64,000 bases of DNA from positions 434,001-498,000 of the forward strand of contig NZ_JACHBY010000002.1 of assembly GCF_014200495.1 (NCBI RefSeq), given 5' to 3'. Every line of letters begins with the position of its first letter. Positions within the stretch are counted from its first letter, which is position 1. The translations under genes were made by a program, and so were the position numbers. The stretch is from Mucilaginibacter geliditolerans (GTDB taxonomy: Bacteria; Bacteroidota; Bacteroidia; Sphingobacteriales; Sphingobacteriaceae). Under the pieces are notes generated by a model that saw only the letters and a list, made by a program, of their open reading frames with translations, searched no databases and had not been told where the DNA came from. Of the stretch, positions 1 to 64,000 are shown in pieces.

Positions 1-1299
1 ATATTGAACCGTTTTGAAAACCGTGTTACCATAAATGGTGCAGTTTTCAGGCCCGGGCAATATGAACTACAAAAAGGCTTAACATTAATGCAATTGATAC
101 AAAAAGCCGCTGGTATAAAGGAAGATGCTTTTACGGGCCTGGGTACAATTACAAGGTTAAACCCTGATAATACTACCGCTATCCTTTCTTTTAATTTAAA
201 GGATCTGATTAACAAAACTGCTGCAGATATCCCCTTGCAACGTGAGGATGTAATAAACATATCATCCATTTTTGATCTGCGCGATAAGTATACCGTTACT
301 ATAAAAGGTGCGATACGCAAAGGTGGAACTTTTGCTTACGCCGATAGCATTAGTGTTGAAGACCTTATTATTAAAGCCGGCGGCTTTGCCGAAGGTGGGA
401 GCCCTAAACGTATTGAAGTAGCACGCCGTGTAAATGATAGCGACCCTAACTCAAAAAGCAGTTCGGTAGCACAGGTATTTCAGGTTGATGTTAATGCGCA
501 ACTTGATAAGGAATTGGTAAACTTCAGGCTAAAACCTTATGATATTGTATCAGTTTACAGCCTGCCTGGCTATGAAATGCAAAGAACGGTTAAGATTGAT
601 GGTGAAGTATTGTATCCCGGTTATTATGTTATCAAAAATAAAAACGAAAAGATATCAGATATCGTAGCCCGTGCCGGTGGCTTATCAGCATCTGCCGATG
701 TGGATGGCGGTACGCTTAAACGAAGTAATACTGCTATACTCGGCGTTGATAAAAACAAAACAGACACAACAGAATTGGCCAGAGAAAGAACAGCGCGTTT
801 AGCACGTTTACAGAAAAGCTATAAAGACACAACAAAAATTGCAGAGGATACTACACTTAGAAATAACTTTGTAGGAATAGATCTGAAAAAGATTTTAGAA
901 AAGCCAGGCAGCAATATTGACCTGCTGGTTGAGGATGGAGATGAAATAAGAATACCTAAACAACAGCAAATAGTGAGGGTTAATGGCGAAGTATTATACC
1001 CTAGCGCCGTTGTTTTTGAAAATGGGAAATCCTTTACAGATTATGTATCAAATGCCGGCGGATTTTCACCCGAAGCATTAAAACGTGGTGCTTATATAGT
1101 ATATGCTAATGGAACGGTAAAAGGAACAACTAAATTTTTATTCTGGAACACTCACCCTAAAGTAAAACCGGGAAGTGAAATATACGTACCTAAAAAGCCC
1201 GAACCTAAAGGTGACACTACAGGGAAAATAATAGGATATACAACAGCTCTGGCATCGTTAGGCGCTATAATTTTGGGTGTATTAAGTTTATATAAGTAA
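1..1299 (+). CDS. SLBB-domain polysaccharide export protein (5' truncated)
   Basis: This is the C-terminal part of a Wza-type outer-membrane polysaccharide export protein; the reading frame is open to base 1, so the gene begins outside the window and the TTG at base 4 is probably not a start. The visible 432 codons hold at least four SLBB-like units, each opening with a V-x-(I/V)-x-G-x-(V/A)-x-x-P/G-G pattern, for example VTINGAVFRPGQY and VKIDGEVLYPGYY, and each containing an AGG(F/L) turn. A hydrophobic stretch close to the C-terminus (GYTTALASLGAIILGVLSLY) looks like a membrane anchor. A Wzz-like gene follows after 24 bases and polymerase and transferase genes follow that, which fits export of a locally made exopolysaccharide or O-antigen. 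The family assignment is firm; the N-terminal Poly_export domain is not visible here. Confidence 0.9.
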   Translation: MLNRFENRVTINGAVFRPGQYELQKGLTLMQLIQKAAGIKEDAFTGLGTITRLNPDNTTAILSFNLKDLINKTAADIPLQREDVINISSIFDLRDKYTVTIKGAIRKGGTFAYADSISVEDLIIKAGGFAEGGSPKRIEVARRVNDSDPNSKSSSVAQVFQVDVNAQLDKELVNFRLKPYDIVSVYSLPGYEMQRTVKIDGEVLYPGYYVIKNKNEKISDIVARAGGLSASADVDGGTLKRSNTAILGVDKNKTDTTELARERTARLARLQKSYKDTTKIAEDTTLRNNFVGIDLKKILEKPGSNIDLLVEDGDEIRIPKQQQIVRVNGEVLYPSAVVFENGKSFTDYVSNAGGFSPEALKRGAYIVYANGTVKGTTKFLFWNTHPKVKPGSEIYVPKKPEPKGDTTGKIIGYTTALASLGAIILGVLSLYK

Positions 1300-1323
1300 G
1301 TAGCTACATTAATACAAACAACT

Positions 1324-2388
1324 ATGAATCAAGCTGATCTTGAAAAAAAAACTGTTATTAATGAAGATATTTATGTTATGGATTTGGCAGGAGAAATAAA
1401 AAAACTGGTAGTATATCTTAAACATAAGTGGCTGAATATCCTTGTTGTTGCAATTATAGGAGCAGCATTAGGAATAGTATATTCTATTTATACTAAGCCA
1501 CTTTACAAGGCGGTTTGCACTTTTGTACTTGATGATGCTAAAAGCGGTGGATTTGGCAGCCAATATGCTGGCCTTGCTTCATTAGCGGGAATAAATGTTG
1601 GCGGCGGTAGCGGAGGTATTTTTCAGGGCGATAACATACTTCAATTATATAGTTCAAGAACAATGATTGAAAAAGCATTGCTTGGGACTGCAGATTTTAA
1701 CGGTAAAAAATCATTGCTGATAGATAGATTTCTTGAAAGTTATAAAATTAGAGAAAAATGGACAGACAGTAAATTAACCAATATAAACTTTAATGGTGAT
1801 CCTGATAAATTTAATAGGCAGCAAGATAGTATAATCTCCAATCTTGTTGAATTATTTAATGCAAAAATTCTGGATGTATCAAAACCAGATAAAAAGCTTG
1901 ATATTATCAATGTAACAGTTATTACCAAAGATGAACTATTTTCTAAAGCCTTTACAGATCAGCTAGTTAAAACTGTTAATGATTTTTACATACAAACAAA
2001 AACAAAAAAGGAATATCAAAATGTCCAAATTTTACAACATAGGGCAGATAGCGTAAAACTGGCTTTAAATTTATCTATAATTGGTGTGGCATCAGCAATA
2101 GATGCTGACCCGAATGCTAATCCACAATTAATTGCACTAAGAGTACCATCCCAAAAAAGGCAAGTAGATGTACAAGCTAATACAGCTATATATAGTGCAA
2201 TGATACAAAACCTGGAATTAGCAAAAATTTCACTCCGCCAAGAAATGCCTTTAATACAAATAATTGATAGTCCGGTACTACCTTTAACCGTAAATAAAAC
2301 AAGCAAAATAAAAGGCTTTTTGGTAGGCTTTTTGACATCAGCATTTCTCATAACAATAATACTGGCTATTAGAAAATTGATTAAATAG
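1324..2388 (+). CDS. Wzz/chain-length determinant family inner-membrane protein
   Basis: Encodes a 354-residue protein with the topology of polysaccharide co-polymerases: a cytoplasmic N-terminus, a membrane segment at about residues 36-56 (WLNILVVAIIGAALGIVYSI), a long periplasmic region, and a second membrane segment near the C-terminus (about 330-348). A proline-containing motif before the last helix (SPVLPLTVNKTSK) matches the usual Wzz arrangement. There is no C-terminal tyrosine-kinase domain, so this is a stand-alone Wzz-type protein rather than a Wzc. It lies 24 bases after the SLBB export gene and is presumably co-transcribed with it. Expected role, from the family: setting the chain length of the polymer made by the Wzy-like protein encoded downstream. 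Confidence 0.88.
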   Translation: MNQADLEKKTVINEDIYVMDLAGEIKKLVVYLKHKWLNILVVAIIGAALGIVYSIYTKPLYKAVCTFVLDDAKSGGFGSQYAGLASLAGINVGGGSGGIFQGDNILQLYSSRTMIEKALLGTADFNGKKSLLIDRFLESYKIREKWTDSKLTNINFNGDPDKFNRQQDSIISNLVELFNAKILDVSKPDKKLDIINVTVITKDELFSKAFTDQLVKTVNDFYIQTKTKKEYQNVQILQHRADSVKLALNLSIIGVASAIDADPNANPQLIALRVPSQKRQVDVQANTAIYSAMIQNLELAKISLRQEMPLIQIIDSPVLPLTVNKTSKIKGFLVGFLTSAFLITIILAIRKLIK

Positions 2389-2421
2389 ACATAATAACGA
2401 CGATTTAATATACAAAAAGGG

Positions 2422-2472
2422 ATGAAAGTAGCATTACTTGCAGATGGGCTAGGCACCATAATTAAAAGTTAA
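2422..2472 (+). pseudogene. Remnant of the start of a sugar nucleotidyltransferase gene
   Basis: A 16-codon ORF, MKVALLADGLGTIIKS, begins 33 bases after the Wzz-like gene and then stops. It closely resembles the N-terminal nucleotide-binding loop of sugar-1-phosphate nucleotidyltransferases (pattern MK-hydrophobic-LAGGLGTR, as in glucose-1-phosphate cytidylyltransferase or thymidylyltransferase). One signature residue has changed, GG to DG, and the Arg after GT is absent. The rest of the gene is missing. I read this as a deletion scar in the polysaccharide locus; a chance ORF is possible because the match is short. Confidence 0.45.
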
Positions 2473-2566
2473 CACATATTTATATACACATATCCACTTA
2501 ATTATTTCTTGTTTAGGTACAATATTTAATACAATAACCGAAATAAGCTATTAAGTATAAGTATTG

Positions 2567-3199
2567 ATGAAAAAAGCATTAGAATCTCTTTTTAAAAATA
2601 TCGGTTACATTTTTTCCTTCATATTTCCGTTTACTATATATATAAATATGCGGAGGTTCAGATCCGCTATTTTTAGCGGTTATATTAAGCGGCAATTTAA
2701 AAGTGTCGGTACAAACTTTAATGTTGATTCACCCCTACTTGCATATGGCAGTAAGTATATTGCTATTGGCGATAACTTTATTGCAGGTGCCAGGTTAAGA
2801 ATTGAAGCTTACGATAAGTTCATGAATACAAACTATACTCCCCAAATAGTTATTGGCAATAATGTTAATATTAATTTTGATTGTCATATAGGTTGTATTG
2901 ATAGTATCAAAATAGGGAACAGTGTATTAATTGCCAGCAAAGTATTGATTATAGATCATGCCCATGGAAGCAGCACACTCAACGATATTAAACATCCTCC
3001 CCTACAACGGGCATTGGTTTCAAAAGGGCCGATTGTTATTGGCGATAACGTTTGGATAGGTGAAGGATGTGCTATTTTACCCGGAGTAAAAATAGGAGAA
3101 AACTGTATAATCGGTAGTAATGCTGTTGTAACAAAAAGCTTTGGTGCAAACAGTATAATCGGGGGTAATCCTGCCAAGTTAATTAAATATATAGAATAA
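2567..3199 (+). CDS. Hexapeptide-repeat (LbetaH) acyltransferase
   Basis: A 210-residue protein with a C-terminal left-handed beta-helix: repeated hexapeptides such as IGDNVWIGEGCAILPG and VKIGENCIIGSNAVV, ending with the GGNPAKLIK signature typical of the NodL/WcaF/CysE-like xenobiotic acyltransferase group. A DHAH motif (about residues 128-131) supplies the probable catalytic His. I chose the ATG at 2567 over the TTG one codon earlier. It probably O-acetylates a sugar of the polymer made by this locus. The gap upstream (2389-2563) contains only the nucleotidyltransferase scar. A glycosyltransferase gene starts 19 bases downstream. The family is clear; the acyl donor and acceptor cannot be read from the sequence. 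Confidence 0.88.
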   Translation: MKKALESLFKNIGYIFSFIFPFTIYINMRRFRSAIFSGYIKRQFKSVGTNFNVDSPLLAYGSKYIAIGDNFIAGARLRIEAYDKFMNTNYTPQIVIGNNVNINFDCHIGCIDSIKIGNSVLIASKVLIIDHAHGSSTLNDIKHPPLQRALVSKGPIVIGDNVWIGEGCAILPGVKIGENCIIGSNAVVTKSFGANSIIGGNPAKLIKYIE

Positions 3200-3218
3200 T
3201 TATTATTCAGATATAATC

Positions 3219-4079
3219 ATGGTAGTGGGCGAAAGTTTAAGTGGAGTTATTATTTTATACAATCCTGATAAAGATGTAATTGGCAATATCACCTCATATC
3301 TCGACACTCTGTCCTGCTTATACGTAATAGACAACTCGGAATCAATTGATATACAAATAGTTGATTCGATTAATACATTAGGCAATAAAATAAAATATCT
3401 TAGTTTAGGTGGTAATCTTGGTGTAGCTACAGCCCTTAACACCGGGTGTAATATGGCATATGAGGCTGGCTATAAGTGGGTTTTAACGATGGATCAGGAT
3501 TCTCTTATGGATAATGGCTTTTTTGATATTGCAAAGCCATTACTTTCTGATTTCCAAAACGCAATAATTGCCGCAAGTTACAACAGCTTTTTTTATAAAC
3601 CAGAAACCAGCATTTATCCCGGCTTCATTTCGATAGGTACAGTTATTACTTCTGCTAATTTACTTAATCTGGGGGCTTGGAAAAGTTTAAATGGCTTTTG
3701 CGAAAAACTCTTTATTGATGAAGTAGATAATGAGTTTTGCATCAGAGCTATAAAAGCAGGTTATAAAATTCAAGCAACTAAAAACATATACTTAAAACAT
3801 AATTTGGGAATTAAGTATTTTAAAAAAAATATAATAACCAGGCAAACTCGCCAATTAACAACGCATTCACCGGCGAGGGTGTATTACATGACCCGCAATA
3901 ATTTATTTTTATGGAAAAAATACTTTTTTACCAATCCTGGATTAATTTTTAATCGAATAAAAAATTTAATAAGGCTTGTTGGCGAAGTAACTTTTTACTA
4001 CCCCGATAGAATAACATATTACAAATATATTGCTAAGGGCACATATGATTTTTTAATATCAAAGTATGGCAGAATTTAA
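3219..4079 (+). CDS. GT2 glycosyltransferase, rhamnosyltransferase-like
   Basis: A 286-residue GT-A glycosyltransferase. The N-terminal GVIILYNPD (about residues 9-17) is typical of the rhamnosyltransferase branch of GT2, followed by the VIDNS motif and the catalytic-region acidic motif TMDQDS (about residue 90). The later part has the acceptor-side acidic stretch FIDEVDNEFCIRA (about residues 166-178). No membrane segments are evident, so it probably works on the cytoplasmic face of the inner membrane, adding a sugar to the lipid-linked repeat unit. Its last 14 bases overlap the next glycosyltransferase gene, indicating translational coupling. The exact donor sugar is unknown. Confidence 0.86.
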   Translation: MVVGESLSGVIILYNPDKDVIGNITSYLDTLSCLYVIDNSESIDIQIVDSINTLGNKIKYLSLGGNLGVATALNTGCNMAYEAGYKWVLTMDQDSLMDNGFFDIAKPLLSDFQNAIIAASYNSFFYKPETSIYPGFISIGTVITSANLLNLGAWKSLNGFCEKLFIDEVDNEFCIRAIKAGYKIQATKNIYLKHNLGIKYFKKNIITRQTRQLTTHSPARVYYMTRNNLFLWKKYFFTNPGLIFNRIKNLIRLVGEVTFYYPDRITYYKYIAKGTYDFLISKYGRI

Positions 4080-4953
4080 AATATCTGTAGCAATGACTAC
4101 TTATAATGGCGAAATGTATCTGCAACAACAAATAGATTCCATTATTAACCAAACCTATAGCCCCGACGAAATTATTGTGTCAGACGATTGCTCTACCGAT
4201 GGCACGAAAGAAATATTAAAAGAATACCAGGCTAAGGGCTTAATTATATATTTAACAAACAACGGCAAGAAAGGAGTAGTACCAAACTTTAAAAATGCAG
4301 TAAAACACTGTAAGAAAAATAATTTTATTGCGTTAGCTGATCAAGATGATATATGGCTTCCAGAAAAACTAGAAACGGTTTTAACTAAATTAAAAAAAAT
4401 TGATATAATCATACCTACACTTGTTTTTTCAGATCTCAATGTTATTGATGGTGATAATAAAATTATTAATCAATCTTTTTTTAAAGAAATTGTTAAAGCA
4501 GACCCTCAATTTGAACAACTACGATCATTAATGTACTCTAATAAGGTAATAGGCTGCGCAACATTATTTAATCCTTGTATGCGTACCTACTTTGACAGTA
4601 TGCCCAATGATGTTTTCATGCATGATTATTGGATTGCTTTAATTGCTTTTACCTTTGGCCAACATGTATATATTAACAAACCATTAATAAAATACAGACG
4701 CCATGATAATAATGTTACTAGTGCTAATGATGCCATTTACCATAAGTTTATTAAAGAACTGCTTGATTATTTATTAAACAGAAAAGTTGACTTAGACGAT
4801 CATATAAAAACATTAAAACTATTCTATAATTTATATCAGCAAAATTTAACAGTTTTGCAAACTATTGAAATAAATAAATTTATTGCCTTACAAAACCATA
4901 GTACTTTTATTAAAAGAATGCAAACTTTCAGATACAAAAAAGCAAAGCCATAA
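4066..4953 (+). CDS. GT2 glycosyltransferase
   Basis: A 295-residue GT-A enzyme with a textbook GT2 start: SVAMTTYNGEMYLQQQIDSI followed by DEIIVSDDCSTDGT (about residues 35-48) and the metal/nucleotide-binding ADQDDIW motif (about residues 97-103). That last motif is characteristic of the O-antigen/rhamnan GT2 subgroup. The C-terminal part contains KYRRHDNNVT, also common in this subgroup. The start codon lies inside the end of the preceding glycosyltransferase gene (14-base overlap), and the Wzy-like gene follows after 17 bases. Probably adds one residue of the repeat unit; donor and linkage cannot be told. Confidence 0.88.
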   Translation: MAEFKISVAMTTYNGEMYLQQQIDSIINQTYSPDEIIVSDDCSTDGTKEILKEYQAKGLIIYLTNNGKKGVVPNFKNAVKHCKKNNFIALADQDDIWLPEKLETVLTKLKKIDIIIPTLVFSDLNVIDGDNKIINQSFFKEIVKADPQFEQLRSLMYSNKVIGCATLFNPCMRTYFDSMPNDVFMHDYWIALIAFTFGQHVYINKPLIKYRRHDNNVTSANDAIYHKFIKELLDYLLNRKVDLDDHIKTLKLFYNLYQQNLTVLQTIEINKFIALQNHSTFIKRMQTFRYKKAKP

Positions 4954-4970
4954 TTATCCGTAATAAAAAA

Positions 4971-6140
4971 ATGGGATTTAAAATTTTTCAACCAGTACTT
5001 TTATTTGCCTCCGTATGGTTGTTTGTTATACTGTTATTTTCCTTGCGCTTTAGCTATCTCCTAAATCAGGATATTAACTATGCTTATATATTTTATGGCA
5101 TTTCTCTATTCTTTTTTTTAATAGGTTATTTTGGAATGTTTGTATTTAATAAAGAGCTAAGCATAGGTAAAATACAATTATTAACTATTACTGAAAAGCT
5201 GAAGAAAAGAATATTTAGGTTCTTTTATTTATGGGCAATTGTATCGATTTTTGAAATTATTGCATCAGGTGGTGTTCCTATTGTATGGTTATTTACAGGC
5301 AGTTCAAAAGACTATATGGATTTTGGTATCCATTCCATACATGGACTAATGAATGCATTGGAACTTTCATTGGGAATATTAGGATATTATGTATATAGGG
5401 TAACAAAAGAAAAAAAATTCCTTTTCTTAACTTTTACTTTCTTCATATGGAACCTCATAATAATCACAAGACAAGTAGATGTAGTGTTGATTGTTGAAGT
5501 GTTTTTTGTTTATCTCCTTTTATCAGATAACAAATTAAAACTTATAAGAAATATTTTAATATCATCTTTATTATTCGTAATACTATTTGGTATAGCCGGG
5601 GACGCTCGAAGTGGAGCTGACAGCTTTACGCAATTAGCTCAACCCACAGATAATTGGCCTGATTGGCTCCCATCTGGATTTTTATGGGTATACATATACA
5701 TAACTACCCCGCTTAATAATTTACTTTTCAGCTTTACATTTTCTATAAAACATTACCAGTTTTTGTTCCCTAACACCTTGTCATTACTTTTCCCAAGCTT
5801 TATTAGGGGGCTTATTTATGGCCCTGAAGGAGGGGATGTATCAGGCAATTTAGTAACCGATGCGTTTAATGTAAGCAGTGCTTTCGCATCACCTTACCAG
5901 GATATGGGCTACTATGGAATTATGCTATTTTCAGTTTTTGCAGGAGCCTTTACTAATGTTGTATGGTGGTGTAAAGGCATTAAACGGGTATTTTTCAGGG
6001 CCATTATTGCACAAATACTTATATTGTCTATATTTTTTAATCACTTCTTTTACTTGCCCGTATCGTTTCAGTTTGTTTGGATATTAATAATTTTGCGAAA
6101 TTACAAAAATGAGGAACTACCGATCATTAAGCCTAATTAA
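4971..6140 (+). CDS. Wzy-like O-antigen/oligosaccharide repeat-unit polymerase
   Basis: A 389-residue, strongly hydrophobic protein with roughly ten predicted membrane segments by eye and no similarity to a soluble enzyme. A large loop in the second half (about residues 225-305, including GPEGGDVSGNLVTDAF) fits the long periplasmic loop of Wzy-type polymerases. Its position among glycosyltransferases and next to Wzz- and Wza-like genes supports polymerisation of lipid-linked repeat units. The last 32 bases overlap the next glycosyltransferase gene. Wzy proteins diverge so much that the call depends on topology and context; a different multipass polysaccharide protein remains possible. No Wzx flippase is present in the window. 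Confidence 0.75.
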   Translation: MGFKIFQPVLLFASVWLFVILLFSLRFSYLLNQDINYAYIFYGISLFFFLIGYFGMFVFNKELSIGKIQLLTITEKLKKRIFRFFYLWAIVSIFEIIASGGVPIVWLFTGSSKDYMDFGIHSIHGLMNALELSLGILGYYVYRVTKEKKFLFLTFTFFIWNLIIITRQVDVVLIVEVFFVYLLLSDNKLKLIRNILISSLLFVILFGIAGDARSGADSFTQLAQPTDNWPDWLPSGFLWVYIYITTPLNNLLFSFTFSIKHYQFLFPNTLSLLFPSFIRGLIYGPEGGDVSGNLVTDAFNVSSAFASPYQDMGYYGIMLFSVFAGAFTNVVWWCKGIKRVFFRAIIAQILILSIFFNHFFYLPVSFQFVWILIILRNYKNEELPIIKPN

Positions 6141-7008
6141 AAGACAATTAAACATCTCATTAAAATATAATCAACCCAAAATAGCTATAGGGGTTAGAGT
6201 AAAAAATGAAATTAGTGCAATAAAGAGTTTTTGGGAGTCGATAAAAAAACAAACTTATTTTGAACATTTAGAATTTCTTTTTATTGATAGCGGAAGTACT
6301 GACGGAACATTTGAATTTCTTAAGGAATTAAACTGTAACCTATATACTATATCTCCAAACGAATTTTCATTTGGAGATACTTGCAACTTGATTTTAGAAC
6401 TTACCGAAAGCGAGTACGTGTGTTTTTTCTCCGGCCACGTAGTTCTGGAAAGTGATAAACTCATTGAAACCGTTGTTAATTATATCAAAACAAATCCTCA
6501 TATTTCCGGCTATTTCAGGCAAGTACCTAATTATGCGGTTGGTTGTTCCATTTATGATAAAACTTTTTTAAAGTATCGCTATAAATCTTATAGTAATACC
6601 CCTCTTCCCATATTGGCTACACCGCAAAATAATAGCTTTTCAAATGCTGCCTCATTGGTTTACAGAGAACATTGGAGCGCAGAGAACTTTAAAGAAGTTG
6701 GTGCCAGCGAGGATTATTTTTGGTCTAATAAAATCATGCAAACAGGAGGAGAAATATACTATTTCCATATGTTAAATGTAAAACACAGTCACAATGAAAC
6801 CTTAAACGATGTTTACAAACGGGTAAAAATCAATGCTAAAGAACGATACCCTAATGGGGTAAATCTATTTAAACTGATTATAATTTTTTGCAAAGTTTTT
6901 TTTGCACTCTTTTTTAACTCATATAAGTTTTTAAGTGCTGTTAAATATGCAAGCGCACATACTAAAGCATATGCCGATATTAATAATAAATCTCAGAATT
7001 TTCAATAA
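6109..7008 (+). CDS. GT2 glycosyltransferase with SGH in place of the usual acidic motif
   Basis: A 299-residue GT-A protein: IAIGVRVKNE near residue 25, then FLFIDSGSTDGT (about residues 56-67), the classic GT2 nucleotide-binding strand. At the place where the neighbouring enzymes have DQDD or TQDA it reads CFFSGHVVLES (about residues 104-114). Family members with a His in this motif are known, so this need not mean loss of activity. A hydrophobic segment near the C-terminus (about residues 256-272) may bind the membrane. The start codon lies 32 bases inside the Wzy-like gene. Probable role: assembly of the repeat unit; donor unknown. Confidence 0.84.
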   Translation: MRNYRSLSLIKRQLNISLKYNQPKIAIGVRVKNEISAIKSFWESIKKQTYFEHLEFLFIDSGSTDGTFEFLKELNCNLYTISPNEFSFGDTCNLILELTESEYVCFFSGHVVLESDKLIETVVNYIKTNPHISGYFRQVPNYAVGCSIYDKTFLKYRYKSYSNTPLPILATPQNNSFSNAASLVYREHWSAENFKEVGASEDYFWSNKIMQTGGEIYYFHMLNVKHSHNETLNDVYKRVKINAKERYPNGVNLFKLIIIFCKVFFALFFNSYKFLSAVKYASAHTKAYADINNKSQNFQ

Positions 7009-7038
7009 TTATTCCAGTTAATGGATATTAGAAACTAA

Positions 7039-7959
7039 ATGACACAACAACCTACCATTGCACTTTTAATACCAACCTTTAATGCTTCAAAAAACTGGAT
7101 GTCAGTTTTAAAAAGTATAAATGAGCAAACATATCAAAATATAAAAAAAATCATAATAGATTCAGGTTCAACAGATAACACTGTTGACTTGGCAAAACAA
7201 TTTGGATTTGAAATAATAACTGTTCCGAAATCCGAATTCAACCATGGGGCTACCAGACAATTATTAGTTGATATATCTGAAGATACTGATATATGCGTTT
7301 TTTTGACACAAGACGCCATTTTAGCCTCTCCCGATAGTATTGGCAATATCATCAAGGTTTTTGATGATCAACAGGTTGGAATTGCATACGGGCGACAGCT
7401 TCCACACAAAAATGCAAAATCATTAGAAACACATGCAAGATTATTTAATTATCCGGACAACTCCGAGGTTCTTTCAATGGATGATTTAGATAAAAAGGGT
7501 TTTAAGATTTTCTTTTGTTCCAATTCATTTTCGGCTTATCGCCGAAGTGCACTATTGGCTGTAGGAGGATTTCCAACTGATTCAATCATGGGCGAAGATG
7601 CAATTGTAGCGGCGAAAATGCTGGTTACAGGCTATAAAAAGGCTTATGTAGCCGATGCAATGGTACACCATTCACATAGCTATACACTTGGCGAAGAGTT
7701 TAGACGCTATTTTGATACCCGTGTTTTTCATGAACAAAATAAATGGCTAATTAATGATTTTGGTAAACCTACCGGCGAGGGATTGAAATTTATTAAATCT
7801 GAATTAAATTATGTTATCAAACATGATAAAACTAGCTTTTTTAAATCAATAAGCTCTGTTTTTGCAAAATGGCTTGGGTATAATAGCGGAAGATTTTTCA
7901 GGAAAATGCCAAAGAGCCTGGTAAAGAAATTATCAATGCATTCCTTTTATTGGAAATAA
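7039..7959 (+). CDS. GT2 glycosyltransferase, rhamnosyltransferase-like
   Basis: A 306-residue GT-A enzyme. It begins with IALLIPTFNASKNW and continues with KIIIDSGSTDNTVDLA (about residues 37-52), EFNHGATRQ (about 67-75) and the LTQDAI motif (about residues 94-99). This is the pattern of rhamnosyltransferases of the RfbN/RgpF-adjacent GT2 group. GEDAIVAAKM (about residues 188-197) supplies the acceptor/base region. It lies 30 bases downstream of the preceding glycosyltransferase and is the last intact gene before a 373-base gap. The subgroup suggests a deoxyhexose donor; this is inference. Confidence 0.86.
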   Translation: MTQQPTIALLIPTFNASKNWMSVLKSINEQTYQNIKKIIIDSGSTDNTVDLAKQFGFEIITVPKSEFNHGATRQLLVDISEDTDICVFLTQDAILASPDSIGNIIKVFDDQQVGIAYGRQLPHKNAKSLETHARLFNYPDNSEVLSMDDLDKKGFKIFFCSNSFSAYRRSALLAVGGFPTDSIMGEDAIVAAKMLVTGYKKAYVADAMVHHSHSYTLGEEFRRYFDTRVFHEQNKWLINDFGKPTGEGLKFIKSELNYVIKHDKTSFFKSISSVFAKWLGYNSGRFFRKMPKSLVKKLSMHSFYWK

Positions 7960-7996
7960 CGTTAAATTTATTATAAATATTTAATATTGTATATGA

Positions 7997-8098
7997 ATAA
8001 ACAACAAAAGAATTAGGAAAAACAAGACAAGTGTTTATTATAATAAACAATCTCCCGAATTGATTATAGAAGCTATAAATTTATTTGAAAAAATATAA
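7997..8098 (+). pseudogene. Remnant of the C-terminal end of a GT4-type glycosyltransferase
   Basis: After an in-frame TGA at 7994, a short open stretch ends with VYYNKQSPELIIEAINLFEK and a stop at 8096-8098. This resembles the C-terminal helix region of GT4 (WbaZ-like) glycosyltransferases, which usually read G-(V/I)-hydrophobic-x-x-(E/K)-Q-(T/S)-x-E-x-LIEAI-x-x-FE. Everything upstream of it is missing, so it would be the tail of a deleted gene. The similarity is short and judged by eye. Confidence 0.42.
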
Positions 8099-8312
8099 AA
8101 CAATTTAATCATACTAAAATTGCAAAAACATACATCCCTATTTTCAGCACAACAGTTTAAAACAGAGATATCAAATTATATGGAAATAATATATCTTAAA
8201 AATAATACAATAATCATAAATCTTTTTGGTGTTAAAATTGTTATAAACAATAATGAGCCATCTATCAAATGTAAATAATCATAATAAAATCATGTTTATT
8301 TAATAATTTTTG

Positions 8313-8320
8313 TACTTTCG
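8313..8320 (+). promoter_or_regulatory. Possible -7 promoter element of the sugar-phosphate transferase gene
   Basis: TACTTTCG resembles the Bacteroidota -7 element TANNTTTG and ends 12 bases before the ATG at 8333, implying a very short leader. A clear -33 TTTG element is not present at the usual distance. Confidence 0.35.
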
Positions 8321-8332
8321 CATCATATACCT

Positions 8333-9682
8333 ATGCCTGTACGTTACTCAAAACATCTGCCCCCAACCATTTTTATAGCTGATCTGTTGCTGCTAAACCT
8401 GGCACTATACATATCGCATTTGGCAACATTTCATAATCTACTACCACAAAACGAATCATTACTTTTTCTTATAGTTGCAAATATTGCCTGGGCTATTGCT
8501 TCACTAACAACAAAAAACTTTCAAGTAAAACGCCCATTATTTTTAAAAGATAACATACATACCTTCCTGGTTACGTTAATTTATCACTTGTTATTAATCT
8601 TCAGCGCGATCTACTTCTTAAAGATTGATAATATATCAAGAAAAGAAGTAACTATTGCTTATCTCATTTTTCCAATACTTGTAATTCTTACCAGGTCAGT
8701 TTTATTTGTTTCGCTTGATTATTATCGTAAACATGGCTACAACCTGCGTAAAATAATGATCGTAGGTGATAAAAACATTGCAGTAAGACTGGCAAAATCA
8801 TTTTCACAACACCCGGAATATGGATATGATCTTACCAATTTCATTTCAGAAGATGAACTCACTAAAATAGCAGACACCCCTCTTTTAAATAAAATCCTGG
8901 CTAATAAACCCGATGAAATTTTCATCTGCTTTAAACAAATGAATGATACACTTTTAAAAGAACTTATACAGATTGGCGAAGACCATTCAATTAAAATAAA
9001 AGTAGTGCCAGACGTGATGCTGAATAGTAACTATGCCGAATTAGTTACTTATGACACCTTTCCCATATTACACATCAGCGCACAATCTTCTATTGATTTA
9101 AAGATCCGGTTTTTAAAACGCACTTTCGATATAATCTTTTCCTCGGTTTTAATGGCTACCGGGCTACCGGTGTTTGGTTTGCTATACATTATTACAAAAA
9201 CCACATCAAAAGGACCAGCCTTTTATAAACAGGAAAGAATAGGCAGAAACGGCAAACCATTTTACATATATAAATTCAGAAGTATGTATGTTGATGCTGA
9301 AAAATTTGGCCCGCAACTTTCAAAAGATAATGATCCGCGAATTACAAAATGGGGGGTGGTTATCAGAAAAACCCGTCTTGATGAATTACCACAGTTTTGG
9401 AACGTATTAAAAGGAGAGATGTCTGTTGTTGGCCCGCGCCCTGAAAGACAGTTCTATATTGACAAAATAGTTGAAAAGAACCCTAATTACAAAAAACTGC
9501 TGAGTTTAAGACCTGGTATTACTTCTATTGGCCAGGTTCAATACGGATATGCTGAGAATATTGATGAGATGTGCAATCGTGTTAGGTACGACCTTATTTA
9601 TTTAGATAACGTTAACCTGAATGCTGACATCAATATCATATACAAAACAGTTAAAGTAATGATACAAAGAAAAGGTAAATAA
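8333..9682 (+). CDS. Polyprenyl-phosphate sugar-1-phosphate transferase (WbaP/WcaJ family)
   Basis: Encodes a 449-residue initiating transferase that moves a sugar-1-phosphate from a nucleotide sugar to undecaprenyl phosphate. The N-terminal half has about four membrane helices (residues 12-125), then a Rossmann-like CoA-binding-type region (IMIVGDKNIA at 141-150). The C-terminal catalytic domain starts with the re-entrant helix FKRTFDIIFSS (from about 260), followed by GPAFYKQERIGRNGKPFYIYK, KFRSM (314-318), the catalytic Asp-Glu pair in RLDELPQ (D350, E351) and VVGPRPER (365-372). It probably starts the repeat unit assembled by the genes upstream. It has its own promoter-like element, so it may be transcribed separately from the glycosyltransferases. 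Confidence 0.92.
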   Translation: MPVRYSKHLPPTIFIADLLLLNLALYISHLATFHNLLPQNESLLFLIVANIAWAIASLTTKNFQVKRPLFLKDNIHTFLVTLIYHLLLIFSAIYFLKIDNISRKEVTIAYLIFPILVILTRSVLFVSLDYYRKHGYNLRKIMIVGDKNIAVRLAKSFSQHPEYGYDLTNFISEDELTKIADTPLLNKILANKPDEIFICFKQMNDTLLKELIQIGEDHSIKIKVVPDVMLNSNYAELVTYDTFPILHISAQSSIDLKIRFLKRTFDIIFSSVLMATGLPVFGLLYIITKTTSKGPAFYKQERIGRNGKPFYIYKFRSMYVDAEKFGPQLSKDNDPRITKWGVVIRKTRLDELPQFWNVLKGEMSVVGPRPERQFYIDKIVEKNPNYKKLLSLRPGITSIGQVQYGYAENIDEMCNRVRYDLIYLDNVNLNADINIIYKTVKVMIQRKGK

Positions 9683-9687
9683 CAAGT

Positions 9688-9705
9688 TTGGCACGGATTT
9701 AGCAT
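9688..9705 (+). promoter_or_regulatory. Sigma-54 (RpoN) type -24/-12 promoter candidate
   Basis: TTGGCACGGATTTAGCAT carries the -24 TTGGCAC box intact and a TAGCAT in place of TTGCAT at -12. The GG (9690-9691) and GC (9702-9703) dinucleotides are separated by exactly 10 bases, the spacing sigma-54 requires. Transcription would begin near 9715, directly at the ATG of the 53-codon ORF. The enhancer-binding regulator would be encoded elsewhere. Confidence 0.5.
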
Positions 9706-9715
9706 TAAGTGCTAC

Positions 9716-9877
9716 ATGAAAGTATTAAATTTAAAAATCGCTGCCCCACTTAAAACTACCGAAAAATTGATCAGGGCCATTCTCCAAAGAGATATAGATG
9801 CATTTAAGGCTACCAACATGCAGTTTCTGCGTAATAATAAAATATACAATCCGGAATACACAGGTTTAATAGCCTGA
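9716..9877 (+). CDS. Small ORF, 53 residues, unknown function
   Basis: A 53-codon ORF beginning MKVLNLKIAAPLKTTEKL and ending EYTGLIA. The composition is ordinary for a real protein: an amphipathic basic N-terminal half, no membrane segment and no Cys. I do not recognise a family. It sits between a sigma-54-like promoter and a strong intrinsic terminator, giving a predicted transcript of about 220 bases with almost no leader. A leaderless mRNA is possible, and a small RNA that happens to contain an ORF is the alternative. It lies 33 bases after the sugar-phosphate transferase gene and is in the same orientation. Confidence 0.5.
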   Translation: MKVLNLKIAAPLKTTEKLIRAILQRDIDAFKATNMQFLRNNKIYNPEYTGLIA

Positions 9878-9906
9878 TCCTACATACTACATCTACCTAT
9901 GATTAA

Positions 9907-9933
9907 GAGCTTTCATTTTGAAAGCTTTTTTTA
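9907..9933 (+). terminator. Intrinsic terminator
   Basis: AGCTTTC-ATTTT-GAAAGCT hairpin (9908-9926, with a G-U pair possible at its base) followed by a T run. It is oriented to end + strand transcripts, that is the small ORF and read-through from the polysaccharide locus. Confidence 0.8.
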
Positions 9934-9953
9934 TTTCTCGAAATAAGATAGGG

Positions 9954-10277
9954 TTAACGTTGCCGGGATTGCTGGTATTTATAATGGAGTTGTTTAAGGC
10001 TTTCTGTTGAGGCATCGTCGGTTGAAATACCATAACCTGAAACAAGTATACCTTTTATGCCTGATGCTGATGCCAGCGCATAAACGGTTGCCTCATCAGC
10101 CGGATCAGAAGCACCCTCATAGCGGTAAAGGTCTACTATCTCAAATTCATCGGCAGCAAATGCCCGCTCTCCTGCTTTAAACTGGTTCTCCACTAAATTA
10201 AAATCAAGGGTATAACCCTGCTCTTTTAACTGGCTTATAGCCTCGGTAACGGTAGCGTAATGAAATTTTTGATCCAT
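9954..10277 (-). CDS. Conserved Bacteroidota protein of unknown function
   Basis: A 107-residue soluble acidic protein. I recognise the pattern TVTEAISQLKEQGYTLDFNL, then DEFEIVDLYRYEGASDPAD, then VYALAS-GIKGILVSGYG, from a small family widespread in Bacteroidota. Some databases name that family phosphoribosylpyrophosphate synthetase; the protein is far too short for that enzyme and lacks its PRPP-binding loop, so the name should not be trusted. There is no signal peptide or membrane segment. It lies 84 bases downstream of the histidine kinase gene on the same strand and may be co-transcribed with it. Function unknown. Confidence 0.8.
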   Translation of the reverse strand: MDQKFHYATVTEAISQLKEQGYTLDFNLVENQFKAGERAFAADEFEIVDLYRYEGASDPADEATVYALASASGIKGILVSGYGISTDDASTESLKQLHYKYQQSRQR

Positions 10278-10361
10278 ATAGTAAAATTAAAGAATAATGC
10301 GGGCAACAACCAATAATTAGTGTCCTAAAATTATCATACAAGTGTCTTAAATAAAACAGGC

Positions 10362-12128
10362 TTATTGAACAGTAACCGTCTTGGTTATATACTTCTTTAT
10401 GATGGATAATAACTGATAAGGCTGAAATGGCTTTGTAATGCAATCAGAAAATCCACTGGCTACAAGATTAGTTAGCATTTCCTGGTCAACCACAGATGCT
10501 GTAAACGCGATTACCGGAATTTGCGGATACATTTTTTTCATTTCATAAATAGCAACATAACCGTTCATAACCGGCATCTCCAAATCAAGCAAGATAACAT
10601 CATAGGCTGCATCTTTTTCCAATGCATCCAATGCCTCTTTACCATTAAAAACACCGGTAACCAAGGCTTTATAATTGATTAAAACCTTTTTGGCCACCAT
10701 CATATTTATCTGGTTATCTTCTACCAATAAAACACGGGTACCAGCCAAATTATCTTCATCACCGGTATCTGTTACCGGGTTTGACTCTCGCTGTACGTAA
10801 TCAAGTTTAAGATCAAAGCTGAATATACTCCCCTTCCCCTTTTCACTGGTTAAATTAAGGGAGCTATTCATAAGCTTTAACAGGCGCATACAAATATTCA
10901 ATCCCAGACCAGTGCCATGTAATGTTTTAGTGTTACCATTGTACACCTGCCAAAACCCCTCGAATATTTGTTTCTGATCCTCTTTGGCTATACCTATACC
11001 TGTATCTTCCACGCTAAAGCTTACCACTACTGCAGTTTTACTGCTCCTTATCATGGTAGCCTTTAATTTAACATAACCTTTCTCTGTAAATTTCAGGGCG
11101 TTGGAGAACAGGTTATTAAAAACCTGTATTAAGCGCAGATCATCTACCAAAACAATAACATCCAGCCCTACGCCAATTTCAGTTTTAAGCTCGATCCCTT
11201 TTTCCTGATAAAGGGATGTGAAGGGCATACTCACATTTTGCATCAGTTGCTTCAAATTCAGGCTAACTGGATGTATTTCCAGCTTATTAGCCTCTATCTT
11301 ATTAAAATCGAGTATGTTATTTATTTGCTGCAGCATATGGTCTGAGCAGTATTTCAGCACCTGTATGTATTCATCTTGCTGCGCTATGCTGTGGTCTTGT
11401 TTTAATAAGTTTATAACCCCTATTATGCCATTTAAAGGCGTACGCAGCTCATGTCCCATTGTGGCCAGAAAACGTGTTCTGGAATCTACCACCCGTTTGC
11501 TTTGTTCCATTAGCTCACGAATGTACTTTTCCTCAAAAAAAGTGTAGGCAATAGCAAACAATATGGTTGATGAGATAGCAACAATCCGGTTAAACAATAC
11601 CAATTTACTTATTTGTGCTGCTGTTAAGTGCTCAAGATGATTAATGTAACGCCCCGCGATAATAGTAACAAAAAAAGAAAAAAGAATAATGGCAATATAA
11701 GTACCCGACTCCCGGTACCTGGTTCGTTTAAGATTAACAATAATTGGCACAGCTATCAGTATAGGGAAAAAATACAGGTACTGATCTGTATCCAGTCCCT
11801 CAAACAAGGTTGCAGATATTATCATACTGCAAATCAGTATAATAATAGTAATGGGCAGATTTTGTATCGCTTCATTGTATTTCAAAAGAATGAACATCAG
11901 CGTAGCAAAACAAAAACATGCCACTAAGAACGATGAAACATATAGCCCGATACCCGCATCGTAAAAAGAAAGCCCAATGCCTATCAACAAAGCAGCAATA
12001 CCCAGCTGGTATGTCCTTTTAGGCACCTCCTTCATATCATAAAGTGGGTTCAGATGCCTATCATCATCTTTGATCGGTTTATGATATTTATCTGTTCCTG
12101 TATTGTCCACCATTTGAATTGAATCCAT
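10362..12128 (-). CDS. Hybrid sensor histidine kinase/response regulator
   Basis: A 588-residue membrane-bound hybrid kinase. The first 36 residues are cytoplasmic, followed by about six membrane helices (residues 38-195) with no large periplasmic sensor, so it probably senses a membrane or cytoplasmic signal. The dimerisation/phosphoacceptor H-box is FLATMGHELRTPLNG (His226). The HATPase domain shows an N-box (NLFSNALKFT), the G1 box DTGIGI and the G2 region HGTGLGL. A receiver domain begins at about residue 464 (VLLVEDN) with phosphoacceptor Asp515 in LLDLEMPVMNGY and Lys in ITKPF. No partner regulator or HPt gene lies beside it, so the output path is not visible. The start codon is the only Met before the first helices. 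Confidence 0.92.
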   Translation of the reverse strand: MDSIQMVDNTGTDKYHKPIKDDDRHLNPLYDMKEVPKRTYQLGIAALLIGIGLSFYDAGIGLYVSSFLVACFCFATLMFILLKYNEAIQNLPITIIILICSMIISATLFEGLDTDQYLYFFPILIAVPIIVNLKRTRYRESGTYIAIILFSFFVTIIAGRYINHLEHLTAAQISKLVLFNRIVAISSTILFAIAYTFFEEKYIRELMEQSKRVVDSRTRFLATMGHELRTPLNGIIGVINLLKQDHSIAQQDEYIQVLKYCSDHMLQQINNILDFNKIEANKLEIHPVSLNLKQLMQNVSMPFTSLYQEKGIELKTEIGVGLDVIVLVDDLRLIQVFNNLFSNALKFTEKGYVKLKATMIRSSKTAVVVSFSVEDTGIGIAKEDQKQIFEGFWQVYNGNTKTLHGTGLGLNICMRLLKLMNSSLNLTSEKGKGSIFSFDLKLDYVQRESNPVTDTGDEDNLAGTRVLLVEDNQINMMVAKKVLINYKALVTGVFNGKEALDALEKDAAYDVILLDLEMPVMNGYVAIYEMKKMYPQIPVIAFTASVVDQEMLTNLVASGFSDCITKPFQPYQLLSIIKKYITKTVTVQ

Positions 12129-12283
12129 ATACTTTCATCCCTATTAACATGTAAAGGATTGAATAGTGCTGATTTTATAAAAGTATTTTTAAATTATCGG
12201 GTATAACTGATCTTCCAAATATCGAATAAAATGAACAAATGAAATTATTTTAAGCTTAAACCTTTTAAATTTTAATCATAGGT

Positions 12284-13015
12284 TTAAAAATATTTGTCAA
12301 CCGTTAACCCATAAGTAAAAATAAGGTTATCACTATGGGTAATACTCATTTTATTGTAGGTAAGCGAAGTAATCAGGCTTATCCACTTTCGTAATTTTAA
12401 ACCTGCGGTAGTGGTCGACCGGATGATATAGTCGCCACCTCTCGAAAATGAATTTTGTAAAAAATTGCTGCCGTCCAATGTAAAGTCATCTTTAATTGCA
12501 AAGTGAAACTGCAGGCGCAAGGAGTTTCGGTAAGTATCATCGGTTACATTCATCAGCAGATCACTCTGGTCATATAATACACCATCACTCAAGTTTATGT
12601 AAGCATTCTTTTCGTCAATAAAGCTATAGGCTATACCCCCACCGGCCAATAACTGGTTATTTATTTTTAATGAATAGCTGGTATTGTAGTTCACTAATCC
12701 CCAGTAATAAAAATGAGGGAAGGTTTTATACAGGTTAAAAACCAGTGCCGATGAAAAATCATTATTGGTAAGCGTATTGTCCTGCTTGCCATATATCCAA
12801 CTATTGGTGGCAGTCATCGTAAAATCCTTTTGCTTAATGCCGAAATTAAATGCGTTGTTTAGCAGATAGCTACTACCCTCATCCGTTTTATTAATTGAGC
12901 CCGATGCTATCAGCGTAGCACGATAATGTGTGGTATCATTAAACTGGGCATAAGTTGCCTGATAGCCTAGTATCAAAAGAAAAAGTGTTATTAAGCTTCT
13001 CTTTGCTGCACTCAT
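12284..13015 (-). CDS. DUF481-family outer-membrane protein
   Basis: A 243-residue exported protein: signal peptide MSAAKRSLITLFLLILGYQA with cleavage after TYA (about residue 23), then alternating hydrophobic/polar strands ending in Phe (LTVDKYF). This fits a small outer-membrane beta-barrel of the DUF481/YdiY type. The sequence GSINKTDEGSSYLLNNAFNFGIKQKDF at the N-terminus of the mature protein and WGLVNYNTSYS further on are typical of the family. Its function is not known. It diverges from the MscS gene across a 179-base promoter region. Confidence 0.75.
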   Translation of the reverse strand: MSAAKRSLITLFLLILGYQATYAQFNDTTHYRATLIASGSINKTDEGSSYLLNNAFNFGIKQKDFTMTATNSWIYGKQDNTLTNNDFSSALVFNLYKTFPHFYYWGLVNYNTSYSLKINNQLLAGGGIAYSFIDEKNAYINLSDGVLYDQSDLLMNVTDDTYRNSLRLQFHFAIKDDFTLDGSNFLQNSFSRGGDYIIRSTTTAGLKLRKWISLITSLTYNKMSITHSDNLIFTYGLTVDKYF

Positions 13016-13138
13016 ATATGTTTTGATTTTTACGTTTTTAAATTGAAATACGTATAAAATGTTTTAATAAAACCTAAACCCTGCATAAACCATTAAACAT
13101 TTTTCTTAAATGTATGTTCACCATAAAATAATATAGGC

Positions 13139-13153
13139 TATGATAATATCATA
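13139..13153. promoter_or_regulatory. Perfect 15-bp palindrome, candidate operator
   Basis: TATGATA-A-TATCATA is a perfect inverted repeat (7-bp arms, 1-base centre) ending one base before the -7-like element of the MscS gene, in the divergent region with the DUF481 gene. The position suits a repressor or activator site; the AT-rich composition makes chance possible. Confidence 0.35.
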
Positions 13154-13154
13154 G

Positions 13155-13162
13155 TAGCTTTG
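13155..13162 (+). promoter_or_regulatory. -7 promoter element of the MscS gene
   Basis: TAGCTTTG matches the Bacteroidota TANNTTTG consensus; it lies 33 bases before the ATG at 13195. No good -33 TTTG was found at the usual distance, where the palindrome lies instead. Confidence 0.45.
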
Positions 13163-13194
13163 GTTCAATATGAATAATCTTCTTAACCTTATTT

Positions 13195-14280
13195 ATGGAT
13201 AACCAACTGCAATCCTTGTCGCAACAATTCCCTACTTGGGTTTGGAATGTAGGCGTAGTTATTCTTTCCTTATTGCTAGGCTTTATTATAAAAGCCATTA
13301 TCACCGGTATTCTGCATTTCTATAAAAAACAGAAGGATTACTCTCTGTTCAAATCCATCATTACTCACTTAGGCCGGCCATTAAATATATTTGTGCCGCT
13401 GCTTACGCTTAATTTCATGCAATCCTTTCTGAAATTAAGCCCGCTATACCTAATTCCCATCGATAGGATTATCGGCATACTACTTATAATAGCGTTTGCC
13501 AGCCTGCTCATCAACAGCATTAAAATTTTTGAGGATTATGTATATCACCAGTACGATCTTAATAAAGACGATAATCTAAGAGAACGTAAGGTTAGAACCC
13601 AGCTTATCTTCATCCGCAAAGTGATCATCATTTTCATTGTATTAGTAACCATCGCCATCATTTTGCTCAGTTTTGATAATGTGCGTAAAATTGGTGACGG
13701 GCTTTTAACCGGCGTAGGCATCAGCAGTATTATTGTAGGCTTTGCTGCACAGAAATCATTGAGTAACTTTTTAGCAGGATTTCAGATTGCTTTTACACAG
13801 CCTATACGCATTGATGATGTGCTGGTAGTTGAAGGCGAATGGGGCCGCGTGGAAGATATAACCTTAACCTATGTTGTACTTAGCATATGGGACCAGCGGA
13901 GGCTCATTTTGCCTATTACCTACTTTATTGAAAAGCCTTTCCAAAACTGGACGAGAAGCACTTCAGAAATTTTAGGGACCGTATTTCTTTACGTCGACTA
14001 TACTTTCCCTGTTGAAAACTTAAGAACCGAACTTAACCGGTTATTGACAACCACTCAATTATGGGACAAAAGAGTGGGCATTTTACAGGTAACCGATTCA
14101 AAAGAACATACCATTGAACTAAGGGTGCTGGTTAGCGCGCGTAACTCATCCGAGGCTTTTGACCTGCGCTGTTATGTGCGCGAAAACCTGTTAAAATACA
14201 TAAGTGAAAATTTACCATTAAGCTTGCCGCAAACCCGTTATCAGCAAAATAAGACAGGACTGGAGAAACCCGATAATTAA
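13195..14280 (+). CDS. MscS-family mechanosensitive ion channel
   Basis: A 361-residue inner-membrane channel. About four membrane helices lie between residues 15 and 170. The pore-lining TM3 and following beta domain are recognisable in GVGISSIIVGFAAQKSLSN (about residues 175-193), then FQIAFTQPIRIDDVLVVEGEWGRVEDI (about 198-224), the signature region of MscS. The TM3 helix has the small/large alternation expected for gating, and the C-terminal cytoplasmic domain continues to RYQQNKTGLEKPDN. Family role: opening under membrane tension to release solutes during hypo-osmotic shock. It stands alone, between a divergent DUF481 gene and phosphoglucomutase. Confidence 0.92.
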   Translation: MDNQLQSLSQQFPTWVWNVGVVILSLLLGFIIKAIITGILHFYKKQKDYSLFKSIITHLGRPLNIFVPLLTLNFMQSFLKLSPLYLIPIDRIIGILLIIAFASLLINSIKIFEDYVYHQYDLNKDDNLRERKVRTQLIFIRKVIIIFIVLVTIAIILLSFDNVRKIGDGLLTGVGISSIIVGFAAQKSLSNFLAGFQIAFTQPIRIDDVLVVEGEWGRVEDITLTYVVLSIWDQRRLILPITYFIEKPFQNWTRSTSEILGTVFLYVDYTFPVENLRTELNRLLTTTQLWDKRVGILQVTDSKEHTIELRVLVSARNSSEAFDLRCYVRENLLKYISENLPLSLPQTRYQQNKTGLEKPDN

Positions 14281-14313
14281 CAGCAGAAGACTTATGATTC
14301 TACTCAAAAGTTA

Positions 14314-14321
14314 TATATTTG
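14314..14321 (+). promoter_or_regulatory. -7 promoter element of the phosphoglucomutase gene
   Basis: TATATTTG matches the Bacteroidota TANNTTTG consensus exactly and lies 43 bases before the ATG at 14365. Confidence 0.45.
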
Positions 14322-14364
14322 AACTACGCGAGACTACCTATTAATTAAAAATAAATAAACACAT

Positions 14365-16101
14365 ATGCAGGATTTAGACCCAACCATTCTCCAAAAGGTA
14401 AATTCATGGCTTCAAGGAAGTTATGACGATGATGTTAAGCAACAAATTCAGAGTTTACTTGATGAGAAAGCCTACACTGAGCTAACTGATTCATTTTATC
14501 GTGATCTTGAATTTGGAACTGGCGGACTACGCGGAACAATGGGTCCGGGTTCAAACCGTATAAATAAATATACCATTGGTGCTGCCACACAAGGCCTGGC
14601 AAACTACCTGAAGAAAAAATACCCGGGCGAAAAAGTTAAAGTTGCCATTGCGCATGACAGCCGTAATAATGCTGATCTTTTCTCGACCATTACTGCTGAA
14701 GTATTTTCGGCAAATGATATACATGTTTACTATTTTAATGCCTTACGCCCTACTCCTGAGCTATCATTCGCGGTACGCCATTTTGGATGTAAAAGCGGTG
14801 TAATGCTAACTGCCTCACATAATCCAAAGGAATATAACGGCTACAAAGCTTACGGAGCCGATGGCGGTCAGTTTGTATCACCTGATGATAAGGCTGTTAT
14901 GGATGAAGTAGCAGCGATCAGCAGTGTTGATGAAATTAAATTTAACCGTATTGATGCCAATATTGAAGAAATAGGCAAAGAAGTAGATGAACTGTATTTA
15001 AGCGAGATAACCAAGCTTTCAGTTTCACCAGAAGCTATACAGCGCCAAAAGGACCTGAAAATTGTTTACTCCCCTATCCACGGAACGGGTATTACTTTAG
15101 TGCCGCAGGCATTGGAACGTTTCGGCTTTGAGAATGTTATCCTGGTTGAAGAACAGATCACTCCTGATGGCAATTTCCCTACGGTGATATATCCTAACCC
15201 CGAAGAAAAAGAAGCTTTAACACTGGCCCTTAAAAAGGCCAAAGAAGTTGATGCCGACTTGGTGCTGGCCACCGACCCGGATGCCGACCGCGTAGGTATA
15301 GCCGTAAAAAATACTGATAACGAGTTTATACTGCTTAATGGCAACCAAACCGGCGCCATGCTTATCAATTATTTATTGAGCGCATGGGAAGAAAAAGGCA
15401 AGCTTACCGGTAAGGAATACATTGTTAAAACTATTGTAACCACCAACCTTATTGAGCAGATAGCCAAAGCCAAAAATGTTACCTATTACAACACCTTAAC
15501 CGGCTTTAAATATATTGGCGAGCTGATGACCAAATTTGAAGGCAAACAAACCTTTATAGGCGGCGGTGAGGAAAGCTATGGCTACCTGATAGGTGAATTG
15601 GTAAGAGATAAGGATGCGGTAGTTTCGAGCGCGTTTATTGCGGAAATGACTGCTTATTACAAAGACAAAGGCAGCAGCTTATTTGAAGCTTTGCTTGATA
15701 CCTATGTACAGTACGGTTTTTATAAAGAAAAGCTCATCTCCCTTACCAAAAAAGGCAAAACAGGCGCCGAAGAGATCAAGGCGATGATGGAAACTTACAG
15801 AACCAATCCACCGGCAACGCTGGGCGGCTCAAAAGTGATCACGCTTAAAGATTATGAGAAAGGTATTGAAACCGATTTGACCAGCAATACAACCCAGCCA
15901 CTGGAATTCCCTGCATCTGATGTATTACAGTTTATAACTGAAGATGGCAGCATCATCTCTGCCCGCCCATCAGGAACAGAACCTAAGATAAAATTCTATT
16001 GCAGCGTTAACGGCAAACTGGCCAATATCGCGGCATATGCCGAAACTGATAAACAGCTTGACGAAAAGATCTCAGCTATTATGAAAGATCTGGGCGTATA
16101 A
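14365..16101 (+). CDS. Phospho-sugar mutase (phosphoglucomutase/phosphomannomutase)
   Basis: A 578-residue alpha-D-phosphohexomutase of the long PgcA/PGM2-like type, interconverting hexose-1- and hexose-6-phosphates. All four signature regions are intact: the phosphoserine loop TASHNPKEYNGYKAY (Ser151), the metal-binding DPDADR (304-309), the sugar-binding GGGEESYGY (399-407) and the phosphate-binding RPSGTEPKIKFY near residue 535. An N-terminal GTGGLRGTMG loop (51-60) is also typical. It would supply glucose- or mannose-1-phosphate to the nucleotide-sugar pools used by both polysaccharide loci in the window; the preferred sugar cannot be read from sequence. A strong terminator follows. Confidence 0.93.
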   Translation: MQDLDPTILQKVNSWLQGSYDDDVKQQIQSLLDEKAYTELTDSFYRDLEFGTGGLRGTMGPGSNRINKYTIGAATQGLANYLKKKYPGEKVKVAIAHDSRNNADLFSTITAEVFSANDIHVYYFNALRPTPELSFAVRHFGCKSGVMLTASHNPKEYNGYKAYGADGGQFVSPDDKAVMDEVAAISSVDEIKFNRIDANIEEIGKEVDELYLSEITKLSVSPEAIQRQKDLKIVYSPIHGTGITLVPQALERFGFENVILVEEQITPDGNFPTVIYPNPEEKEALTLALKKAKEVDADLVLATDPDADRVGIAVKNTDNEFILLNGNQTGAMLINYLLSAWEEKGKLTGKEYIVKTIVTTNLIEQIAKAKNVTYYNTLTGFKYIGELMTKFEGKQTFIGGGEESYGYLIGELVRDKDAVVSSAFIAEMTAYYKDKGSSLFEALLDTYVQYGFYKEKLISLTKKGKTGAEEIKAMMETYRTNPPATLGGSKVITLKDYEKGIETDLTSNTTQPLEFPASDVLQFITEDGSIISARPSGTEPKIKFYCSVNGKLANIAAYAETDKQLDEKISAIMKDLGV

Positions 16102-16120
16102 GTTCATATTATTATTAAAC

Positions 16121-16157
16121 AAGAAATCCCGGTGCAATATACCGGGATTTCTTATTT
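16121..16157. terminator. Bidirectional intrinsic terminator
   Basis: A 13-bp perfect stem (AAGAAATCCCGGT / ACCGGGATTTCTT) with a 7-base loop, 16121-16153, flanked by A and T runs. It lies between the converging phosphoglucomutase and di-haem peroxidase genes and can serve both. Confidence 0.88.
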
Positions 16158-16188
16158 AGGCCTTATCTATCTGACTAAACGGATACTT

Positions 16189-17985
16189 CTACATTTTCTT
16201 ACTATCCAAACTCTTAATAAATGCCACCAGTTCGCCGCATTCTTTAGGGCTCAGGTTTAGTTTATCTGCTGCCAGGGTTTGATTATCTACCTTTAAACCC
16301 ATGCCTGCACCGCCGCCCTTGTTATAAAAATCAACAACCTGCTCTAAGGTAGTAAATACGCCATTGTGCATATACGGCGCTGTTTGAGCCGCATTACGAA
16401 CAGTTGTTATTTTAAACGAATGCTTGTAATCATCTATCCTCACCAAATTATACCGCCCCATATCGGTATCCACCTCCATACCCTTGGCATAGCGTGGCAC
16501 ACCAATCACCTCCGATTCTATCCTGATAAATTTAGGGGGCAATGTGCCGTTAAACAATGGCATATAATGGCAGGTGGCACATTTTGCCTTGCCCATAAAC
16601 AGGTTAAAGCCGTTTATTTCACTTTGATTCATCGCGGCCTTATTACCACGCATATACTCATCAAAACGACTGTTAAGCATTACCAGGCTGCGGATATATG
16701 AACCAATAGCATTGCTAACCTCATATGCCGGTATACCGGCCGTATCTATCTTAGGGAAAGCATCATGAAATAGCCTCCTGTACTCCTTATCCTTATAAAG
16801 CAGTGCCGTTGCCTGTTTTATGGAGCCGTGCATCTCCTGCTTATTTGCCACCACATCCAGTACCTGATCTTCAAGCATAGCCGCCCTCAGATCATAAAAT
16901 TGTGCCGGTTGCAAGGCTGCATTTATTAAGGTTGGTGTATTCCTGCGGAGTAATGCGGTGCTATTTATTACAGTATTCTTTGTAAAGCCATCGGCAAATG
17001 CCTTTTCAGGCTGATGGCACGACTGGCAGCTCCGGGTGTGCATACCCGATAAAATGGGGTCTGCAAAGAGTTTTTTACCCAGCGCCACTTTTTTATCAGT
17101 AATAAAAAAAGACGGATCGTTCGAATACGCGTTTACATTATAGGCATTGGTATCAAACAGTGTTTTGGCATCCTGGTTCAACAAGCGATTGTACCTGATA
17201 ACCGGGATCTTTAATGCTACAATCAGGTTGGCTATACTGATACTTGCAGGGTTGCCGTAATCTGCAATAAATACTGCCCGGTTAAATGAGTTGAAATTAT
17301 TGTTTTGCCTTAAATAATGTATGGCAGCGGTTAATTGTTCTATCAGCTTTGAGTCGCTCCCATCAGTGTAATACGATAATACCTTTGTAATACTTTCAAG
17401 GCTTGTTGCTGATTCTTGTAAACTATTTTGCAGTAAAGGGTTGTCAAAATCGGTGATCCCTAATGCCTGCACCCTGAATATCTGTTGCCTTGTGGCATCA
17501 AATATCTGCCAGTTTAAAATATCAACGTTACCAAAATATAGTTTGTATTTGTTTATGCTGACATCAAGCAATTTAAGCTGATCTATTAGCTCTTTGTTTT
17601 TTGTTTTGTCGTATTTAGGGAACAAATAATTTTCAATAACCTGCAGCCCGGCCGGATTAAATGTGGTGCCGTCTATCTCCACCTCCTTTACAGGCGGCCC
17701 GTTTATAAAACGGGTAGCTATAGGTTGATAATATTCGGCAGCCCATTCAAATTTTTTATAGGCCAGCCTGGTATCGCGGAATAATTGCTGTAATTGCTTT
17801 TCGTTAACATCTTTACTTTCCGCAGCGGTAAGCAATTGGTTTTTCAGAGTAGTAAAACTATAAATTTGTACCAATAAGTTTTGTTCGATAGCTTTTTCGG
17901 AAGAAGTCTCTTTTTTATTACACGAATAAAATGCATATACACTTGCTAATAAAAATAACAGTAATGTGAAAATAAAAGGCTTCAT
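16189..17985 (-). CDS. Di-haem cytochrome c peroxidase/MauG-family lipoprotein
   Basis: A 598-residue periplasmic redox protein. I start it at the ATG at 17985 because that gives a signal peptide MKPFIFTLLLFLLASVYAFYSC with a lipobox-like Cys22, and because an upstream in-frame start would run over the terminator at 18037-18069. Residues about 25-290 form a helical domain like that found before the peroxidase part in Bacteroidota homologues (imelysin-like by eye, not certain). The peroxidase part has two haem-binding CxxCH motifs, CQSCH (320-324) and CATCH (469-473), and MHNGVF plus DFYNKGG near the end, typical of CCP/MauG proteins. Probable role: reduction of hydrogen peroxide or oxidation of an unknown partner. 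Confidence 0.88.
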   Translation of the reverse strand: MKPFIFTLLLFLLASVYAFYSCNKKETSSEKAIEQNLLVQIYSFTTLKNQLLTAAESKDVNEKQLQQLFRDTRLAYKKFEWAAEYYQPIATRFINGPPVKEVEIDGTTFNPAGLQVIENYLFPKYDKTKNKELIDQLKLLDVSINKYKLYFGNVDILNWQIFDATRQQIFRVQALGITDFDNPLLQNSLQESATSLESITKVLSYYTDGSDSKLIEQLTAAIHYLRQNNNFNSFNRAVFIADYGNPASISIANLIVALKIPVIRYNRLLNQDAKTLFDTNAYNVNAYSNDPSFFITDKKVALGKKLFADPILSGMHTRSCQSCHQPEKAFADGFTKNTVINSTALLRRNTPTLINAALQPAQFYDLRAAMLEDQVLDVVANKQEMHGSIKQATALLYKDKEYRRLFHDAFPKIDTAGIPAYEVSNAIGSYIRSLVMLNSRFDEYMRGNKAAMNQSEINGFNLFMGKAKCATCHYMPLFNGTLPPKFIRIESEVIGVPRYAKGMEVDTDMGRYNLVRIDDYKHSFKITTVRNAAQTAPYMHNGVFTTLEQVVDFYNKGGGAGMGLKVDNQTLAADKLNLSPKECGELVAFIKSLDSKKM

Positions 17986-18036
17986 TAATTGAATTCGTGA
18001 GAGTTTATTTTTATTAACTATTGACTTTAAATAACT

Positions 18037-18069
18037 AATAAAAGCATCCTTTATAAGGATGCTTTTATT
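18037..18069 (-). terminator. Intrinsic terminator after the DUF5977 gene
   Basis: A perfect 15-bp stem with a 3-base loop (left arm 18037-18051, right arm 18055-18069; core AGCATCCTT/AAGGATGCT) flanked by A/T runs. It ends transcription of the - strand gene at 18119-19093 before the peroxidase gene. Confidence 0.88.
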
Positions 18070-18118
18070 TAAAATCAATTCTTTTTATTAACATATAAAA
18101 TTGATTAATCAGACCTAT

Positions 18119-19093
18119 TTACTCGGGTGTAATAATATAATAAGAACATGATCCATCTGTATTTGGCTGCAATGAATAACTTAATTCAGTTTTCGTAGAT
18201 CCTGTTGAAGGAGTTGAATTAATTAAAAGATCTCCAAATGAATATGTATTTACACCTGCGGGCATGGTATATGTAGTATTTGTTGATGTTGTTGAAATTA
18301 GGCTACCACTACTACGATCCAAAAGATATGTTGTTGTAGTCAATATAATTGTTACGCTAGCAGGAAGAGTATAAGGAGTAGTACCTGATGGATCGCTGAA
18401 AAGATTAACATATAAAGTAGCTTTTTGTTGACTATTTCCATTAGCATCTGTAGTCACCCCCAATGCATTCTCATAAAGTTCGACATCAAAATTAACCGTA
18501 CATGATCCGACTGCATTTGCATGTGCCTGACCCGCTGAAATAGCTAACTGATTAGCTGCAGCTTGAGTTGAAGCACTATACATATTTGCAGGAACAGTGT
18601 AAGTGACATACGACCCTGAATATCCGGTTGAACAATTATTTTTTTCCCAAGGACCTGACTCTGCAACATTGTAAAAGATTTGGGGAGCAGCTTGAACTGT
18701 TACAGTAAATGTAAAGGTTTGCGGTGGTGTTTCTTGAAAAATACTATTATTGTAACCTTCAATTATAACTTGGAACTTTACTGATACCGCTACAGAAGAT
18801 GTATTAACAATTTTAAATCCAAGTTGCGTGGCGGCATTGGTGGCCTTATTAAAATAAGTAGCTGATATAAATGTTAATTTTACATTAGATGTCGCTGAAG
18901 AGGGTGTTACTGAAACAATTGACTGTTGTTGTTCAGCATTCCAATAGGTTCCACTGGTTGAATTTGATTCGCCTGATCCAGCAATTGTAATTGTTCCTCC
19001 TGAAGCAATTGAGCTATTCACAGGTACTAATGATTGGGAATAACCTGCTAAAAAGCAAATCAGCATACACCCGAGTAAAATAAGTTTCTTCAT
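18119..19093 (-). CDS. Secreted DUF5977-domain protein
   Basis: A 324-residue exported protein: signal peptide MKKLILLGCMLICFLAGYSQ, a Ser/Thr-rich N-terminal region without recognised domain, then a segment beginning NNCSTGYSGSYVTYTVPANMY and ending QAHANAVGSC (about residues 153-200). This matches the DUF5977 pattern (N-x-C-x-x-G-x-x-G-x-x-V-x-YTVPA, then QA-x-AN-x-x-G-x-C). In other Bacteroidota this domain occurs in large cell-surface proteins. The remainder is beta-rich. There is no T9SS sorting domain, so its final location is unclear. Base composition is AT-rich like the upstream barrel gene, with which it may be co-transcribed (53-base gap). Confidence 0.72.
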   Translation of the reverse strand: MKKLILLGCMLICFLAGYSQSLVPVNSSIASGGTITIAGSGESNSTSGTYWNAEQQQSIVSVTPSSATSNVKLTFISATYFNKATNAATQLGFKIVNTSSVAVSVKFQVIIEGYNNSIFQETPPQTFTFTVTVQAAPQIFYNVAESGPWEKNNCSTGYSGSYVTYTVPANMYSASTQAAANQLAISAGQAHANAVGSCTVNFDVELYENALGVTTDANGNSQQKATLYVNLFSDPSGTTPYTLPASVTIILTTTTYLLDRSSGSLISTTSTNTTYTMPAGVNTYSFGDLLINSTPSTGSTKTELSYSLQPNTDGSCSYYIITPE

Positions 19094-19146
19094 AGTTTTA
19101 AGATTTAAATTTTCCTAAAATTAATTCGCCAACTTTAACTCTATAT

Positions 19147-21738
19147 TTATTTCATATTATTAAACTTTACGCTAAGCCCTAAAATGATATACCTGCCAAT
19201 ATTAGAATATTTAACTGATTCATAGCCTGATGGAGTCAAATAATCATTTACATATTTAAATGAGTTAAAAATATCATATGCTTGTAACCACAGAATTCCA
19301 TAATTATTAAAAATGGTTTCTTTAACCCTTCCATTCATTGAAAATGAGACTGTAGTATTTAAGCTATGATTGTAATTAATCAATGGTTCTAATGACAACC
19401 CAAATTGTTTTAGCGTGAATGACAATTTATCAGAATATGTTAATGTTGTAATGTTGATATCATTTAATCCATTATATTTAGTAAATGACATAGCTAATAC
19501 AGGCGCTGAAGTTAACGTAGGCTTAACGAGAATTATGGCAGTGGAAAGTGATTGATTGAAAGAAATTCCATTGTTTAATATTAGCTTATTGTCGATCATC
19601 GTTGGAAATTCATCATAACCAATCCCTGAACTATAATTTAAATATTTGTCACTAAAAATATTTTTTAGCACTGAGAATGATATTCTTGCAGAATTTGAAT
19701 TTCCAAGGTTTTCTTCAAAGGTATTTTGAATCACATTACTATTATTAATAGTATTATTTATTACTAAACCTATTTTTTGACTATAATGATCAAACTCACC
19801 CGCAATATTCATTGTTTCTGAATTAGATGATTGTATATTATATGATAGTTGCACGTCAGTCTTTTCTTCTGGCTTTAAATACGGATTGCCATTATTTTGA
19901 GATAATATATCAAATGTGCTATTTAAACTTGTTAATAATTGCAAACTAGGATAATTAGTAATTGTTGAATAATTTATTGCGAAGTTTTTCTTCTTATTTA
20001 TTTTATATTCAGTGCGCAGATTAAAATTGAGATTTAAAAATTGTTGTGAATAACTACCCTGAAGTTGTTTAATTGTTTTTAAATCTAAGGTTTCTGATAA
20101 ATTAGATTCAAGAGAAATTTGTTCAAATGTTTTCTCAAACTTTACTCCTGACTTAAAAAACTGATTTGAAATAATTGATGGTATATCTACATTATTTAAA
20201 GCGGTGTCTCCTATAGTTTTAGTGTTGTAATTAATTTTATCATTTTGATAACTGATATAAAAGTTCACATATGCATTTTCGCCTAATGGTTCTGTATAAC
20301 TGGGTATAATTGTATAAATATCTTCCTTTGCCGAACGCCTTCCACTAGTTAAATATTTACTTTCTTTCTGATTAATAAAACTATTATTACTATCTATTTC
20401 ATTTACTTTATAATTTTTATTATCTAACTCAAACTTAAGAGATAATAGTCTACCCTTTTTTGAAGAAATCTTTTTTTGGTAATCAACTTTATTAGTTAAT
20501 ATATCTACTGTAGATATTCTTTTTTTTACTAATTCTTCGTTCGTATTTAAACTGTCATAATTTATTAAGTAACTTCCTAATTCTAAATCTTTTATATAAG
20601 AATGATTGTATGTTTGCGTATAATTAATAGTAGTCAATGAGTCTATTTTATAATTTACTACAAACTTTGCATCATTTAATATAAATGATGCAAAGTTTGT
20701 AGTATTAAAATTTTTTGAAAAAAGGTTTATGGTTTCATTTTGAAAATCTGATTCCGACGAAATCTTACTATCTTCAATTTTTCCATTCATTTCAAGATTA
20801 ATTTCAACTTTATTATAAACATTTCTGTAAGTGACTATTGCATTTTTAGTGTTTACATTATTTCCATTAGAAGAAAAACTCACGCTCGGTTCTTGTAGTG
20901 TATTATCTCCAAGACTAATATTATTGCCATTAACTTTTAGTGAAAATTGTTCATTATTTCTATATGTATACAAATTCGTATTTGTTACATAGCGATCAGT
21001 TGTTCCAATACCTAAATTAATATTGCCAAACTTACCTTTTCTATACTTTTCTTTTAAATTTAGATTGATTGTAATTGAAGAATTTAACGTAGTTGTATTT
21101 GTCGTACTGTCAATATTTGTTTCTATGACTTGTATTTTATCAAGTATTAAAGCCGGTAATAAATGATAAATATCCAAGTTGTCTTTTCCAAAAAAATCCC
21201 CTCCATTAACTGTTACATTAGTAACAGGTTTCCCTTTATAATAAATCTGTCCATTATTATCCCTTGAAAATCCAAACTCTTTTGATAAAATATCCTCAAT
21301 CATAATAGATCTCTCATATTTTTTTTTCGATAAATCAATTTTTACTGTATCTCTGTACCGACGATTTGATTTAATTTTTACTTCCTTAAGCTCAATGTTT
21401 TTAGGTAGAATTTTATACACTCTCATATTCAAACTTTTATTAAAGTTTGTGTCATTATTTGAAATGTCTTTAATTTGAAAATCGAAATAATTTAAAGCCT
21501 GTATTTTTAAAACTGGAGATTTATTTAAGTATTTGGCAGGAATTGTAAATATGCCAAGACTATCACTTAAAGTTTTGTAAATAACAAAACTTTGATTATA
21601 TAAATCTATAGAAGCTCCTTCTATAGGTGTGCCTGTCGCCTTATTTATTAATTTAACTTCAATATTAGTTTCTTGTGCTAGGCAGTTTTCAATAAAACTA
21701 AAAAGTAAAAATATAACAATCACGTATGATTTATACAT
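19147..21738 (-). CDS. Outer-membrane beta-barrel protein, TonB-receptor-like (CarboxypepD_reg plus barrel)
   Basis: An 863-residue outer-membrane protein. After signal peptide MYKSYVIVIFLLFSFIENCL (cleaved near AQE), residues about 25-110 form a carboxypeptidase-regulatory-like beta sandwich (EVKLINKATGTPIEGASIDL). A plug-like region with GFSRDNNGQIYYKGKPVTNV and NGGDFFGKDN follows, then a large barrel of amphipathic strands ending near LGLSVKFNNMK. This is the architecture of Bacteroidota OMP_b-brl_3 proteins related to TonB-dependent receptors. No TonB box is evident and no SusD gene lies beside it. The gene is markedly AT-rich and Asn/Ser/Lys-rich compared with neighbours. It contains a perfect 23-bp inverted repeat (20656-20704) within the coding sequence. 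Confidence 0.82.
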   Translation of the reverse strand: MYKSYVIVIFLLFSFIENCLAQETNIEVKLINKATGTPIEGASIDLYNQSFVIYKTLSDSLGIFTIPAKYLNKSPVLKIQALNYFDFQIKDISNNDTNFNKSLNMRVYKILPKNIELKEVKIKSNRRYRDTVKIDLSKKKYERSIMIEDILSKEFGFSRDNNGQIYYKGKPVTNVTVNGGDFFGKDNLDIYHLLPALILDKIQVIETNIDSTTNTTTLNSSITINLNLKEKYRKGKFGNINLGIGTTDRYVTNTNLYTYRNNEQFSLKVNGNNISLGDNTLQEPSVSFSSNGNNVNTKNAIVTYRNVYNKVEINLEMNGKIEDSKISSESDFQNETINLFSKNFNTTNFASFILNDAKFVVNYKIDSLTTINYTQTYNHSYIKDLELGSYLINYDSLNTNEELVKKRISTVDILTNKVDYQKKISSKKGRLLSLKFELDNKNYKVNEIDSNNSFINQKESKYLTSGRRSAKEDIYTIIPSYTEPLGENAYVNFYISYQNDKINYNTKTIGDTALNNVDIPSIISNQFFKSGVKFEKTFEQISLESNLSETLDLKTIKQLQGSYSQQFLNLNFNLRTEYKINKKKNFAINYSTITNYPSLQLLTSLNSTFDILSQNNGNPYLKPEEKTDVQLSYNIQSSNSETMNIAGEFDHYSQKIGLVINNTINNSNVIQNTFEENLGNSNSARISFSVLKNIFSDKYLNYSSGIGYDEFPTMIDNKLILNNGISFNQSLSTAIILVKPTLTSAPVLAMSFTKYNGLNDINITTLTYSDKLSFTLKQFGLSLEPLINYNHSLNTTVSFSMNGRVKETIFNNYGILWLQAYDIFNSFKYVNDYLTPSGYESVKYSNIGRYIILGLSVKFNNMK
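20656..20704. repeat. Perfect 23-bp inverted repeat with 3-base loop inside a coding sequence
   Basis: The arms 20656-20678 and 20682-20704 are exact reverse complements with ATA between them; the core is CAAACTTTGCATCATTT. The repeat lies in the barrel region of the outer-membrane protein gene, where the two arms encode FASFILNDAKFVVN-type strand residues. It is longer than any intergenic terminator hairpin in the window. Confidence 0.95.
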
Positions 21739-21776
21739 TTTAAAGCATGTATCTTATTATTAATTTGTTTATAATT

Positions 21777-21809
21777 AAAAAGGAGCAGCTTTAGGCTACT
21801 CCTTTTTTT
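21777..21809 (-). terminator. Intrinsic terminator after the phosphoesterase gene
   Basis: AAAAAGGAG-C-AGC / GCT-A-CTCCTTTTT hairpin with one internal mismatch and A/T runs on both sides. It is placed 17 bases past the stop of the - strand gene at 21826. Confidence 0.82.
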
Positions 21810-21825
21810 ATTCTTATTTATTCTA

Positions 21826-23217
21826 TTAAAAATTGAACGCGTTTGTAAGCGGTGTAGCATTTTGATCACGTGTTGCAAGTGGTGCAAGGCCCCATCTTTT
21901 TTCGATAAATGAAAGGATACCTACAGTCTCATATTGAGTATGGTCAACATAACCTTGTTTTGCAAACGGAGATATGATGATAGCCGGAACGCGTGTACCC
22001 GGGCCCCATTTCTTATCGATAACCGGAGGAGCTACGTGATCCCAGAAACCACCGTTCTCATCATAAGTGATAATAATAACCACATCCTTACCATTTGGGC
22101 CGTTAAGTATATCATTTACCAGTTGTACCGCGTGAGTTTCACCTAATGATACATCAGAATAGCCAGGGTGTTCGTTGTAGGTGCCCAATGGTTTTACAAA
22201 TGATACAGCAGGTAATGTACCGGCCTGCGCGGCAGCTATAAATTCAGTCTCATCTTTTAAGTGATCTTTTTTGGCCTGTGTTCCGTCGGCATAATTTTTA
22301 TAGTAAGCAAATGGCTGATGATGGAACTGAAAGTTTGGATCGGGGTTGCCAGCCAACGCGTTGTCCCATCCGCCTGAATACCATGCCCATGATATACTTT
22401 TAGCGCTTAACCTATCGCCAATAGTTGGGTTAGTTTGGTTAGGTACTAAAGTAGCAGCTGTTGCACTTGCAGGGTGCGGCGCATTAACTGTATAGCTGGT
22501 ATTAACCACAAAGCCATCAGGTGTAACCTGGCCATCTGTTATTACTTTGCCATTTGCGTCAACAGTTGCGGTAATACTTGCAGGCGCATTAGGGAAAGTT
22601 GGGCTAGCCGCGGCAATTAACCATTGGTGGTTTAAGAATGATCCACCGAAAGCGCTGTGGTAAAAGTTATCGCACAAAGTATATTTTTGAGCTAATGCCA
22701 ATAACGGTAATAAGCTGGTTTTATAATAGCCTTGCGACAAACCTGCTGAATTGCTGTTGTATAAAGCATATTTATCCATTTTACCGCCATCAATCTGCAT
22801 TTGCTCCTGGTAGTAACGGTGTAATACATCCTGTGTAATAACATCATTAGCCACGTACTGATCAATATTAAAAATCGCATTAGGCAAATTTGTCGGGAAT
22901 ACTGGTGTATTCGGTATAGGAGGCAGCGTGGTATATGCCGTACCAGTGGCATCAACCTGAATAGTATTAGCTGATGTTGCGTTTGATATACCATTAGCTC
23001 CTGAGAATTCACCATACAGGTTATCAAAACTGTGGTTTTCCATATAAATAACAACTACGTGATTTACCTGGTTTATACCTGTTGTTGGCTTTACTGTGCT
23101 GGATTTATGGCAGCTAAAGAAAGATAAGCTCACAAACAAAACACCTAGGCTGCCAGTTGTCAGTTGCCTCGTATTTATTTGAAAGCAATTTTTAAAGGGA
23201 TTGTACTTATTTTTCAT
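21826..23217 (-). CDS. Secreted phosphoesterase (phospholipase C/acid phosphatase family)
   Basis: A 463-residue exported enzyme of the alkaline-phosphatase-like phosphoesterase family (PF04185: phospholipase C, AcpA). I prefer the Met at 23217 (MKNKYNP) to the one 11 codons earlier; either gives an N-terminal signal with the hydrophobic stretch LTTGSLGVLFVSLSFFSC, whose Cys suggests a lipoprotein. Family motifs are present: VVIYMENHSFDNLYGEF (metal site and nucleophile region), DNFYHSAFGGSFLNHQW, EHPGYSDVSLGE, VVIIITYDENGGFWDHV and GPGTRVPAIIISPFAK. Probable role: hydrolysing extracellular phosphomonoesters or phospholipids for phosphate. It stands alone with a terminator after it. Confidence 0.87.
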   Translation of the reverse strand: MKNKYNPFKNCFQINTRQLTTGSLGVLFVSLSFFSCHKSSTVKPTTGINQVNHVVVIYMENHSFDNLYGEFSGANGISNATSANTIQVDATGTAYTTLPPIPNTPVFPTNLPNAIFNIDQYVANDVITQDVLHRYYQEQMQIDGGKMDKYALYNSNSAGLSQGYYKTSLLPLLALAQKYTLCDNFYHSAFGGSFLNHQWLIAAASPTFPNAPASITATVDANGKVITDGQVTPDGFVVNTSYTVNAPHPASATAATLVPNQTNPTIGDRLSAKSISWAWYSGGWDNALAGNPDPNFQFHHQPFAYYKNYADGTQAKKDHLKDETEFIAAAQAGTLPAVSFVKPLGTYNEHPGYSDVSLGETHAVQLVNDILNGPNGKDVVIIITYDENGGFWDHVAPPVIDKKWGPGTRVPAIIISPFAKQGYVDHTQYETVGILSFIEKRWGLAPLATRDQNATPLTNAFNF

Positions 23218-23787
23218 CGGGTTTGATTTATGATATAAAAGTACAGGCATACCATAAACTGAATATTATCTTCCGGTAACTATCTTATTAATATTAAGCA
23301 ATATTTTTCACCCGATTTTAATATAAGTTAACAATACGTTAACGATTTGATATTAATGACCAAATTCTGTTCCGGCTATAAAACGGCAGTAGACTAATCA
23401 GGTTTAGGGCTTGATCCCAATCCGTTATTTACCTATCTATCAACCAGATAATACATTATTAATATTTATTTTATAAGTTTTTTCTTCCTTAAAATACAAG
23501 CTAATACCTCTTTCATAAAACCTTAATTTATTGCCAAGACAGGCCAGAAAGGCACATATTTAGCTTTCTATTAAATAATATCATTTAATAAATTACTCCT
23601 ATTTATAACAATTACTATAATTTTCTTTTTGATAGTTTTTTAATCTATACGAACATTTTCTGAAACTATTACGTACAAATATAAACCTAGACTATATAAT
23701 TAATGAATTTACATATACCGTCTGTATCGCTTTATGCTTTATTTAAAGATAAAAAACTGATAGTCAGGCGTTTAGTACTAAAAAACT
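23218..23787. other. 570-base intergenic region between divergent genes
   Basis: AT-rich DNA between the - strand phosphoesterase and the + strand Ig-repeat giant gene; it must hold both promoters. I see two GTTAAC hexamers 5 bases apart (23327-23332 and 23338-23343) that could be a protein-binding site. There is no ORF of coding quality and no RNA structure I can support. Confidence 0.5.
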
Positions 23788-26700
23788 TTGATTGCACGAT
23801 ATTTTGTCAATACTCGTTTGTTTTTTTTGCTGTTGCTGCTTTTACCGTTCAGGGGATTTAGTCAGTCTTGTACATTAAAGGATAGTCTGTCATCATCGTC
23901 TCCTGATATCTGCTCAGGTAATGCTGTAATTTTAACGCCTACCCTTTCGGGTGGCACCGGGCCATATAATTACATATGGAGTACCGGCGAAACAACCCAA
24001 ACCATCAGCGTTAATAAAGCCGGAACTTACACCGTTTCAGTAACCGATAAATCTACAAGCTGCCCCGCTGTTACAGCAAGTATATCGGTTGGCGTTTCCA
24101 CAATGCCCAATGCCCCTACAGCCAGTAGTACTACAGTTTGTGAAAACAGTCCGGCAACGCTAAAAGCCACAGCCCCTGGCGGTACTTACCAGTGGTATGA
24201 TGCTGCAACCGGCGGTAATTTTTTAGCTACTGGCGATACATTTACTACACCTCCTATTACTACTGCCACTACTTATTATGTACAAACAACCTTATCAAAC
24301 TGTACAAGTGCACGCACTGCTGTAACTGTTTATACAGCAGGCCGACCAAGCGTTACAAATACATCAGTATGCTCGGGTAATGGGGCTACCCTAACAGCCA
24401 GCGGAGGCACAAATTATGTTTGGTATGATTCAGCTGCTGAAACTAATCAATTAGCCACAGGCCCCATCTATACCACGCCCGCGGTTACAAAAACAACAAC
24501 TTATTATGTGGTGGCAACTGTTAACGGATGTGTTAGTGCCCCCACAGCTGTAATTGTATATATAAGTCCACCGCCGCCAACGCCAACATCAAGCAATGTT
24601 ACTATTTGCTCGGGTATGGCTGCAAGCTTACATGCCAATGCGACATCCGGAATTTTTGACTGGTTTGATGTACCAACCGGCGGAACTTCATTAATTTCAA
24701 GCCCCGACTACACTACTCCCGCACTTACCGCTTCAACAACTTACTATGTGCAAACTTCAGCAAACGGATGTGAAAGCGCGCGCACCCCGGTAACAGTAAC
24801 CGTGAACCCAATACCTCCGGCCCCTGCAGCGCAAACAAGCACTATTTGCTATGGAACCAGCACCAATTTAACAATTACTACTCCAGCAGTAGATGGCAGC
24901 ACCTACCAGTGGTATGATGCTGCAACGGGCGGGCGCTTATTAACAAGCGGCACAACTTATCAAACACTTGTTTTAGATAATACAACCACCTATTATATTC
25001 AAAGCGTTAACGGGGGATGTATCAGCAGCCGTGCGCCGGTGCAGGTTATTGTAAATCCACCGGTAGCCGCTCCTTCAGTATCAGGGGCAATAGTTTGTTC
25101 AGGCTCGGCAACTATGCTAACTGCAACTTCAACTGTAAAAGGAGGCATTTACCAGTGGTACAATACACCAACAGGCGGTACATTATTGGTTACAGACTCC
25201 ACTTACACCACCCCGGCATTAACTGCTACCGCCAAATATTACGTACAAACAGTTGTTGGCGATTGTACCAGTGCGCGAACAGCGGTTTCAGTAACTGTGC
25301 TTCCATCGGTTGCTGCTCCTAAAGCTTCGGGTGCTACTATTTGCTCAGGGAATTATGCTGTACTAACCGCATCCGGAGGATCAGGCAATTACGGCTGGTA
25401 TGATAGCCCGGCAGGCGGCAATTTATTATCATCGGCCCAGGTATTTGTTACATCTGCGTTAACAACCAACGCAACATATTACGTACAAACAGCAAGCAAT
25501 GGCTGTGAAAGCACACGCACTCCGGTTACCGTAACCGTAAACCCTATTACACCATCGCCAACAGTAAGTGGTGCCACATCCGTTTGCGCGGGTTCAACTG
25601 CAACAGTTTCGGCCAGTACTACTGCAAGTGGCGGCATATTGTGGTATGATGCAGCTACCGGCGGTACTTTGCTGGGATCGGGCAATAACTACACTACTCC
25701 TGCGCTAACTGAAACCACAACCTATTATGCTGAAAGCAACTCAAGTACATGCCCCAGCGACAGAACGCCGGTAACCGTAACAGTAACACCAACTGCCGAT
25801 GCACAATTTGAATATACTTATGGCACTTATGGGGGTACAGCAAAGAACCCAATTCCTGTAATTGCTGATCCCGCAGGCGGCACTTTTACTTCATCGCCGG
25901 CAGGCCTTGTTTTTGTAAGTAATACAACCGGTGAAGTAAATATTAAAGCAAGTAAAAAGAGCAAATACACTATAGTATTTACCACCAATGGCCCATGCCC
26001 GGGTACTTCAAGTGTTATTTTTGTAACTGATTCTATACCTAATGGCAATTTTTATTATAATGGCCCATATTGCCAAAGCGGATCAAACCCCTACCCCACA
26101 TTTGCAAGCAATTCAAGCGCAGGCACATTCAGTGCCTCCCCCAGTGGATTGGTTTTTGTAAACAAAACAACGGGACAAATAAATCTTAATGCCAGCAAAC
26201 CAGGCACGTACACAGTAAGCAATACATTAGTTTTATCCGACGGATCGCCGGAAGTAGCCACCGCTAATGTAACCATTGACCCTGCAGCCAGGGTGAACGC
26301 CGGGCCAAACCAGAGCGTTCAAACCGGGCAACCTGTGAAACTGGCAGGAAGCGTAAGTGGTGCCTCGGGTGCAATATGGTCTGGCGGTAAAGGAACTTTC
26401 TCTAAACCTAACTTACTAAATGCGGTATATACCCCCGCAGCGGGCGAAAGTGATGTAACACTTACCCTAACAACAACCAATCCTACAAGTGTTTGCGGAC
26501 CAGCATCGGCAAAGGTTGAGATCTTTATTCATACGGTGCCAGTAGCCCCAACAGCCCCGGGAACCTCTGTCTGTATGGGCAGCAGCACAACACTGTCGGC
26601 ACTTACTCCCGGTGGAACTTATCGCTGGTATGATTCTGCCACTGACGGCACTTTACTTTCAACCGGACCCAATTATATAACCCCACCGCTTACAGCGACT

Positions 26701-29124
26701 ACTACTTATTATGTACAAACTACTGCAAACGGCCTCACCAGCGCACGAACCCCTGTTACAATAACCGTTAATCAAACACCTGTAGCTCCTGTTGTGGCGC
26801 CGACAGGCACTTGCATGGGCAGCCCTGCAATACTAATAGCAAATGGCTCAACAGGCACATATAAATGGTATGACGCGGCAGCCGGTGGAAACTTGTTAGC
26901 TACAGGCAGCACATTTACAACATCTCCATTGCTATCAAATACCATCTACTATGTTCAGGCAGTAATAGATGATTGTATTAGTCCACGTACAAAAGTAAGC
27001 GTATCGGTCAATCCGGTACCTAATATTACCAGTTCACCCAATAATAATGCCTGCGGTGGTATCCCATTAAATTATGTAATTACTTCTGATACTCCCGGGG
27101 CTACCTATTCATGGAGCCGGGCACAGGTAACAGGCATCAGTAACCCGGCGGTGACCGCTCAAACATCAGGTACTATTACTGAAGCTTTGATAAATACCTC
27201 CGCCGCCCCTATTGATGTAACCTACCTGATAACACCATTAAATAATGGCTGTTCAGGGCCTGTATTTAAATACGTAGTTACCGTTTATCCAACGCCGGCA
27301 GTTACCAGCAGCCCTACGGCAACAATTTGCGATAATACAACCGATGATTACGCGATAACCTTCAGCGTACCACAAACAATATTTACCTGGAGCCGCGCAG
27401 CTGTTCCGGGTATAACCAACGCAGCAGTATCGGGGCAAACAGCAGGGACCATACGCGAGGTACTTTTTAATACTACTACGGCCCCAATTGCAGTTCCATA
27501 TACCATTAATTACCAAACCAGCAATTGCCAGGCACAACCATTTACATGGACAGAAACCATAAACCCTACGGCCTACATAACCAGTGCTGATGCAGCAACA
27601 ACATGCAGTGGCACACCGCAAAACTATACCATTACATCAAACATACCGTCAGCCACATTTAGCTGGGAACGGGATACAGCAAACAGCATCAGTAACAAAC
27701 CTGTAAGCAATCAAACGTCAGCAACTATTGATGAAACTTTAGTTAATACTGGCCCTAACCCGGTAAAGGTTAGTTATATTATAACACCAATTGCGTTTGG
27801 TTGCCCGGGCGCTGCTTTTGCCTATACAGTTACATTGAATCCGCAGCCCGCAATGCCTGTAACCAATAGTAATTCCCCCATTTGTGTGGGCAGTACTATA
27901 CAATTGCGCACACCTGTGGTCAGAAATGCGACCTACTTATGGACAGGGCCCAATAATTATTCATCCACCCTGCAAAACCCGGATATTACCAATGTAACAC
28001 TTGCTGATACAGGCATATACCACTTATATGTTACCGTTAACAGTTGTACCAGCCCTGCCGGTACTACGCAGGTAATGATACATGAACCACCAAAAGCTGA
28101 TGCAGGCCCCAATCAGTTAGTTTGTATAAATATCCCCTCGATACAATTGGCAGGCAAAGTTACCGGTGGCACAACAACAGGTATATGGACACCATCCGGA
28201 TCAGGAACATTTTCACCATCAAGTAATGACCTGAATGCTAAATACATCCCCTCGGCGGAAGACAGAGCGGTAGGAACAGTAACATTAACTCTTCGATCAA
28301 CCAGTACTGACGATTGCAATTTTTCCATTTCAAGCATGACCATTACTTTTGGGCCTTCGCCTGCAGTAAGTACAGGTGGTAACAGGAGTGTTTGTATTCA
28401 GGAGGCCAGCGTTCCGCTAAAAGCGCAAATATTTATTCCGGGTGGAAGTAAATGGAGCACCTCTGGTAGTGGGAGTTTCACTCCTTCAGTTGATGAGTTA
28501 GATGCAACATATACCCCATCTGCTGCCGATAAACAAAGCGGATCAGTAAAGCTAACCCTTACCGCTAATAATCCCGGCGAGTGTTATATACCTTCGGATA
28601 CGATGCTGGTGAAATTCAGCCCTCCGCCAACAGTTAATGCAGGTGGCATACGGTATGTTTTACGTGGCCACACTATTACTTTAGATCCTGTGGTCAGCGA
28701 GACTGATGTGACCTACTTATGGTCGCCAAATATTGATATCAATAATGCTACCTCAAAAAACCCGGTTATTACCGGCGATATCGATCGTAGTTATACCTTG
28801 GCGGTTACCGATAGCCTGGGCTGTGTAACTTACGCCCAAACTCAAATCATAGTATCTCCAGAACTGGTTATACCTAATGCCTTTACACCCAACGGCGATG
28901 GCATTAATGATTACTGGGATATTAAAGGCCTTGTTGCCTATACTAACGCCATTATTGATGTATTTAACAGGTACGGTGCAAAACTCTATCACTCGGTGGG
29001 ATACCCCACACCGTGGGACGGAAAATATAACGGACAGCAACTGCCCGTTGGCACGTATTATTATATTATAAATACCAATGTAAACAACCAGGTACTATCG
29101 GGTTCATTAACAATTATAAGGTAG
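23788..29124 (+). CDS. Giant Ig-like/PKD-repeat surface protein with T9SS type B sorting domain
   Basis: A 1778-residue secreted protein. It has to start at the TTG at 23788, since an in-frame TAA lies at 23779 and there is no ATG before the signal peptide (NTRLFFLLLLLLPFRGFSQS). Nine Ig-like units of about 75 residues share C-SG-x-x-x-x-L, then (Q/W)WYDAATGG-x-L, then TTYYVQT-x-x-x-x-C-x-SARTPV. Seven are consecutive, and two more follow a beta-rich insert. Next come three PKD-like units (C-x-x-x-x-x-Y-x-IT-x-x-x-x-x-x-(F/Y)-x-WSR), then further Ig/PKD-like repeats with DAGPNQ/VSTGGNR motifs. The last ~90 residues (IPNAFTPNGDGINDYW to LSGSLTIIR) are the gliding-motility-type C-terminal domain that directs type IX secretion. 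Probable role: adhesin or surface polymer. Confidence 0.88.
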   Translation: MIARYFVNTRLFFLLLLLLPFRGFSQSCTLKDSLSSSSPDICSGNAVILTPTLSGGTGPYNYIWSTGETTQTISVNKAGTYTVSVTDKSTSCPAVTASISVGVSTMPNAPTASSTTVCENSPATLKATAPGGTYQWYDAATGGNFLATGDTFTTPPITTATTYYVQTTLSNCTSARTAVTVYTAGRPSVTNTSVCSGNGATLTASGGTNYVWYDSAAETNQLATGPIYTTPAVTKTTTYYVVATVNGCVSAPTAVIVYISPPPPTPTSSNVTICSGMAASLHANATSGIFDWFDVPTGGTSLISSPDYTTPALTASTTYYVQTSANGCESARTPVTVTVNPIPPAPAAQTSTICYGTSTNLTITTPAVDGSTYQWYDAATGGRLLTSGTTYQTLVLDNTTTYYIQSVNGGCISSRAPVQVIVNPPVAAPSVSGAIVCSGSATMLTATSTVKGGIYQWYNTPTGGTLLVTDSTYTTPALTATAKYYVQTVVGDCTSARTAVSVTVLPSVAAPKASGATICSGNYAVLTASGGSGNYGWYDSPAGGNLLSSAQVFVTSALTTNATYYVQTASNGCESTRTPVTVTVNPITPSPTVSGATSVCAGSTATVSASTTASGGILWYDAATGGTLLGSGNNYTTPALTETTTYYAESNSSTCPSDRTPVTVTVTPTADAQFEYTYGTYGGTAKNPIPVIADPAGGTFTSSPAGLVFVSNTTGEVNIKASKKSKYTIVFTTNGPCPGTSSVIFVTDSIPNGNFYYNGPYCQSGSNPYPTFASNSSAGTFSASPSGLVFVNKTTGQINLNASKPGTYTVSNTLVLSDGSPEVATANVTIDPAARVNAGPNQSVQTGQPVKLAGSVSGASGAIWSGGKGTFSKPNLLNAVYTPAAGESDVTLTLTTTNPTSVCGPASAKVEIFIHTVPVAPTAPGTSVCMGSSTTLSALTPGGTYRWYDSATDGTLLSTGPNYITPPLTATTTYYVQTTANGLTSARTPVTITVNQTPVAPVVAPTGTCMGSPAILIANGSTGTYKWYDAAAGGNLLATGSTFTTSPLLSNTIYYVQAVIDDCISPRTKVSVSVNPVPNITSSPNNNACGGIPLNYVITSDTPGATYSWSRAQVTGISNPAVTAQTSGTITEALINTSAAPIDVTYLITPLNNGCSGPVFKYVVTVYPTPAVTSSPTATICDNTTDDYAITFSVPQTIFTWSRAAVPGITNAAVSGQTAGTIREVLFNTTTAPIAVPYTINYQTSNCQAQPFTWTETINPTAYITSADAATTCSGTPQNYTITSNIPSATFSWERDTANSISNKPVSNQTSATIDETLVNTGPNPVKVSYIITPIAFGCPGAAFAYTVTLNPQPAMPVTNSNSPICVGSTIQLRTPVVRNATYLWTGPNNYSSTLQNPDITNVTLADTGIYHLYVTVNSCTSPAGTTQVMIHEPPKADAGPNQLVCINIPSIQLAGKVTGGTTTGIWTPSGSGTFSPSSNDLNAKYIPSAEDRAVGTVTLTLRSTSTDDCNFSISSMTITFGPSPAVSTGGNRSVCIQEASVPLKAQIFIPGGSKWSTSGSGSFTPSVDELDATYTPSAADKQSGSVKLTLTANNPGECYIPSDTMLVKFSPPPTVNAGGIRYVLRGHTITLDPVVSETDVTYLWSPNIDINNATSKNPVITGDIDRSYTLAVTDSLGCVTYAQTQIIVSPELVIPNAFTPNGDGINDYWDIKGLVAYTNAIIDVFNRYGAKLYHSVGYPTPWDGKYNGQQLPVGTYYYIINTNVNNQVLSGSLTIIR

Positions 29125-29129
29125 CTATA

Positions 29130-32100
29130 TTAATTCAACAGGTTAAGCAGATCTGTTTTTGAGAGATTTTTAACAAATGAGGTATCGCTTTTGATCAAAT
29201 CATTAGCGAGTGATTGCTTGTTTTCCTGCATCACCATTATCTTTTCTTCAACCGTGCCGGGGCATATCAGCCTTACGGCAACAATATTTTTGTCCTGCCC
29301 AATACGATGACAGCGGTCAATGGCCTGGTTTTCAACTGCCGGGTTCCACCATGGGTCAACCAGGTAAACGTAATCGGCTTCGGTTAGATTGAGGCCGGTG
29401 CCGCCTGCTTTCAGGCTAATCAGGAAAACACGGATCTCCGCATTGGTTTGAAAATCATTAATAACCACTTGCCTGTTACGCGTTTGCCCGGTTAAGTAAC
29501 TAAAACCTATCCCTCGGCTCTTTAGTTCTTTTTTTATCAGATCGAGCATGGTTACAAACTGGGAAAATACCAATATTTTATGCTGATGCTTTTTGCCCTC
29601 AATCTCCTCCATCAGCATATCTATCTTAGCAGAGGCATTACCGGGCATCTTCTCGCCTTTAAGCAATAATGGCGAATCACAGATCTGCCGCAGGCGTGTT
29701 ATACCTTTCAGCACATTCATGGGCGATTTTTTCAGCACATCGCCTGTGGTGGCCGATATATAATCCCTGAACTCTGTTTCGTACGCGTTATAAATATTGC
29801 GCTGCTCAGCCTTCATTTCGCAATACAAAACCATTTCGGTTTTTTCCGGCAGGTCTGATGCTACCTCCTGCTTGGTACGCCTGAGGATGAATGGACTGAT
29901 CTTATTTTGCAGTTCCTTAGCCCGCTTACTGCTCTTAAACATATCAATAGGCGAAGAATAGATCTCCTTAAAATATTGCTTACTGCCCAATAAACCCGGG
30001 CAGGCAAAGGATAGCTGCCCATACAGATCGAATGTGTTATTTTCAATGGGCGTGCCTGTAAGCACAATTTTGTTTCTCGATTTTAAAAGCCGGGTTGCTT
30101 TATAACGCTGCGATTCCGGGTTCTTGATCTGTTGTGATTCATCAAGAAAAACATAATTGAACTCATAATCCTTCAGGAAAACAATATCAGCCAGCAAAGT
30201 TCCGTAAGAGGTGAGAACAACCTCATATTTGTCAAATTCTGATATACTTTTAATGCGATCGGCCCCATAAATAGTATGAACACGCATTGTTGGTGCAAAT
30301 TTTACGATCTCCAGCTGCCAGTTATGGATTAATGAGGTAGGTACCACCACCAGGTTGGTATTGTGTTTGCTTTTGCCCCGTTGGGATAGAATAAATGCTA
30401 TAACCTGTATTGTTTTACCCAAACCCATATCATCAGCCAGGCAGCCACCGAAGTTAAAGTCATCCAAAAAATTGAGCCAGCTTAAACCCTGCTGTTGGTA
30501 TGGGCGCAGTTCGCCGTTAAAGTCTGCCGGGGTTGGCACTAACTTAACAGCTTCAAAGTTTTCCAGTTTTTTATGATAGATGCTGATCTCATTCATTACC
30601 TTCTCATCCAGATCGGCCTCATTAAATAATTGTTCTATCACTGTAAAGTTCGACTTCGCTATCTGCAAAGTTTCATCATCTGCTATCTCGCCCGCATTAA
30701 AATAATCGTTAAACTTTTCTATCCATTCAGCTGGTAAAATACCTGTTGTGCCATCATCTAGCTGCACGTATTTGGTTTTGTTCTTTACCGCTCGGTAGAT
30801 CTGTTTCAGAGCTGCTCTTTTACGCCCGAAACGCGCGTTAACAATAGCATTGAACCAGTTAAGGCCGCTCAATACTTTAATATTGATCTTTACCTTATTG
30901 GCGTTAAGCTTATTACCTTCCAGCTCATTAAAACCGAGTATGCTTATTTTTTGATTCTGCCACTCATCAAACACATCCAGAAACCAGTCCTCATCCAAAA
31001 ATCTTTTTTTATGCAGATAGAAATATTGCAGGTCGTTTTCCAGCTGTTCTTCAAAATAAGGGTGCTGTTTTACCAGTAATGCAGTAAAATCAATCTCCGC
31101 TGCATCTTTCCGGTTTACCAGGAATTCCTTGCCCCGCTCATCAACCGAATAGATCTGCCTTTTGGTACGCACGGATATTTCCACCTCACCATACCGCATC
31201 ACCGGGATGAGCATAACATGTGTACCAAAATCCGATAGGTAAATTATTCTTTCAGTTTCGTTATTAAAGCCCTGCTTTTTTAACTGGGCTGGGGTAGCGG
31301 CTTTGATGTGCGGGTAATCAATATTTACCTTTTCTTCCAACTTGGTGAGCAATTGTTTCTTAAACTCATCAAATTTTGAGCTATGTACCAGTATATTATC
31401 CTGTCTTTTGGTTAGCAGGTTTATCACGTTCAGCTGTTGCAGGTTAGGCGTTAAATAAAGCTTGTTGCCGGTCCATACAAAATAAGTAAACCAGATACTC
31501 AGATTTTTAAAATCAAATATCTGCTGATCTATTTCAAGGGTGCCCGATAGCTCAAAGAACTGATCTTTAGGCTTGACGGTTAGTTTAGGCTCTGCTGTAA
31601 GCAACTCAACCTTTACGGGGAAAATTGAGTTTGCGATAATATTTTCTGATATCTCATTATCATGATAATAAAAATCATAATCCAAAGGGTTTTTGACAAT
31701 GGCTTTTAAAGCCATTATATCGGCCTCGCTAACTGTTTTATTAATATGGTGCTGAAACTTGTGTATCCCCGTAAAGAACTTCAACTGCTGTGCATCCTCC
31801 GTTTGCCAGATCATATCCAGCGGGGCTATCTGCGTTAATGGATTTTTGATCTTCCCGTCCCTGGTCGTTTGTGCCGAATATAGTTCAACAAATAAATACT
31901 TATAATATTTATGCTGCTTTAATACAATGCAGATGGTGTGTTCTTCCGTTACAACCGGCGGCGCATCAGCCACAATAATCGACTTTAGCGAGCCTATGCT
32001 TTCCTTGGTTACTGGTAATAAGGATGTTAAAACCGGAGTAATTTCCAGCTTGCTGTTAATAAGCTCAATTTTGAAAAAACTATCGAGGTCCGCTTCATGT

Positions 32101-32522
32101 TCGAGCCCGTAATCAACAGCAAATTTTTTGAGCTTATTATGGCGCAGCTTTTCATCAAAAAACACTCTTAACTCGTCCCGTTTTATAATTTCGGATAATA
32201 CCGCGGCCTGGTGTTCACAAAGCCTGTTATTTTCGGCATAGCAGTCGCAGGCCAGTATCAGCCTGCTATTTTCATTGATAACCGCAACTACAGGGAAAGC
32301 CGCCTTTTTGTGTTGATTGGTAAATGTACCTTGGTTAATTTCAAGTGAAAGCGCGGAAATGCTACGATTGCCGCTTTGATCTGAATAAATATCGGCAGCG
32401 GTATGCTGTGCAATAAGCACTTCGGTTAAAGTATCAATAGCAACACCCTCAAATGCAACCGTATGATTACGGGATGGCTCATCCTGATCGAACCTTAACT
32501 TACTTACCCGTATTTTCTGCAT
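29130..32522 (-). CDS. SNF2/SWI2-family helicase with SWIM zinc finger
   Basis: A 1130-residue Swi2/Snf2 DNA-dependent ATPase. A SWIM zinc finger lies near the N-terminus (C92-x-C94 ... C102-x-H104), then a long beta-rich region typical of bacterial SNF2 proteins. The helicase core follows: Walker A DDMGLGKTIQV near residue 698, motif II DESQ near 795 (DESQ instead of the usual DEAH/DEAQ), LTGTPIENN (motif III), VFSQFVTMLD and motif VI QAIDRCHRIGQ near 1073. Family role: ATP-driven remodelling of protein-DNA complexes, in bacteria for example recycling RNA polymerase (RapA-like). It begins on the base immediately after the stop of the upstream gene, so the two are translationally coupled. It converges with the Ig-repeat gene, leaving only five bases between. 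Confidence 0.92.
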   Translation of the reverse strand: MQKIRVSKLRFDQDEPSRNHTVAFEGVAIDTLTEVLIAQHTAADIYSDQSGNRSISALSLEINQGTFTNQHKKAAFPVVAVINENSRLILACDCYAENNRLCEHQAAVLSEIIKRDELRVFFDEKLRHNKLKKFAVDYGLEHEADLDSFFKIELINSKLEITPVLTSLLPVTKESIGSLKSIIVADAPPVVTEEHTICIVLKQHKYYKYLFVELYSAQTTRDGKIKNPLTQIAPLDMIWQTEDAQQLKFFTGIHKFQHHINKTVSEADIMALKAIVKNPLDYDFYYHDNEISENIIANSIFPVKVELLTAEPKLTVKPKDQFFELSGTLEIDQQIFDFKNLSIWFTYFVWTGNKLYLTPNLQQLNVINLLTKRQDNILVHSSKFDEFKKQLLTKLEEKVNIDYPHIKAATPAQLKKQGFNNETERIIYLSDFGTHVMLIPVMRYGEVEISVRTKRQIYSVDERGKEFLVNRKDAAEIDFTALLVKQHPYFEEQLENDLQYFYLHKKRFLDEDWFLDVFDEWQNQKISILGFNELEGNKLNANKVKINIKVLSGLNWFNAIVNARFGRKRAALKQIYRAVKNKTKYVQLDDGTTGILPAEWIEKFNDYFNAGEIADDETLQIAKSNFTVIEQLFNEADLDEKVMNEISIYHKKLENFEAVKLVPTPADFNGELRPYQQQGLSWLNFLDDFNFGGCLADDMGLGKTIQVIAFILSQRGKSKHNTNLVVVPTSLIHNWQLEIVKFAPTMRVHTIYGADRIKSISEFDKYEVVLTSYGTLLADIVFLKDYEFNYVFLDESQQIKNPESQRYKATRLLKSRNKIVLTGTPIENNTFDLYGQLSFACPGLLGSKQYFKEIYSSPIDMFKSSKRAKELQNKISPFILRRTKQEVASDLPEKTEMVLYCEMKAEQRNIYNAYETEFRDYISATTGDVLKKSPMNVLKGITRLRQICDSPLLLKGEKMPGNASAKIDMLMEEIEGKKHQHKILVFSQFVTMLDLIKKELKSRGIGFSYLTGQTRNRQVVINDFQTNAEIRVFLISLKAGGTGLNLTEADYVYLVDPWWNPAVENQAIDRCHRIGQDKNIVAVRLICPGTVEEKIMVMQENKQSLANDLIKSDTSFVKNLSKTDLLNLLN

Positions 32523-34025
32523 CTACACCTTATCCAATACAGCACCCGGATTATCATCCGCTTTAGTCAGATTTTCTTTTTCTTCTTTTTCAGGATTGAC
32601 AACGCATGGATACCCAAACAGGCAGCGTTCCTTTATCATGGTTACTACTTCTGGTGGTACATGTTCCTCCCACCCAGCTTCACCATGTTTTATAAGCTCC
32701 AGCACTTTATCAGTTTGCGCATGCAGGTTATTTTCGTTGTAATGATGAATATCCTCTATTTTATTATTGGCTATCAGATAACGGTACAGATCGATAAGGT
32801 GTGCCGGCGGGTTAAACCTAAGGCAATTGTAAATAACCTTATCGCGCAAGGTAGGATATATGAACAGCTTAACCTTACGGCTGAATAATGTTGCAAAAGA
32901 CTCTAAAATACCACCCGGAAGGTCTTTATAATGCTCTTCAGAGAAAATATATTCCAAATTCGGATAGCCCAAAACCACACCCAATTTAAGTTTAGTTATC
33001 TTGGATAAGTAGGCTATCAGTTTATAATACTCATGAAAATTTGAGATCAGTACCGTTTGCCCGAGTGAGCAAAGGATATCTACACGGTCAAGGAAATCTT
33101 TTTCATCAATTTCAGCTGTTTCGTCGGCATTTCTTTCTTTTAATGATTGCAGGGTAAGCTCGGTAACTACCATCACGTTATCTTTATCTACATCGGGCTC
33201 CTGCATAAATTGCTTAACACCCGTGGTAAGCATATCCATATGCACATTAATAATAGGGCGAAAACGGCCGCGGATTACCACAATATGCTTTTTATACAGC
33301 ACTTCTGATGGTTGCTGATTCTTACCATCAGGACCAAAAACCGCCACATCAGAAAAACCATATTTAACCAGGTGCAAACTCATCAGCCTGTTATCAACCT
33401 TAGTGAAGTTTGGCCCTTCAAAACGGATCATATCTATCTGGATACGGTCCCTCGATAAGTTATCCATCAGTGAAAGCAGGAAAACCGGTGGCACTTCATT
33501 ATAATAAAAGCAGGCATACATCAGGTTAACACCCAAAACACCTACCGCTTGCTGCTGCAGGTTATTATCGTTATCCAATAGTTTTACGTGAATAACCACA
33601 TCGTTAAATTCGCCGTTTGGCTCTAACTGAAAGCGTACGCCCATCCAGCCATGCCCGTCGTTAGTTTTATTATAGTTGAGGGCCGAAACCGTATCAGAAA
33701 AAGCAAAGAATGTGGTTGAATCGCCACGCAGCTCAGCCAATCGCTCAATTAGTAAGCCATACTCATGGTTCAGCATTGATTTTAGCCTTGGCTCGCTTAC
33801 GTAACGGCGTACTTGCATGGCACCATAAATAGCGTCAGAAAAAGTCATGTCATAAGCCGACATGGTTTTGGCAATAGTGCCTGATGAACCGCCAGCCTTA
33901 AAAAAATTAGCAGCCACATCCTGCCCAGCACCAATTTCGGCGAAAGAACCATAAATTTTTGGATCAAGATTTATGGCAAGCGCTTTTTGTTTGGTTCCAA
34001 TGTCCTTATTATGAATGCTATTCAT
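32523..34025 (-). CDS. Conserved protein of unknown function, coupled to a SNF2 helicase
   Basis: A 500-residue soluble protein with no signal peptide or membrane helix. I recognise the N-terminal block (LDPKIYGSFAEIGAGQ-VAANFF, then GSSGTIAKTMSAYDMTFSDAIYG) as very strongly conserved across Bacteroidota and some other phyla. Database names for that family are contradictory (some call it a TonB-dependent receptor, which this cytoplasmic sequence cannot be) and I do not know its activity. Later blocks include FFAFSDTVSALNY, GWMGVRFQ and VLISNFHEYYKL. The last base of this gene is adjacent to the first base of the SNF2 gene. Conservation and coupling argue for a housekeeping role; nothing more specific can be claimed. 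Confidence 0.8.
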   Translation of the reverse strand: MNSIHNKDIGTKQKALAINLDPKIYGSFAEIGAGQDVAANFFKAGGSSGTIAKTMSAYDMTFSDAIYGAMQVRRYVSEPRLKSMLNHEYGLLIERLAELRGDSTTFFAFSDTVSALNYNKTNDGHGWMGVRFQLEPNGEFNDVVIHVKLLDNDNNLQQQAVGVLGVNLMYACFYYNEVPPVFLLSLMDNLSRDRIQIDMIRFEGPNFTKVDNRLMSLHLVKYGFSDVAVFGPDGKNQQPSEVLYKKHIVVIRGRFRPIINVHMDMLTTGVKQFMQEPDVDKDNVMVVTELTLQSLKERNADETAEIDEKDFLDRVDILCSLGQTVLISNFHEYYKLIAYLSKITKLKLGVVLGYPNLEYIFSEEHYKDLPGGILESFATLFSRKVKLFIYPTLRDKVIYNCLRFNPPAHLIDLYRYLIANNKIEDIHHYNENNLHAQTDKVLELIKHGEAGWEEHVPPEVVTMIKERCLFGYPCVVNPEKEEKENLTKADDNPGAVLDKV

Positions 34026-34255
34026 ATAATTTTATTTATTTACTGTTGCCAGTAGCCCGAAGTAATTAGTTGATTAAAAGTACGACTTTTTAGAGAATGC
34101 GACAGAAAGAATTAGAAAAATGCAAATAAGATGGCTATTCCTTAACAATAGTTTAACCCGCTATTTCAGCAACTACCAATCAATGATATACATACATTAA
34201 TATATGCTGCTAAACTTTTTCATCAATCTTTTACCGCTCTATCCTTTCGGGATTA

Positions 34256-34263
34256 TATATTTG
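34256..34263 (+). promoter_or_regulatory. -7 promoter element of ppnP
   Basis: TATATTTG matches TANNTTTG and lies 31 bases before the ATG at 34295, a usual leader length for this phylum. Confidence 0.45.
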
Positions 34264-34294
34264 CTTTTCATATCAAACCAAATACAAACTAATA

Positions 34295-34594
34295 ATGAGT
34301 GATTCAACTGAGGGGACAGTATCCCACAATGTATATTTTGATGGCAAAGTAAAAAGCCTGGCGCTTGACACAGATAAGGGCAAAGCTACCGTTGGTGTAA
34401 TGAAAAAAGGAACTTACCAATTCTCCACTTCCACACCCGAAAAGATGATCATTATCGCCGGCATAATGGATGTTAAATTACCTGAAGGCAGCTGGACAAA
34501 ATATTACGAAAAGGATGAATTTGACGTCGCATCAGGCGTTATATTCGATATTATATGTGATACTGATGTGGCTTATATCTGCTATTACGGATAA
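34295..34594 (+). CDS. ppnP: Pyrimidine/purine nucleoside phosphorylase PpnP
   Basis: A 99-residue single-domain cupin of the PpnP (YaiE, DUF1255) family, which phosphorolyses several nucleosides to base plus ribose-1-phosphate. The sequence follows the family pattern throughout: N-x-YF-GKVKSL, GKATVGVMKKGTYQFST, PEKMIIIAG-MDVKLP, W-x-x-Y-x-x-x-x-x-F-V, and YICYYG at the end. The length matches the usual 93-105 residues. It has its own promoter-like element and is followed by a 76-base gap before the PhyH gene, so it may not belong functionally with the downstream cluster. Confidence 0.92.
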   Translation: MSDSTEGTVSHNVYFDGKVKSLALDTDKGKATVGVMKKGTYQFSTSTPEKMIIIAGIMDVKLPEGSWTKYYEKDEFDVASGVIFDIICDTDVAYICYYG

Positions 34595-34670
34595 TTAAGT
34601 CTTTTCATATTATATTTATACAATAACAGGTATTATTTCCAATCCAAAACTTCGATATAATCCGTAAAAA

Positions 34671-35690
34671 ATGCCCGATCTGGCTATAACTTCATCCACT
34701 GAAACAGGCAAATTGCCGGTAATGCATTTAAAGCGTTATTGGCATAAATCTGTTTTAAAAAGGAACAATGAAATTAAGCCTGATGCTTTTACTGATGAAT
34801 GGACGCTGGATATTACTTTATTAAATGCACTAGGTTTAGGGTTGGAACCAACCATTCAATATATATACCTCGAAAATCCATCATTTGAAAAATTTGAAGA
34901 CTGGATATTACAGGTTACCGGTGAACCCGAATCTGAAAAAATAGTCCGGTTTAATCAGTTATTTACTAATGATAATATCGCTGAGAACAGCATAACGCAC
35001 AGCGACAATGTGCTAACCAGCGATGATTGGGACTTTTGGCAGCGAAACGGTTATGTCATTATCAGGAACGCAGTAACCAGGGAATGCTGTGACGAAGCTA
35101 TTGAGGCGCTTTGTGACCACATTAATATAAAAAGGCATGATCCGGCTACATGGTACAATAACCACCCTGCAAAACAGGGCATTATGGTGCAGCTTTTTCA
35201 ACACCCGGCGCTTGAGCAAAACCGCAAAGCCTTTAAAATCAGAAAAGCTTTCGAGGAGATCTGGAACAGAACTGATATTTGGGTAAATACCGACAGGGTT
35301 GGTTTTAACCCGCCTGTAACTCAATCCTATGCATTTCAGGGGCCACGCCTGCACTGGGATAGTAGCATTATGCCGCCCATGCCATTGGGTACACAAGGAT
35401 TGCTTTATTTAGCTGATACCGCAGAAAACCAGGGAGCATTTACACTTGTACCGGGTTTTCAAAACAAGTTAGAAGATTGGCTTAAAAGTTTACCCCTAGG
35501 CGCAGACCCGCGTAAACAGGATCTGTATGCTTTAGGCGCTAAGCCAATAGCTGCCAATGCCGGTGATTTTATTATATGGCACCATGCACTTCCACATGGC
35601 AGCAGTCCAAATACTTCGGCTTTGCCAAGGTTTGTACAATATATTAATTATGAACCCACCGGCAAGCAGGAAAGCGACATCTGGTTATAA
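34671..35690 (+). CDS. Phytanoyl-CoA dioxygenase (PhyH) family Fe(II)/2-oxoglutarate oxygenase
   Basis: A 339-residue protein whose last ~220 residues form a PhyH-type double-stranded beta helix. Iron ligands are visible: His228 and Asp230 in RLHWDSS, and the distal His at 309 in HHALPHGSS; Arg318 or Arg321 region (LPRF) can bind 2-oxoglutarate. An N-terminal region of about 110 residues, containing WHKSVLKRNN, has no recognised domain and may bind the substrate. The family hydroxylates very diverse small molecules and proteins. It converges with the sulfotransferase gene, with only six bases between them, and lies in a cluster with a second hydroxylase (Asp/Asn beta-hydroxylase type), which suggests a shared hydroxylation-sulfation job. 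Confidence 0.85.
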   Translation: MPDLAITSSTETGKLPVMHLKRYWHKSVLKRNNEIKPDAFTDEWTLDITLLNALGLGLEPTIQYIYLENPSFEKFEDWILQVTGEPESEKIVRFNQLFTNDNIAENSITHSDNVLTSDDWDFWQRNGYVIIRNAVTRECCDEAIEALCDHINIKRHDPATWYNNHPAKQGIMVQLFQHPALEQNRKAFKIRKAFEEIWNRTDIWVNTDRVGFNPPVTQSYAFQGPRLHWDSSIMPPMPLGTQGLLYLADTAENQGAFTLVPGFQNKLEDWLKSLPLGADPRKQDLYALGAKPIAANAGDFIIWHHALPHGSSPNTSALPRFVQYINYEPTGKQESDIWL

Positions 35691-35696
35691 AAGCAA

Positions 35697-36656
35697 TTAG
35701 TTTGTTGCTTTTCTCTTCTCCTCCAGTAAATTATATAACTCAACAGCCTTATTAAGGTTTGATGGTACGTAGTGGGTAACTTTTTCAGAAAAAATCTCAC
35801 CTTGTTTTTTGGAATGATATCGGCTTCTTTCCGTCATATTTAAAACATCCTGCGGTGTGAGTGTTGCTTTTGTAAAAGCTGCAATCTTTTCAATCATCTG
35901 CATTGCGCCTTCATTATAATTCAGGAGCAGGAATTGGTCATCCACAGCTGCAATTTCAAGGCATTTTTTAAAATAACTTTCAATTACAGCGGCCAGGTAA
36001 GCATCTGGGCTCATATTAGCCACTTTATTGGCATCAAACCCAAACAATTGTGGTTCAATTAAACCGTTTACAGCCTGCATACCGGGTTGCTTGCGGTGCG
36101 AGTTGAACACCTCACCCGGACTACGGTATAATATAATAAAAGGAACAGCAGGATAAAGCTGCCTCAACTGTTCATAAAAAAACAAATGCCAGCTGTCTGT
36201 TTTAATAAATAGGTTCTTTTCTTTATTGGTTCGTTTTTGCCCGTAATAGCTTAAGGTATCAGTAAATAGCTTTGCAATTGCAGCCCGATCAAATTCCGGG
36301 TATTTGTAGGGCAAACGCAGTATGTCATCAAAACAAGGAACTTCAGCAAGAACTATATTTTCATCCAACGTGGCCAACAGCTGCGAAATCAGTGTTGAGC
36401 CACAGCGCGAAACATGAAAAATAAAGGCCGTTGGCTCTATCGCGGATCCCCCACTCGCCCACTCACCAATCATCATTAAATCACTAACCGATGATATGGC
36501 GGCATGGCTCCCATCCAGTCCCTTGCATTTTAAAATGGTTTCATCAAAAAATGGCTCAGTGAAGGATTCCCCGTAAGTATTTAGCCAACAGCATTTGATC
36601 CGGCCATCAATTGCTAATAATTTGTACGGAACCCAATTAAGTGGAAAATCAAGCAT
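35697..36656 (-). CDS. Sulfotransferase-family protein
   Basis: A 319-residue soluble protein. The PAPS-binding 5'-phosphosulfate loop is clear at residues 79-94 (FIFHVSRCGSTLISQL), and a 3'-phosphate region lies at FIILYRSPGEVFNSHR (about 175-190), where Arg and Ser are the expected ligands. Family role: transfer of sulfate from PAPS to a hydroxyl or amine. It overlaps the upstream Asp/Asn hydroxylase gene by 8 bases, so the two are translationally coupled and likely act in sequence on the same substrate. The acceptor is unknown; a hydroxyl introduced by one of the neighbouring oxygenases is an appealing possibility. Confidence 0.86.
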   Translation of the reverse strand: MLDFPLNWVPYKLLAIDGRIKCCWLNTYGESFTEPFFDETILKCKGLDGSHAAISSVSDLMMIGEWASGGSAIEPTAFIFHVSRCGSTLISQLLATLDENIVLAEVPCFDDILRLPYKYPEFDRAAIAKLFTDTLSYYGQKRTNKEKNLFIKTDSWHLFFYEQLRQLYPAVPFIILYRSPGEVFNSHRKQPGMQAVNGLIEPQLFGFDANKVANMSPDAYLAAVIESYFKKCLEIAAVDDQFLLLNYNEGAMQMIEKIAAFTKATLTPQDVLNMTERSRYHSKKQGEIFSEKVTHYVPSNLNKAVELYNLLEEKRKATN

Positions 36657-37338
36657 GATCTTTATTTAATTGCCGCTCCATATCATCTGCTAATGCGTTG
36701 GATGTAACCGTATTTTGTATGCGCAACTCTTTAATTACCATTAAGAGTTGAGGATCAAGTTCATCTTCTTTAATTGAAATTACAGCAGATGACTCAATAA
36801 GTCGCGTTAACCAATCATTCACCTTACAATCAACAACAAGATGAATCCTGTCTGTAGCGCCTTTATTTGTCACGCTATGGGGTAAATGCGCATTCATATA
36901 CCAGCAATCACCCACATCCATTATTACGCGCTCACCATCTACATAAAACTCAACACCAGGGTTGGTAAACACCGGGAAATGCAAACGGACTTCATGCTGT
37001 TCAAACAGCAGGCCTTCATCTGTATGCTCTTTAATAATTGCTCCGGCCTGTAGATTCAAAAAACGTACAGCCATCACCGGACAATTTAACTCTGAAAGCA
37101 ATTTTACAACTGATGGGAAACGTGACATATATATAGTATCCCTATATTCCAATTTTCCCATCAATTCAGGTATGATAGTTTCGTGCTTCCCTTCTACCGA
37201 TCGTAACGCAATACCTTTCCATGAGCCCGCATAATACGAAGTATTAAAATGGGGCAGCCACTCTTCTTTTATTGTTAATAATTCGCTTTGGGTAAGCCCA
37301 GCATCAAATGGCAGCGGTAACTTAGCATATCTGATCAT
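36649..37338 (-). CDS. Aspartyl/asparaginyl beta-hydroxylase-family oxygenase
   Basis: A 229-residue Fe(II)/2-oxoglutarate oxygenase of the Asp_Arg_Hydrox (AspH) family, cytoplasmic by lack of signal. Core motifs: HTDEG (His105, Asp107), RLHFPVFTNPGVEFYVDGE (Arg118 onward), GDCWYMNAHLPHSVTNKG with His154, and DRIHLVVD with Arg164. Animal AspH lacks the acidic iron ligand; here a His-x-Asp is present, which would give a full facial triad. Likely role: hydroxylation of an Asp/Asn side chain in a protein or of a free amino acid. It is the upstream member of a coupled pair with the sulfotransferase and follows the metallophosphatase gene by 25 bases on the same strand. Confidence 0.88.
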   Translation of the reverse strand: MIRYAKLPLPFDAGLTQSELLTIKEEWLPHFNTSYYAGSWKGIALRSVEGKHETIIPELMGKLEYRDTIYMSRFPSVVKLLSELNCPVMAVRFLNLQAGAIIKEHTDEGLLFEQHEVRLHFPVFTNPGVEFYVDGERVIMDVGDCWYMNAHLPHSVTNKGATDRIHLVVDCKVNDWLTRLIESSAVISIKEDELDPQLLMVIKELRIQNTVTSNALADDMERQLNKDHA

Positions 37339-37363
37339 AAGGCGATCTTGAACTATTGCTTAT

Positions 37364-38308
37364 TTATGCCGGTTGTTCTATTAAGCACAAATTGGAGTAT
37401 GAGGCCGCGAATTTTTGCCCGCATGGCTGGCCTGGCACTAAATACCGGGCATCAATATTTGATTTTTGCTTTCCGTTGCTAAAGCTAAATACGGTTTTGC
37501 CTATCATCAGCCCACTCCATGCAGCCCGACTAATGATCACCTCGTGCCTGTTTTTATTTTGCATCACCAACTGGCCGCTCATCAATTCCTGATTATGACC
37601 GCTGATTATCATATCAATATGCTCCGATTCGCGCGCAAGCATCTTATCATCAGGCCTACTATTTTCCTGCTGATAGCCTAAATGCGAAAGACAGATAACT
37701 ATATCACAATGCTCATCCTCTTTAAGCTGTTTAGCTGTTTTGTTGGCACAATGTATAGCATCATTATATATTACACCTGCAACCTGGTGGCCAACGCCTG
37801 TGATGCCTACCTTATACTGGCCGCTATTAATAATAACATAGGGCCTAACCAGTTTACTTAACGCATCATTAAAATGATAATTACAGTTTACCAGCGCAAA
37901 AGTCATACACGGAATAAGTGATGCTAAATGCCCCTGCCCAAATGCAAGCTCATGGTTACCTACAGCCGCTGCATGATAACCCATAGCGTTCATAGCATGT
38001 ATCACTTCCCTTTGCTGCGCGATATTGTTTGACCTATCTAAAAAATTCCCTCCATCAAGTAATAGGCCATTTGTTTCCTGGTTGTTAAGCACGTTTTTTA
38101 TGTGCTTCAGGCCGCCCATATTATTATATACGGCGTCAATATTACCATGCAAATCATTAGTATGATGAATAGTAACATCAGTTTTAGCAGTATATAAGGT
38201 ATTAATACGTTTGCTGATAGCAGCCATTGAATTCATTGGCTTATTTAATGCAGCTATGCCGGCCACTAATGACATTTGACTAAGAAATAACCTGCGCTGA
38301 TTGTTCAT
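37364..38308 (-). CDS. Exported metallophosphatase (5'-nucleotidase N-terminal domain only)
   Basis: A 314-residue protein with a Tat-like N-terminus (QRRLFLSQMSLVAGIAAL), followed by a calcineurin-like metallophosphatase domain of the UshA/5'-nucleotidase type: HHTNDLHGN (D-x-H metal ligands), LLDGGNFLD, VGNHELAFG, LSHLGYQ and ISGHNQ. The C-terminal substrate-specificity domain of 5'-nucleotidases is absent, and no gene for it lies nearby. The bridging metal ligand normally found as GGD reads GGN here. It would act in the periplasm. It is the first gene of the - strand group with the hydroxylase and sulfotransferase; in this phylum PAP or nucleotide hydrolysis after sulfation is conceivable, but the cellular compartments differ. 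Confidence 0.82.
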   Translation of the reverse strand: MNNQRRLFLSQMSLVAGIAALNKPMNSMAAISKRINTLYTAKTDVTIHHTNDLHGNIDAVYNNMGGLKHIKNVLNNQETNGLLLDGGNFLDRSNNIAQQREVIHAMNAMGYHAAAVGNHELAFGQGHLASLIPCMTFALVNCNYHFNDALSKLVRPYVIINSGQYKVGITGVGHQVAGVIYNDAIHCANKTAKQLKEDEHCDIVICLSHLGYQQENSRPDDKMLARESEHIDMIISGHNQELMSGQLVMQNKNRHEVIISRAAWSGLMIGKTVFSFSNGKQKSNIDARYLVPGQPCGQKFAASYSNLCLIEQPA

Positions 38309-38634
38309 TTGGGTTTATTTGGTATTTAAATGTATTAAATAAATTTTTAGAAAACACAAAAAAACTTTTGCTCCCGCATCAATCTGATAAACAACTGTTT
38401 ATTAAGTAAAATCTTTTAATAATAACCTTGTTCATTTTTAAGCCTAACTAAAAATAAATGTGTTTATATTAAAAAATATAACAATAGCGATATTTTATTT
38501 ACATACACTTAAAACACTGATTATCAGTCTATTTTTTCAAAAAAAATTTCCCAAAATGTAAAATCTAATGAAAAAATATATTTAATATTGACTTAAATAT
38601 CTAAACCAATATATAAACCTTAATCCCAATTATT
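38309..38634. other. AT-rich divergent promoter region
   Basis: 326 bases between the - strand metallophosphatase and the + strand tail-collar operon. It is very AT-rich with A and T runs and no coding ORF; both promoters must lie here, but no convincing TANNTTTG element could be picked out for the + strand operon. Confidence 0.5.
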
Positions 38635-39180
38635 ATGCAAGTATACTTAGCATTAATATTCGCATTTGCGGGCAACTTTGCCCCATATGGAACTGCTTTC
38701 TGTAGCGGCCAACTTTTGGCAATATCTCAAAATTCAGCTCTTTTCTCTTTGATTGGTACATTCTATGGCGGTAACGGCACAAACAACTTTGCTTTGCCCG
38801 ATCTGCGCGGCCGGATGCCAATTGGCCAGGGCCAGGGTCCGGGGTTAAGCAATTATGTGGTAGGTCAAACATCCGGAACAGAAAGCACATCAATACTGCA
38901 AAGTAATTTACCCGCACATACACACTCACTTAATGCAAATAACGGCACGGGAACAACGGGTATCCCGGGCACTACAACAGTTCTGTCAAAGGGTCCGGTA
39001 ACCGGTTCAGGGCCAACCGCCGAGGTAGGCAAAATTTACACTACTGCAGCCCCTAACACACCCTTAAGCCCTACTGCTATTGGCCTTACAGGCAGCAACA
39101 TACCTATTTCTATTCTGCAACCATATCTCGCTATTTCATATTTTATAACTATGGTAGGCATTTTCCCTGCCAGAAACTAA
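38635..39180 (+). CDS. Phage tail-collar/microcystin-dependent-protein (Mdp) family protein
   Basis: A 181-residue protein with a typical tail-collar domain: FAGNFAPYGTAFCSGQLLAI near residue 11, SQNSALFSLIGTFYGGNG, FALPDLRGRMPIGQG (about residues 57-71), then a Gly/Thr-rich middle with LPAHTHS, and a C-terminal PYLAISYFITMVGIFP. Proteins of this family occur outside phages as Mdp/MdpB-like proteins of unknown function. There are no other phage structural genes near, so this is not a prophage remnant. It heads an operon with a binding-protein homologue, a 3233-residue surface protein and a PorP-like protein. It has no classical signal peptide; the hydrophobic N-terminus belongs to the family fold. 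Confidence 0.88.
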   Translation: MQVYLALIFAFAGNFAPYGTAFCSGQLLAISQNSALFSLIGTFYGGNGTNNFALPDLRGRMPIGQGQGPGLSNYVVGQTSGTESTSILQSNLPAHTHSLNANNGTGTTGIPGTTTVLSKGPVTGSGPTAEVGKIYTTAAPNTPLSPTAIGLTGSNIPISILQPYLAISYFITMVGIFPARN

Positions 39181-39211
39181 GCATCGCAAAGCCTACTAAA
39201 TCTTATTAAAG

Positions 39212-40375
39212 TTGATAAAACCAATTAAAATAGGTTTACTGACCCCCTATTCGGGGGTTTATCCCTTTTATGGTCATCATTTAATGGCTGGCATATTGCA
39301 GGGATTATACCCCGGCACTATAAAACAGAATGAAATTGAATTCATGCCTGTTTATACGCAAATGGGTGATCCTAAAAGTGTGCTGGATGCTGTAAATAAA
39401 CTGGTGTTTTTTGACCAGATAGATATGATCTCAGGATTGATCAGCTATAAATCAATACCTGACATTATTCCTGTAATAGAATCCCACAATAAGCTCGCTT
39501 TCTTTTTTGATATGGGCGAATATATCCCCTATTTCAATCACCTGAGCCCGCGTATATTTTACTCTTCGCAGCAAATATGGCAATCACAATATGCTTTAGG
39601 CCATTGGGCACAGAAAGAGTATGGCGGAACAGGAATGATGGTAATGCCGGTATATGAAGCTGGCTATCACTTAAGCAGTGCTTTTTACAGGGGGGCCTGC
39701 GTTGCAGGGGCACAGCAACTGGCCCTGCATGTAATTCCACGCGATCCATCCGATATCAAGAGATTAAACCTAGATAACTTTTTCAACGAAATTAAAAAGA
39801 ACGCTCCCAGTTACGTGCACGCCGTTTTTGCAGGAAGCATGGGGAATGAATTTTTAGCAACTTGGCGGCAATCGGGCTTTCATAAACACATACCATTATG
39901 TGTAATTGAAAACATGGTATATGATGATCTGCTGGAAGATATAGCTGGCCTCGACCTGGATTTGTATGCAGCTGTATCATGGAGCCGTAATGCTGAGGAC
40001 AAACGTAATAAGGAATTTGTAAAAAGATACGAAAGCCTCGGTGGCCAGATGGCCAATATTTATGGCTTATTAGGCTATGAAGCCGGGCTTGCCTTACGCG
40101 AAGTTAAATCTCATCTTTTAAAACGCGACTGGGCCTCGGTTATGGCCCTCCTTCAAAAGGAATCAGTAGTTGGGCCAAGAGGCGAGCGCAATTTTTATCC
40201 GTTATCCGGCTTTTCATTACCGGTAATTGATATACTTTCTATTAAAACATCGTCAAAAAACATCTATAAAACAGTAATAAGCCAGGGCAATGGCTTAAGA
40301 TTCGATTCACCGGATTTTAAAGAGATTCATGAGGAAAGTGTAAGTGGCTGGCAAAACCCATACCTGTGTATATAA
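39212..40375 (+). CDS. ABC-type substrate-binding protein homologue without signal peptide
   Basis: A 387-residue periplasmic-binding-protein type I fold of the branched-chain amino acid/AmiC group: IKIGLLTPYSGVYPFYG at the N-terminus, then GDPKSVLDAVNKLVFFDQIDMISG, and YGLLGYEAGLALRE (about 285). It must start at the TTG at 39212, because an in-frame TAA at 39197 blocks extension. No signal peptide or lipobox can therefore exist, and the protein should stay in the cytoplasm, as AmiC-like sensors do. No ABC permease or ATPase gene accompanies it. It lies 31 bases after the tail-collar gene and 13 bases before the MBG giant gene, so it belongs to their operon. Ligand and role unknown. Confidence 0.82.
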   Translation: MIKPIKIGLLTPYSGVYPFYGHHLMAGILQGLYPGTIKQNEIEFMPVYTQMGDPKSVLDAVNKLVFFDQIDMISGLISYKSIPDIIPVIESHNKLAFFFDMGEYIPYFNHLSPRIFYSSQQIWQSQYALGHWAQKEYGGTGMMVMPVYEAGYHLSSAFYRGACVAGAQQLALHVIPRDPSDIKRLNLDNFFNEIKKNAPSYVHAVFAGSMGNEFLATWRQSGFHKHIPLCVIENMVYDDLLEDIAGLDLDLYAAVSWSRNAEDKRNKEFVKRYESLGGQMANIYGLLGYEAGLALREVKSHLLKRDWASVMALLQKESVVGPRGERNFYPLSGFSLPVIDILSIKTSSKNIYKTVISQGNGLRFDSPDFKEIHEESVSGWQNPYLCI

Positions 40376-40388
40376 AAACCCAAAAAGT

Positions 40389-43300
40389 ATGAAAACATTA
40401 TTTACAAAAGGTTTTTACATTGTTTCAGCAATTATTCTTTTTGTTGGAATAGCGTTGCCTGCCCGTGCACAATTTACGAGCATAACACTCTCAACAAATG
40501 CCCTGGCAACTGCTTTAGCCAAGGATGCCAGTGGTAATATATATGCTTTACAAACTGATGCCAGCGGCACACAGGGCGAGGTGGTAAAATATACCAACGG
40601 TACGGGCAGCCCTACCGTAATTTACGATGGCTTTCCGGATAACGATAATGCAGGCGATTATGGAACGGGGCTTATTGTAACCAGTAATGGCGATGTTTAC
40701 CTCACCACTGATAACGACGGCCCCACCGTACCTTATGGTAATATCATAAAGCTTAAATTTAATGGCGGCACATCCTATACAGCTTCAGTTTACCAAACAG
40801 GTACTGCAAGCGTAGGCTATTACTCTGCCCTTGCAGTTGATGCGAGCGATAATATATATGCCGTAGTATATAATGTAAATGCAGACGGCGGAAACAGCGG
40901 GATTGGCGCCTACGAAGTTGTTAAATATGCCGCAGGCAGCGCGGCGAATTCAGCAGGCACTGTATTATATGATAAATTAGACGCGGCAGGTTTGCTCAGC
41001 GGTGATTATTATACAGCTCCCAGCGGCCTGACAGTAAACTCGTTAGGCGATGTATATGTAGCTGATTCATTTGATAATGACAATGCTAATAACGATGGTG
41101 GTCATATTTATAAATTAACGAAAGCGACTTCTTACGCGGTATCAACGATATCAACTAACCAATACGTAACCTCCTTAGCTGTTGATGCTTCTAATAATTT
41201 GTATGCCACACAAGTTAATAGCTTTCCGGGGTATGCTTTGGTAAGATATACAGGAGACACAGGTACGCCAACAACTATTTATACAGGCTTAAGCAGTGAT
41301 GGCTCTGATTTTCCATATGGCTTAGCTATAATAAACCCAACCAATATTTATGTAAACGATGGCGGCACCAATGGTGGCACTGATAACCAGGGCAATATTA
41401 TACAATTAATTGGCACCCCGGCTACACAAGCTACCAATGTAACCTTTACAAATACTACTGCAACCGGCACTACCGCCAGTTGGACAAATGGTAGCGGTGC
41501 CTCAAGGGCTGTATTTATAGCCCTGGCCTCAACGGGCAGCCCGGCACCTGTAAACAGTACTACCTACACTGCTAATACAACATACGCCTCCGGCACCCAG
41601 GTTGGCGGCAGCGGATGGTATTGCGTATATAATGGCACAGGCTCAACCGTAAATATTACAGGCCTTACAGCAGGTAATACTTACCGGGTAATGGCTGTTG
41701 AATATAATGGCCCGGCCGGTAGCCAAAATTATCTTACAACAGCAGGTACTAATAACCCTAACAATGTAACCCCGGTATCCCTTACAGCTATCAGTTCTAT
41801 CAACCTGGTAACAGCAAGCCCAACAAACGCCACCTCGGTTCAATATACTGTAACTTTTGGTGCGGCGATAACAGGTTTAACAACAAGCAATTTTTCATTA
41901 ACAACTACAGGTGGTATTAGCGGTGCAAGTATTTCATCAATCGCAGGCTCAGGCACAACTTATACCGTAACTGCCAATACAGGTACAGGAGATGGGACTA
42001 TCGCATTAAGCCTTGCCAATGCTACAAGCTTAAGTCCGGGTATAAGTACTACACTGCCATTTGCGGGCCAGGCTTATACTATAGATAAAACCGCGCCAAC
42101 GGCTAATGGCTTAATCTATGCCTCAAACAATACAACAAACAGCGCTTTTGCCAAAATTGGAAATACAATAACACTTACTTTCGGTTCAAGCGAAACTGTA
42201 CAAACACCAACCGTTACTATAGCAGGGCACACCATTACAGCTACAAGTACAAGTGTAAACAGCTATTTGGCAAGCTATACCATGGTTGCCGGTGATGCCG
42301 AGGGAAGAATACCTTTCACACTTTCATTAACCGATCCGGCTGGCAACCAAACAACCTATAATGATGTAGCCGCCGGTGATGATATCACGTTCGATAAAAC
42401 AGCTCCAACAATTACCATAGGCAGTCCGTCGGTAAGCAGCACCTCAACGGGCCCTGTAACCTATACCGTAACCTATGCTGATGTCAATTTTAACACTAGT
42501 ACCCTGGTGGCGGGCAATGTTTCGCTTATTACTACAGGTACAGCCACAGGTACTGTTGCCGTAACCGGATCAGGCACAACATACACGGTAAGCATTACAA
42601 GCATTAGCGGTACCGGAACACTGGGTATTTCCATAGGTGCCGGAACAGCATCTGATCTGGCAGGAAATCTGGCACCTGGGTCAGGCCCATCAGCAACTTT
42701 TATTGTTGCACCAGCACTCATCCCACAAACTATTACCTTCAACCCGCTGCCAACTAAAACCTATGGCAATGCTGATTTTGCCCCAGGCGCAACTAGCACC
42801 AACAACGGCACACCGGCAATTACCTACAGTAGCGATAACACAGCAGTAGCCACCATAGTAAGCGGCAACATTCATATTGTAGCTGCCGGTACAGCACATA
42901 TTACCGCCTCACAGGCAGGAGATGGCACACACTCAGCGGCGACTGATGTTACACAATCATTAACGGTTAATCAGGCACCTTTAACCATAACTGCAGCCAA
43001 TCAAAGTTCAACCTACGGCGCGGCATTACCTGCACTTACAGTCAGTTACAGCGGTTTTGTAAACGGTGATACCCAGGCTAGTTTAACCACTGCGGCAACC
43101 GCAAGTACTACAGCCACTGCAGCATCGCCCGCAGGTAATTATTCAATTAATACAAGCGGGGCAGTTGACCCTAACTATATTATTACTTATGTTCCCGGAA
43201 CTTTAACTATCGGTAAGGCAGCATTGACTGTTACTGCTGATAATCAAAGTTCAACCTATGGCGCGGCATTGCCTGCTCTTACCGTTACTTACAGCGGTTT

Positions 43301-46300
43301 TGTAAACGGCGATACCCAGGCCAGCTTAACCACTGCGGCAACCGCAAGCACTACAGCCACTGCAGCATCACCGGCAGGTAATTATTCAATCAATACAAGC
43401 GGAGCGGTAGACCCTAACTATACCATCAGTTACGTTCCCGGCACTTTAACCATCGGCAAGGCAGCGCTGACTATTACTGCTGATAACCAAAGTTCAACCT
43501 ATGGCGCGGCATTACCAACACTTACAGCAAGCTATACCGGCTTTGTTAACGGCGATACCCAGGCAAGTTTAACCACTGCACCTACTTTAACTACAACAGC
43601 AACTACCGCATCTCCGGCAAACACATATTCAATTACTGCCAGTGGTGCCGTTGACCCGAATTATACGATAACTTACGTTGCAGGAACTTTAACCATAGGC
43701 AAAGCAACACTGACTGTTACCGCTGATAACCAAAGTTCAACCTATGGCGCGGCATTGCCTGCGCTAACCGTTACTTACAGCGGCTTTGTTAACGGCGATA
43801 CCCAGGCCAGTTTAACCACCGCGGCAACCGCAAGTACTACAGCCACAGCAGCATCACCGGCAGGTAATTATTCAATTAATACAAGCGGAGCGGTGGATCC
43901 TAACTATACGATAACCTATGTTCCCGGCACTTTAACCATAGGCAAAGCAACACTGACTGTTACCGCTGATAACCAAAGTTCAACCTATGGCGCGGCATTG
44001 CCTGCGCTAACCGTTACTTACAGCGGTTTTGTTAACGGCGATACCCAGGCCAGTTTAACCACCGCGGCAACCGCAAGCACTACAGCCACAGCAGCATCGC
44101 CCGCAGGTAATTATTCAATTAATACAAGCGGAGCAGTTGACCCTAACTATACCATCAGCTACGTTCCCGGAACTTTAACCATCGGCAAAGCAGCACTGAC
44201 TGCTACCGCTGATAACCAAAGTTCAACCTATGGCGCGGCATTACCTGCACTTACCGTTACTTACAGCGGTTTTGTAAACGGTGATACCCAGGCCAGTTTA
44301 ACCACTGCGGCAACCGCAAACACAACAGCCACAGCAGCATCACCGGCAGGTAATTATTCAATTAATACTAGCGGAGCGGTTGACCCGAATTATACCATCA
44401 GTTACGTTGCAGGTACTTTAACCATCGGTAAAGCTAACCTTACCATTACTGCCGATAACCAAAGCATAACTCACGGAGCCACCATACCTACGCTAACTGC
44501 CAGCTACAGCGGTTTTGTTAATGGCGATAATGCTGCAAGTTTAACAACTGCACCCACTTTAACCACAACAGGTACGTCAGCATCACCGGCAGGTAGCTAC
44601 CCGATAAATGCAAGCGGAGCGGTTGATCCTAACTATAATATCAGCTATGTAGCTGGTACATTAGCCATTGGTAAAACTTTATTGGTTGTTACTGTAAACG
44701 ACCAGAGCTCGGTTTACGGGTCGGCATTACCAACTTTTACTGTAAGCTATAGCGGCTTTGTAAACGGTGACAACGCGGCCAGTTTAACCACTGCACCTAC
44801 AATAAGTACTACTGCCACTGCTGCATCTCCCGCAGGCAGCTATCCTATTACTGCAAGCGGCGCGGTTGACCCTAACTATGCCATTAGCTATACACCTGGT
44901 ACATTAACCATTAGCAAGGCAGCATTAACAGTTACTGCAGACAACCAAAGCTCAACCTATGGCGCGGCATTGCCTGCACTAACCGTTACTTACAGCGGTT
45001 TTGTAAACGGCGATACCCAGGCTAGTTTAACAACTGCGGCAACTGCAAGTACTACAGCCACTGCAGCATCTCCCGCAGGTAATTATTCAATTAATACAAG
45101 CGGAGCAGTGGACCCGAATTATACCATCAGTTATGTTCCTGGCACCTTAACAATTGGCAAGGCTGCACTGACTGTTACCGCTGATAACCAAAGCTCAACC
45201 TATGGCGCGGCATTGCCTGCACTAACCGTTACTTACAGCGGTTTTGTTAACGGTGATACCCAGGCCAGTTTAACCACTGCGGCAACCGCAAGCACTACAG
45301 CCACTGCAGCATCTCCTGCAGGTAACTATTCAATTAATACAAGCGGTGCGGTTGACCCTAACTATACTATCAGTTATGTGGCAGGTACTTTAACCATCGG
45401 TAAGGCCAATCTTACCATTACAGCAGATAACCAGAATATAGCTCACGGCGCAGCCATACCAACTTTAACAGCCAGTTACAGTGGTTTTGTTAATGGTGAT
45501 AATGCGGCGAGCCTAACTACAGCGCCAACGCTCAGCACAACTGCTACATCAGCATCATCAGCAGGAAACTATCCTATTACAGCAAGCGGGGCGGTGGACC
45601 CTAACTATAACATCAGTTATGTTGCCGGCACTTTAGCTATTGGTAAAGCGTTGCTCACCATTACGGTTAATAACCAAAATCTAGTTTATGGCTCGGTTTT
45701 ACCAACCCTTACCGCCAATTACAGCGGTTTTGTTAATGGTGATAACATAGCGAGCTTAACTAGTTTACCAACAATTACTACTACAGCCACAGCTGCATCA
45801 CCGGTAGGTACTTATACTATTACTGCAAGCGGTGCGGCAGATCCTAATTACAACATCAATTATGTATTGGGTACATTGACAATTGACAAGGCCCCTCTAA
45901 CCATAACCGCTGATAATCAAAGTTCAACCTATGGCGCAGCATTACCAACGCTAACAACCAGTTACAGCGGTTTTGTGAATGGAGATAACGCAGCAAGCTT
46001 AACCACTGCCCCAACATTAAGCACTACAGCTACGTCAGCATCACCGGCAGGTAGCTACCCTATTACTGCCAGCGGGGCAGTTGATCCGAATTATACCATC
46101 ACTTACGCGGCAGGTACTTTAACTATCGGTAAGGCAGCATTAACCGTTACCGCTGATAATCAAAGCTCAATATACGGCTCGGCATTACCGGCGCTTACAG
46201 CAAGTTATAGCGGGTTTGTCAATGGTGATAACACTGCAAGTTTAACAACAGCACCTACGTTAACCACAACAGGAACTGCTTCATCACCGGCCGGTAGCTA

Positions 46301-49300
46301 CCCTATTATGGCAAGCGGAGCTGTTGACCCCAACTATACCATCAGTTACGTGGCGGGGACACTAACCATCGGTAAAGCAAATCTGACCATTACAGCCGAT
46401 AATCAAAGCATCGCTCACGGAGCTGCTATACCGGTATTAACAGCCAGCTACAGCGGTTTTGTTAATGGCGACAATGTGGCAAGCTTAACAACCGCACCAA
46501 CATTAAGTACAACAGGAACGTCAGCATCATCGGCAGGTAGCTACCCTATTATTGCAAATGGGGCAGTTGACCCTAACTATAACATCAGCTATGTGGCGGG
46601 TACATTAGCTATCGGCAAAGCGCTGTTAGTTGTTACGGTAGACAATCAAAGCTCAGTTTATGGATCAGCATTGCCCACGCTTACTGTAAGCTATAGCGGC
46701 TTTGTAAATGGAGATAACGAGGCAAGCCTGGCCACTCAGCCTACAATAAGCACTACGGCCACTGCTGCATCCCCGGCAGGCACTTATGCCATTACTGCAA
46801 GCGGCGCAGTGGATCCTAATTATGCTATTAGTTATACACCAGGTACTTTAACTATTAGCAAGGCAGCATTAACAGTTACTGCAGATAACCAAAGCTCAAC
46901 CTATGGAGCTGTTCTGCCAACACTAACAGCCAGTTACAGCGGTTTTGTGAATGGTGATAACGCGGCAAGCTTAACCACCGCACCAACCATAACAACTACA
47001 GCCACAGCTGCATCACCGGCTGGCAGCTATCCAATTAGTGTTAGTGGCGCTGTGGATGCGAACTACAATATCAGCTATGTTGCCGGCACATTAGCCATTG
47101 GCAAGGCAGCATTAACCATAACTGCTGATAACCAAAGCTCAACCTACGGCTCGGCTTTACCTGTGCTTACAGCAAGCTATACTGGTTTTGTTAATGGCGA
47201 TAATGCAGCTAGCTTAACTACGGCACCAACTTTAAGCACGACGGCTACTTCAGCATCGCCGGCAAATACTTACCCAATAAATGTAAGTGGTGCGGTGGAT
47301 GCAAATTATACCATCAGTTACGTGACTGGCACTTTAACCATTGGCAAGGCAAACCTTACCATCACGGCTGATAACCAAAGTGTAGCCCACGGTGCCGCTA
47401 TACCAACACTGACTGCAAGCTACAGCGGTTTTGTTAATGGCGATAACGTATCAAGTTTAACCACTGCACCAACATTAAGTACAAACGGCACGTCAGCATC
47501 ACCGGCAGGTAACTATTCAATTACTGCAAGTGGCGCGGTTGACCCTAACTATAATATCAGCTATGTAGCAGGAACATTAGCTATTGGTAAAGCGTTGCTC
47601 ACTATTACAGTTGACAATCAAACTTCCGTATACGGCTCGGCACTACCAACGCTCACTGTAAGCTATAGCGGCTTTGTAAACGGCGACAATGCAGCAAGCT
47701 TAACCACTGCTCCTACAATAAGCACAGCTGCCACAGCTGCATCACCTGCAGGCGCTTATCCTATTAATGCCAGCGGCGCGGTGGATCCTAACTATACCTT
47801 TGTTTATGTTCCAGGTACGTTAACTATCAGCAAAGCAGCATTAACCGTTACCGCAGACAACCAAAGCTCAACCTATGGCACAGCATTACCAACGCTAACA
47901 GCTAGTTACAGCGGCTTTGTTAATGGCGATAACGCAGCAAGTTTAACCACGGCGGCAACCGCAAGCACTACGGCTACATCAGCATCACCGGCAGGCAGCT
48001 ATCCTATAACAGCAAGCGGAGCAGTTGATCCGAATTATACTATCACTTACGCGGCAGGCACCTTAACCATTGGCAAGGCAGCATTAACCATAACGGCTGA
48101 TAACCAAAGCTCAACTTATGGCTCGGCGTTACCTGCGCTTACAGCAAGCTATACTGGTTTTGTTAATGGCGATAACGCTGCAAGCTTAACAACGGCACCT
48201 ACGTTAATCACGACGGGAACTGCTTCATCACCTGCCGGCAGCTATCCTATAACAGCAAGCGGAGCTGTGGATGCTAACTATACCATCAGCTATGTAGCGG
48301 GTTCATTAACCATCGGCAAGGCTAACCTTACCATTACCGCCGACAACCAAAGTATAATCCACGGAGCTGCCATACCTGCTTTAACAGCCAGCTACAACGG
48401 CTTTGTTAATGGCGATAATGTTGCAAGCCTAACCACAGCACCAACTGTTACTACAACGGGCACATCCGCATCACCGGCTGGTAATTACCCTATTACTGCC
48501 AGCGGCGCTGTGGATCCTAACTATAACATCAGCTATGTGGCAGGTACTTTGGCAATAGGTAAATCTGCGCTGGTTGTAACTGTTAATAACCAAACTTCTA
48601 CTTACGGTTCTGCAATACCGGCCCTAACCGTTAGCTACGCTGGTTTTGTAAATGGCGATAATGCATCAAGCTTAACTACTGCGCCAATTATCACCACCAC
48701 AGGTACCGCATCGTCACCGGCAGGCATTTACCCAATAAGTGCAAGCGGAGCTGTCGATCCTAACTATAACATTACTTATGTAGCGGGTACATTAACTATT
48801 GGTCAGGCAGCTTTAACCATTACTGCCGATAATCAAAGCTCGGTATATGATGGTGCTATACCGGCATTAACCGCAAGCTACAGCGGTTTTGTAAATGGTG
48901 ATAACACCGCAAGCCTAACCACTGCGCCAGCAATTACTACGGCAGGTACTTCTTCATCGCCGGCAGGAACTTACACCATAACTGCAAGCGGGGCTGTAGA
49001 TGCTAACTATGCAATAACTTACATAGCAGGCACCTTAACTATCGGCAAAGTACCATTAACTATAACAGCTAATGACCAGACCACCACTTACGGATTGCCG
49101 CTACCAGCCTTTACCGCCGCCTACACCGGCTTTGTAAATGGCGATAATGCTGCCAGTTTAACAACTGCGCCAAGTATTACTACTACAGCCACCAGCACAT
49201 CTCCCGTAGGCACCTACCCTATTACAGCAAGCAGTGCGGTTGATGCCAATTATACCATCAGCTATGTAGCCGGTACTTTAACCGTAAAACAAGCTGTCCG

Positions 49301-50090
49301 TACGCTTACCTTTAATGCTTTACCGGTAGAAACCTACGGCAGTCCGGACTTTGACCCAGGCGCAGTAGCCAGTGATGGTGAAACTGTACTATATACCAGT
49401 AGTAACCCTGCTGCAGCTACCATTGTAAATGGTAAAATACATATCACCGGCGCAGGGAGCACTTTGATAACCGCAACTTTGGCTACCAATCCAAACTATA
49501 CCACAACGCCAACGGCAAGCCAGGGCTTAGTGATCAATAAAGCTAATCAAACCATCAGTGTGCTGAGTATACCAACCTTAATAAAGGGCACTCAGTATGA
49601 CCTAAGCGTGATCACCTCCAGTTCGGGCCTGCCGCTTACCTTTACTGTAAGCGACCCTACCATAGCCAGTGTAAACGGGCAAACATTAAATGCCCTGCAC
49701 ATAGGCTCAACCAGCTTAACGGTATCACAGCCGGGCGATAATAACTATAACGCCGCATCAACTACAGGAGCGATAATTACGGTTACCGATAATGCCGGGG
49801 ATGAGATCATAGTACACCAGGCTGTTTCGCCAAATGGTGATGGCATTAACGACTTCTTCTTAATAGAGGGCATCAAAAACTATCCGGATAACCAGGTGAC
49901 CATTGTGAACCGCAATGGCGTAAAAGTATACCAGACCCGCAGCTATGATAATGCCTACCGCGTTTTTGATGGCCGTTCAAATATCACAGGAACCTTGCAG
50001 CAGGCCGGAACATATTTCTACCTGCTTGAATATACAGTTAACGGAGAGAGCAAACGTAAAACAGGATTTTTAGTACTAAAATATCAGTAA
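40389..50090 (+). CDS. Giant MBG-repeat cell-surface protein with T9SS type B sorting domain
   Basis: A 3233-residue secreted protein. I start it at the ATG at 40389, which gives a clean signal peptide (MKTLFTKGFYIVSAIILFVG, cleaved after ARA). Residues about 28-345 look like an NHL/SMP-30-type beta-propeller (repeats of the kind ALAVDASDNIYAVVY). A fibronectin-III-like unit and bacterial Ig-like domains follow, containing TIDKTAPT motifs. Residues 865-2970 are 26 tandem MBG-type repeats of exactly 81 residues. A short bacterial Ig domain comes next, then the T9SS C-terminal domain (about 3140-3233; VSPNGDGINDFF to GFLVLKYQ). Expected role: a long stalk-like adhesin carrying the propeller at its tip. 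Its stop codon overlaps the start of the PorP/SprF gene, its probable secretion or anchoring partner. Confidence 0.92.
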   Translation: MKTLFTKGFYIVSAIILFVGIALPARAQFTSITLSTNALATALAKDASGNIYALQTDASGTQGEVVKYTNGTGSPTVIYDGFPDNDNAGDYGTGLIVTSNGDVYLTTDNDGPTVPYGNIIKLKFNGGTSYTASVYQTGTASVGYYSALAVDASDNIYAVVYNVNADGGNSGIGAYEVVKYAAGSAANSAGTVLYDKLDAAGLLSGDYYTAPSGLTVNSLGDVYVADSFDNDNANNDGGHIYKLTKATSYAVSTISTNQYVTSLAVDASNNLYATQVNSFPGYALVRYTGDTGTPTTIYTGLSSDGSDFPYGLAIINPTNIYVNDGGTNGGTDNQGNIIQLIGTPATQATNVTFTNTTATGTTASWTNGSGASRAVFIALASTGSPAPVNSTTYTANTTYASGTQVGGSGWYCVYNGTGSTVNITGLTAGNTYRVMAVEYNGPAGSQNYLTTAGTNNPNNVTPVSLTAISSINLVTASPTNATSVQYTVTFGAAITGLTTSNFSLTTTGGISGASISSIAGSGTTYTVTANTGTGDGTIALSLANATSLSPGISTTLPFAGQAYTIDKTAPTANGLIYASNNTTNSAFAKIGNTITLTFGSSETVQTPTVTIAGHTITATSTSVNSYLASYTMVAGDAEGRIPFTLSLTDPAGNQTTYNDVAAGDDITFDKTAPTITIGSPSVSSTSTGPVTYTVTYADVNFNTSTLVAGNVSLITTGTATGTVAVTGSGTTYTVSITSISGTGTLGISIGAGTASDLAGNLAPGSGPSATFIVAPALIPQTITFNPLPTKTYGNADFAPGATSTNNGTPAITYSSDNTAVATIVSGNIHIVAAGTAHITASQAGDGTHSAATDVTQSLTVNQAPLTITAANQSSTYGAALPALTVSYSGFVNGDTQASLTTAATASTTATAASPAGNYSINTSGAVDPNYIITYVPGTLTIGKAALTVTADNQSSTYGAALPALTVTYSGFVNGDTQASLTTAATASTTATAASPAGNYSINTSGAVDPNYTISYVPGTLTIGKAALTITADNQSSTYGAALPTLTASYTGFVNGDTQASLTTAPTLTTTATTASPANTYSITASGAVDPNYTITYVAGTLTIGKATLTVTADNQSSTYGAALPALTVTYSGFVNGDTQASLTTAATASTTATAASPAGNYSINTSGAVDPNYTITYVPGTLTIGKATLTVTADNQSSTYGAALPALTVTYSGFVNGDTQASLTTAATASTTATAASPAGNYSINTSGAVDPNYTISYVPGTLTIGKAALTATADNQSSTYGAALPALTVTYSGFVNGDTQASLTTAATANTTATAASPAGNYSINTSGAVDPNYTISYVAGTLTIGKANLTITADNQSITHGATIPTLTASYSGFVNGDNAASLTTAPTLTTTGTSASPAGSYPINASGAVDPNYNISYVAGTLAIGKTLLVVTVNDQSSVYGSALPTFTVSYSGFVNGDNAASLTTAPTISTTATAASPAGSYPITASGAVDPNYAISYTPGTLTISKAALTVTADNQSSTYGAALPALTVTYSGFVNGDTQASLTTAATASTTATAASPAGNYSINTSGAVDPNYTISYVPGTLTIGKAALTVTADNQSSTYGAALPALTVTYSGFVNGDTQASLTTAATASTTATAASPAGNYSINTSGAVDPNYTISYVAGTLTIGKANLTITADNQNIAHGAAIPTLTASYSGFVNGDNAASLTTAPTLSTTATSASSAGNYPITASGAVDPNYNISYVAGTLAIGKALLTITVNNQNLVYGSVLPTLTANYSGFVNGDNIASLTSLPTITTTATAASPVGTYTITASGAADPNYNINYVLGTLTIDKAPLTITADNQSSTYGAALPTLTTSYSGFVNGDNAASLTTAPTLSTTATSASPAGSYPITASGAVDPNYTITYAAGTLTIGKAALTVTADNQSSIYGSALPALTASYSGFVNGDNTASLTTAPTLTTTGTASSPAGSYPIMASGAVDPNYTISYVAGTLTIGKANLTITADNQSIAHGAAIPVLTASYSGFVNGDNVASLTTAPTLSTTGTSASSAGSYPIIANGAVDPNYNISYVAGTLAIGKALLVVTVDNQSSVYGSALPTLTVSYSGFVNGDNEASLATQPTISTTATAASPAGTYAITASGAVDPNYAISYTPGTLTISKAALTVTADNQSSTYGAVLPTLTASYSGFVNGDNAASLTTAPTITTTATAASPAGSYPISVSGAVDANYNISYVAGTLAIGKAALTITADNQSSTYGSALPVLTASYTGFVNGDNAASLTTAPTLSTTATSASPANTYPINVSGAVDANYTISYVTGTLTIGKANLTITADNQSVAHGAAIPTLTASYSGFVNGDNVSSLTTAPTLSTNGTSASPAGNYSITASGAVDPNYNISYVAGTLAIGKALLTITVDNQTSVYGSALPTLTVSYSGFVNGDNAASLTTAPTISTAATAASPAGAYPINASGAVDPNYTFVYVPGTLTISKAALTVTADNQSSTYGTALPTLTASYSGFVNGDNAASLTTAATASTTATSASPAGSYPITASGAVDPNYTITYAAGTLTIGKAALTITADNQSSTYGSALPALTASYTGFVNGDNAASLTTAPTLITTGTASSPAGSYPITASGAVDANYTISYVAGSLTIGKANLTITADNQSIIHGAAIPALTASYNGFVNGDNVASLTTAPTVTTTGTSASPAGNYPITASGAVDPNYNISYVAGTLAIGKSALVVTVNNQTSTYGSAIPALTVSYAGFVNGDNASSLTTAPIITTTGTASSPAGIYPISASGAVDPNYNITYVAGTLTIGQAALTITADNQSSVYDGAIPALTASYSGFVNGDNTASLTTAPAITTAGTSSSPAGTYTITASGAVDANYAITYIAGTLTIGKVPLTITANDQTTTYGLPLPAFTAAYTGFVNGDNAASLTTAPSITTTATSTSPVGTYPITASSAVDANYTISYVAGTLTVKQAVRTLTFNALPVETYGSPDFDPGAVASDGETVLYTSSNPAAATIVNGKIHITGAGSTLITATLATNPNYTTTPTASQGLVINKANQTISVLSIPTLIKGTQYDLSVITSSSGLPLTFTVSDPTIASVNGQTLNALHIGSTSLTVSQPGDNNYNAASTTGAIITVTDNAGDEIIVHQAVSPNGDGINDFFLIEGIKNYPDNQVTIVNRNGVKVYQTRSYDNAYRVFDGRSNITGTLQQAGTYFYLLEYTVNGESKRKTGFLVLKYQ
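42981..49298 (+). repeat. 26 tandem 243-bp (81-residue) MBG repeats
   Basis: Each unit runs from L-T-(I/V)-T-A-D-N-Q through (Y/H)GAALP-x-LT-x-x-YSGFVNGD and GAVDPNY-x-ISYV to GTLTIGKA. The array length (6318 bp) is exactly 26 x 243, so no unit has an insertion or deletion. Units 1-6, 9 and 10 are nearly identical (FVNGDTQ type). From unit 7 a four-unit cycle appears: HGA-type units at 7, 11, 15, 19 and 23, each followed by a VYGS-type unit at 8, 12, 16 and 20 (a TYGS variant at 24). This gives a 972-bp higher-order repeat. Confidence 0.95.
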
Positions 50091-51025
50091 TGAAGATGAA
50101 ATTGAAACCTATAAACAATGGTATTACCACAACGCTGGTAAGCATCCTGTTTTTTTTAACATTATCCGCAAACGTACATGCGCAGAATAGTCAGTTCTCC
50201 TATACGCAGTATATGGATAACCTTACGCCTTTTAATCCCGCCTATTCGCTGCTGGATAAAGCGGCATCAGTAAATACATTAGCCCGCAGGCAATGGCTGG
50301 GGGTTGATGGCTCGCCTACAACTTTTATGGCCAATGTCAATGTTCCTATCGAATCTATTGACGGGGCAGCGGGCTTGATCGTAATGAATGACAAGTTCGC
50401 CATAGAACACCAGACCGAGGTAAACGCTTATTTTGCAAAAGCGATACAACTTAGTCCGAAGAACTTTTTGTCGGTATCATTAAACGCAGGGATACGTAAC
50501 TATGTAGCCAACTATTCAAGTCTGGATGCCAATGACCCTGTATTTGCCAGTGATGTGAGGGAAACCAAGCCCAATTTAGGCTTCGGTGTGATGTTTTATA
50601 CAGATTGGTATTATGTTGGTATATCTGTGCCCGAATTATCGATCACCAGCCTCGGAACAGCATCTATACAGGATAATAACAACTTCAAGAACCACTATTA
50701 CTTTTCAGGGGCTTTCATAGCCAATATTGATGAAGATGTGGCCGTAAAACCTGCCACATTGGTATCCTATGTACAAGGGGTGCCGATGATTGCTGATATT
50801 TCGGGAACAGTGATCTTCAAACAGGTTATCGGTCTTGGCATAAACTACCGTACCAATAATGAAATGGCGGGTATCTTTACATTGAACGTAAGCAATTTCC
50901 ACATAGGCTATAGCTACCAGTTCGGACTGGCATCTGATAACCTGGGTGGCTTTAATATGCCAACGCATGAAATTACCCTGGGCTATCGCTTTGGCAAAGG
51001 ATCAGATAAACCTAAATTATTATAA
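50090..51025 (+). CDS. PorP/SprF family type IX secretion outer-membrane protein
   Basis: A 311-residue outer-membrane beta-barrel of the PorP/SprF family. Signal peptide to about residue 31 (LSANVHAQ), then the family motif FSYTQYMDNLTPFNPAYSLL, RRQWLGVDGSPTTFMANVN, and strands ending in YRFGKG near the C-terminus. In Flavobacterium, SprF is needed for secretion of its neighbour-encoded giant adhesin SprB; this gene starts on the last base of the MBG giant gene (TAATG overlap), the same cargo-partner arrangement. Inference: it anchors or helps export the MBG protein. A strong terminator ends the operon. Confidence 0.92.
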   Translation: MKMKLKPINNGITTTLVSILFFLTLSANVHAQNSQFSYTQYMDNLTPFNPAYSLLDKAASVNTLARRQWLGVDGSPTTFMANVNVPIESIDGAAGLIVMNDKFAIEHQTEVNAYFAKAIQLSPKNFLSVSLNAGIRNYVANYSSLDANDPVFASDVRETKPNLGFGVMFYTDWYYVGISVPELSITSLGTASIQDNNNFKNHYYFSGAFIANIDEDVAVKPATLVSYVQGVPMIADISGTVIFKQVIGLGINYRTNNEMAGIFTLNVSNFHIGYSYQFGLASDNLGGFNMPTHEITLGYRFGKGSDKPKLL

Positions 51026-51052
51026 GCCCTGAAAATATATGACAACTTATTG

Positions 51053-51086
51053 AAGCACAATAGCAATATTGTGCTTTGCTTTTTTA
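51053..51086 (+). terminator. Intrinsic terminator of the tail-collar/MBG/PorP operon
   Basis: A perfect 10-bp stem AAGCACAATA/TATTGTGCTT with GCAA tetraloop (51053-51076), followed by TGCTTTTTT. Confidence 0.9.
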
Positions 51087-51214
51087 TTGCACTGATGGAA
51101 TAGCTTACTGCTGGCTTGCTATCAACAGTAAATGGTTTTGATTGATCTGCCATTACTTTTTATGGAAATGTTAAGTATTGAATGCGATACGCAAGATCTT
51201 TTAATTTATACTGA

Positions 51215-52159
51215 TCAAATACTTTGCTCAACTACTTCTTCCTCCGGTTGTAATTGCGTAACTGCGGGCTCTTTTATTGTTTTCTGCTTGCGGAATAGTA
51301 ATTGTTGGATATTGTGATTAAACCTATGCCGTAAAGTGTAATAACTTTTGAACCACTTATATTTTAATAACACCTTTTCATCAAAACGCTTTACGGAAAA
51401 GGCATGCTGCAAAAAATAATCTTTAGGATAATCATAATACAGGCCCCAGTTCTGAGGCTCATTGCCCGGCGCAAAACCCGGATCATATACCGTTCCGAAC
51501 AGGTGATCCCATACGGAAAACTTGGTTGAAAAATTAGCATGAAAAACCTCCTCATAATTGGCATGGTGCCACAAGTGCAGCTCAGGCGAATTGAGGAAAT
51601 ATTTTAGCTTGCCCATTTTAACATTGATATTGGCATGGATAAACATACCAAACATGGCATCAAGCATGGCTTTTATAGGTACAACTATAGGGTCGGCACC
51701 TAAAATAATTATAGGTGCAAATTCTATGGTTTGGTTAATCAGTATCTCCACAATATGTGATCTTGATCCCGATAGGAAATCAATTTGTTTACCGGAATGA
51801 TGCGCCTCATGTGTGCGCCAAAAGAATTTACTGGAATGCTGGAACCTGTGAAAAAGATAGATATACAGATCGTGCGTAACCAAAAAGAATAGCACCTGTA
51901 CAGCAATTGGCCAGTGCGACACAAATTGAATATGCGACCAGTCGAAGCTCTTTTGTACCGGCATTATGATATAATCAAAGATGACGATCTTTAAAAAATA
52001 GCTCTGTATAATGGTATACCAAACCAGGTCAACCCAAAAACCCTCCCTGAAAAAGGGCAAGCCTTTACGATAGGGTGAGATCCGTTCCCACGCTATGATA
52101 AAGACCGCCCAACAGGCAAGTATGATAGTGGTTATGGTAACTACTTTCTCCTGTGTCAT
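51215..52159 (-). CDS. Sterol desaturase/fatty acid hydroxylase family membrane protein
   Basis: A 314-residue integral membrane di-iron protein. The His clusters of the FA_hydroxylase family are present: HDLYIYLFHRFQH, WRTHEAHHS (HEAHH), and LHLWHHANYEEVFHANF, between about four membrane helices. Family members hydroxylate or desaturate lipids, sterols, or sphingoid bases. Its ATG begins on the base after the stop of the HAD-NeuB fusion gene, so it is coupled to the sugar-acid operon and is its last gene. It may modify a lipid to which the glycan is attached; this is inference from position only. Confidence 0.88.
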   Translation of the reverse strand: MTQEKVVTITTIILACWAVFIIAWERISPYRKGLPFFREGFWVDLVWYTIIQSYFLKIVIFDYIIMPVQKSFDWSHIQFVSHWPIAVQVLFFLVTHDLYIYLFHRFQHSSKFFWRTHEAHHSGKQIDFLSGSRSHIVEILINQTIEFAPIIILGADPIVVPIKAMLDAMFGMFIHANINVKMGKLKYFLNSPELHLWHHANYEEVFHANFSTKFSVWDHLFGTVYDPGFAPGNEPQNWGLYYDYPKDYFLQHAFSVKRFDEKVLLKYKWFKSYYTLRHRFNHNIQQLLFRKQKTIKEPAVTQLQPEEEVVEQSI

Positions 52160-53593
52160 TTAGCCAATTAAAGGTTTTTCCTTATACTCATCACTGATGT
52201 TCACCCGCAATCTTTTCATTGGCCCCAGTTCTGATTCGTAAACTTTTTTTACACCATCGCCAGCGGCAATTTCCACATCGCGAATGTCACGCACCAGGCG
52301 TTGCAGGCCCTGCGGCTCAACAGATGCAGCATGATCCGACCCCCACATAGCACGGTCAAGCGTAAAGTGCCTTTCAACAAAGGTTGCGCCCATGGTAACA
52401 GCCGCTACAGTAGTTGCCAATCCCGTTTCATGTCCTGAATACCCGATCGGTATGCCCGGAAATCTATGCTCAAGCGTTTGGATCATTTTAAGGTTAAGTT
52501 CCTCGGGCTTGCAAGGGTATGCTGAAGTTGAATGCGCTACAAATAGCGGGTAATCCGGACTGAAAGCGTTGATGAATGCCAACGCATTTTCAATCTCTTT
52601 CATGGTCGACATGCCGGTTGACAGCATCAGCGGGCGACCAGTTTCCAGTATCCTTTCTATCAATGCAAAGTCGGTTAACGAAGCTGATGCCAGTTTGTAC
52701 ATCACCGTATCAAACTGCTCCATAAAATCCACTGAGGGCACATCCCAGGTTGATACGAACCAATCGATGCCTGCTTTTTTACAATATTGATCGATAGTTG
52801 CATATTCGGCTATGCCGAACTCTGTTTTACGTTTATAGTCGATATAGCTCATACGTCCCCAAGGCGTATCGCGCATTACTTCCCACTGGTCTTTGGGCAC
52901 ACAAATTTCGGGGGTACGTTTCTGAAATTTAACCGCGTCGGCTTTTGCAGCAACTGCTTCATCAATCAGTTTTTTAGTGATTTCTAATGAACCATTATGG
53001 TTGATGCCTATCTCTGCAATAATATAGCAGGACTCTCCCTTCCCTATTTTGCGACCATTGTTAAGGGTAATCACCTCGTTTGCTAACTCAAATACTTCAC
53101 TTTTAAGTTCGATGATCAGCTCAGCAAATTCACGAAAACAACCTTCGCCGCCTTTGCTCTCGCATACATAATCAACCTGCGCTTTTATACCGGGCAAAGC
53201 ATTGGCTGGGCTTGCGGTAAAGCCCACCAGCTTCATTATCTCAAGATCATTATAATCGTCGCCAATATAAGCGATCTCCTCGCCTGTTAATTGCAGGCGT
53301 GATAGCATTTCTTTTAATACAGCCGGTTTATTCTTAGCCAGTAAATGCAATTCGGTGATCTGTAATTTTTGAGCTCTTTTAACTACTGATGGCGATGCCT
53401 CACCTGTTATAATTGCAGTTTCAATACCCAACAGTTTGCGCAGGCGTTCAACCCCCATGCCATCCTGTATATTGAATTTCTTCAATAGTTCACCTTCTTC
53501 GCCATAGTATACGCCTCCGTCAGTTAAAACGCCGTCACAATCGGTGATCAATAATTTAATGCGTGATGCTTTTTCTTGTAAGATATTTTTCAT
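52160..53593 (-). CDS. Fusion of KdsC-like HAD phosphatase and NeuB-family ulosonate synthase
   Basis: A 477-residue bifunctional protein. Residues 1-165 are a KdsC-type (C0, capless) HAD phosphatase: LLITDCDGVLTDGG (Asp18, Asp20), IITGE, and YIGDDYNDLEIM. Residues about 185-465 are a NeuB/SpsE-type PEP-dependent sugar-acid synthase: AEIGINHNGS, AVKFQKR, LASASLTDFALIE, STGMST, HSTSAYP, GYSGHE and ERHFTLDR. The usual C-terminal SAF (antifreeze-like) domain is missing. In Bacteroides thetaiotaomicron the equivalent KDN-9-phosphate synthase and phosphatase are separate proteins; here synthesis and dephosphorylation of a 3-deoxy-ulosonate phosphate would be on one chain. The substrate is unknown and may come from the transketolase, aminotransferase and SDR upstream. 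Confidence 0.87.
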   Translation of the reverse strand: MKNILQEKASRIKLLITDCDGVLTDGGVYYGEEGELLKKFNIQDGMGVERLRKLLGIETAIITGEASPSVVKRAQKLQITELHLLAKNKPAVLKEMLSRLQLTGEEIAYIGDDYNDLEIMKLVGFTASPANALPGIKAQVDYVCESKGGEGCFREFAELIIELKSEVFELANEVITLNNGRKIGKGESCYIIAEIGINHNGSLEITKKLIDEAVAAKADAVKFQKRTPEICVPKDQWEVMRDTPWGRMSYIDYKRKTEFGIAEYATIDQYCKKAGIDWFVSTWDVPSVDFMEQFDTVMYKLASASLTDFALIERILETGRPLMLSTGMSTMKEIENALAFINAFSPDYPLFVAHSTSAYPCKPEELNLKMIQTLEHRFPGIPIGYSGHETGLATTVAAVTMGATFVERHFTLDRAMWGSDHAASVEPQGLQRLVRDIRDVEIAAGDGVKKVYESELGPMKRLRVNISDEYKEKPLIG

Positions 53594-53607
53594 GATCTGG
53601 TTGATTT

Positions 53608-54411
53608 TTAAATTGCTGTCCAGCCACCGTCTACCACAAGGTTTGCACCGGTCATGTAAGCTGATGCTTCGCTGGCCAGAAAAATAAGCGCACCCTGGTA
53701 GTCGTTTGCCTTGGCCATACGGCCCAATAATGTTTTTGCTGAATAATTATGAATAAAAAACTCATTCTGCCCATTCTCCACGCCGCCCGGCGAGAGAGTA
53801 TTCACCCTCACCCCTTTATCGCCCCAGTATGCCGCTAAAAAGCGTGTGAAGTTGATAATAGCTCCTTTGGTAACCGGGTATGCTGCCGACTTATAAAAAG
53901 TTTGCTCACCGCATTCATTACGGTAAATAGTTTGATCGGGGCCAACCATGCCATAGGTTGATGCTATGTTGATGATGCTACCGCTGCCCTGCTCAGCCAT
54001 TGCCGAACCAAATACCTGAGAGCATAAAAACACACCGGTTATATTAACATCCAGCGATCTTTGGAAAACATCCAGCGGATAATTCTCAAAAGCCGATAGA
54101 TCTTTCGCCAATGCCGGGTTCTCGAACATATCATTTATAGCCGCATTGTTTACCAGTATATCGATGGAACCATATTTGGCTGTTACCTCTTTCAAGACAT
54201 TGGTAACAGATATTTTATTGGTGACATCAATACCAATGCCTATGTGCTGTGGCCCTAGTTCCTGTGCAAATTCGGCAGACTTTTGAGCGTTAACATCAGC
54301 AACCACCACATTCGCGCCAGCTAAAGCCAGTGCTTCACAGTGTTTTTTGCCAATGAGCCCGAGCGCGCCCGTAACAATAGCCGTTTTTTGGTGTAATGAA
54401 AACAAGTCCAT
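53608..54411 (-). CDS. Short-chain dehydrogenase/reductase (SDR)
   Basis: A 267-residue classical SDR: nucleotide-binding TGALGLIGKKH (residues 14-24), VVVADVN giving an acidic residue after strand 2 (NAD preference likely), NNAAIND (88-94), and the catalytic Ser151, Tyr178 and Lys182 in NIASTYG and YPVTK. The C-terminal VVDGGWTAI is usual. It lies between the aminotransferase (1 base upstream) and the HAD-NeuB gene (14 bases downstream). In sialic-acid-type clusters such SDRs reduce or oxidise a sugar or keto-sugar intermediate; here it probably acts on the precursor aldose or ketose of the NeuB reaction. Confidence 0.88.
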   Translation of the reverse strand: MDLFSLHQKTAIVTGALGLIGKKHCEALALAGANVVVADVNAQKSAEFAQELGPQHIGIGIDVTNKISVTNVLKEVTAKYGSIDILVNNAAINDMFENPALAKDLSAFENYPLDVFQRSLDVNITGVFLCSQVFGSAMAEQGSGSIINIASTYGMVGPDQTIYRNECGEQTFYKSAAYPVTKGAIINFTRFLAAYWGDKGVRVNTLSPGGVENGQNEFFIHNYSAKTLLGRMAKANDYQGALIFLASEASAYMTGANLVVDGGWTAI

Positions 54412-54412
54412 A

Positions 54413-55759
54413 TTAGCTGGCCAGTGTATTTTTTGGTTTGATGTTATAGTTGCTCACCTTACGGAAAACAGCCTCCAATACTTCGCCTTTCAGGTATTGC
54501 TTGATGTTGCCGCTTTCAATAGCCTCTTTTACAATCGGCAGCACATTGCGGTAAGCTAAAAGTGTATAATCAATATCCTCATCGGTATGGCTGTAGCACA
54601 TGTTATGGAAACCAGCCCATAGCACGCCGCGTTTTATCATTTCCTGCTGCATGAGGGTTTTAACCTCCAGCCCATTGCCTGCCTCAGGGGTAAACGTTAC
54701 CATAGTACGGCAATTAAAGCCGATACAATTGGTGTATTTATCCATACCCAGCTCAATGGCTAACTTGTTATAGCCATCTTTTAATAATGCCCCTTTTTCA
54801 TCAAGGTATTGCGGTACGTTTTTGTCAATCAATTCATTTATGGTAGCGATACAGGCTGCCAGCGATAAAGCCTCACCACCAAAAGTGGTATAGCTGAATA
54901 CCTTCGAATTAAAAAGCTCCATCACATCGGCCCTGCCGGTTAACAGGGCGATAGGCATACCGTTAGCGCAGGCTTTTGAGTAAACTACCAGATCAGCTTT
55001 TACATTAAAGTATTCCTGCGCGCCGCCAACAGCAATGCGGAAACCTGTCCACATCTCATCGAATATCAATAACGTTCCATTCTCTTTACATACTTCCGCC
55101 AACTCCTGTAAAAAACCTGGGGCCGGTTCCTGGAAGATAAATGGCTCCAATATTAAAGCTGCTACGGTTTCGTCAAGCGCTGCTTTTATCGATTCGATAT
55201 CATTGTACTCAAAAGTATAAGTCAGGTCCTGTACGGCTTCAGGCACGCCTGCATTACGACTGGTGATCCCAATATACCAATCGTGCCAGCCATGGTAACC
55301 ACAGCAAAATACCTTATCGCGCCCGGTAAATGCCCTTGCAACGCGGATGGCTGCCGAACATACATCGGCGCCGGTCTTTGCTATTTTTACAGCCTCAGCA
55401 TTGGGGATAACCTGCTGTACCAGTTCTGATAATTCAACTTCAAGTGGGTGCATCAGTGAAAAGGTGATGCCATCCTCCAGTTGTTTTTTTATCGCATTAT
55501 CAACAGCCGGGTAAGCATAGCCTAATGATACCGGGCCAATGGCCGCGTTAAAATCAATATATTCGTTCCCGTCAGCATCCCAAACATGCGACCCTTTTCC
55601 TTTTATCAAATATTTAGGTGCAACGCCTTTAGTAAACTGGCCCGGACCTTTGGCCAGGGTTTGGGTAACCGGTTTTTGCACATTAAGCGCGCGTTCATAT
55701 AATTTATTGGATTGGGTGATGTCGGGATAATTCTTGTTAAATGCTATTTTGTTAGGCAT
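54413..55759 (-). CDS. Class III PLP aminotransferase (glutamate-1-semialdehyde aminomutase-like)
   Basis: A 448-residue fold-type I enzyme. It shows the N-terminal DADGNEYIDFNAAIGPVSLGYAYP block of class III aminotransferases, KTGADVCSAAIRVARAFTGR for phosphate binding, YHGWHDWY, LIFDEMWTGFR (Asp234 for the PLP nitrogen) and the PLP Lys262 in YSKACANGMPIALLTGR. It resembles HemL in sequence, but the SKACANG motif and the operon context argue against a haem role. Probable role: transamination of an oxo-sugar or small aldehyde feeding the sugar-acid pathway. It lies 12 bases downstream of the transketolase C-terminal half and 1 base before the SDR gene. Confidence 0.87.
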   Translation of the reverse strand: MPNKIAFNKNYPDITQSNKLYERALNVQKPVTQTLAKGPGQFTKGVAPKYLIKGKGSHVWDADGNEYIDFNAAIGPVSLGYAYPAVDNAIKKQLEDGITFSLMHPLEVELSELVQQVIPNAEAVKIAKTGADVCSAAIRVARAFTGRDKVFCCGYHGWHDWYIGITSRNAGVPEAVQDLTYTFEYNDIESIKAALDETVAALILEPFIFQEPAPGFLQELAEVCKENGTLLIFDEMWTGFRIAVGGAQEYFNVKADLVVYSKACANGMPIALLTGRADVMELFNSKVFSYTTFGGEALSLAACIATINELIDKNVPQYLDEKGALLKDGYNKLAIELGMDKYTNCIGFNCRTMVTFTPEAGNGLEVKTLMQQEMIKRGVLWAGFHNMCYSHTDEDIDYTLLAYRNVLPIVKEAIESGNIKQYLKGEVLEAVFRKVSNYNIKPKNTLAS

Positions 55760-55771
55760 ATGGGGTATTTT

Positions 55772-56710
55772 TTATTCAGCGAACTGAGGTTTTAAAATTT
55801 CTGGTTGAATGTGGCTGGTTTGGTAGCCCAATATTGCTTCGGCAACCTGTTTACCGCTGAAGCCTTCGTGTTCAATTACAGCGGGCAGCAAGGCCGGTTT
55901 AAACCATTTTTCATTAAGTGCAAAAGGCAACACCCTTGCAGTTTTTTGATGCTTCAACAATACTTCGGCAACAATGGTATACAGGCCACCGGTAAGGAAA
56001 TGATCTTCAAGCGTTACGATCAGTTCGCTTTGGTCAACAGAATTCAAAATCGCCTGCTCATCAACAGGCTTAAGGCTACGCATATTGATGAGACCTACTA
56101 ATAGGCCTTCGCTCTTTAATATTTCAGTAGCGATCAACGCCTGCTCAAACAGCAAACCATAAGTAAGGATGGTTACATCAGTACCCCGTTCAATTACCTC
56201 GGCTTTGCCGGGCTCAAATGGCGCATGTACATAACTTGTTTTGCGGGTGTTAATGCGTGTATAAGCTGGCTTAGGCGATGCCCATATGGCAGGCATCATT
56301 TTAACCATATCATCCTCATCGGCAGGTGCAAAAACGGTCATGTTTGGGATGCCACGCATAATGGATACATCTTCAATAGCCTGGTGCGTAGGCCCATTGG
56401 CATCTGACAGTAAGCCCGGTATAAAGGCGCTTAATTTTATGGGTAATGATGGTATCCCGGCATCGGTGCGGATAAATTCAAATGCCCGCATGGATAAAAA
56501 AGAGGCCAGCGCATGTACAACAGGTACACGGTTGCGCAAAGCCAGGCCTGCCGCCGCGCCTATCATGGTTTGCTCAGTTATGCCGGTATCAATAAAACGT
56601 TTGCCCAATAACTGGGGCAGGTTACGTATCAGTGCACGGTTTTCGGCAGTCATTACGACGAAGCGTTCATTAGCCAGCGACAATTCAGTAAGTAATTCTT
56701 CGTATGACAT
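55772..56710 (-). CDS. Transketolase, C-terminal half (pyrimidine-binding and C domains)
   Basis: A 312-residue protein matching the second half of transketolase/DXS: RFIDTGITEQTMIGAAAGLALRN (pyrimidine-binding domain, with the catalytic Glu in ITEQ), GPTHQAIEDVSIMRGIPNMTVFAPADEDD, and a C-terminal domain VTILTYGLLFEQALIATEIL. Together with the adjacent N-terminal half it forms one ThDP enzyme. Split transketolases occur beside carbohydrate or secondary-metabolite genes rather than in the central pentose-phosphate pathway. Start is one base after the stop of the N-terminal half, so the subunits are made together. Confidence 0.9.
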   Translation of the reverse strand: MSYEELLTELSLANERFVVMTAENRALIRNLPQLLGKRFIDTGITEQTMIGAAAGLALRNRVPVVHALASFLSMRAFEFIRTDAGIPSLPIKLSAFIPGLLSDANGPTHQAIEDVSIMRGIPNMTVFAPADEDDMVKMMPAIWASPKPAYTRINTRKTSYVHAPFEPGKAEVIERGTDVTILTYGLLFEQALIATEILKSEGLLVGLINMRSLKPVDEQAILNSVDQSELIVTLEDHFLTGGLYTIVAEVLLKHQKTARVLPFALNEKWFKPALLPAVIEHEGFSGKQVAEAILGYQTSHIQPEILKPQFAE

Positions 56711-56711
56711 A

Positions 56712-57575
56712 TTATCTAACCACTAAAGTTTCTGATGTTAATTGAGTTGTGTGTTCGCCATGCAGTTCCTGTAACAGCTGCTCCACTTCACCGGCAGAGA
56801 AATTGCAGAACCAGCGGTCGGCGCGGGCCTGAATGCTTGGCAGGCCTTTACCTCTAATCGTATCGGCTATAACTACATTCAGTTTGCCTTCGGCGAAGGG
56901 ATATTTTTCAAATGCACGGCGCAGTTCGTTAAAATCATGTCCATCTATCCGGCTTACAGCAGCTCCAAAAGCAGTAAATTTATTATGTAATGGTTCCAGC
57001 GGGATCAAATCCTCTGTAGCCATATTGGCCTGGAATTTATTGCGGTCGATAACAAAAATCAGGTTATCCAGTTTATAGGCATTGGCCACCAAAACTGCTT
57101 CCCAACACGAGCCTTCGTTCAGTTCACCATCGCCCATAATGCATATTACTTTATTAGCGCCGCCACGGATCTTGATATCCATAGCAACGCCAATAGCTAC
57201 CGATGGCAAATGCCCCAATGAGCCGGAATGAAATTCAATACCCGGGATATGCGTGTTAGGATGCCAGTAGATGTGATCGTTTATGGATAAATGGTTGGCC
57301 AATCTTTCCTTTTCTATCAAACCCAATTCAGCAAAAGTGCCATACAGCGCAGGCACATCATGGCCTTTGGACAGGAACAGGTAATCGCGCTCAGGATCTG
57401 TTAAGTTATCTTTATGCAGGTTTAAAAATTCAGCATACAGGTAAACGATCATATCAACTGCCGATAATGAAGCCCCGGTAAAACATCCCCCATCGGTCGA
57501 CATTTTGATGATATGCTCCCGTACATTCAGCGCTATTGCCTCCAACTCTTTATTGTCGCGTATATTATTTTGCAT
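56712..57575 (-). CDS. Transketolase, N-terminal half (ThDP-binding)
   Basis: A 287-residue protein with the diphosphate-binding domain: SKGHDVPALYGTFAELGLI, HPNTHIPGIEFHSGSLGHLPSVAIG, and the ThDP/Mg motif GDGELNEGSCWEA (148-160, with Asp149 and Asn153), followed by VIDRNKFQ. It would pair with the C-terminal half encoded 1 base downstream to move a two-carbon ketol unit between sugars. In this operon it may build an unusual ketose or chain-extended sugar phosphate that is later aminated and condensed with PEP. Donor and acceptor cannot be read from sequence. Confidence 0.9.
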   Translation of the reverse strand: MQNNIRDNKELEAIALNVREHIIKMSTDGGCFTGASLSAVDMIVYLYAEFLNLHKDNLTDPERDYLFLSKGHDVPALYGTFAELGLIEKERLANHLSINDHIYWHPNTHIPGIEFHSGSLGHLPSVAIGVAMDIKIRGGANKVICIMGDGELNEGSCWEAVLVANAYKLDNLIFVIDRNKFQANMATEDLIPLEPLHNKFTAFGAAVSRIDGHDFNELRRAFEKYPFAEGKLNVVIADTIRGKGLPSIQARADRWFCNFSAGEVEQLLQELHGEHTTQLTSETLVVR

Positions 57576-57585
57576 ATTATTTAGC

Positions 57586-58398
57586 TTATTTATTGGCTGC
57601 TTTTTTTGTTTGATCAGCCGAGATAGTATTCAGTTCATTTAAGTGGTGCCTGTACCAGTTTACACCCGCATAGGCTGCATTCAGTTCGTATATCTCAGGT
57701 TTTTCAGTTATGAGATTGATGATATCATCGCAGGAAAAAGAAGGGTTTTGCGGGTACAACTCTTCATAAACACAATTAATAAATTCGTAGTCCTCCGGAT
57801 AATCAATAGTAAAACGGTGCAACATGGAGTAATCCAAACCCTTACCCCAGCTCACATTACCTATACTAAACTGTGCCGGGTTTTCCCATATGTAGGGCGT
57901 GGTATGTTCCAGTTCCAGAGGGCGTGTTGCCAATCGCCAGTTTTTTTCAAGACATGCCATAGTCATGATCTCCACATCATTGCCATCAGGCCAGGTAGCC
58001 GGGTGCAGGTTACTTACATAATCATATTTGCCGGGATCTTGAAAGAAAAAATCCAGCACCTCATCAATGATCTGCGGATCTATCAGCGGACAATCAGAAG
58101 GTATTTTTAGTACGATATCGGCATTATGTTTTACAGCCGACATGTAGTGCCTTTCCAGCAAATTATTGGCGCTGCCGCGATAACAGGTTATATTGATAGC
58201 AGCAGCCTCCTGTTCAATTACATTGTCTTCAGCGTTAACTGAAGTCGCTATAACAATGACGGCCTCATGCTTTATTAGCTGCAAGCGCTCCACCATTCGG
58301 GCCAGCAAGCTTTTGCCCAGCAAAGGCAGCATAACTTTGCCTGGCAACCTGCTTGAAGCCATGCGCGCCTGCACCACGATCAGTATATTTTGAGCCAT
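57586..58398 (-). CDS. SpsF/CMP-KDO-synthetase-like cytidylyltransferase
   Basis: A 270-residue nucleotidyltransferase: IVVQARMASSRLPGKVMLPLLG (residues 7-28, the nucleotide-binding loop with R-x-x-SSRLPGK), IATSVNAEDN, ADIVLKIPSDCPLIDPQIID (the metal-binding acidic site) and ELEHTTPYIW. This is the SpsF group (COG1861), related to CMP-KDO and CMP-sialate synthetases. It is expected to activate the sugar acid made by the HAD-NeuB protein with CMP. Located directly after the GT-B-like gene (no gap) and 10 bases before the transketolase genes. Confidence 0.87.
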   Translation of the reverse strand: MAQNILIVVQARMASSRLPGKVMLPLLGKSLLARMVERLQLIKHEAVIVIATSVNAEDNVIEQEAAAINITCYRGSANNLLERHYMSAVKHNADIVLKIPSDCPLIDPQIIDEVLDFFFQDPGKYDYVSNLHPATWPDGNDVEIMTMACLEKNWRLATRPLELEHTTPYIWENPAQFSIGNVSWGKGLDYSMLHRFTIDYPEDYEFINCVYEELYPQNPSFSCDDIINLITEKPEIYELNAAYAGVNWYRHHLNELNTISADQTKKAANK

Positions 58399-59457
58399 CT
58401 ATGCTTGAAAAACTAATTCTTCTTCGTGTTTGTAAACCTCTGCTGCCGCCTGGTATTTGTAGCGTTTTAAGAACAACTTTCTATTGCCATTAAACTCCAT
58501 ATAATCACGGCAAATACCCGCTATATTTTGGGCCGATGTACCCTGATTTTGTATCGGCATCAGCGCTTTTAATTGTTCACCATCAAACCAGGAGTATACC
58601 TTTTTACCCAAGGCAATACCTGTATACACCACTGTTGAGTATTGGGTGATGAGTTCGCTGCAATTAGCGATCATCTCATTGGTATTGCCTGTATGATAAA
58701 GTAATGTGCCTAAAGGAGCGTACCTCCTGATCTCCCTTTCAGCACGCTCAAAATTTTCATTTGGATGAAGCTTAAATAATAGCCGACGGCCATCAGCGAT
58801 CTTCACCGCTTCCTTAATAAATTCCGGCCTGTTCTCGTGCCTGAAGGTTTCGCGCATATCAGTAGTGGCCACCATTACATAATCGCGATACGGGAAATTA
58901 TTATCAGTAAAACGTTCCAGATTATCATAATTAGGTATACCGGTAACTATTATCCTGTTGCTATCGGTGCCGTTTTTTGTAAAAAAGTCCTTGTATCCTG
59001 TAGATGCCGCGCAGTATATATCACAAATATTTGTTGAACCATTTAATGATGTATTACCGGTTAAAGCAATGGGTAGGCTCAGTGTTTTAACAATACGGGT
59101 CATGAGTGTAGCCTTATCAATCATGCCTTCCTGTACCCATAGTGTTTTATTGTTTCGCAAACGGGCTGGCACTATCATGTCACTGCAAAAAACTACCAAA
59201 TCGTAGTTGTTTTTTTGTGCCTTGTAATCCATTTGCAGGTTATGGCTCTTTAGGTAGTTTTCAGTATTTTTTCTGAACTGGCCTGCAAGAGCGGTACCAT
59301 TTGCCAGGGGTGTATATTTTATAAGAAAATTAATAAACTTTGAATCAGTAAAAATCTGGCTGAACCAACAATCATACTCCGGTAATAAGGAAGCGATCTG
59401 GTGCATTTGAGAGGCCTGATTAAGGGATCCTGTAATGAATAAAATATTCTTTCCCAT
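58399..59457 (-). CDS. GT-B-fold glycosyltransferase-like protein, first gene of the operon
   Basis: A 352-residue soluble protein beginning NILFITGSLNQASQMHQIA, a GT-B-like N-terminal strand-loop that is also found in capsule glycosyltransferases and sugar 2-epimerases. In the second half, LLFKLHPNENFERAEREI followed by ELITQYSTVVYTGIALGKKVYSW resembles the nucleotide-binding C-lobe of CDP-glycerol/KpsC-type transferases (KLHP motif, S/T-x-V/T). I infer that it transfers the CMP-activated product of this operon onto a glycan or lipid, but the donor site cannot be proven by eye. A TANNTTTG-type element lies just upstream, so this is probably where the eight-gene operon starts. Confidence 0.65.
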   Translation of the reverse strand: MGKNILFITGSLNQASQMHQIASLLPEYDCWFSQIFTDSKFINFLIKYTPLANGTALAGQFRKNTENYLKSHNLQMDYKAQKNNYDLVVFCSDMIVPARLRNNKTLWVQEGMIDKATLMTRIVKTLSLPIALTGNTSLNGSTNICDIYCAASTGYKDFFTKNGTDSNRIIVTGIPNYDNLERFTDNNFPYRDYVMVATTDMRETFRHENRPEFIKEAVKIADGRRLLFKLHPNENFERAEREIRRYAPLGTLLYHTGNTNEMIANCSELITQYSTVVYTGIALGKKVYSWFDGEQLKALMPIQNQGTSAQNIAGICRDYMEFNGNRKLFLKRYKYQAAAEVYKHEEELVFQA

Positions 59458-59480
59458 CTGCTATTTTCAATCAATATTCC

Positions 59481-59488
59481 CAAACTTA
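59481..59488 (-). promoter_or_regulatory. -7 promoter element of the eight-gene sugar operon
   Basis: On the - strand this reads TAAGTTTG, an exact TANNTTTG match, ending 23 bases before the ATG at 59457. No clear -33 TTTG was found. Confidence 0.42.
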
Positions 59489-59673
59489 TAAAATAGCTTT
59501 TCGTGATTTACTATGAAAAATAAACATTCATGAATATTTAATATTTAACTAATATATTATTTACATTCAGGCTGTTATGTAATATTAGTGTTAACCGGGC
59601 TTCAATTATAAGGGCAGGTAATGTTAAATTTAACAGCATATTAAACTTTGTGTAAATCTTGTATTTAACTAAT

Positions 59674-60525
59674 CTATAATTGCTTAATACTCACAACCTT
59701 GGTTGATTTATCATTAATCAGGAACGTTTTTAATTCTTCCAGTTTATCAGTATTTATAAGGTCGACACCACAGTTTAATAAAGTCTTCCAAACAACGGTA
59801 TTCTCGGGCGATGCCCATAACCTGACTTTCCGATTAAACTTATGAGCAAAATTCACGAACGAGCAAAGCCGCTGCTTTTCCTGATCGGGCAATGCTCCAT
59901 CGCCCCGCCAGTTGAGTAGTTTGGAATACTTGCAGCTTGCCATCATATACATGTCGGTAAGGGTATCTTTCCGTACCAGCCGCAGGTCTTCATCTACAAA
60001 GGCAAACCGGGCATCTTCAGTACTTAATAACTTTTCGGGTTTATGACCAGATATTACAATGGTAACCGGCCCTATATGAATATTACCCTTTGAATAGCTC
60101 GACAGCATACCGCTATATTTCTGAAGCATATCCTTTAAAACCAGGTAAGTTTTATCAGCATCCGATTTTACATCAATCATCAGTGTAACCGAGTTACGAT
60201 ACCCCGGGTACACTTCACCATTATTTTTTAATACATGATCAAATAAGGGTTTCAGGTACAGCTCCTCAAGTGTGCGGTGATGGTTTAATACAGGCAGTAT
60301 ATGAGCTACGATGAGCCTGCCATCGCGCTCATAAACATCAGCCTCAATATAAGTATAACCATTATCGAGCGCATCCAGTAACGGCCGCTTATGCCAGTAA
60401 TCATTATGGGCAAACCCGTTTAATAATGGCACACATTGTGCTTTTGTATTTAATTTCAGGAAGAGGGTCAGTAAGGCGATCAGGAAAATTTGGGTGGGTA
60501 GGTTTGGGGTGTTAAATAAGCGCAT
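59674..60525 (-). CDS. Exported glycerophosphodiesterase/PI-PLC-like phosphodiesterase
   Basis: A 283-residue secreted protein with signal peptide ending near LKLNTKAQC. The catalytic TIM-barrel start is visible in FAHNDYWHKRPLLDALDNGYTYIEADVYERDGRLIVAH, with the two His (HND and VAH) and the E-x-D pair expected for the GDPD/PI-PLC superfamily. VTLMIDVKSD and FAFVDEDLRL follow. Family role: cleaving glycerophosphodiesters or a related phosphodiester outside the cytoplasm. It stands alone, on the opposite strand to the macroglobulin gene, 216 bases from the sugar operon. Confidence 0.82.
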   Translation of the reverse strand: MRLFNTPNLPTQIFLIALLTLFLKLNTKAQCVPLLNGFAHNDYWHKRPLLDALDNGYTYIEADVYERDGRLIVAHILPVLNHHRTLEELYLKPLFDHVLKNNGEVYPGYRNSVTLMIDVKSDADKTYLVLKDMLQKYSGMLSSYSKGNIHIGPVTIVISGHKPEKLLSTEDARFAFVDEDLRLVRKDTLTDMYMMASCKYSKLLNWRGDGALPDQEKQRLCSFVNFAHKFNRKVRLWASPENTVVWKTLLNCGVDLINTDKLEELKTFLINDKSTKVVSIKQL

Positions 60526-60758
60526 ATAAATGTCAATTATTTATATACAATAGTAGCACTCTCCTATTAGTCAGTCATTAAGTTTAAGTTACTTAATTAT
60601 TAGTTGGTTACAGAAAAATAAACAATAAATTAACATCATTTAGCGGGCATTTATTTATGAAATTTCTTGGGCTTTTACGGCTTGTTTGTGCCTATTGATA
60701 CCTGAAAAAATATTTTTAAGAATTAGCTTAATTTGATAATTCCTCGCTTTTTCATCAT

Positions 60759-60766
60759 TATATTTG
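60759..60766 (+). promoter_or_regulatory. -7 promoter element of the macroglobulin gene
   Basis: TATATTTG matches TANNTTTG, 20 bases before the ATG at 60787. A TTTG at 60732-60735 could be the -33 element but is 23 bases away, slightly more than usual. Confidence 0.42.
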
Positions 60767-60786
60767 ATAAGCATCTCCAATTCATT

Positions 60787-63700
60787 ATGAACCTTCACCC
60801 TTACCTTTTGAAATACCGCAAGCCTTTACTTGCCGTACTATTTATTGTCATTTTCATTACCGGAATCATTTTACTGGTTAAACACCAGCGGAAGACCAGC
60901 GTTAACCCGGCGTTCAGTAAATATATTGAATCGTACACCAGCGGCGTAGTTTCGCGCGTGGCGGCAATACGTATTAAGCTTACCGGCGAGGTGCAAACCA
61001 GCCATGCCCAGAATGAGCCGGTTGAGGATGGCGTTTTCAAGTTTTCTCCGGCTATCGACGGGAAAGCCTATTGGGTGGACGCGGAAACTATTGAGTTCAG
61101 GCCCAAAAATGCCATGCAGGCCGATGAATTTTATGAAGGGGATTTTAACCTTGCAAAGGTAACCAGCGTGCCATCGGCTTTGCATCACTTCGCCTTTCAG
61201 TTTAAGACCATTAAGCCCGACTTTACGATCACCTTTAATGGACTGCAAACAGCAACCAGTACTTCAAGAGATAAAATGAAATTAACGGGGGTTATTCAAA
61301 CCGCCGATAAGGAAGATCCTTTAAAAATTGAAAAGATCATTAGCACTCAATATGCTACGCCTGTAGTGATTGCCTGGCAGCACGATAATGTGGCCAATAC
61401 ACATACTTTTGTTATTGATAATATCAGCAGACCAACAGCCGCCTCCACGCAGCTAACTGTGCACTGGAATGGCTCCCCTTTAGGTGTTGAGAGCAACGAC
61501 AGCCAGGCATTTGATATACCCATTGTTGGGGTTTTTAAGGTGCTGGATATCCGTGCCGTGCAGGATCAGGATGAATATGTGGAGGTGCAGTTCTCTAACC
61601 CGGTTATGGTAGGTCAGGAACTTAGCGGACTGATAGGAATGAACAATGTTACCGAACCATCCTATACGATTGATGGCAGCCTTGTTAAAATATTCGCATC
61701 CGATCGTTTACTGGGTAATTATAGCGCCTTTGTGAACGAAGGTGTAAAGGACATTTATGGCGAAAAGATAACTACACCGTTTACGGCCAATGTATTTTTT
61801 GAAAACCGATTGCCCGGGGTTACTATCCCCGGCAAAGGCGTTATCCTGCCGGATTCGGGCAGATTGATGCTTCCTTTTGACGCGGTTAACCTAAAGGCGG
61901 TGGATGTTACCATCGTTAAGATCTATGCAAATAACGTAACCCAGTTTCTGCAAAACAATGATCTTACCACTGAGCAGGGGCTCAGGCAAGTGGGTAAACC
62001 GGTGGTACAAACTACCATCAGGCTGGATAAGGACAAAACCCTTAAACTAACAGCGAAAAACCGCTTTATGCTGGATATTGATTCACTGATGCGGGCTGAA
62101 CCGGGCGCTATTTACCGTGTGATCATTGGTTTCAGAAAAGAATATTCGCTTTTTAACTGCAAAACCGGCGGCAGTACCAGGGTTAGCAGCGGCAATAATG
62201 ACGAGGATGAAGGTGAAGAGGGGGATGATTATGGCTATTCCAATTCAGCAGGCGACAAGCTTGACGATTACGATGCTTTTTGGGCTCGTTATGACAGCTA
62301 TTACCCTGATGGCTACAAATGGAAAGAACGTGATGACCCATGCAGCAATTCTTTTTATACCAAGGATAAATGGGCAACACGCAACGTCATCGTATCCAAT
62401 ATTGGCCTCATCGCGAAAAAAGGTAACGATAACAACATGCTGGTTGCGGTAACCAATATCTTAAACGCGGCCCCTATGCCGGGTGTTGAGCTTACCTTAT
62501 TGGATTACCAGAAACAGGTGATCACAAAATCCATATCGGATGCGAACGGCTTCGCGCATATCAATTTAAAACACAAGCCATTTTTGCTGGTCGCAAGAAA
62601 AGGCGATGAGCGGGGCTATTTAAAACTTGACGATGCCAGCGCCCTGATGCTCTCGAAATTTGATGTGGGCGGCGAGCAGGTGCAAAATGGTTTAAAGGGT
62701 TTCATCTACGGCGAGCGCGGTGTATGGCGGCCCGGTGATTCTGTTTTTGTTTCCTTTATTCTACAGGATCAGCTTAAAACATTACCGCCGGATCACCCTG
62801 TACAATTTGAGCTTTACAACCCTGCGGGCCAATTGTATAAACGTATTACCCGCACCAGTTCTGTTGATGGTTTTTATAGCTTTCATACCGCTACTACAAC
62901 CTCCTCGCCTACCGGTACATGGATGGCTAAGGTAAATGTGGGTGGCGCGGTATTTCAGAAGAATATCAAGGTGGAAACTATTATGCCTAATCGCCTCAAG
63001 ATCGATCTTTCATTTGGTGGCAAAACAGCTTTAACCAAAGGCGGCGACATGGGCGGAACGTTGAAATCGACCTGGCTTTTCGGCGGCATCGCACAAAATC
63101 TGAAAGCAAAGGTGGATGCCTTTGTTAGTCCGCAGGTAACCGCCTTTAAAAACTTTGATGGCTATGTATTTGACGACCCTACCCTTGCCTTTAACACCCA
63201 GACCCAAACCGTATTTGACGGTCGCCTGGATGCCAACGGAACTGCCCGTGTAAATGCCAATATCCAGGTAGATAAACAAGCACCCGGACAATTAAGAGCC
63301 AACTTTTTGGTTAAGGTATTTGAACCGGGCGGCAATTTCAGCATACAGCAGGTTATATTGCCTTACAATGCTTATACAGGCTATGTCGGCATTAAAACCC
63401 CTGAAGGGTCTGCTTATAGCGGGATGCTGGGCGTTGGGCAGGATAACCCGGTTAGCATTGCAGATGTGGATGTAAATGGTAACCCATTCCCGGGTACACG
63501 CGATGTGACTGTTGAATTGTATAAGATCCAATGGCGCTGGTGGTGGGATCAAACCGGTGACGAGCTAAGTAATTTCACCCAAAACCAGTATAACAAGCTG
63601 GTAAGTACTGAAACCGTTAGACTGGTAAATGGCAAAGGCAAATGGAACCTGTATGTAAAACAGGATGACTGGGGCCGCTACCTCATCCGGATAAAAGATG

Positions 63701-64000
63701 AGCAAACTGGGCATGCAACCGGCAAAGTTGTTTACCTCGACTGGACGGAACGCCTGCAACAGACAAACGCCACCGATGCGGTAATGCTTTCCTTTACATC
63801 CGACAAAAAAAGTTATAAGGTTGGTGAAACCGCTACCCTTACCATACCGACGGGCAATAATGGCCGCGCACTGGTGAGTTTTGAAAACGGCAGCAGGATT
63901 ATCAAATCTATATGGATAGATACCTACCAGGGGCAAACAACTTACAAATTTAAGGTAGATGGCAGCATGTCGCCAAACGTGTTTGTGAATGTGACTATGC
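60787..64000 (+). CDS. Alpha-2-macroglobulin family protein (3' truncated)
   Basis: The first 1071 codons of a bacterial alpha-2-macroglobulin-like protein; the gene runs off the right edge without a stop. An N-terminal membrane anchor (PLLAVLFIVIFITGIILLV, residues 13-31) is followed by macroglobulin domains. The family hallmark of the MG2-type domain, FIYGERGVWRPGDSVFVSF, lies at about residues 640-658. An acidic insert (NDEDEGEEGDDYGY, about residues 471-484) precedes DPCSNSFY, as is usual in Bacteroidota members. GSMSPNVFVNVTM at the very end marks entry to the bait/MG region. Family role: envelope-anchored protease trap or defence protein. The thioester motif would lie beyond the window, so its presence cannot be judged. 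Confidence 0.9.
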   Translation, partial: MNLHPYLLKYRKPLLAVLFIVIFITGIILLVKHQRKTSVNPAFSKYIESYTSGVVSRVAAIRIKLTGEVQTSHAQNEPVEDGVFKFSPAIDGKAYWVDAETIEFRPKNAMQADEFYEGDFNLAKVTSVPSALHHFAFQFKTIKPDFTITFNGLQTATSTSRDKMKLTGVIQTADKEDPLKIEKIISTQYATPVVIAWQHDNVANTHTFVIDNISRPTAASTQLTVHWNGSPLGVESNDSQAFDIPIVGVFKVLDIRAVQDQDEYVEVQFSNPVMVGQELSGLIGMNNVTEPSYTIDGSLVKIFASDRLLGNYSAFVNEGVKDIYGEKITTPFTANVFFENRLPGVTIPGKGVILPDSGRLMLPFDAVNLKAVDVTIVKIYANNVTQFLQNNDLTTEQGLRQVGKPVVQTTIRLDKDKTLKLTAKNRFMLDIDSLMRAEPGAIYRVIIGFRKEYSLFNCKTGGSTRVSSGNNDEDEGEEGDDYGYSNSAGDKLDDYDAFWARYDSYYPDGYKWKERDDPCSNSFYTKDKWATRNVIVSNIGLIAKKGNDNNMLVAVTNILNAAPMPGVELTLLDYQKQVITKSISDANGFAHINLKHKPFLLVARKGDERGYLKLDDASALMLSKFDVGGEQVQNGLKGFIYGERGVWRPGDSVFVSFILQDQLKTLPPDHPVQFELYNPAGQLYKRITRTSSVDGFYSFHTATTTSSPTGTWMAKVNVGGAVFQKNIKVETIMPNRLKIDLSFGGKTALTKGGDMGGTLKSTWLFGGIAQNLKAKVDAFVSPQVTAFKNFDGYVFDDPTLAFNTQTQTVFDGRLDANGTARVNANIQVDKQAPGQLRANFLVKVFEPGGNFSIQQVILPYNAYTGYVGIKTPEGSAYSGMLGVGQDNPVSIADVDVNGNPFPGTRDVTVELYKIQWRWWWDQTGDELSNFTQNQYNKLVSTETVRLVNGKGKWNLYVKQDDWGRYLIRIKDEQTGHATGKVVYLDWTERLQQTNATDAVMLSFTSDKKSYKVGETATLTIPTGNNGRALVSFENGSRIIKSIWIDTYQGQTTYKFKVDGSMSPNVFVNVTM

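Follow-up and report, generated by a model that had tools for sequence, protein, structure and literature searches.

Which sugar does the eight-gene operon at positions 51215-59457 of the Mucilaginibacter geliditolerans DNA analysed here (64,000 nucleotides, hereafter the window) produce, and which molecule receives it? The operon comprises eight minus-strand open reading frames (ORFs), which from 59457 to 51215 encode proteins of 352, 270, 287, 312, 448, 267, 477 and 314 aa with intergenic gaps of 0, 10, 1, 12, 1, 14 and 0 bases. Judged by the encoded families, a pathway to a CMP-activated (amino)ulosonate is likely. Our answer as a whole is more tentative and falls a little short of an even chance: the operon may encode a self-contained pathway to a CMP-activated 3-deoxy-ulosonic acid, and this product, which is probably an amino sugar, would be transferred to a membrane lipid.

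Genes of the operon

Table 1. Predicted genes of the operon and one associated upstream gene (positions within the window).
Feature	Positions	Strand	Basis
GT-B protein heading the operon, probable CMP-ulosonate transferase	58399..59457	-	AlphaFold2 model, Foldseek, invariant motifs
SpsF-type cytidylyltransferase	57586..58398	-	CTP_transf_3 PF02348, 92 bits; nearest PDB chain 6oew, 150 bits
Transketolase-like N chain (ThDP-binding)	56712..57575	-	Transketolase_N PF00456
Transketolase-like C chain	55772..56710	-	Transket_pyr PF02779 and Transketolase_C PF02780
Class III aminotransferase, not HemL	54413..55759	-	Aminotran_3 PF00202
SDR oxidoreductase	53608..54411	-	adh_short_C2 PF13561, 160 bits
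KdsC-type HAD phosphatase (residues 12-165) fused to SAF-less NeuB synthase (189-459)	52160..53593	-	Hydrolase and NeuB in one frame
Membrane fatty-acid-hydroxylase-family protein	51215..52159	-	FA_hydroxylase PF04116, 92 bits
GDPD-like phosphodiesterase, upstream after a 216-base gap; associated, not core	59674..60525	-	PF13653, 26.1 bits, cut-off 27

The ORF listing agreed exactly with the same-strand genes and gaps given in a preliminary description of this DNA. Pfam and NCBIfam bore out its gene-family calls, and by these models too none of the eight genes encodes a GlcNAc epimerase, a dehydratase or an acetyltransferase. By the same models no polymerase or oligosaccharide-flippase family was found in the operon, which holds one glycosyltransferase (GT). 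The SDR translation showed, by eye, YxxxK and a glycine-rich TGALGLIG stretch. Homologues of the GDPD-like upstream gene occupy the same position in three other loci (L004, L007 and L011). An Rfam scan of the window at gathering thresholds returned zero matches.

The 352-aa GT protein matched Pfam only below threshold (Epimerase_2, 21.1 versus 30.6 bits). Its AlphaFold2 model (pLDDT 92.4) resembles GT-B proteins in the PDB, and Foldseek ranked UDP-GlcNAc 2-epimerases at the top, followed by TagF and by a capsule synthase with bound CMP, with TM values of 0.42-0.59. Q-E-G, H-P-N-E and S274 were invariant across 37 homologues, and we take E-G, HP and S/T to be the motifs of CMP-sugar GT-B enzymes. 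Model and motifs point to a probable CMP-ulosonate transferase. Despite the Foldseek order, identity with a NeuC-like epimerase is disfavoured, as the catalytic motifs of such epimerases are not visible in the sequence.

In the fusion protein the NeuB barrel (PF03102) scored 256 bits over residues 209-449. The NeuB_NnaB profile was matched from position 1 to 273 of 329 (259 bits, cut-off 400) and the protein then stops at residue 477, so that the C-terminal SAF domain is absent; in NeuB this domain contributes to binding of the N-acetyl group. Unfused NeuB relatives likewise stop soon after the barrel, as judged by eye, and 89 NeuB ORFs below 360 aa, a filter that excludes fused and longer ones, had a median length of 298 aa. 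Scores for both curated synthase models were below cut-off (N-acetylneuraminate 259 of 400 bits, pseudaminate 198 of 340 bits). The HAD part scored 155 bits with the KdsC-type model TIGR01670, above its cut-off of 107, and 154 bits with the KDN-9-phosphatase model NF058599, below its cut-off of 180.

For the aminotransferase, NCBIfam gave 376 bits with PRK06209 (cut-off 486) and 242 bits with hemL (cut-off 527). Aligned to E. coli HemL, it carries Lys opposite Arg32 and its Glu406 loop is four residues shorter; both sites presumably have functional roles in HemL. The hemL score together with these differences rules out an identity as glutamate-1-semialdehyde aminomutase (HemL).

Conservation of the gene order and the transketolase-like pair

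An ortholog of the aminotransferase was found in 53 of 395 genomes of the same phylum and in 37 of 170 genera; of 40 regions fetched from those genomes, 34 have the SDR and NeuB genes downstream of it. With such a spread, glycan and lipid surveys may have overlooked a sugar that many environmental bacteria make. The operon was also present at loci titled Ignavibacteria, Chloroflexia/Anaerolineae, Myxococcales, Holophagales and Methylococcaceae. Four of the contigs with the operon are titled Chloroflexia, Anaerolineae or Ardenticatenia (L050, L053, L057 and L064), groups that are not known to make LPS. The synteny search that had been proposed in the preliminary description found the eight-gene order again in other genera and phyla (GT-SpsF-tktN-tktC-AT3-SDR-(HAD)-NeuB-hydroxylase), and this repetition indicates that the array is not due to chance. 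Among 59 non-redundant loci, chosen so that each starts with a GT gene, we called SpsF in 57, SDR in 58, NeuB in 58, HAD in 46 and the hydroxylase in 45. The 40 fetched regions partly overlap the initial locus set, and repeats were dropped by an 85% identity filter.

All tblastn matches in phages and plasmids were below 60% identity. Among the plasmid matches, 5 of 1569 records were inspected, one of which (Methylomagnum, L102) holds the operon, while two haloarchaeal plasmids (L103 and L104) and one of Shinella (L106) encode the aminotransferase but have no NeuB annotated in its vicinity. Plasmid record L105 carries no annotation.

The ThDP, pyrimidine and C domains of a transketolase are all present according to Pfam, split over two chains, and among solved structures the split enzyme 6yaj/6yak is the nearest relative. 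When aligned to TktA, the pair retained His66, His100, Glu411 and His473. Among the residues that we take to form the TktA substrate site, the columns of His26, His261, Arg358, Ser385 and His461 hold different residues in the window, L053 and L102; Arg520 is retained in all three, and Asp469 in the window and L053, with Glu in L102. The pair is absent from 11 of the 59 operons, and a single-chain homologue replaces it in L055, L060 and L149. No operon-type transketolase was found elsewhere in ten genomes with a pair-less operon or in the six behind L032, L034, L046, L063, L066 and L073. The best transketolase matches in these 16 genomes were one-chain or fragmentary (29-43% identity); in the L040 genome, used as a control, the operon copy was matched at 65% identity.

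The probable CMP-ulosonic acid pathway of the preliminary description therefore stood in part. The conserved operon and the fitting families favour it, whereas two points on the transketolase found no support. A dedicated two-subunit enzyme as the defining step is not borne out by the operons that lack the pair or have a one-chain homologue, nor is action as an ordinary sugar-phosphate transketolase, given the loss of several TktA active-site residues. "HemL-like" is valid for the kinship of the aminotransferase and, by score and residues, not for its function.

Lipid-related genes near the operon

The only NCBIfam match of the hydroxylase, whose gene is missing from 14 of the 59 loci, was OlsE (NF052566; 105 bits, cut-off 475). 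Genes with PF13444, the OlsB/OlsF domain, and the aminotransferase occur together in 19 genomes, 15 of which have positions given for both; in 7 of these 15 the two lay within 8 kb of each other (G098, G116, G131, G158, G185, G300 and G409, from families f37, f51 and f55). PF13444 was no commoner where the aminotransferase is present (19 of 53 genomes) than where it is absent (152 of 342), and in the Mucilaginibacter genome of the window the only PF13444 protein sits on a different contig. OlsF was above its curated cut-off at L032, L116, L117, L142 and L146. OlsA/OlsB-like pairs below the cut-offs occurred at L133 and in Methylomagnum (L102), the latter also with an LplT-annotated gene, and L119 has a pair of an OlsB-like protein and a PF01553 acyltransferase. 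Immediately before the GT gene, L133, L051, L112 and L078 encode an LPG_synthase_TM protein. An SMR gene was called in 22 of the 59 loci, in many of them immediately after the hydroxylase gene; it is not adjacent to the operon of the window.

From 220 proximal and 142 distal neighbour proteins, discarding core genes, sequences with ambiguous letters and proteins shorter than 90 or longer than 1200 aa left 203 and 132, and removal by hand of ten proximal and three distal long proteins left 193 and 129 for scanning. At distance 1-2, 17 of 193 genes were metallophosphoesterases (PF00149); at distance 5-6 the figure was 1 or 2 of 129 (Fisher p 0.002-0.007, in a test that ignores shared ancestry, many of these proteins being one family of Ignavibacteria-type loci). 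The distal value of at most 2 reflects absence from the 25 commonest families shown, with one case (L025) known. The best NCBIfam matches of the metallophosphoesterases, all sub-cut-off, include LpxH-type, cAMP-phosphodiesterase and anti-phage models. PF13506 was the only glycosyltransferase among the 25 commonest flank families, with 2 of 93 in one set and no entry among the families listed for the second. A scan with the E. coli consensus, whose fit to these phyla is uncertain, gave no enrichment of Pho boxes upstream of the GT gene (mean best score 9.8 for 60 GT genes and 9.8 for 193 others), with one strong site in L066 and zero in L102.

The OlsF/OlsB-type genes, phosphoesterases and LPG_synthase_TM protein adjoining the operon strengthen the lipid reading. 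Weighing against it are the lack of PF13444 enrichment, the separate contig of the PF13444 protein in the Mucilaginibacter genome, the unremarkable Pho-box scores, the epimerases at the head of the Foldseek ranking, and a hydroxylase that is missing from 14 loci and scores below the OlsE cut-off. In view of these neighbours the GT may act on a lipid, in keeping with what the preliminary description had suggested, and we infer a membrane lipid as the receiver of the ulosonate.

Proposed pathway and alternatives

In the proposed pathway, the SDR would act with the class III aminotransferase to oxidise and aminate a sugar (phosphate); most lineages would also use the diverged ThDP enzyme to add or remove a two-carbon unit. 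The SAF-less NeuB would condense the aldose phosphate with PEP, after which the HAD would strip the phosphate and SpsF would form the CMP derivative. The GT-B protein might then transfer the ulosonate to a common lipid, either diacylglycerol or an ornithine lipid or aminolipid hydroxylated by the OlsE-like protein, which would yield an acidic or zwitterionic sugar lipid. Where present, the SMR-family or LPG_synthase_TM protein may move this lipid across the membrane. A bolder version, which we regard as rather unlikely, is an unseen class of phosphorus-free, zwitterionic membrane lipids with a CMP-derived amino-ulosonate headgroup. Bacteroidota, Ignavibacteria, Chloroflexota, Myxococcota and methanotrophs would produce these lipids in addition to ornithine lipids, and most of the loci would encode a ThDP enzyme of a new subfamily.

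The Neu5Ac, legionaminic and pseudaminic pathways share NeuB-type PEP condensation, CMP activation and a transferase with the operon. Unlike these routes, it has no epimerase, 4,6-dehydratase, DegT aminotransferase or acetyltransferase, and instead encodes a class III aminotransferase, an SDR, a ThDP enzyme and a SAF-less synthase. The Bacteroides KDN pathway (model NF058599) pairs a KdsC-type HAD with a NeuB synthase, as does the operon. A KDN-type route would lead from mannose-6-phosphate via KDN-9-phosphate (NeuB) to CMP-KDN (HAD and SpsF), with the aminotransferase, SDR and transketolase-like enzyme as decorating activities. The missing SAF domain and the 154 bits of the synthase-fused HAD with the KDN-9-phosphatase model would suit such a route, which we nevertheless consider improbable: this HAD score is below the cut-off, as are those of NeuB with both matched synthase models, and the amine-forming enzymes belong to the core. 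With aminotransferase and SDR in the core of nearly all loci, a sugar other than plain KDN is probable.

It is quite possible, though less likely than the lipid reading, that the operon is a conventional surface-glycan cassette whose CMP-ulosonate is destined for LPS, capsule or a protein glycan, the lipid-related neighbours being incidental. NeuB, SpsF and HAD enzymes usually serve surface glycans, and a 53% identical ortholog of the aminotransferase at L080 lies between SpsF-like and NeuB-like genes, with neighbours that we also take to be dehydratase-like and DegT-like. Surface lipoproteins of Leptospira bear such sugars according to passages of PMC3438082. Against this destination stand the single GT and the absence of an export or polymerisation gene from the operon, PF13506 as sole GT among the commonest flank families, the Chloroflexia/Anaerolineae-titled contigs that hold the operon, and, in three families, the linkage to OlsF/OlsB. 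If the SMR transporter exported the product as a soluble amino-ulosonate or a small conjugate, one would understand why many loci have an SMR gene immediately after that for the hydroxylase. Such an export is very unlikely, however, with SMR restricted to 22 of 59 loci and not beside the window operon, the membrane hydroxylase in 45 of 59, and a GT in every selected locus.

Transfer to a membrane lipid would unite sialic-acid-like sugars and phosphorus-free membrane lipids as fields, and would provide a mass-spectrometry target for cultured Mucilaginibacter or Hymenobacter. No description of the cluster was among the matches listed in a full-text literature search that covers few subscription journals and no preprints. 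A GT near phosphoesterase genes, with OlsF/OlsB-type genes beside several loci, recalls both OlsF/OlsAB ornithine lipids and the PlcP/glycosyltransferase remodelling outlined in parts of PMC4796936; the operon differs from the latter in its putative CMP-ulosonate donor and in that the Pho box, by the E. coli consensus, is not enriched. The synthase-phosphatase fusion is not unique to the operon, since passages of PMC3438082, whose main text does not contain the word transketolase, describe one in Leptospira interrogans. Both are single chains, with the phosphatase N-terminal in the operon and C-terminal in Leptospira.

Gene order and conservation

The eight ORFs of the operon, encoding a GT-B protein (GT), SpsF, two transketolase-like chains, a class III aminotransferase, an SDR, a HAD-NeuB fusion and a hydroxylase, were found head to tail with gaps of 0, 10, 1, 12, 1, 14 and 0 bases, as in the preliminary description. 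Its family assignments also stood, with three corrections: the synthase belongs to the NeuB family but lacks a SAF domain, the transketolase is indeed present as a two-subunit pair but a diverged one, and the aminotransferase, described as HemL-like, is placed outside HemL by curated score and residues. The operon's NeuB was the only one above the PF03102 cut-off in a profile search of the genome.

Genome contigs were scanned with the window aminotransferase. The best 80 loci among 586 relatives were retained, and most of these 80 showed the identical gene order (tblastn and ORF maps); matches in Mucilaginibacter-titled loci among them were 82-89% identical to the query. In a same-phylum sample, 53 of 395 genomes and 37 of 170 genera carried an aminotransferase ortholog (E <= 1e-130). 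SDR and NeuB genes lay downstream of it in 34 of 40 regions fetched from these 53 genomes; they did not directly follow it in loci L112, L120, L121, L123, L132 and L141, and in L120 were found several kb further.

Pooling both sources gave 118 loci with the aminotransferase, and 81 after those at least 85% identical were dropped. For counts we took the 59 spanning GT through at least two genes past the aminotransferase, so that GT was present in all by selection. SpsF was called in 57, SDR and NeuB in 58 each, HAD in 46 (6 fused with NeuB), the hydroxylase in 45 and an SMR transporter (PF00893), which in many loci is a ninth gene directly past the hydroxylase, in 22. Among 37 genomes of the window's genus, that of the window included, HAD-NeuB gave one long match in 22 and a strong two-piece match in 5.

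Divergence of the encoded enzymes

In alignments with TktA, the columns of His26, His261, Arg358, Ser385 and His461 were altered in the pairs of the window, L053 and L102, His66, His100, Glu411, His473 and Arg520 were retained in all three, and Asp469 in two. Alignments with a solved split transketolase likewise gave no His at the His26, His261 and His461 positions of the window protein, and by eye the split N chains carry GGCF near the start where TktA has G-H. The one-chain homologues that replace the pair in L055 and L060 retained His26 and lacked His261 and His461. Judged from these residues, the pair would retain the chemistry of ThDP enzymes but differ at the acceptor site, and since Arg520 and Asp469 are kept it may still bind some sugar (phosphate).

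Of the 59 loci, 45 carried the pair and 11 had neither it nor a one-chain homologue; such a homologue was called in L055 and L149, and L050 was called partial, though tblastn showed both chains. As 11 of 59 operons lack the pair, and a search of 16 genomes (10 + 6) with such operons gave no operon-type copy at another site, the transketolase-like step is probably dispensable for the core chemistry. Its product could still come from a housekeeping one-chain enzyme.

The nearest curated model of the aminotransferase was PRK06209 (376 bits, cut-off 486). Aligned with E. coli HemL, it has Lys at the column of an Arg that we take to form the HemL carboxylate site, and the loop holding the presumed catalytic Glu is four residues shorter. 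Going by the gene setting in L080, the family may serve further ulosonate clusters. Orthologs in L121, L123, L132 and L141 had no NeuB or operon-type SDR close by; those in L121 and L123 were accompanied by a transketolase-like pair and, presumably, a dienelactone-hydrolase-like gene, and those in L132 and L141 were preceded by tandem ORFs of ~200 aa. On the haloarchaeal plasmids L103 and L104 the gene for an aminotransferase of ~45% identity had a DegT aminotransferase gene and one for a ceramidase-N-domain protein in its vicinity, where no NeuB was annotated.

NeuB scored 259 bits against the NeuB_NnaB model (cut-off 400), the match stopping at profile position 273 of 329, and the HAD part matched the KdsC-type profile. 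Two marine or uncultured phage records, H46 (LR756508.1) and H47 (MH319754.1), encode a stretch that shares ~52% identity with a portion of the window NeuB.

Predicted product and lipid-related neighbours

From the observed families, gene order and linkage we infer, tentatively, each reaction as well as the amine and the lipid: NeuB, HAD and SpsF would form a CMP-(amino)ulosonate, and GT would pass the ulosonate to a lipid, a reading that we hold possible at somewhat less than even chances. The predicted GT structure had a confident GT-B fold, for which Foldseek returned UDP-GlcNAc 2-epimerases at the top, followed by TagF and by a capsule synthase with bound CMP (TM 0.42-0.59). The motifs Q-E-G, H-P-N-E and S274, presumably akin to those of bacterial sialyltransferases, were kept in 37 homologues.

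Full-text searches returned no publication describing the cluster among the matches listed. A synthase-phosphatase fusion is already known from Leptospira (PMC3438082), as is phosphorus-free lipid remodelling by PlcP and a glycosyltransferase (PMC4796936); the operon's gene combination differs from both.

OlsF above the curated cut-off adjoined the operon in L032, L116, L117, L142 and L146, and homologues of the L032 protein were at the operon in L044, L054 and L038. OlsB/OlsA-like pairs below curated cut-offs adjoined it in L133, L119 and L102 (a Methylomagnum plasmid), the last also with an LplT-annotated gene. Across the phylum sample, genomes carrying the aminotransferase were not enriched for the OlsB/OlsF domain PF13444 (19 of 53, versus 152 of 342 genomes lacking it). 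In 7 of the 15 genomes with printed positions the domain lay within 8 kb of the aminotransferase, which random placement would produce very rarely (5e-13, computed for 7 of 17 from a miscount, and uncorrected for shared ancestry within families f37, f51 and f55). An LPG_synthase_TM protein was encoded immediately ahead of GT in L133, L051, L112 and L078; as L051 and L112 share family f36 (L120, genome G152, is the contig region of L051), this arrangement represents three lineages.

Phosphoesterase-type genes of unrelated families also flanked the operon: a GDPD-like gene in the window and three relatives, Exo_endo_phos in L026, its cluster-mates and L051, several metallophosphoesterase groups, and alkaline phosphatase in L044. 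No E. coli-type Pho box was found upstream of the first operon gene in L102. The metallophosphoesterase domain PF00149 occurred in 7 of 93 and 10 of 100 genes at distance 1-2, versus 1 or 2 of 129 at distance 5-6; unrelated families, e.g. Rnf and peptidase S66 genes, were also enriched near the operon by lineage.

Coordinates of the operon and of features in the window and related loci
Locus	Position	Strand	Feature
Window	51215-59457	-	Eight-gene operon
Window	40344-50090		3248-aa ORF with many near-identical repeat units
Window	50090-51025		ORF directly after the repeat ORF, presumably PorP/SprF-like
L013	6181-15067		Spirosoma telluris assembly; several operon genes each in two frames, perhaps by sequencing error
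L034	2480-6806		Rnf electron-transport genes, found next to the operon in several loci without the transketolase-like pair
L034	6996-7919		Commonest flanking metallophosphoesterase; best NCBIfam match an anti-phage phosphoesterase model, far below cut-off
L133	2950-3855		Same metallophosphoesterase
L066	3923-3940		Top E. coli-type Pho box of the entire 11-kb Methylococcaceae-titled contig; lies upstream of the GT ORF at a distance of 36 bases
L080	4425-13697		Aminotransferase ortholog (53% identical) flanked by SpsF-like and 356-aa NeuB-like genes; presumably also dehydratase- and DegT-like neighbours
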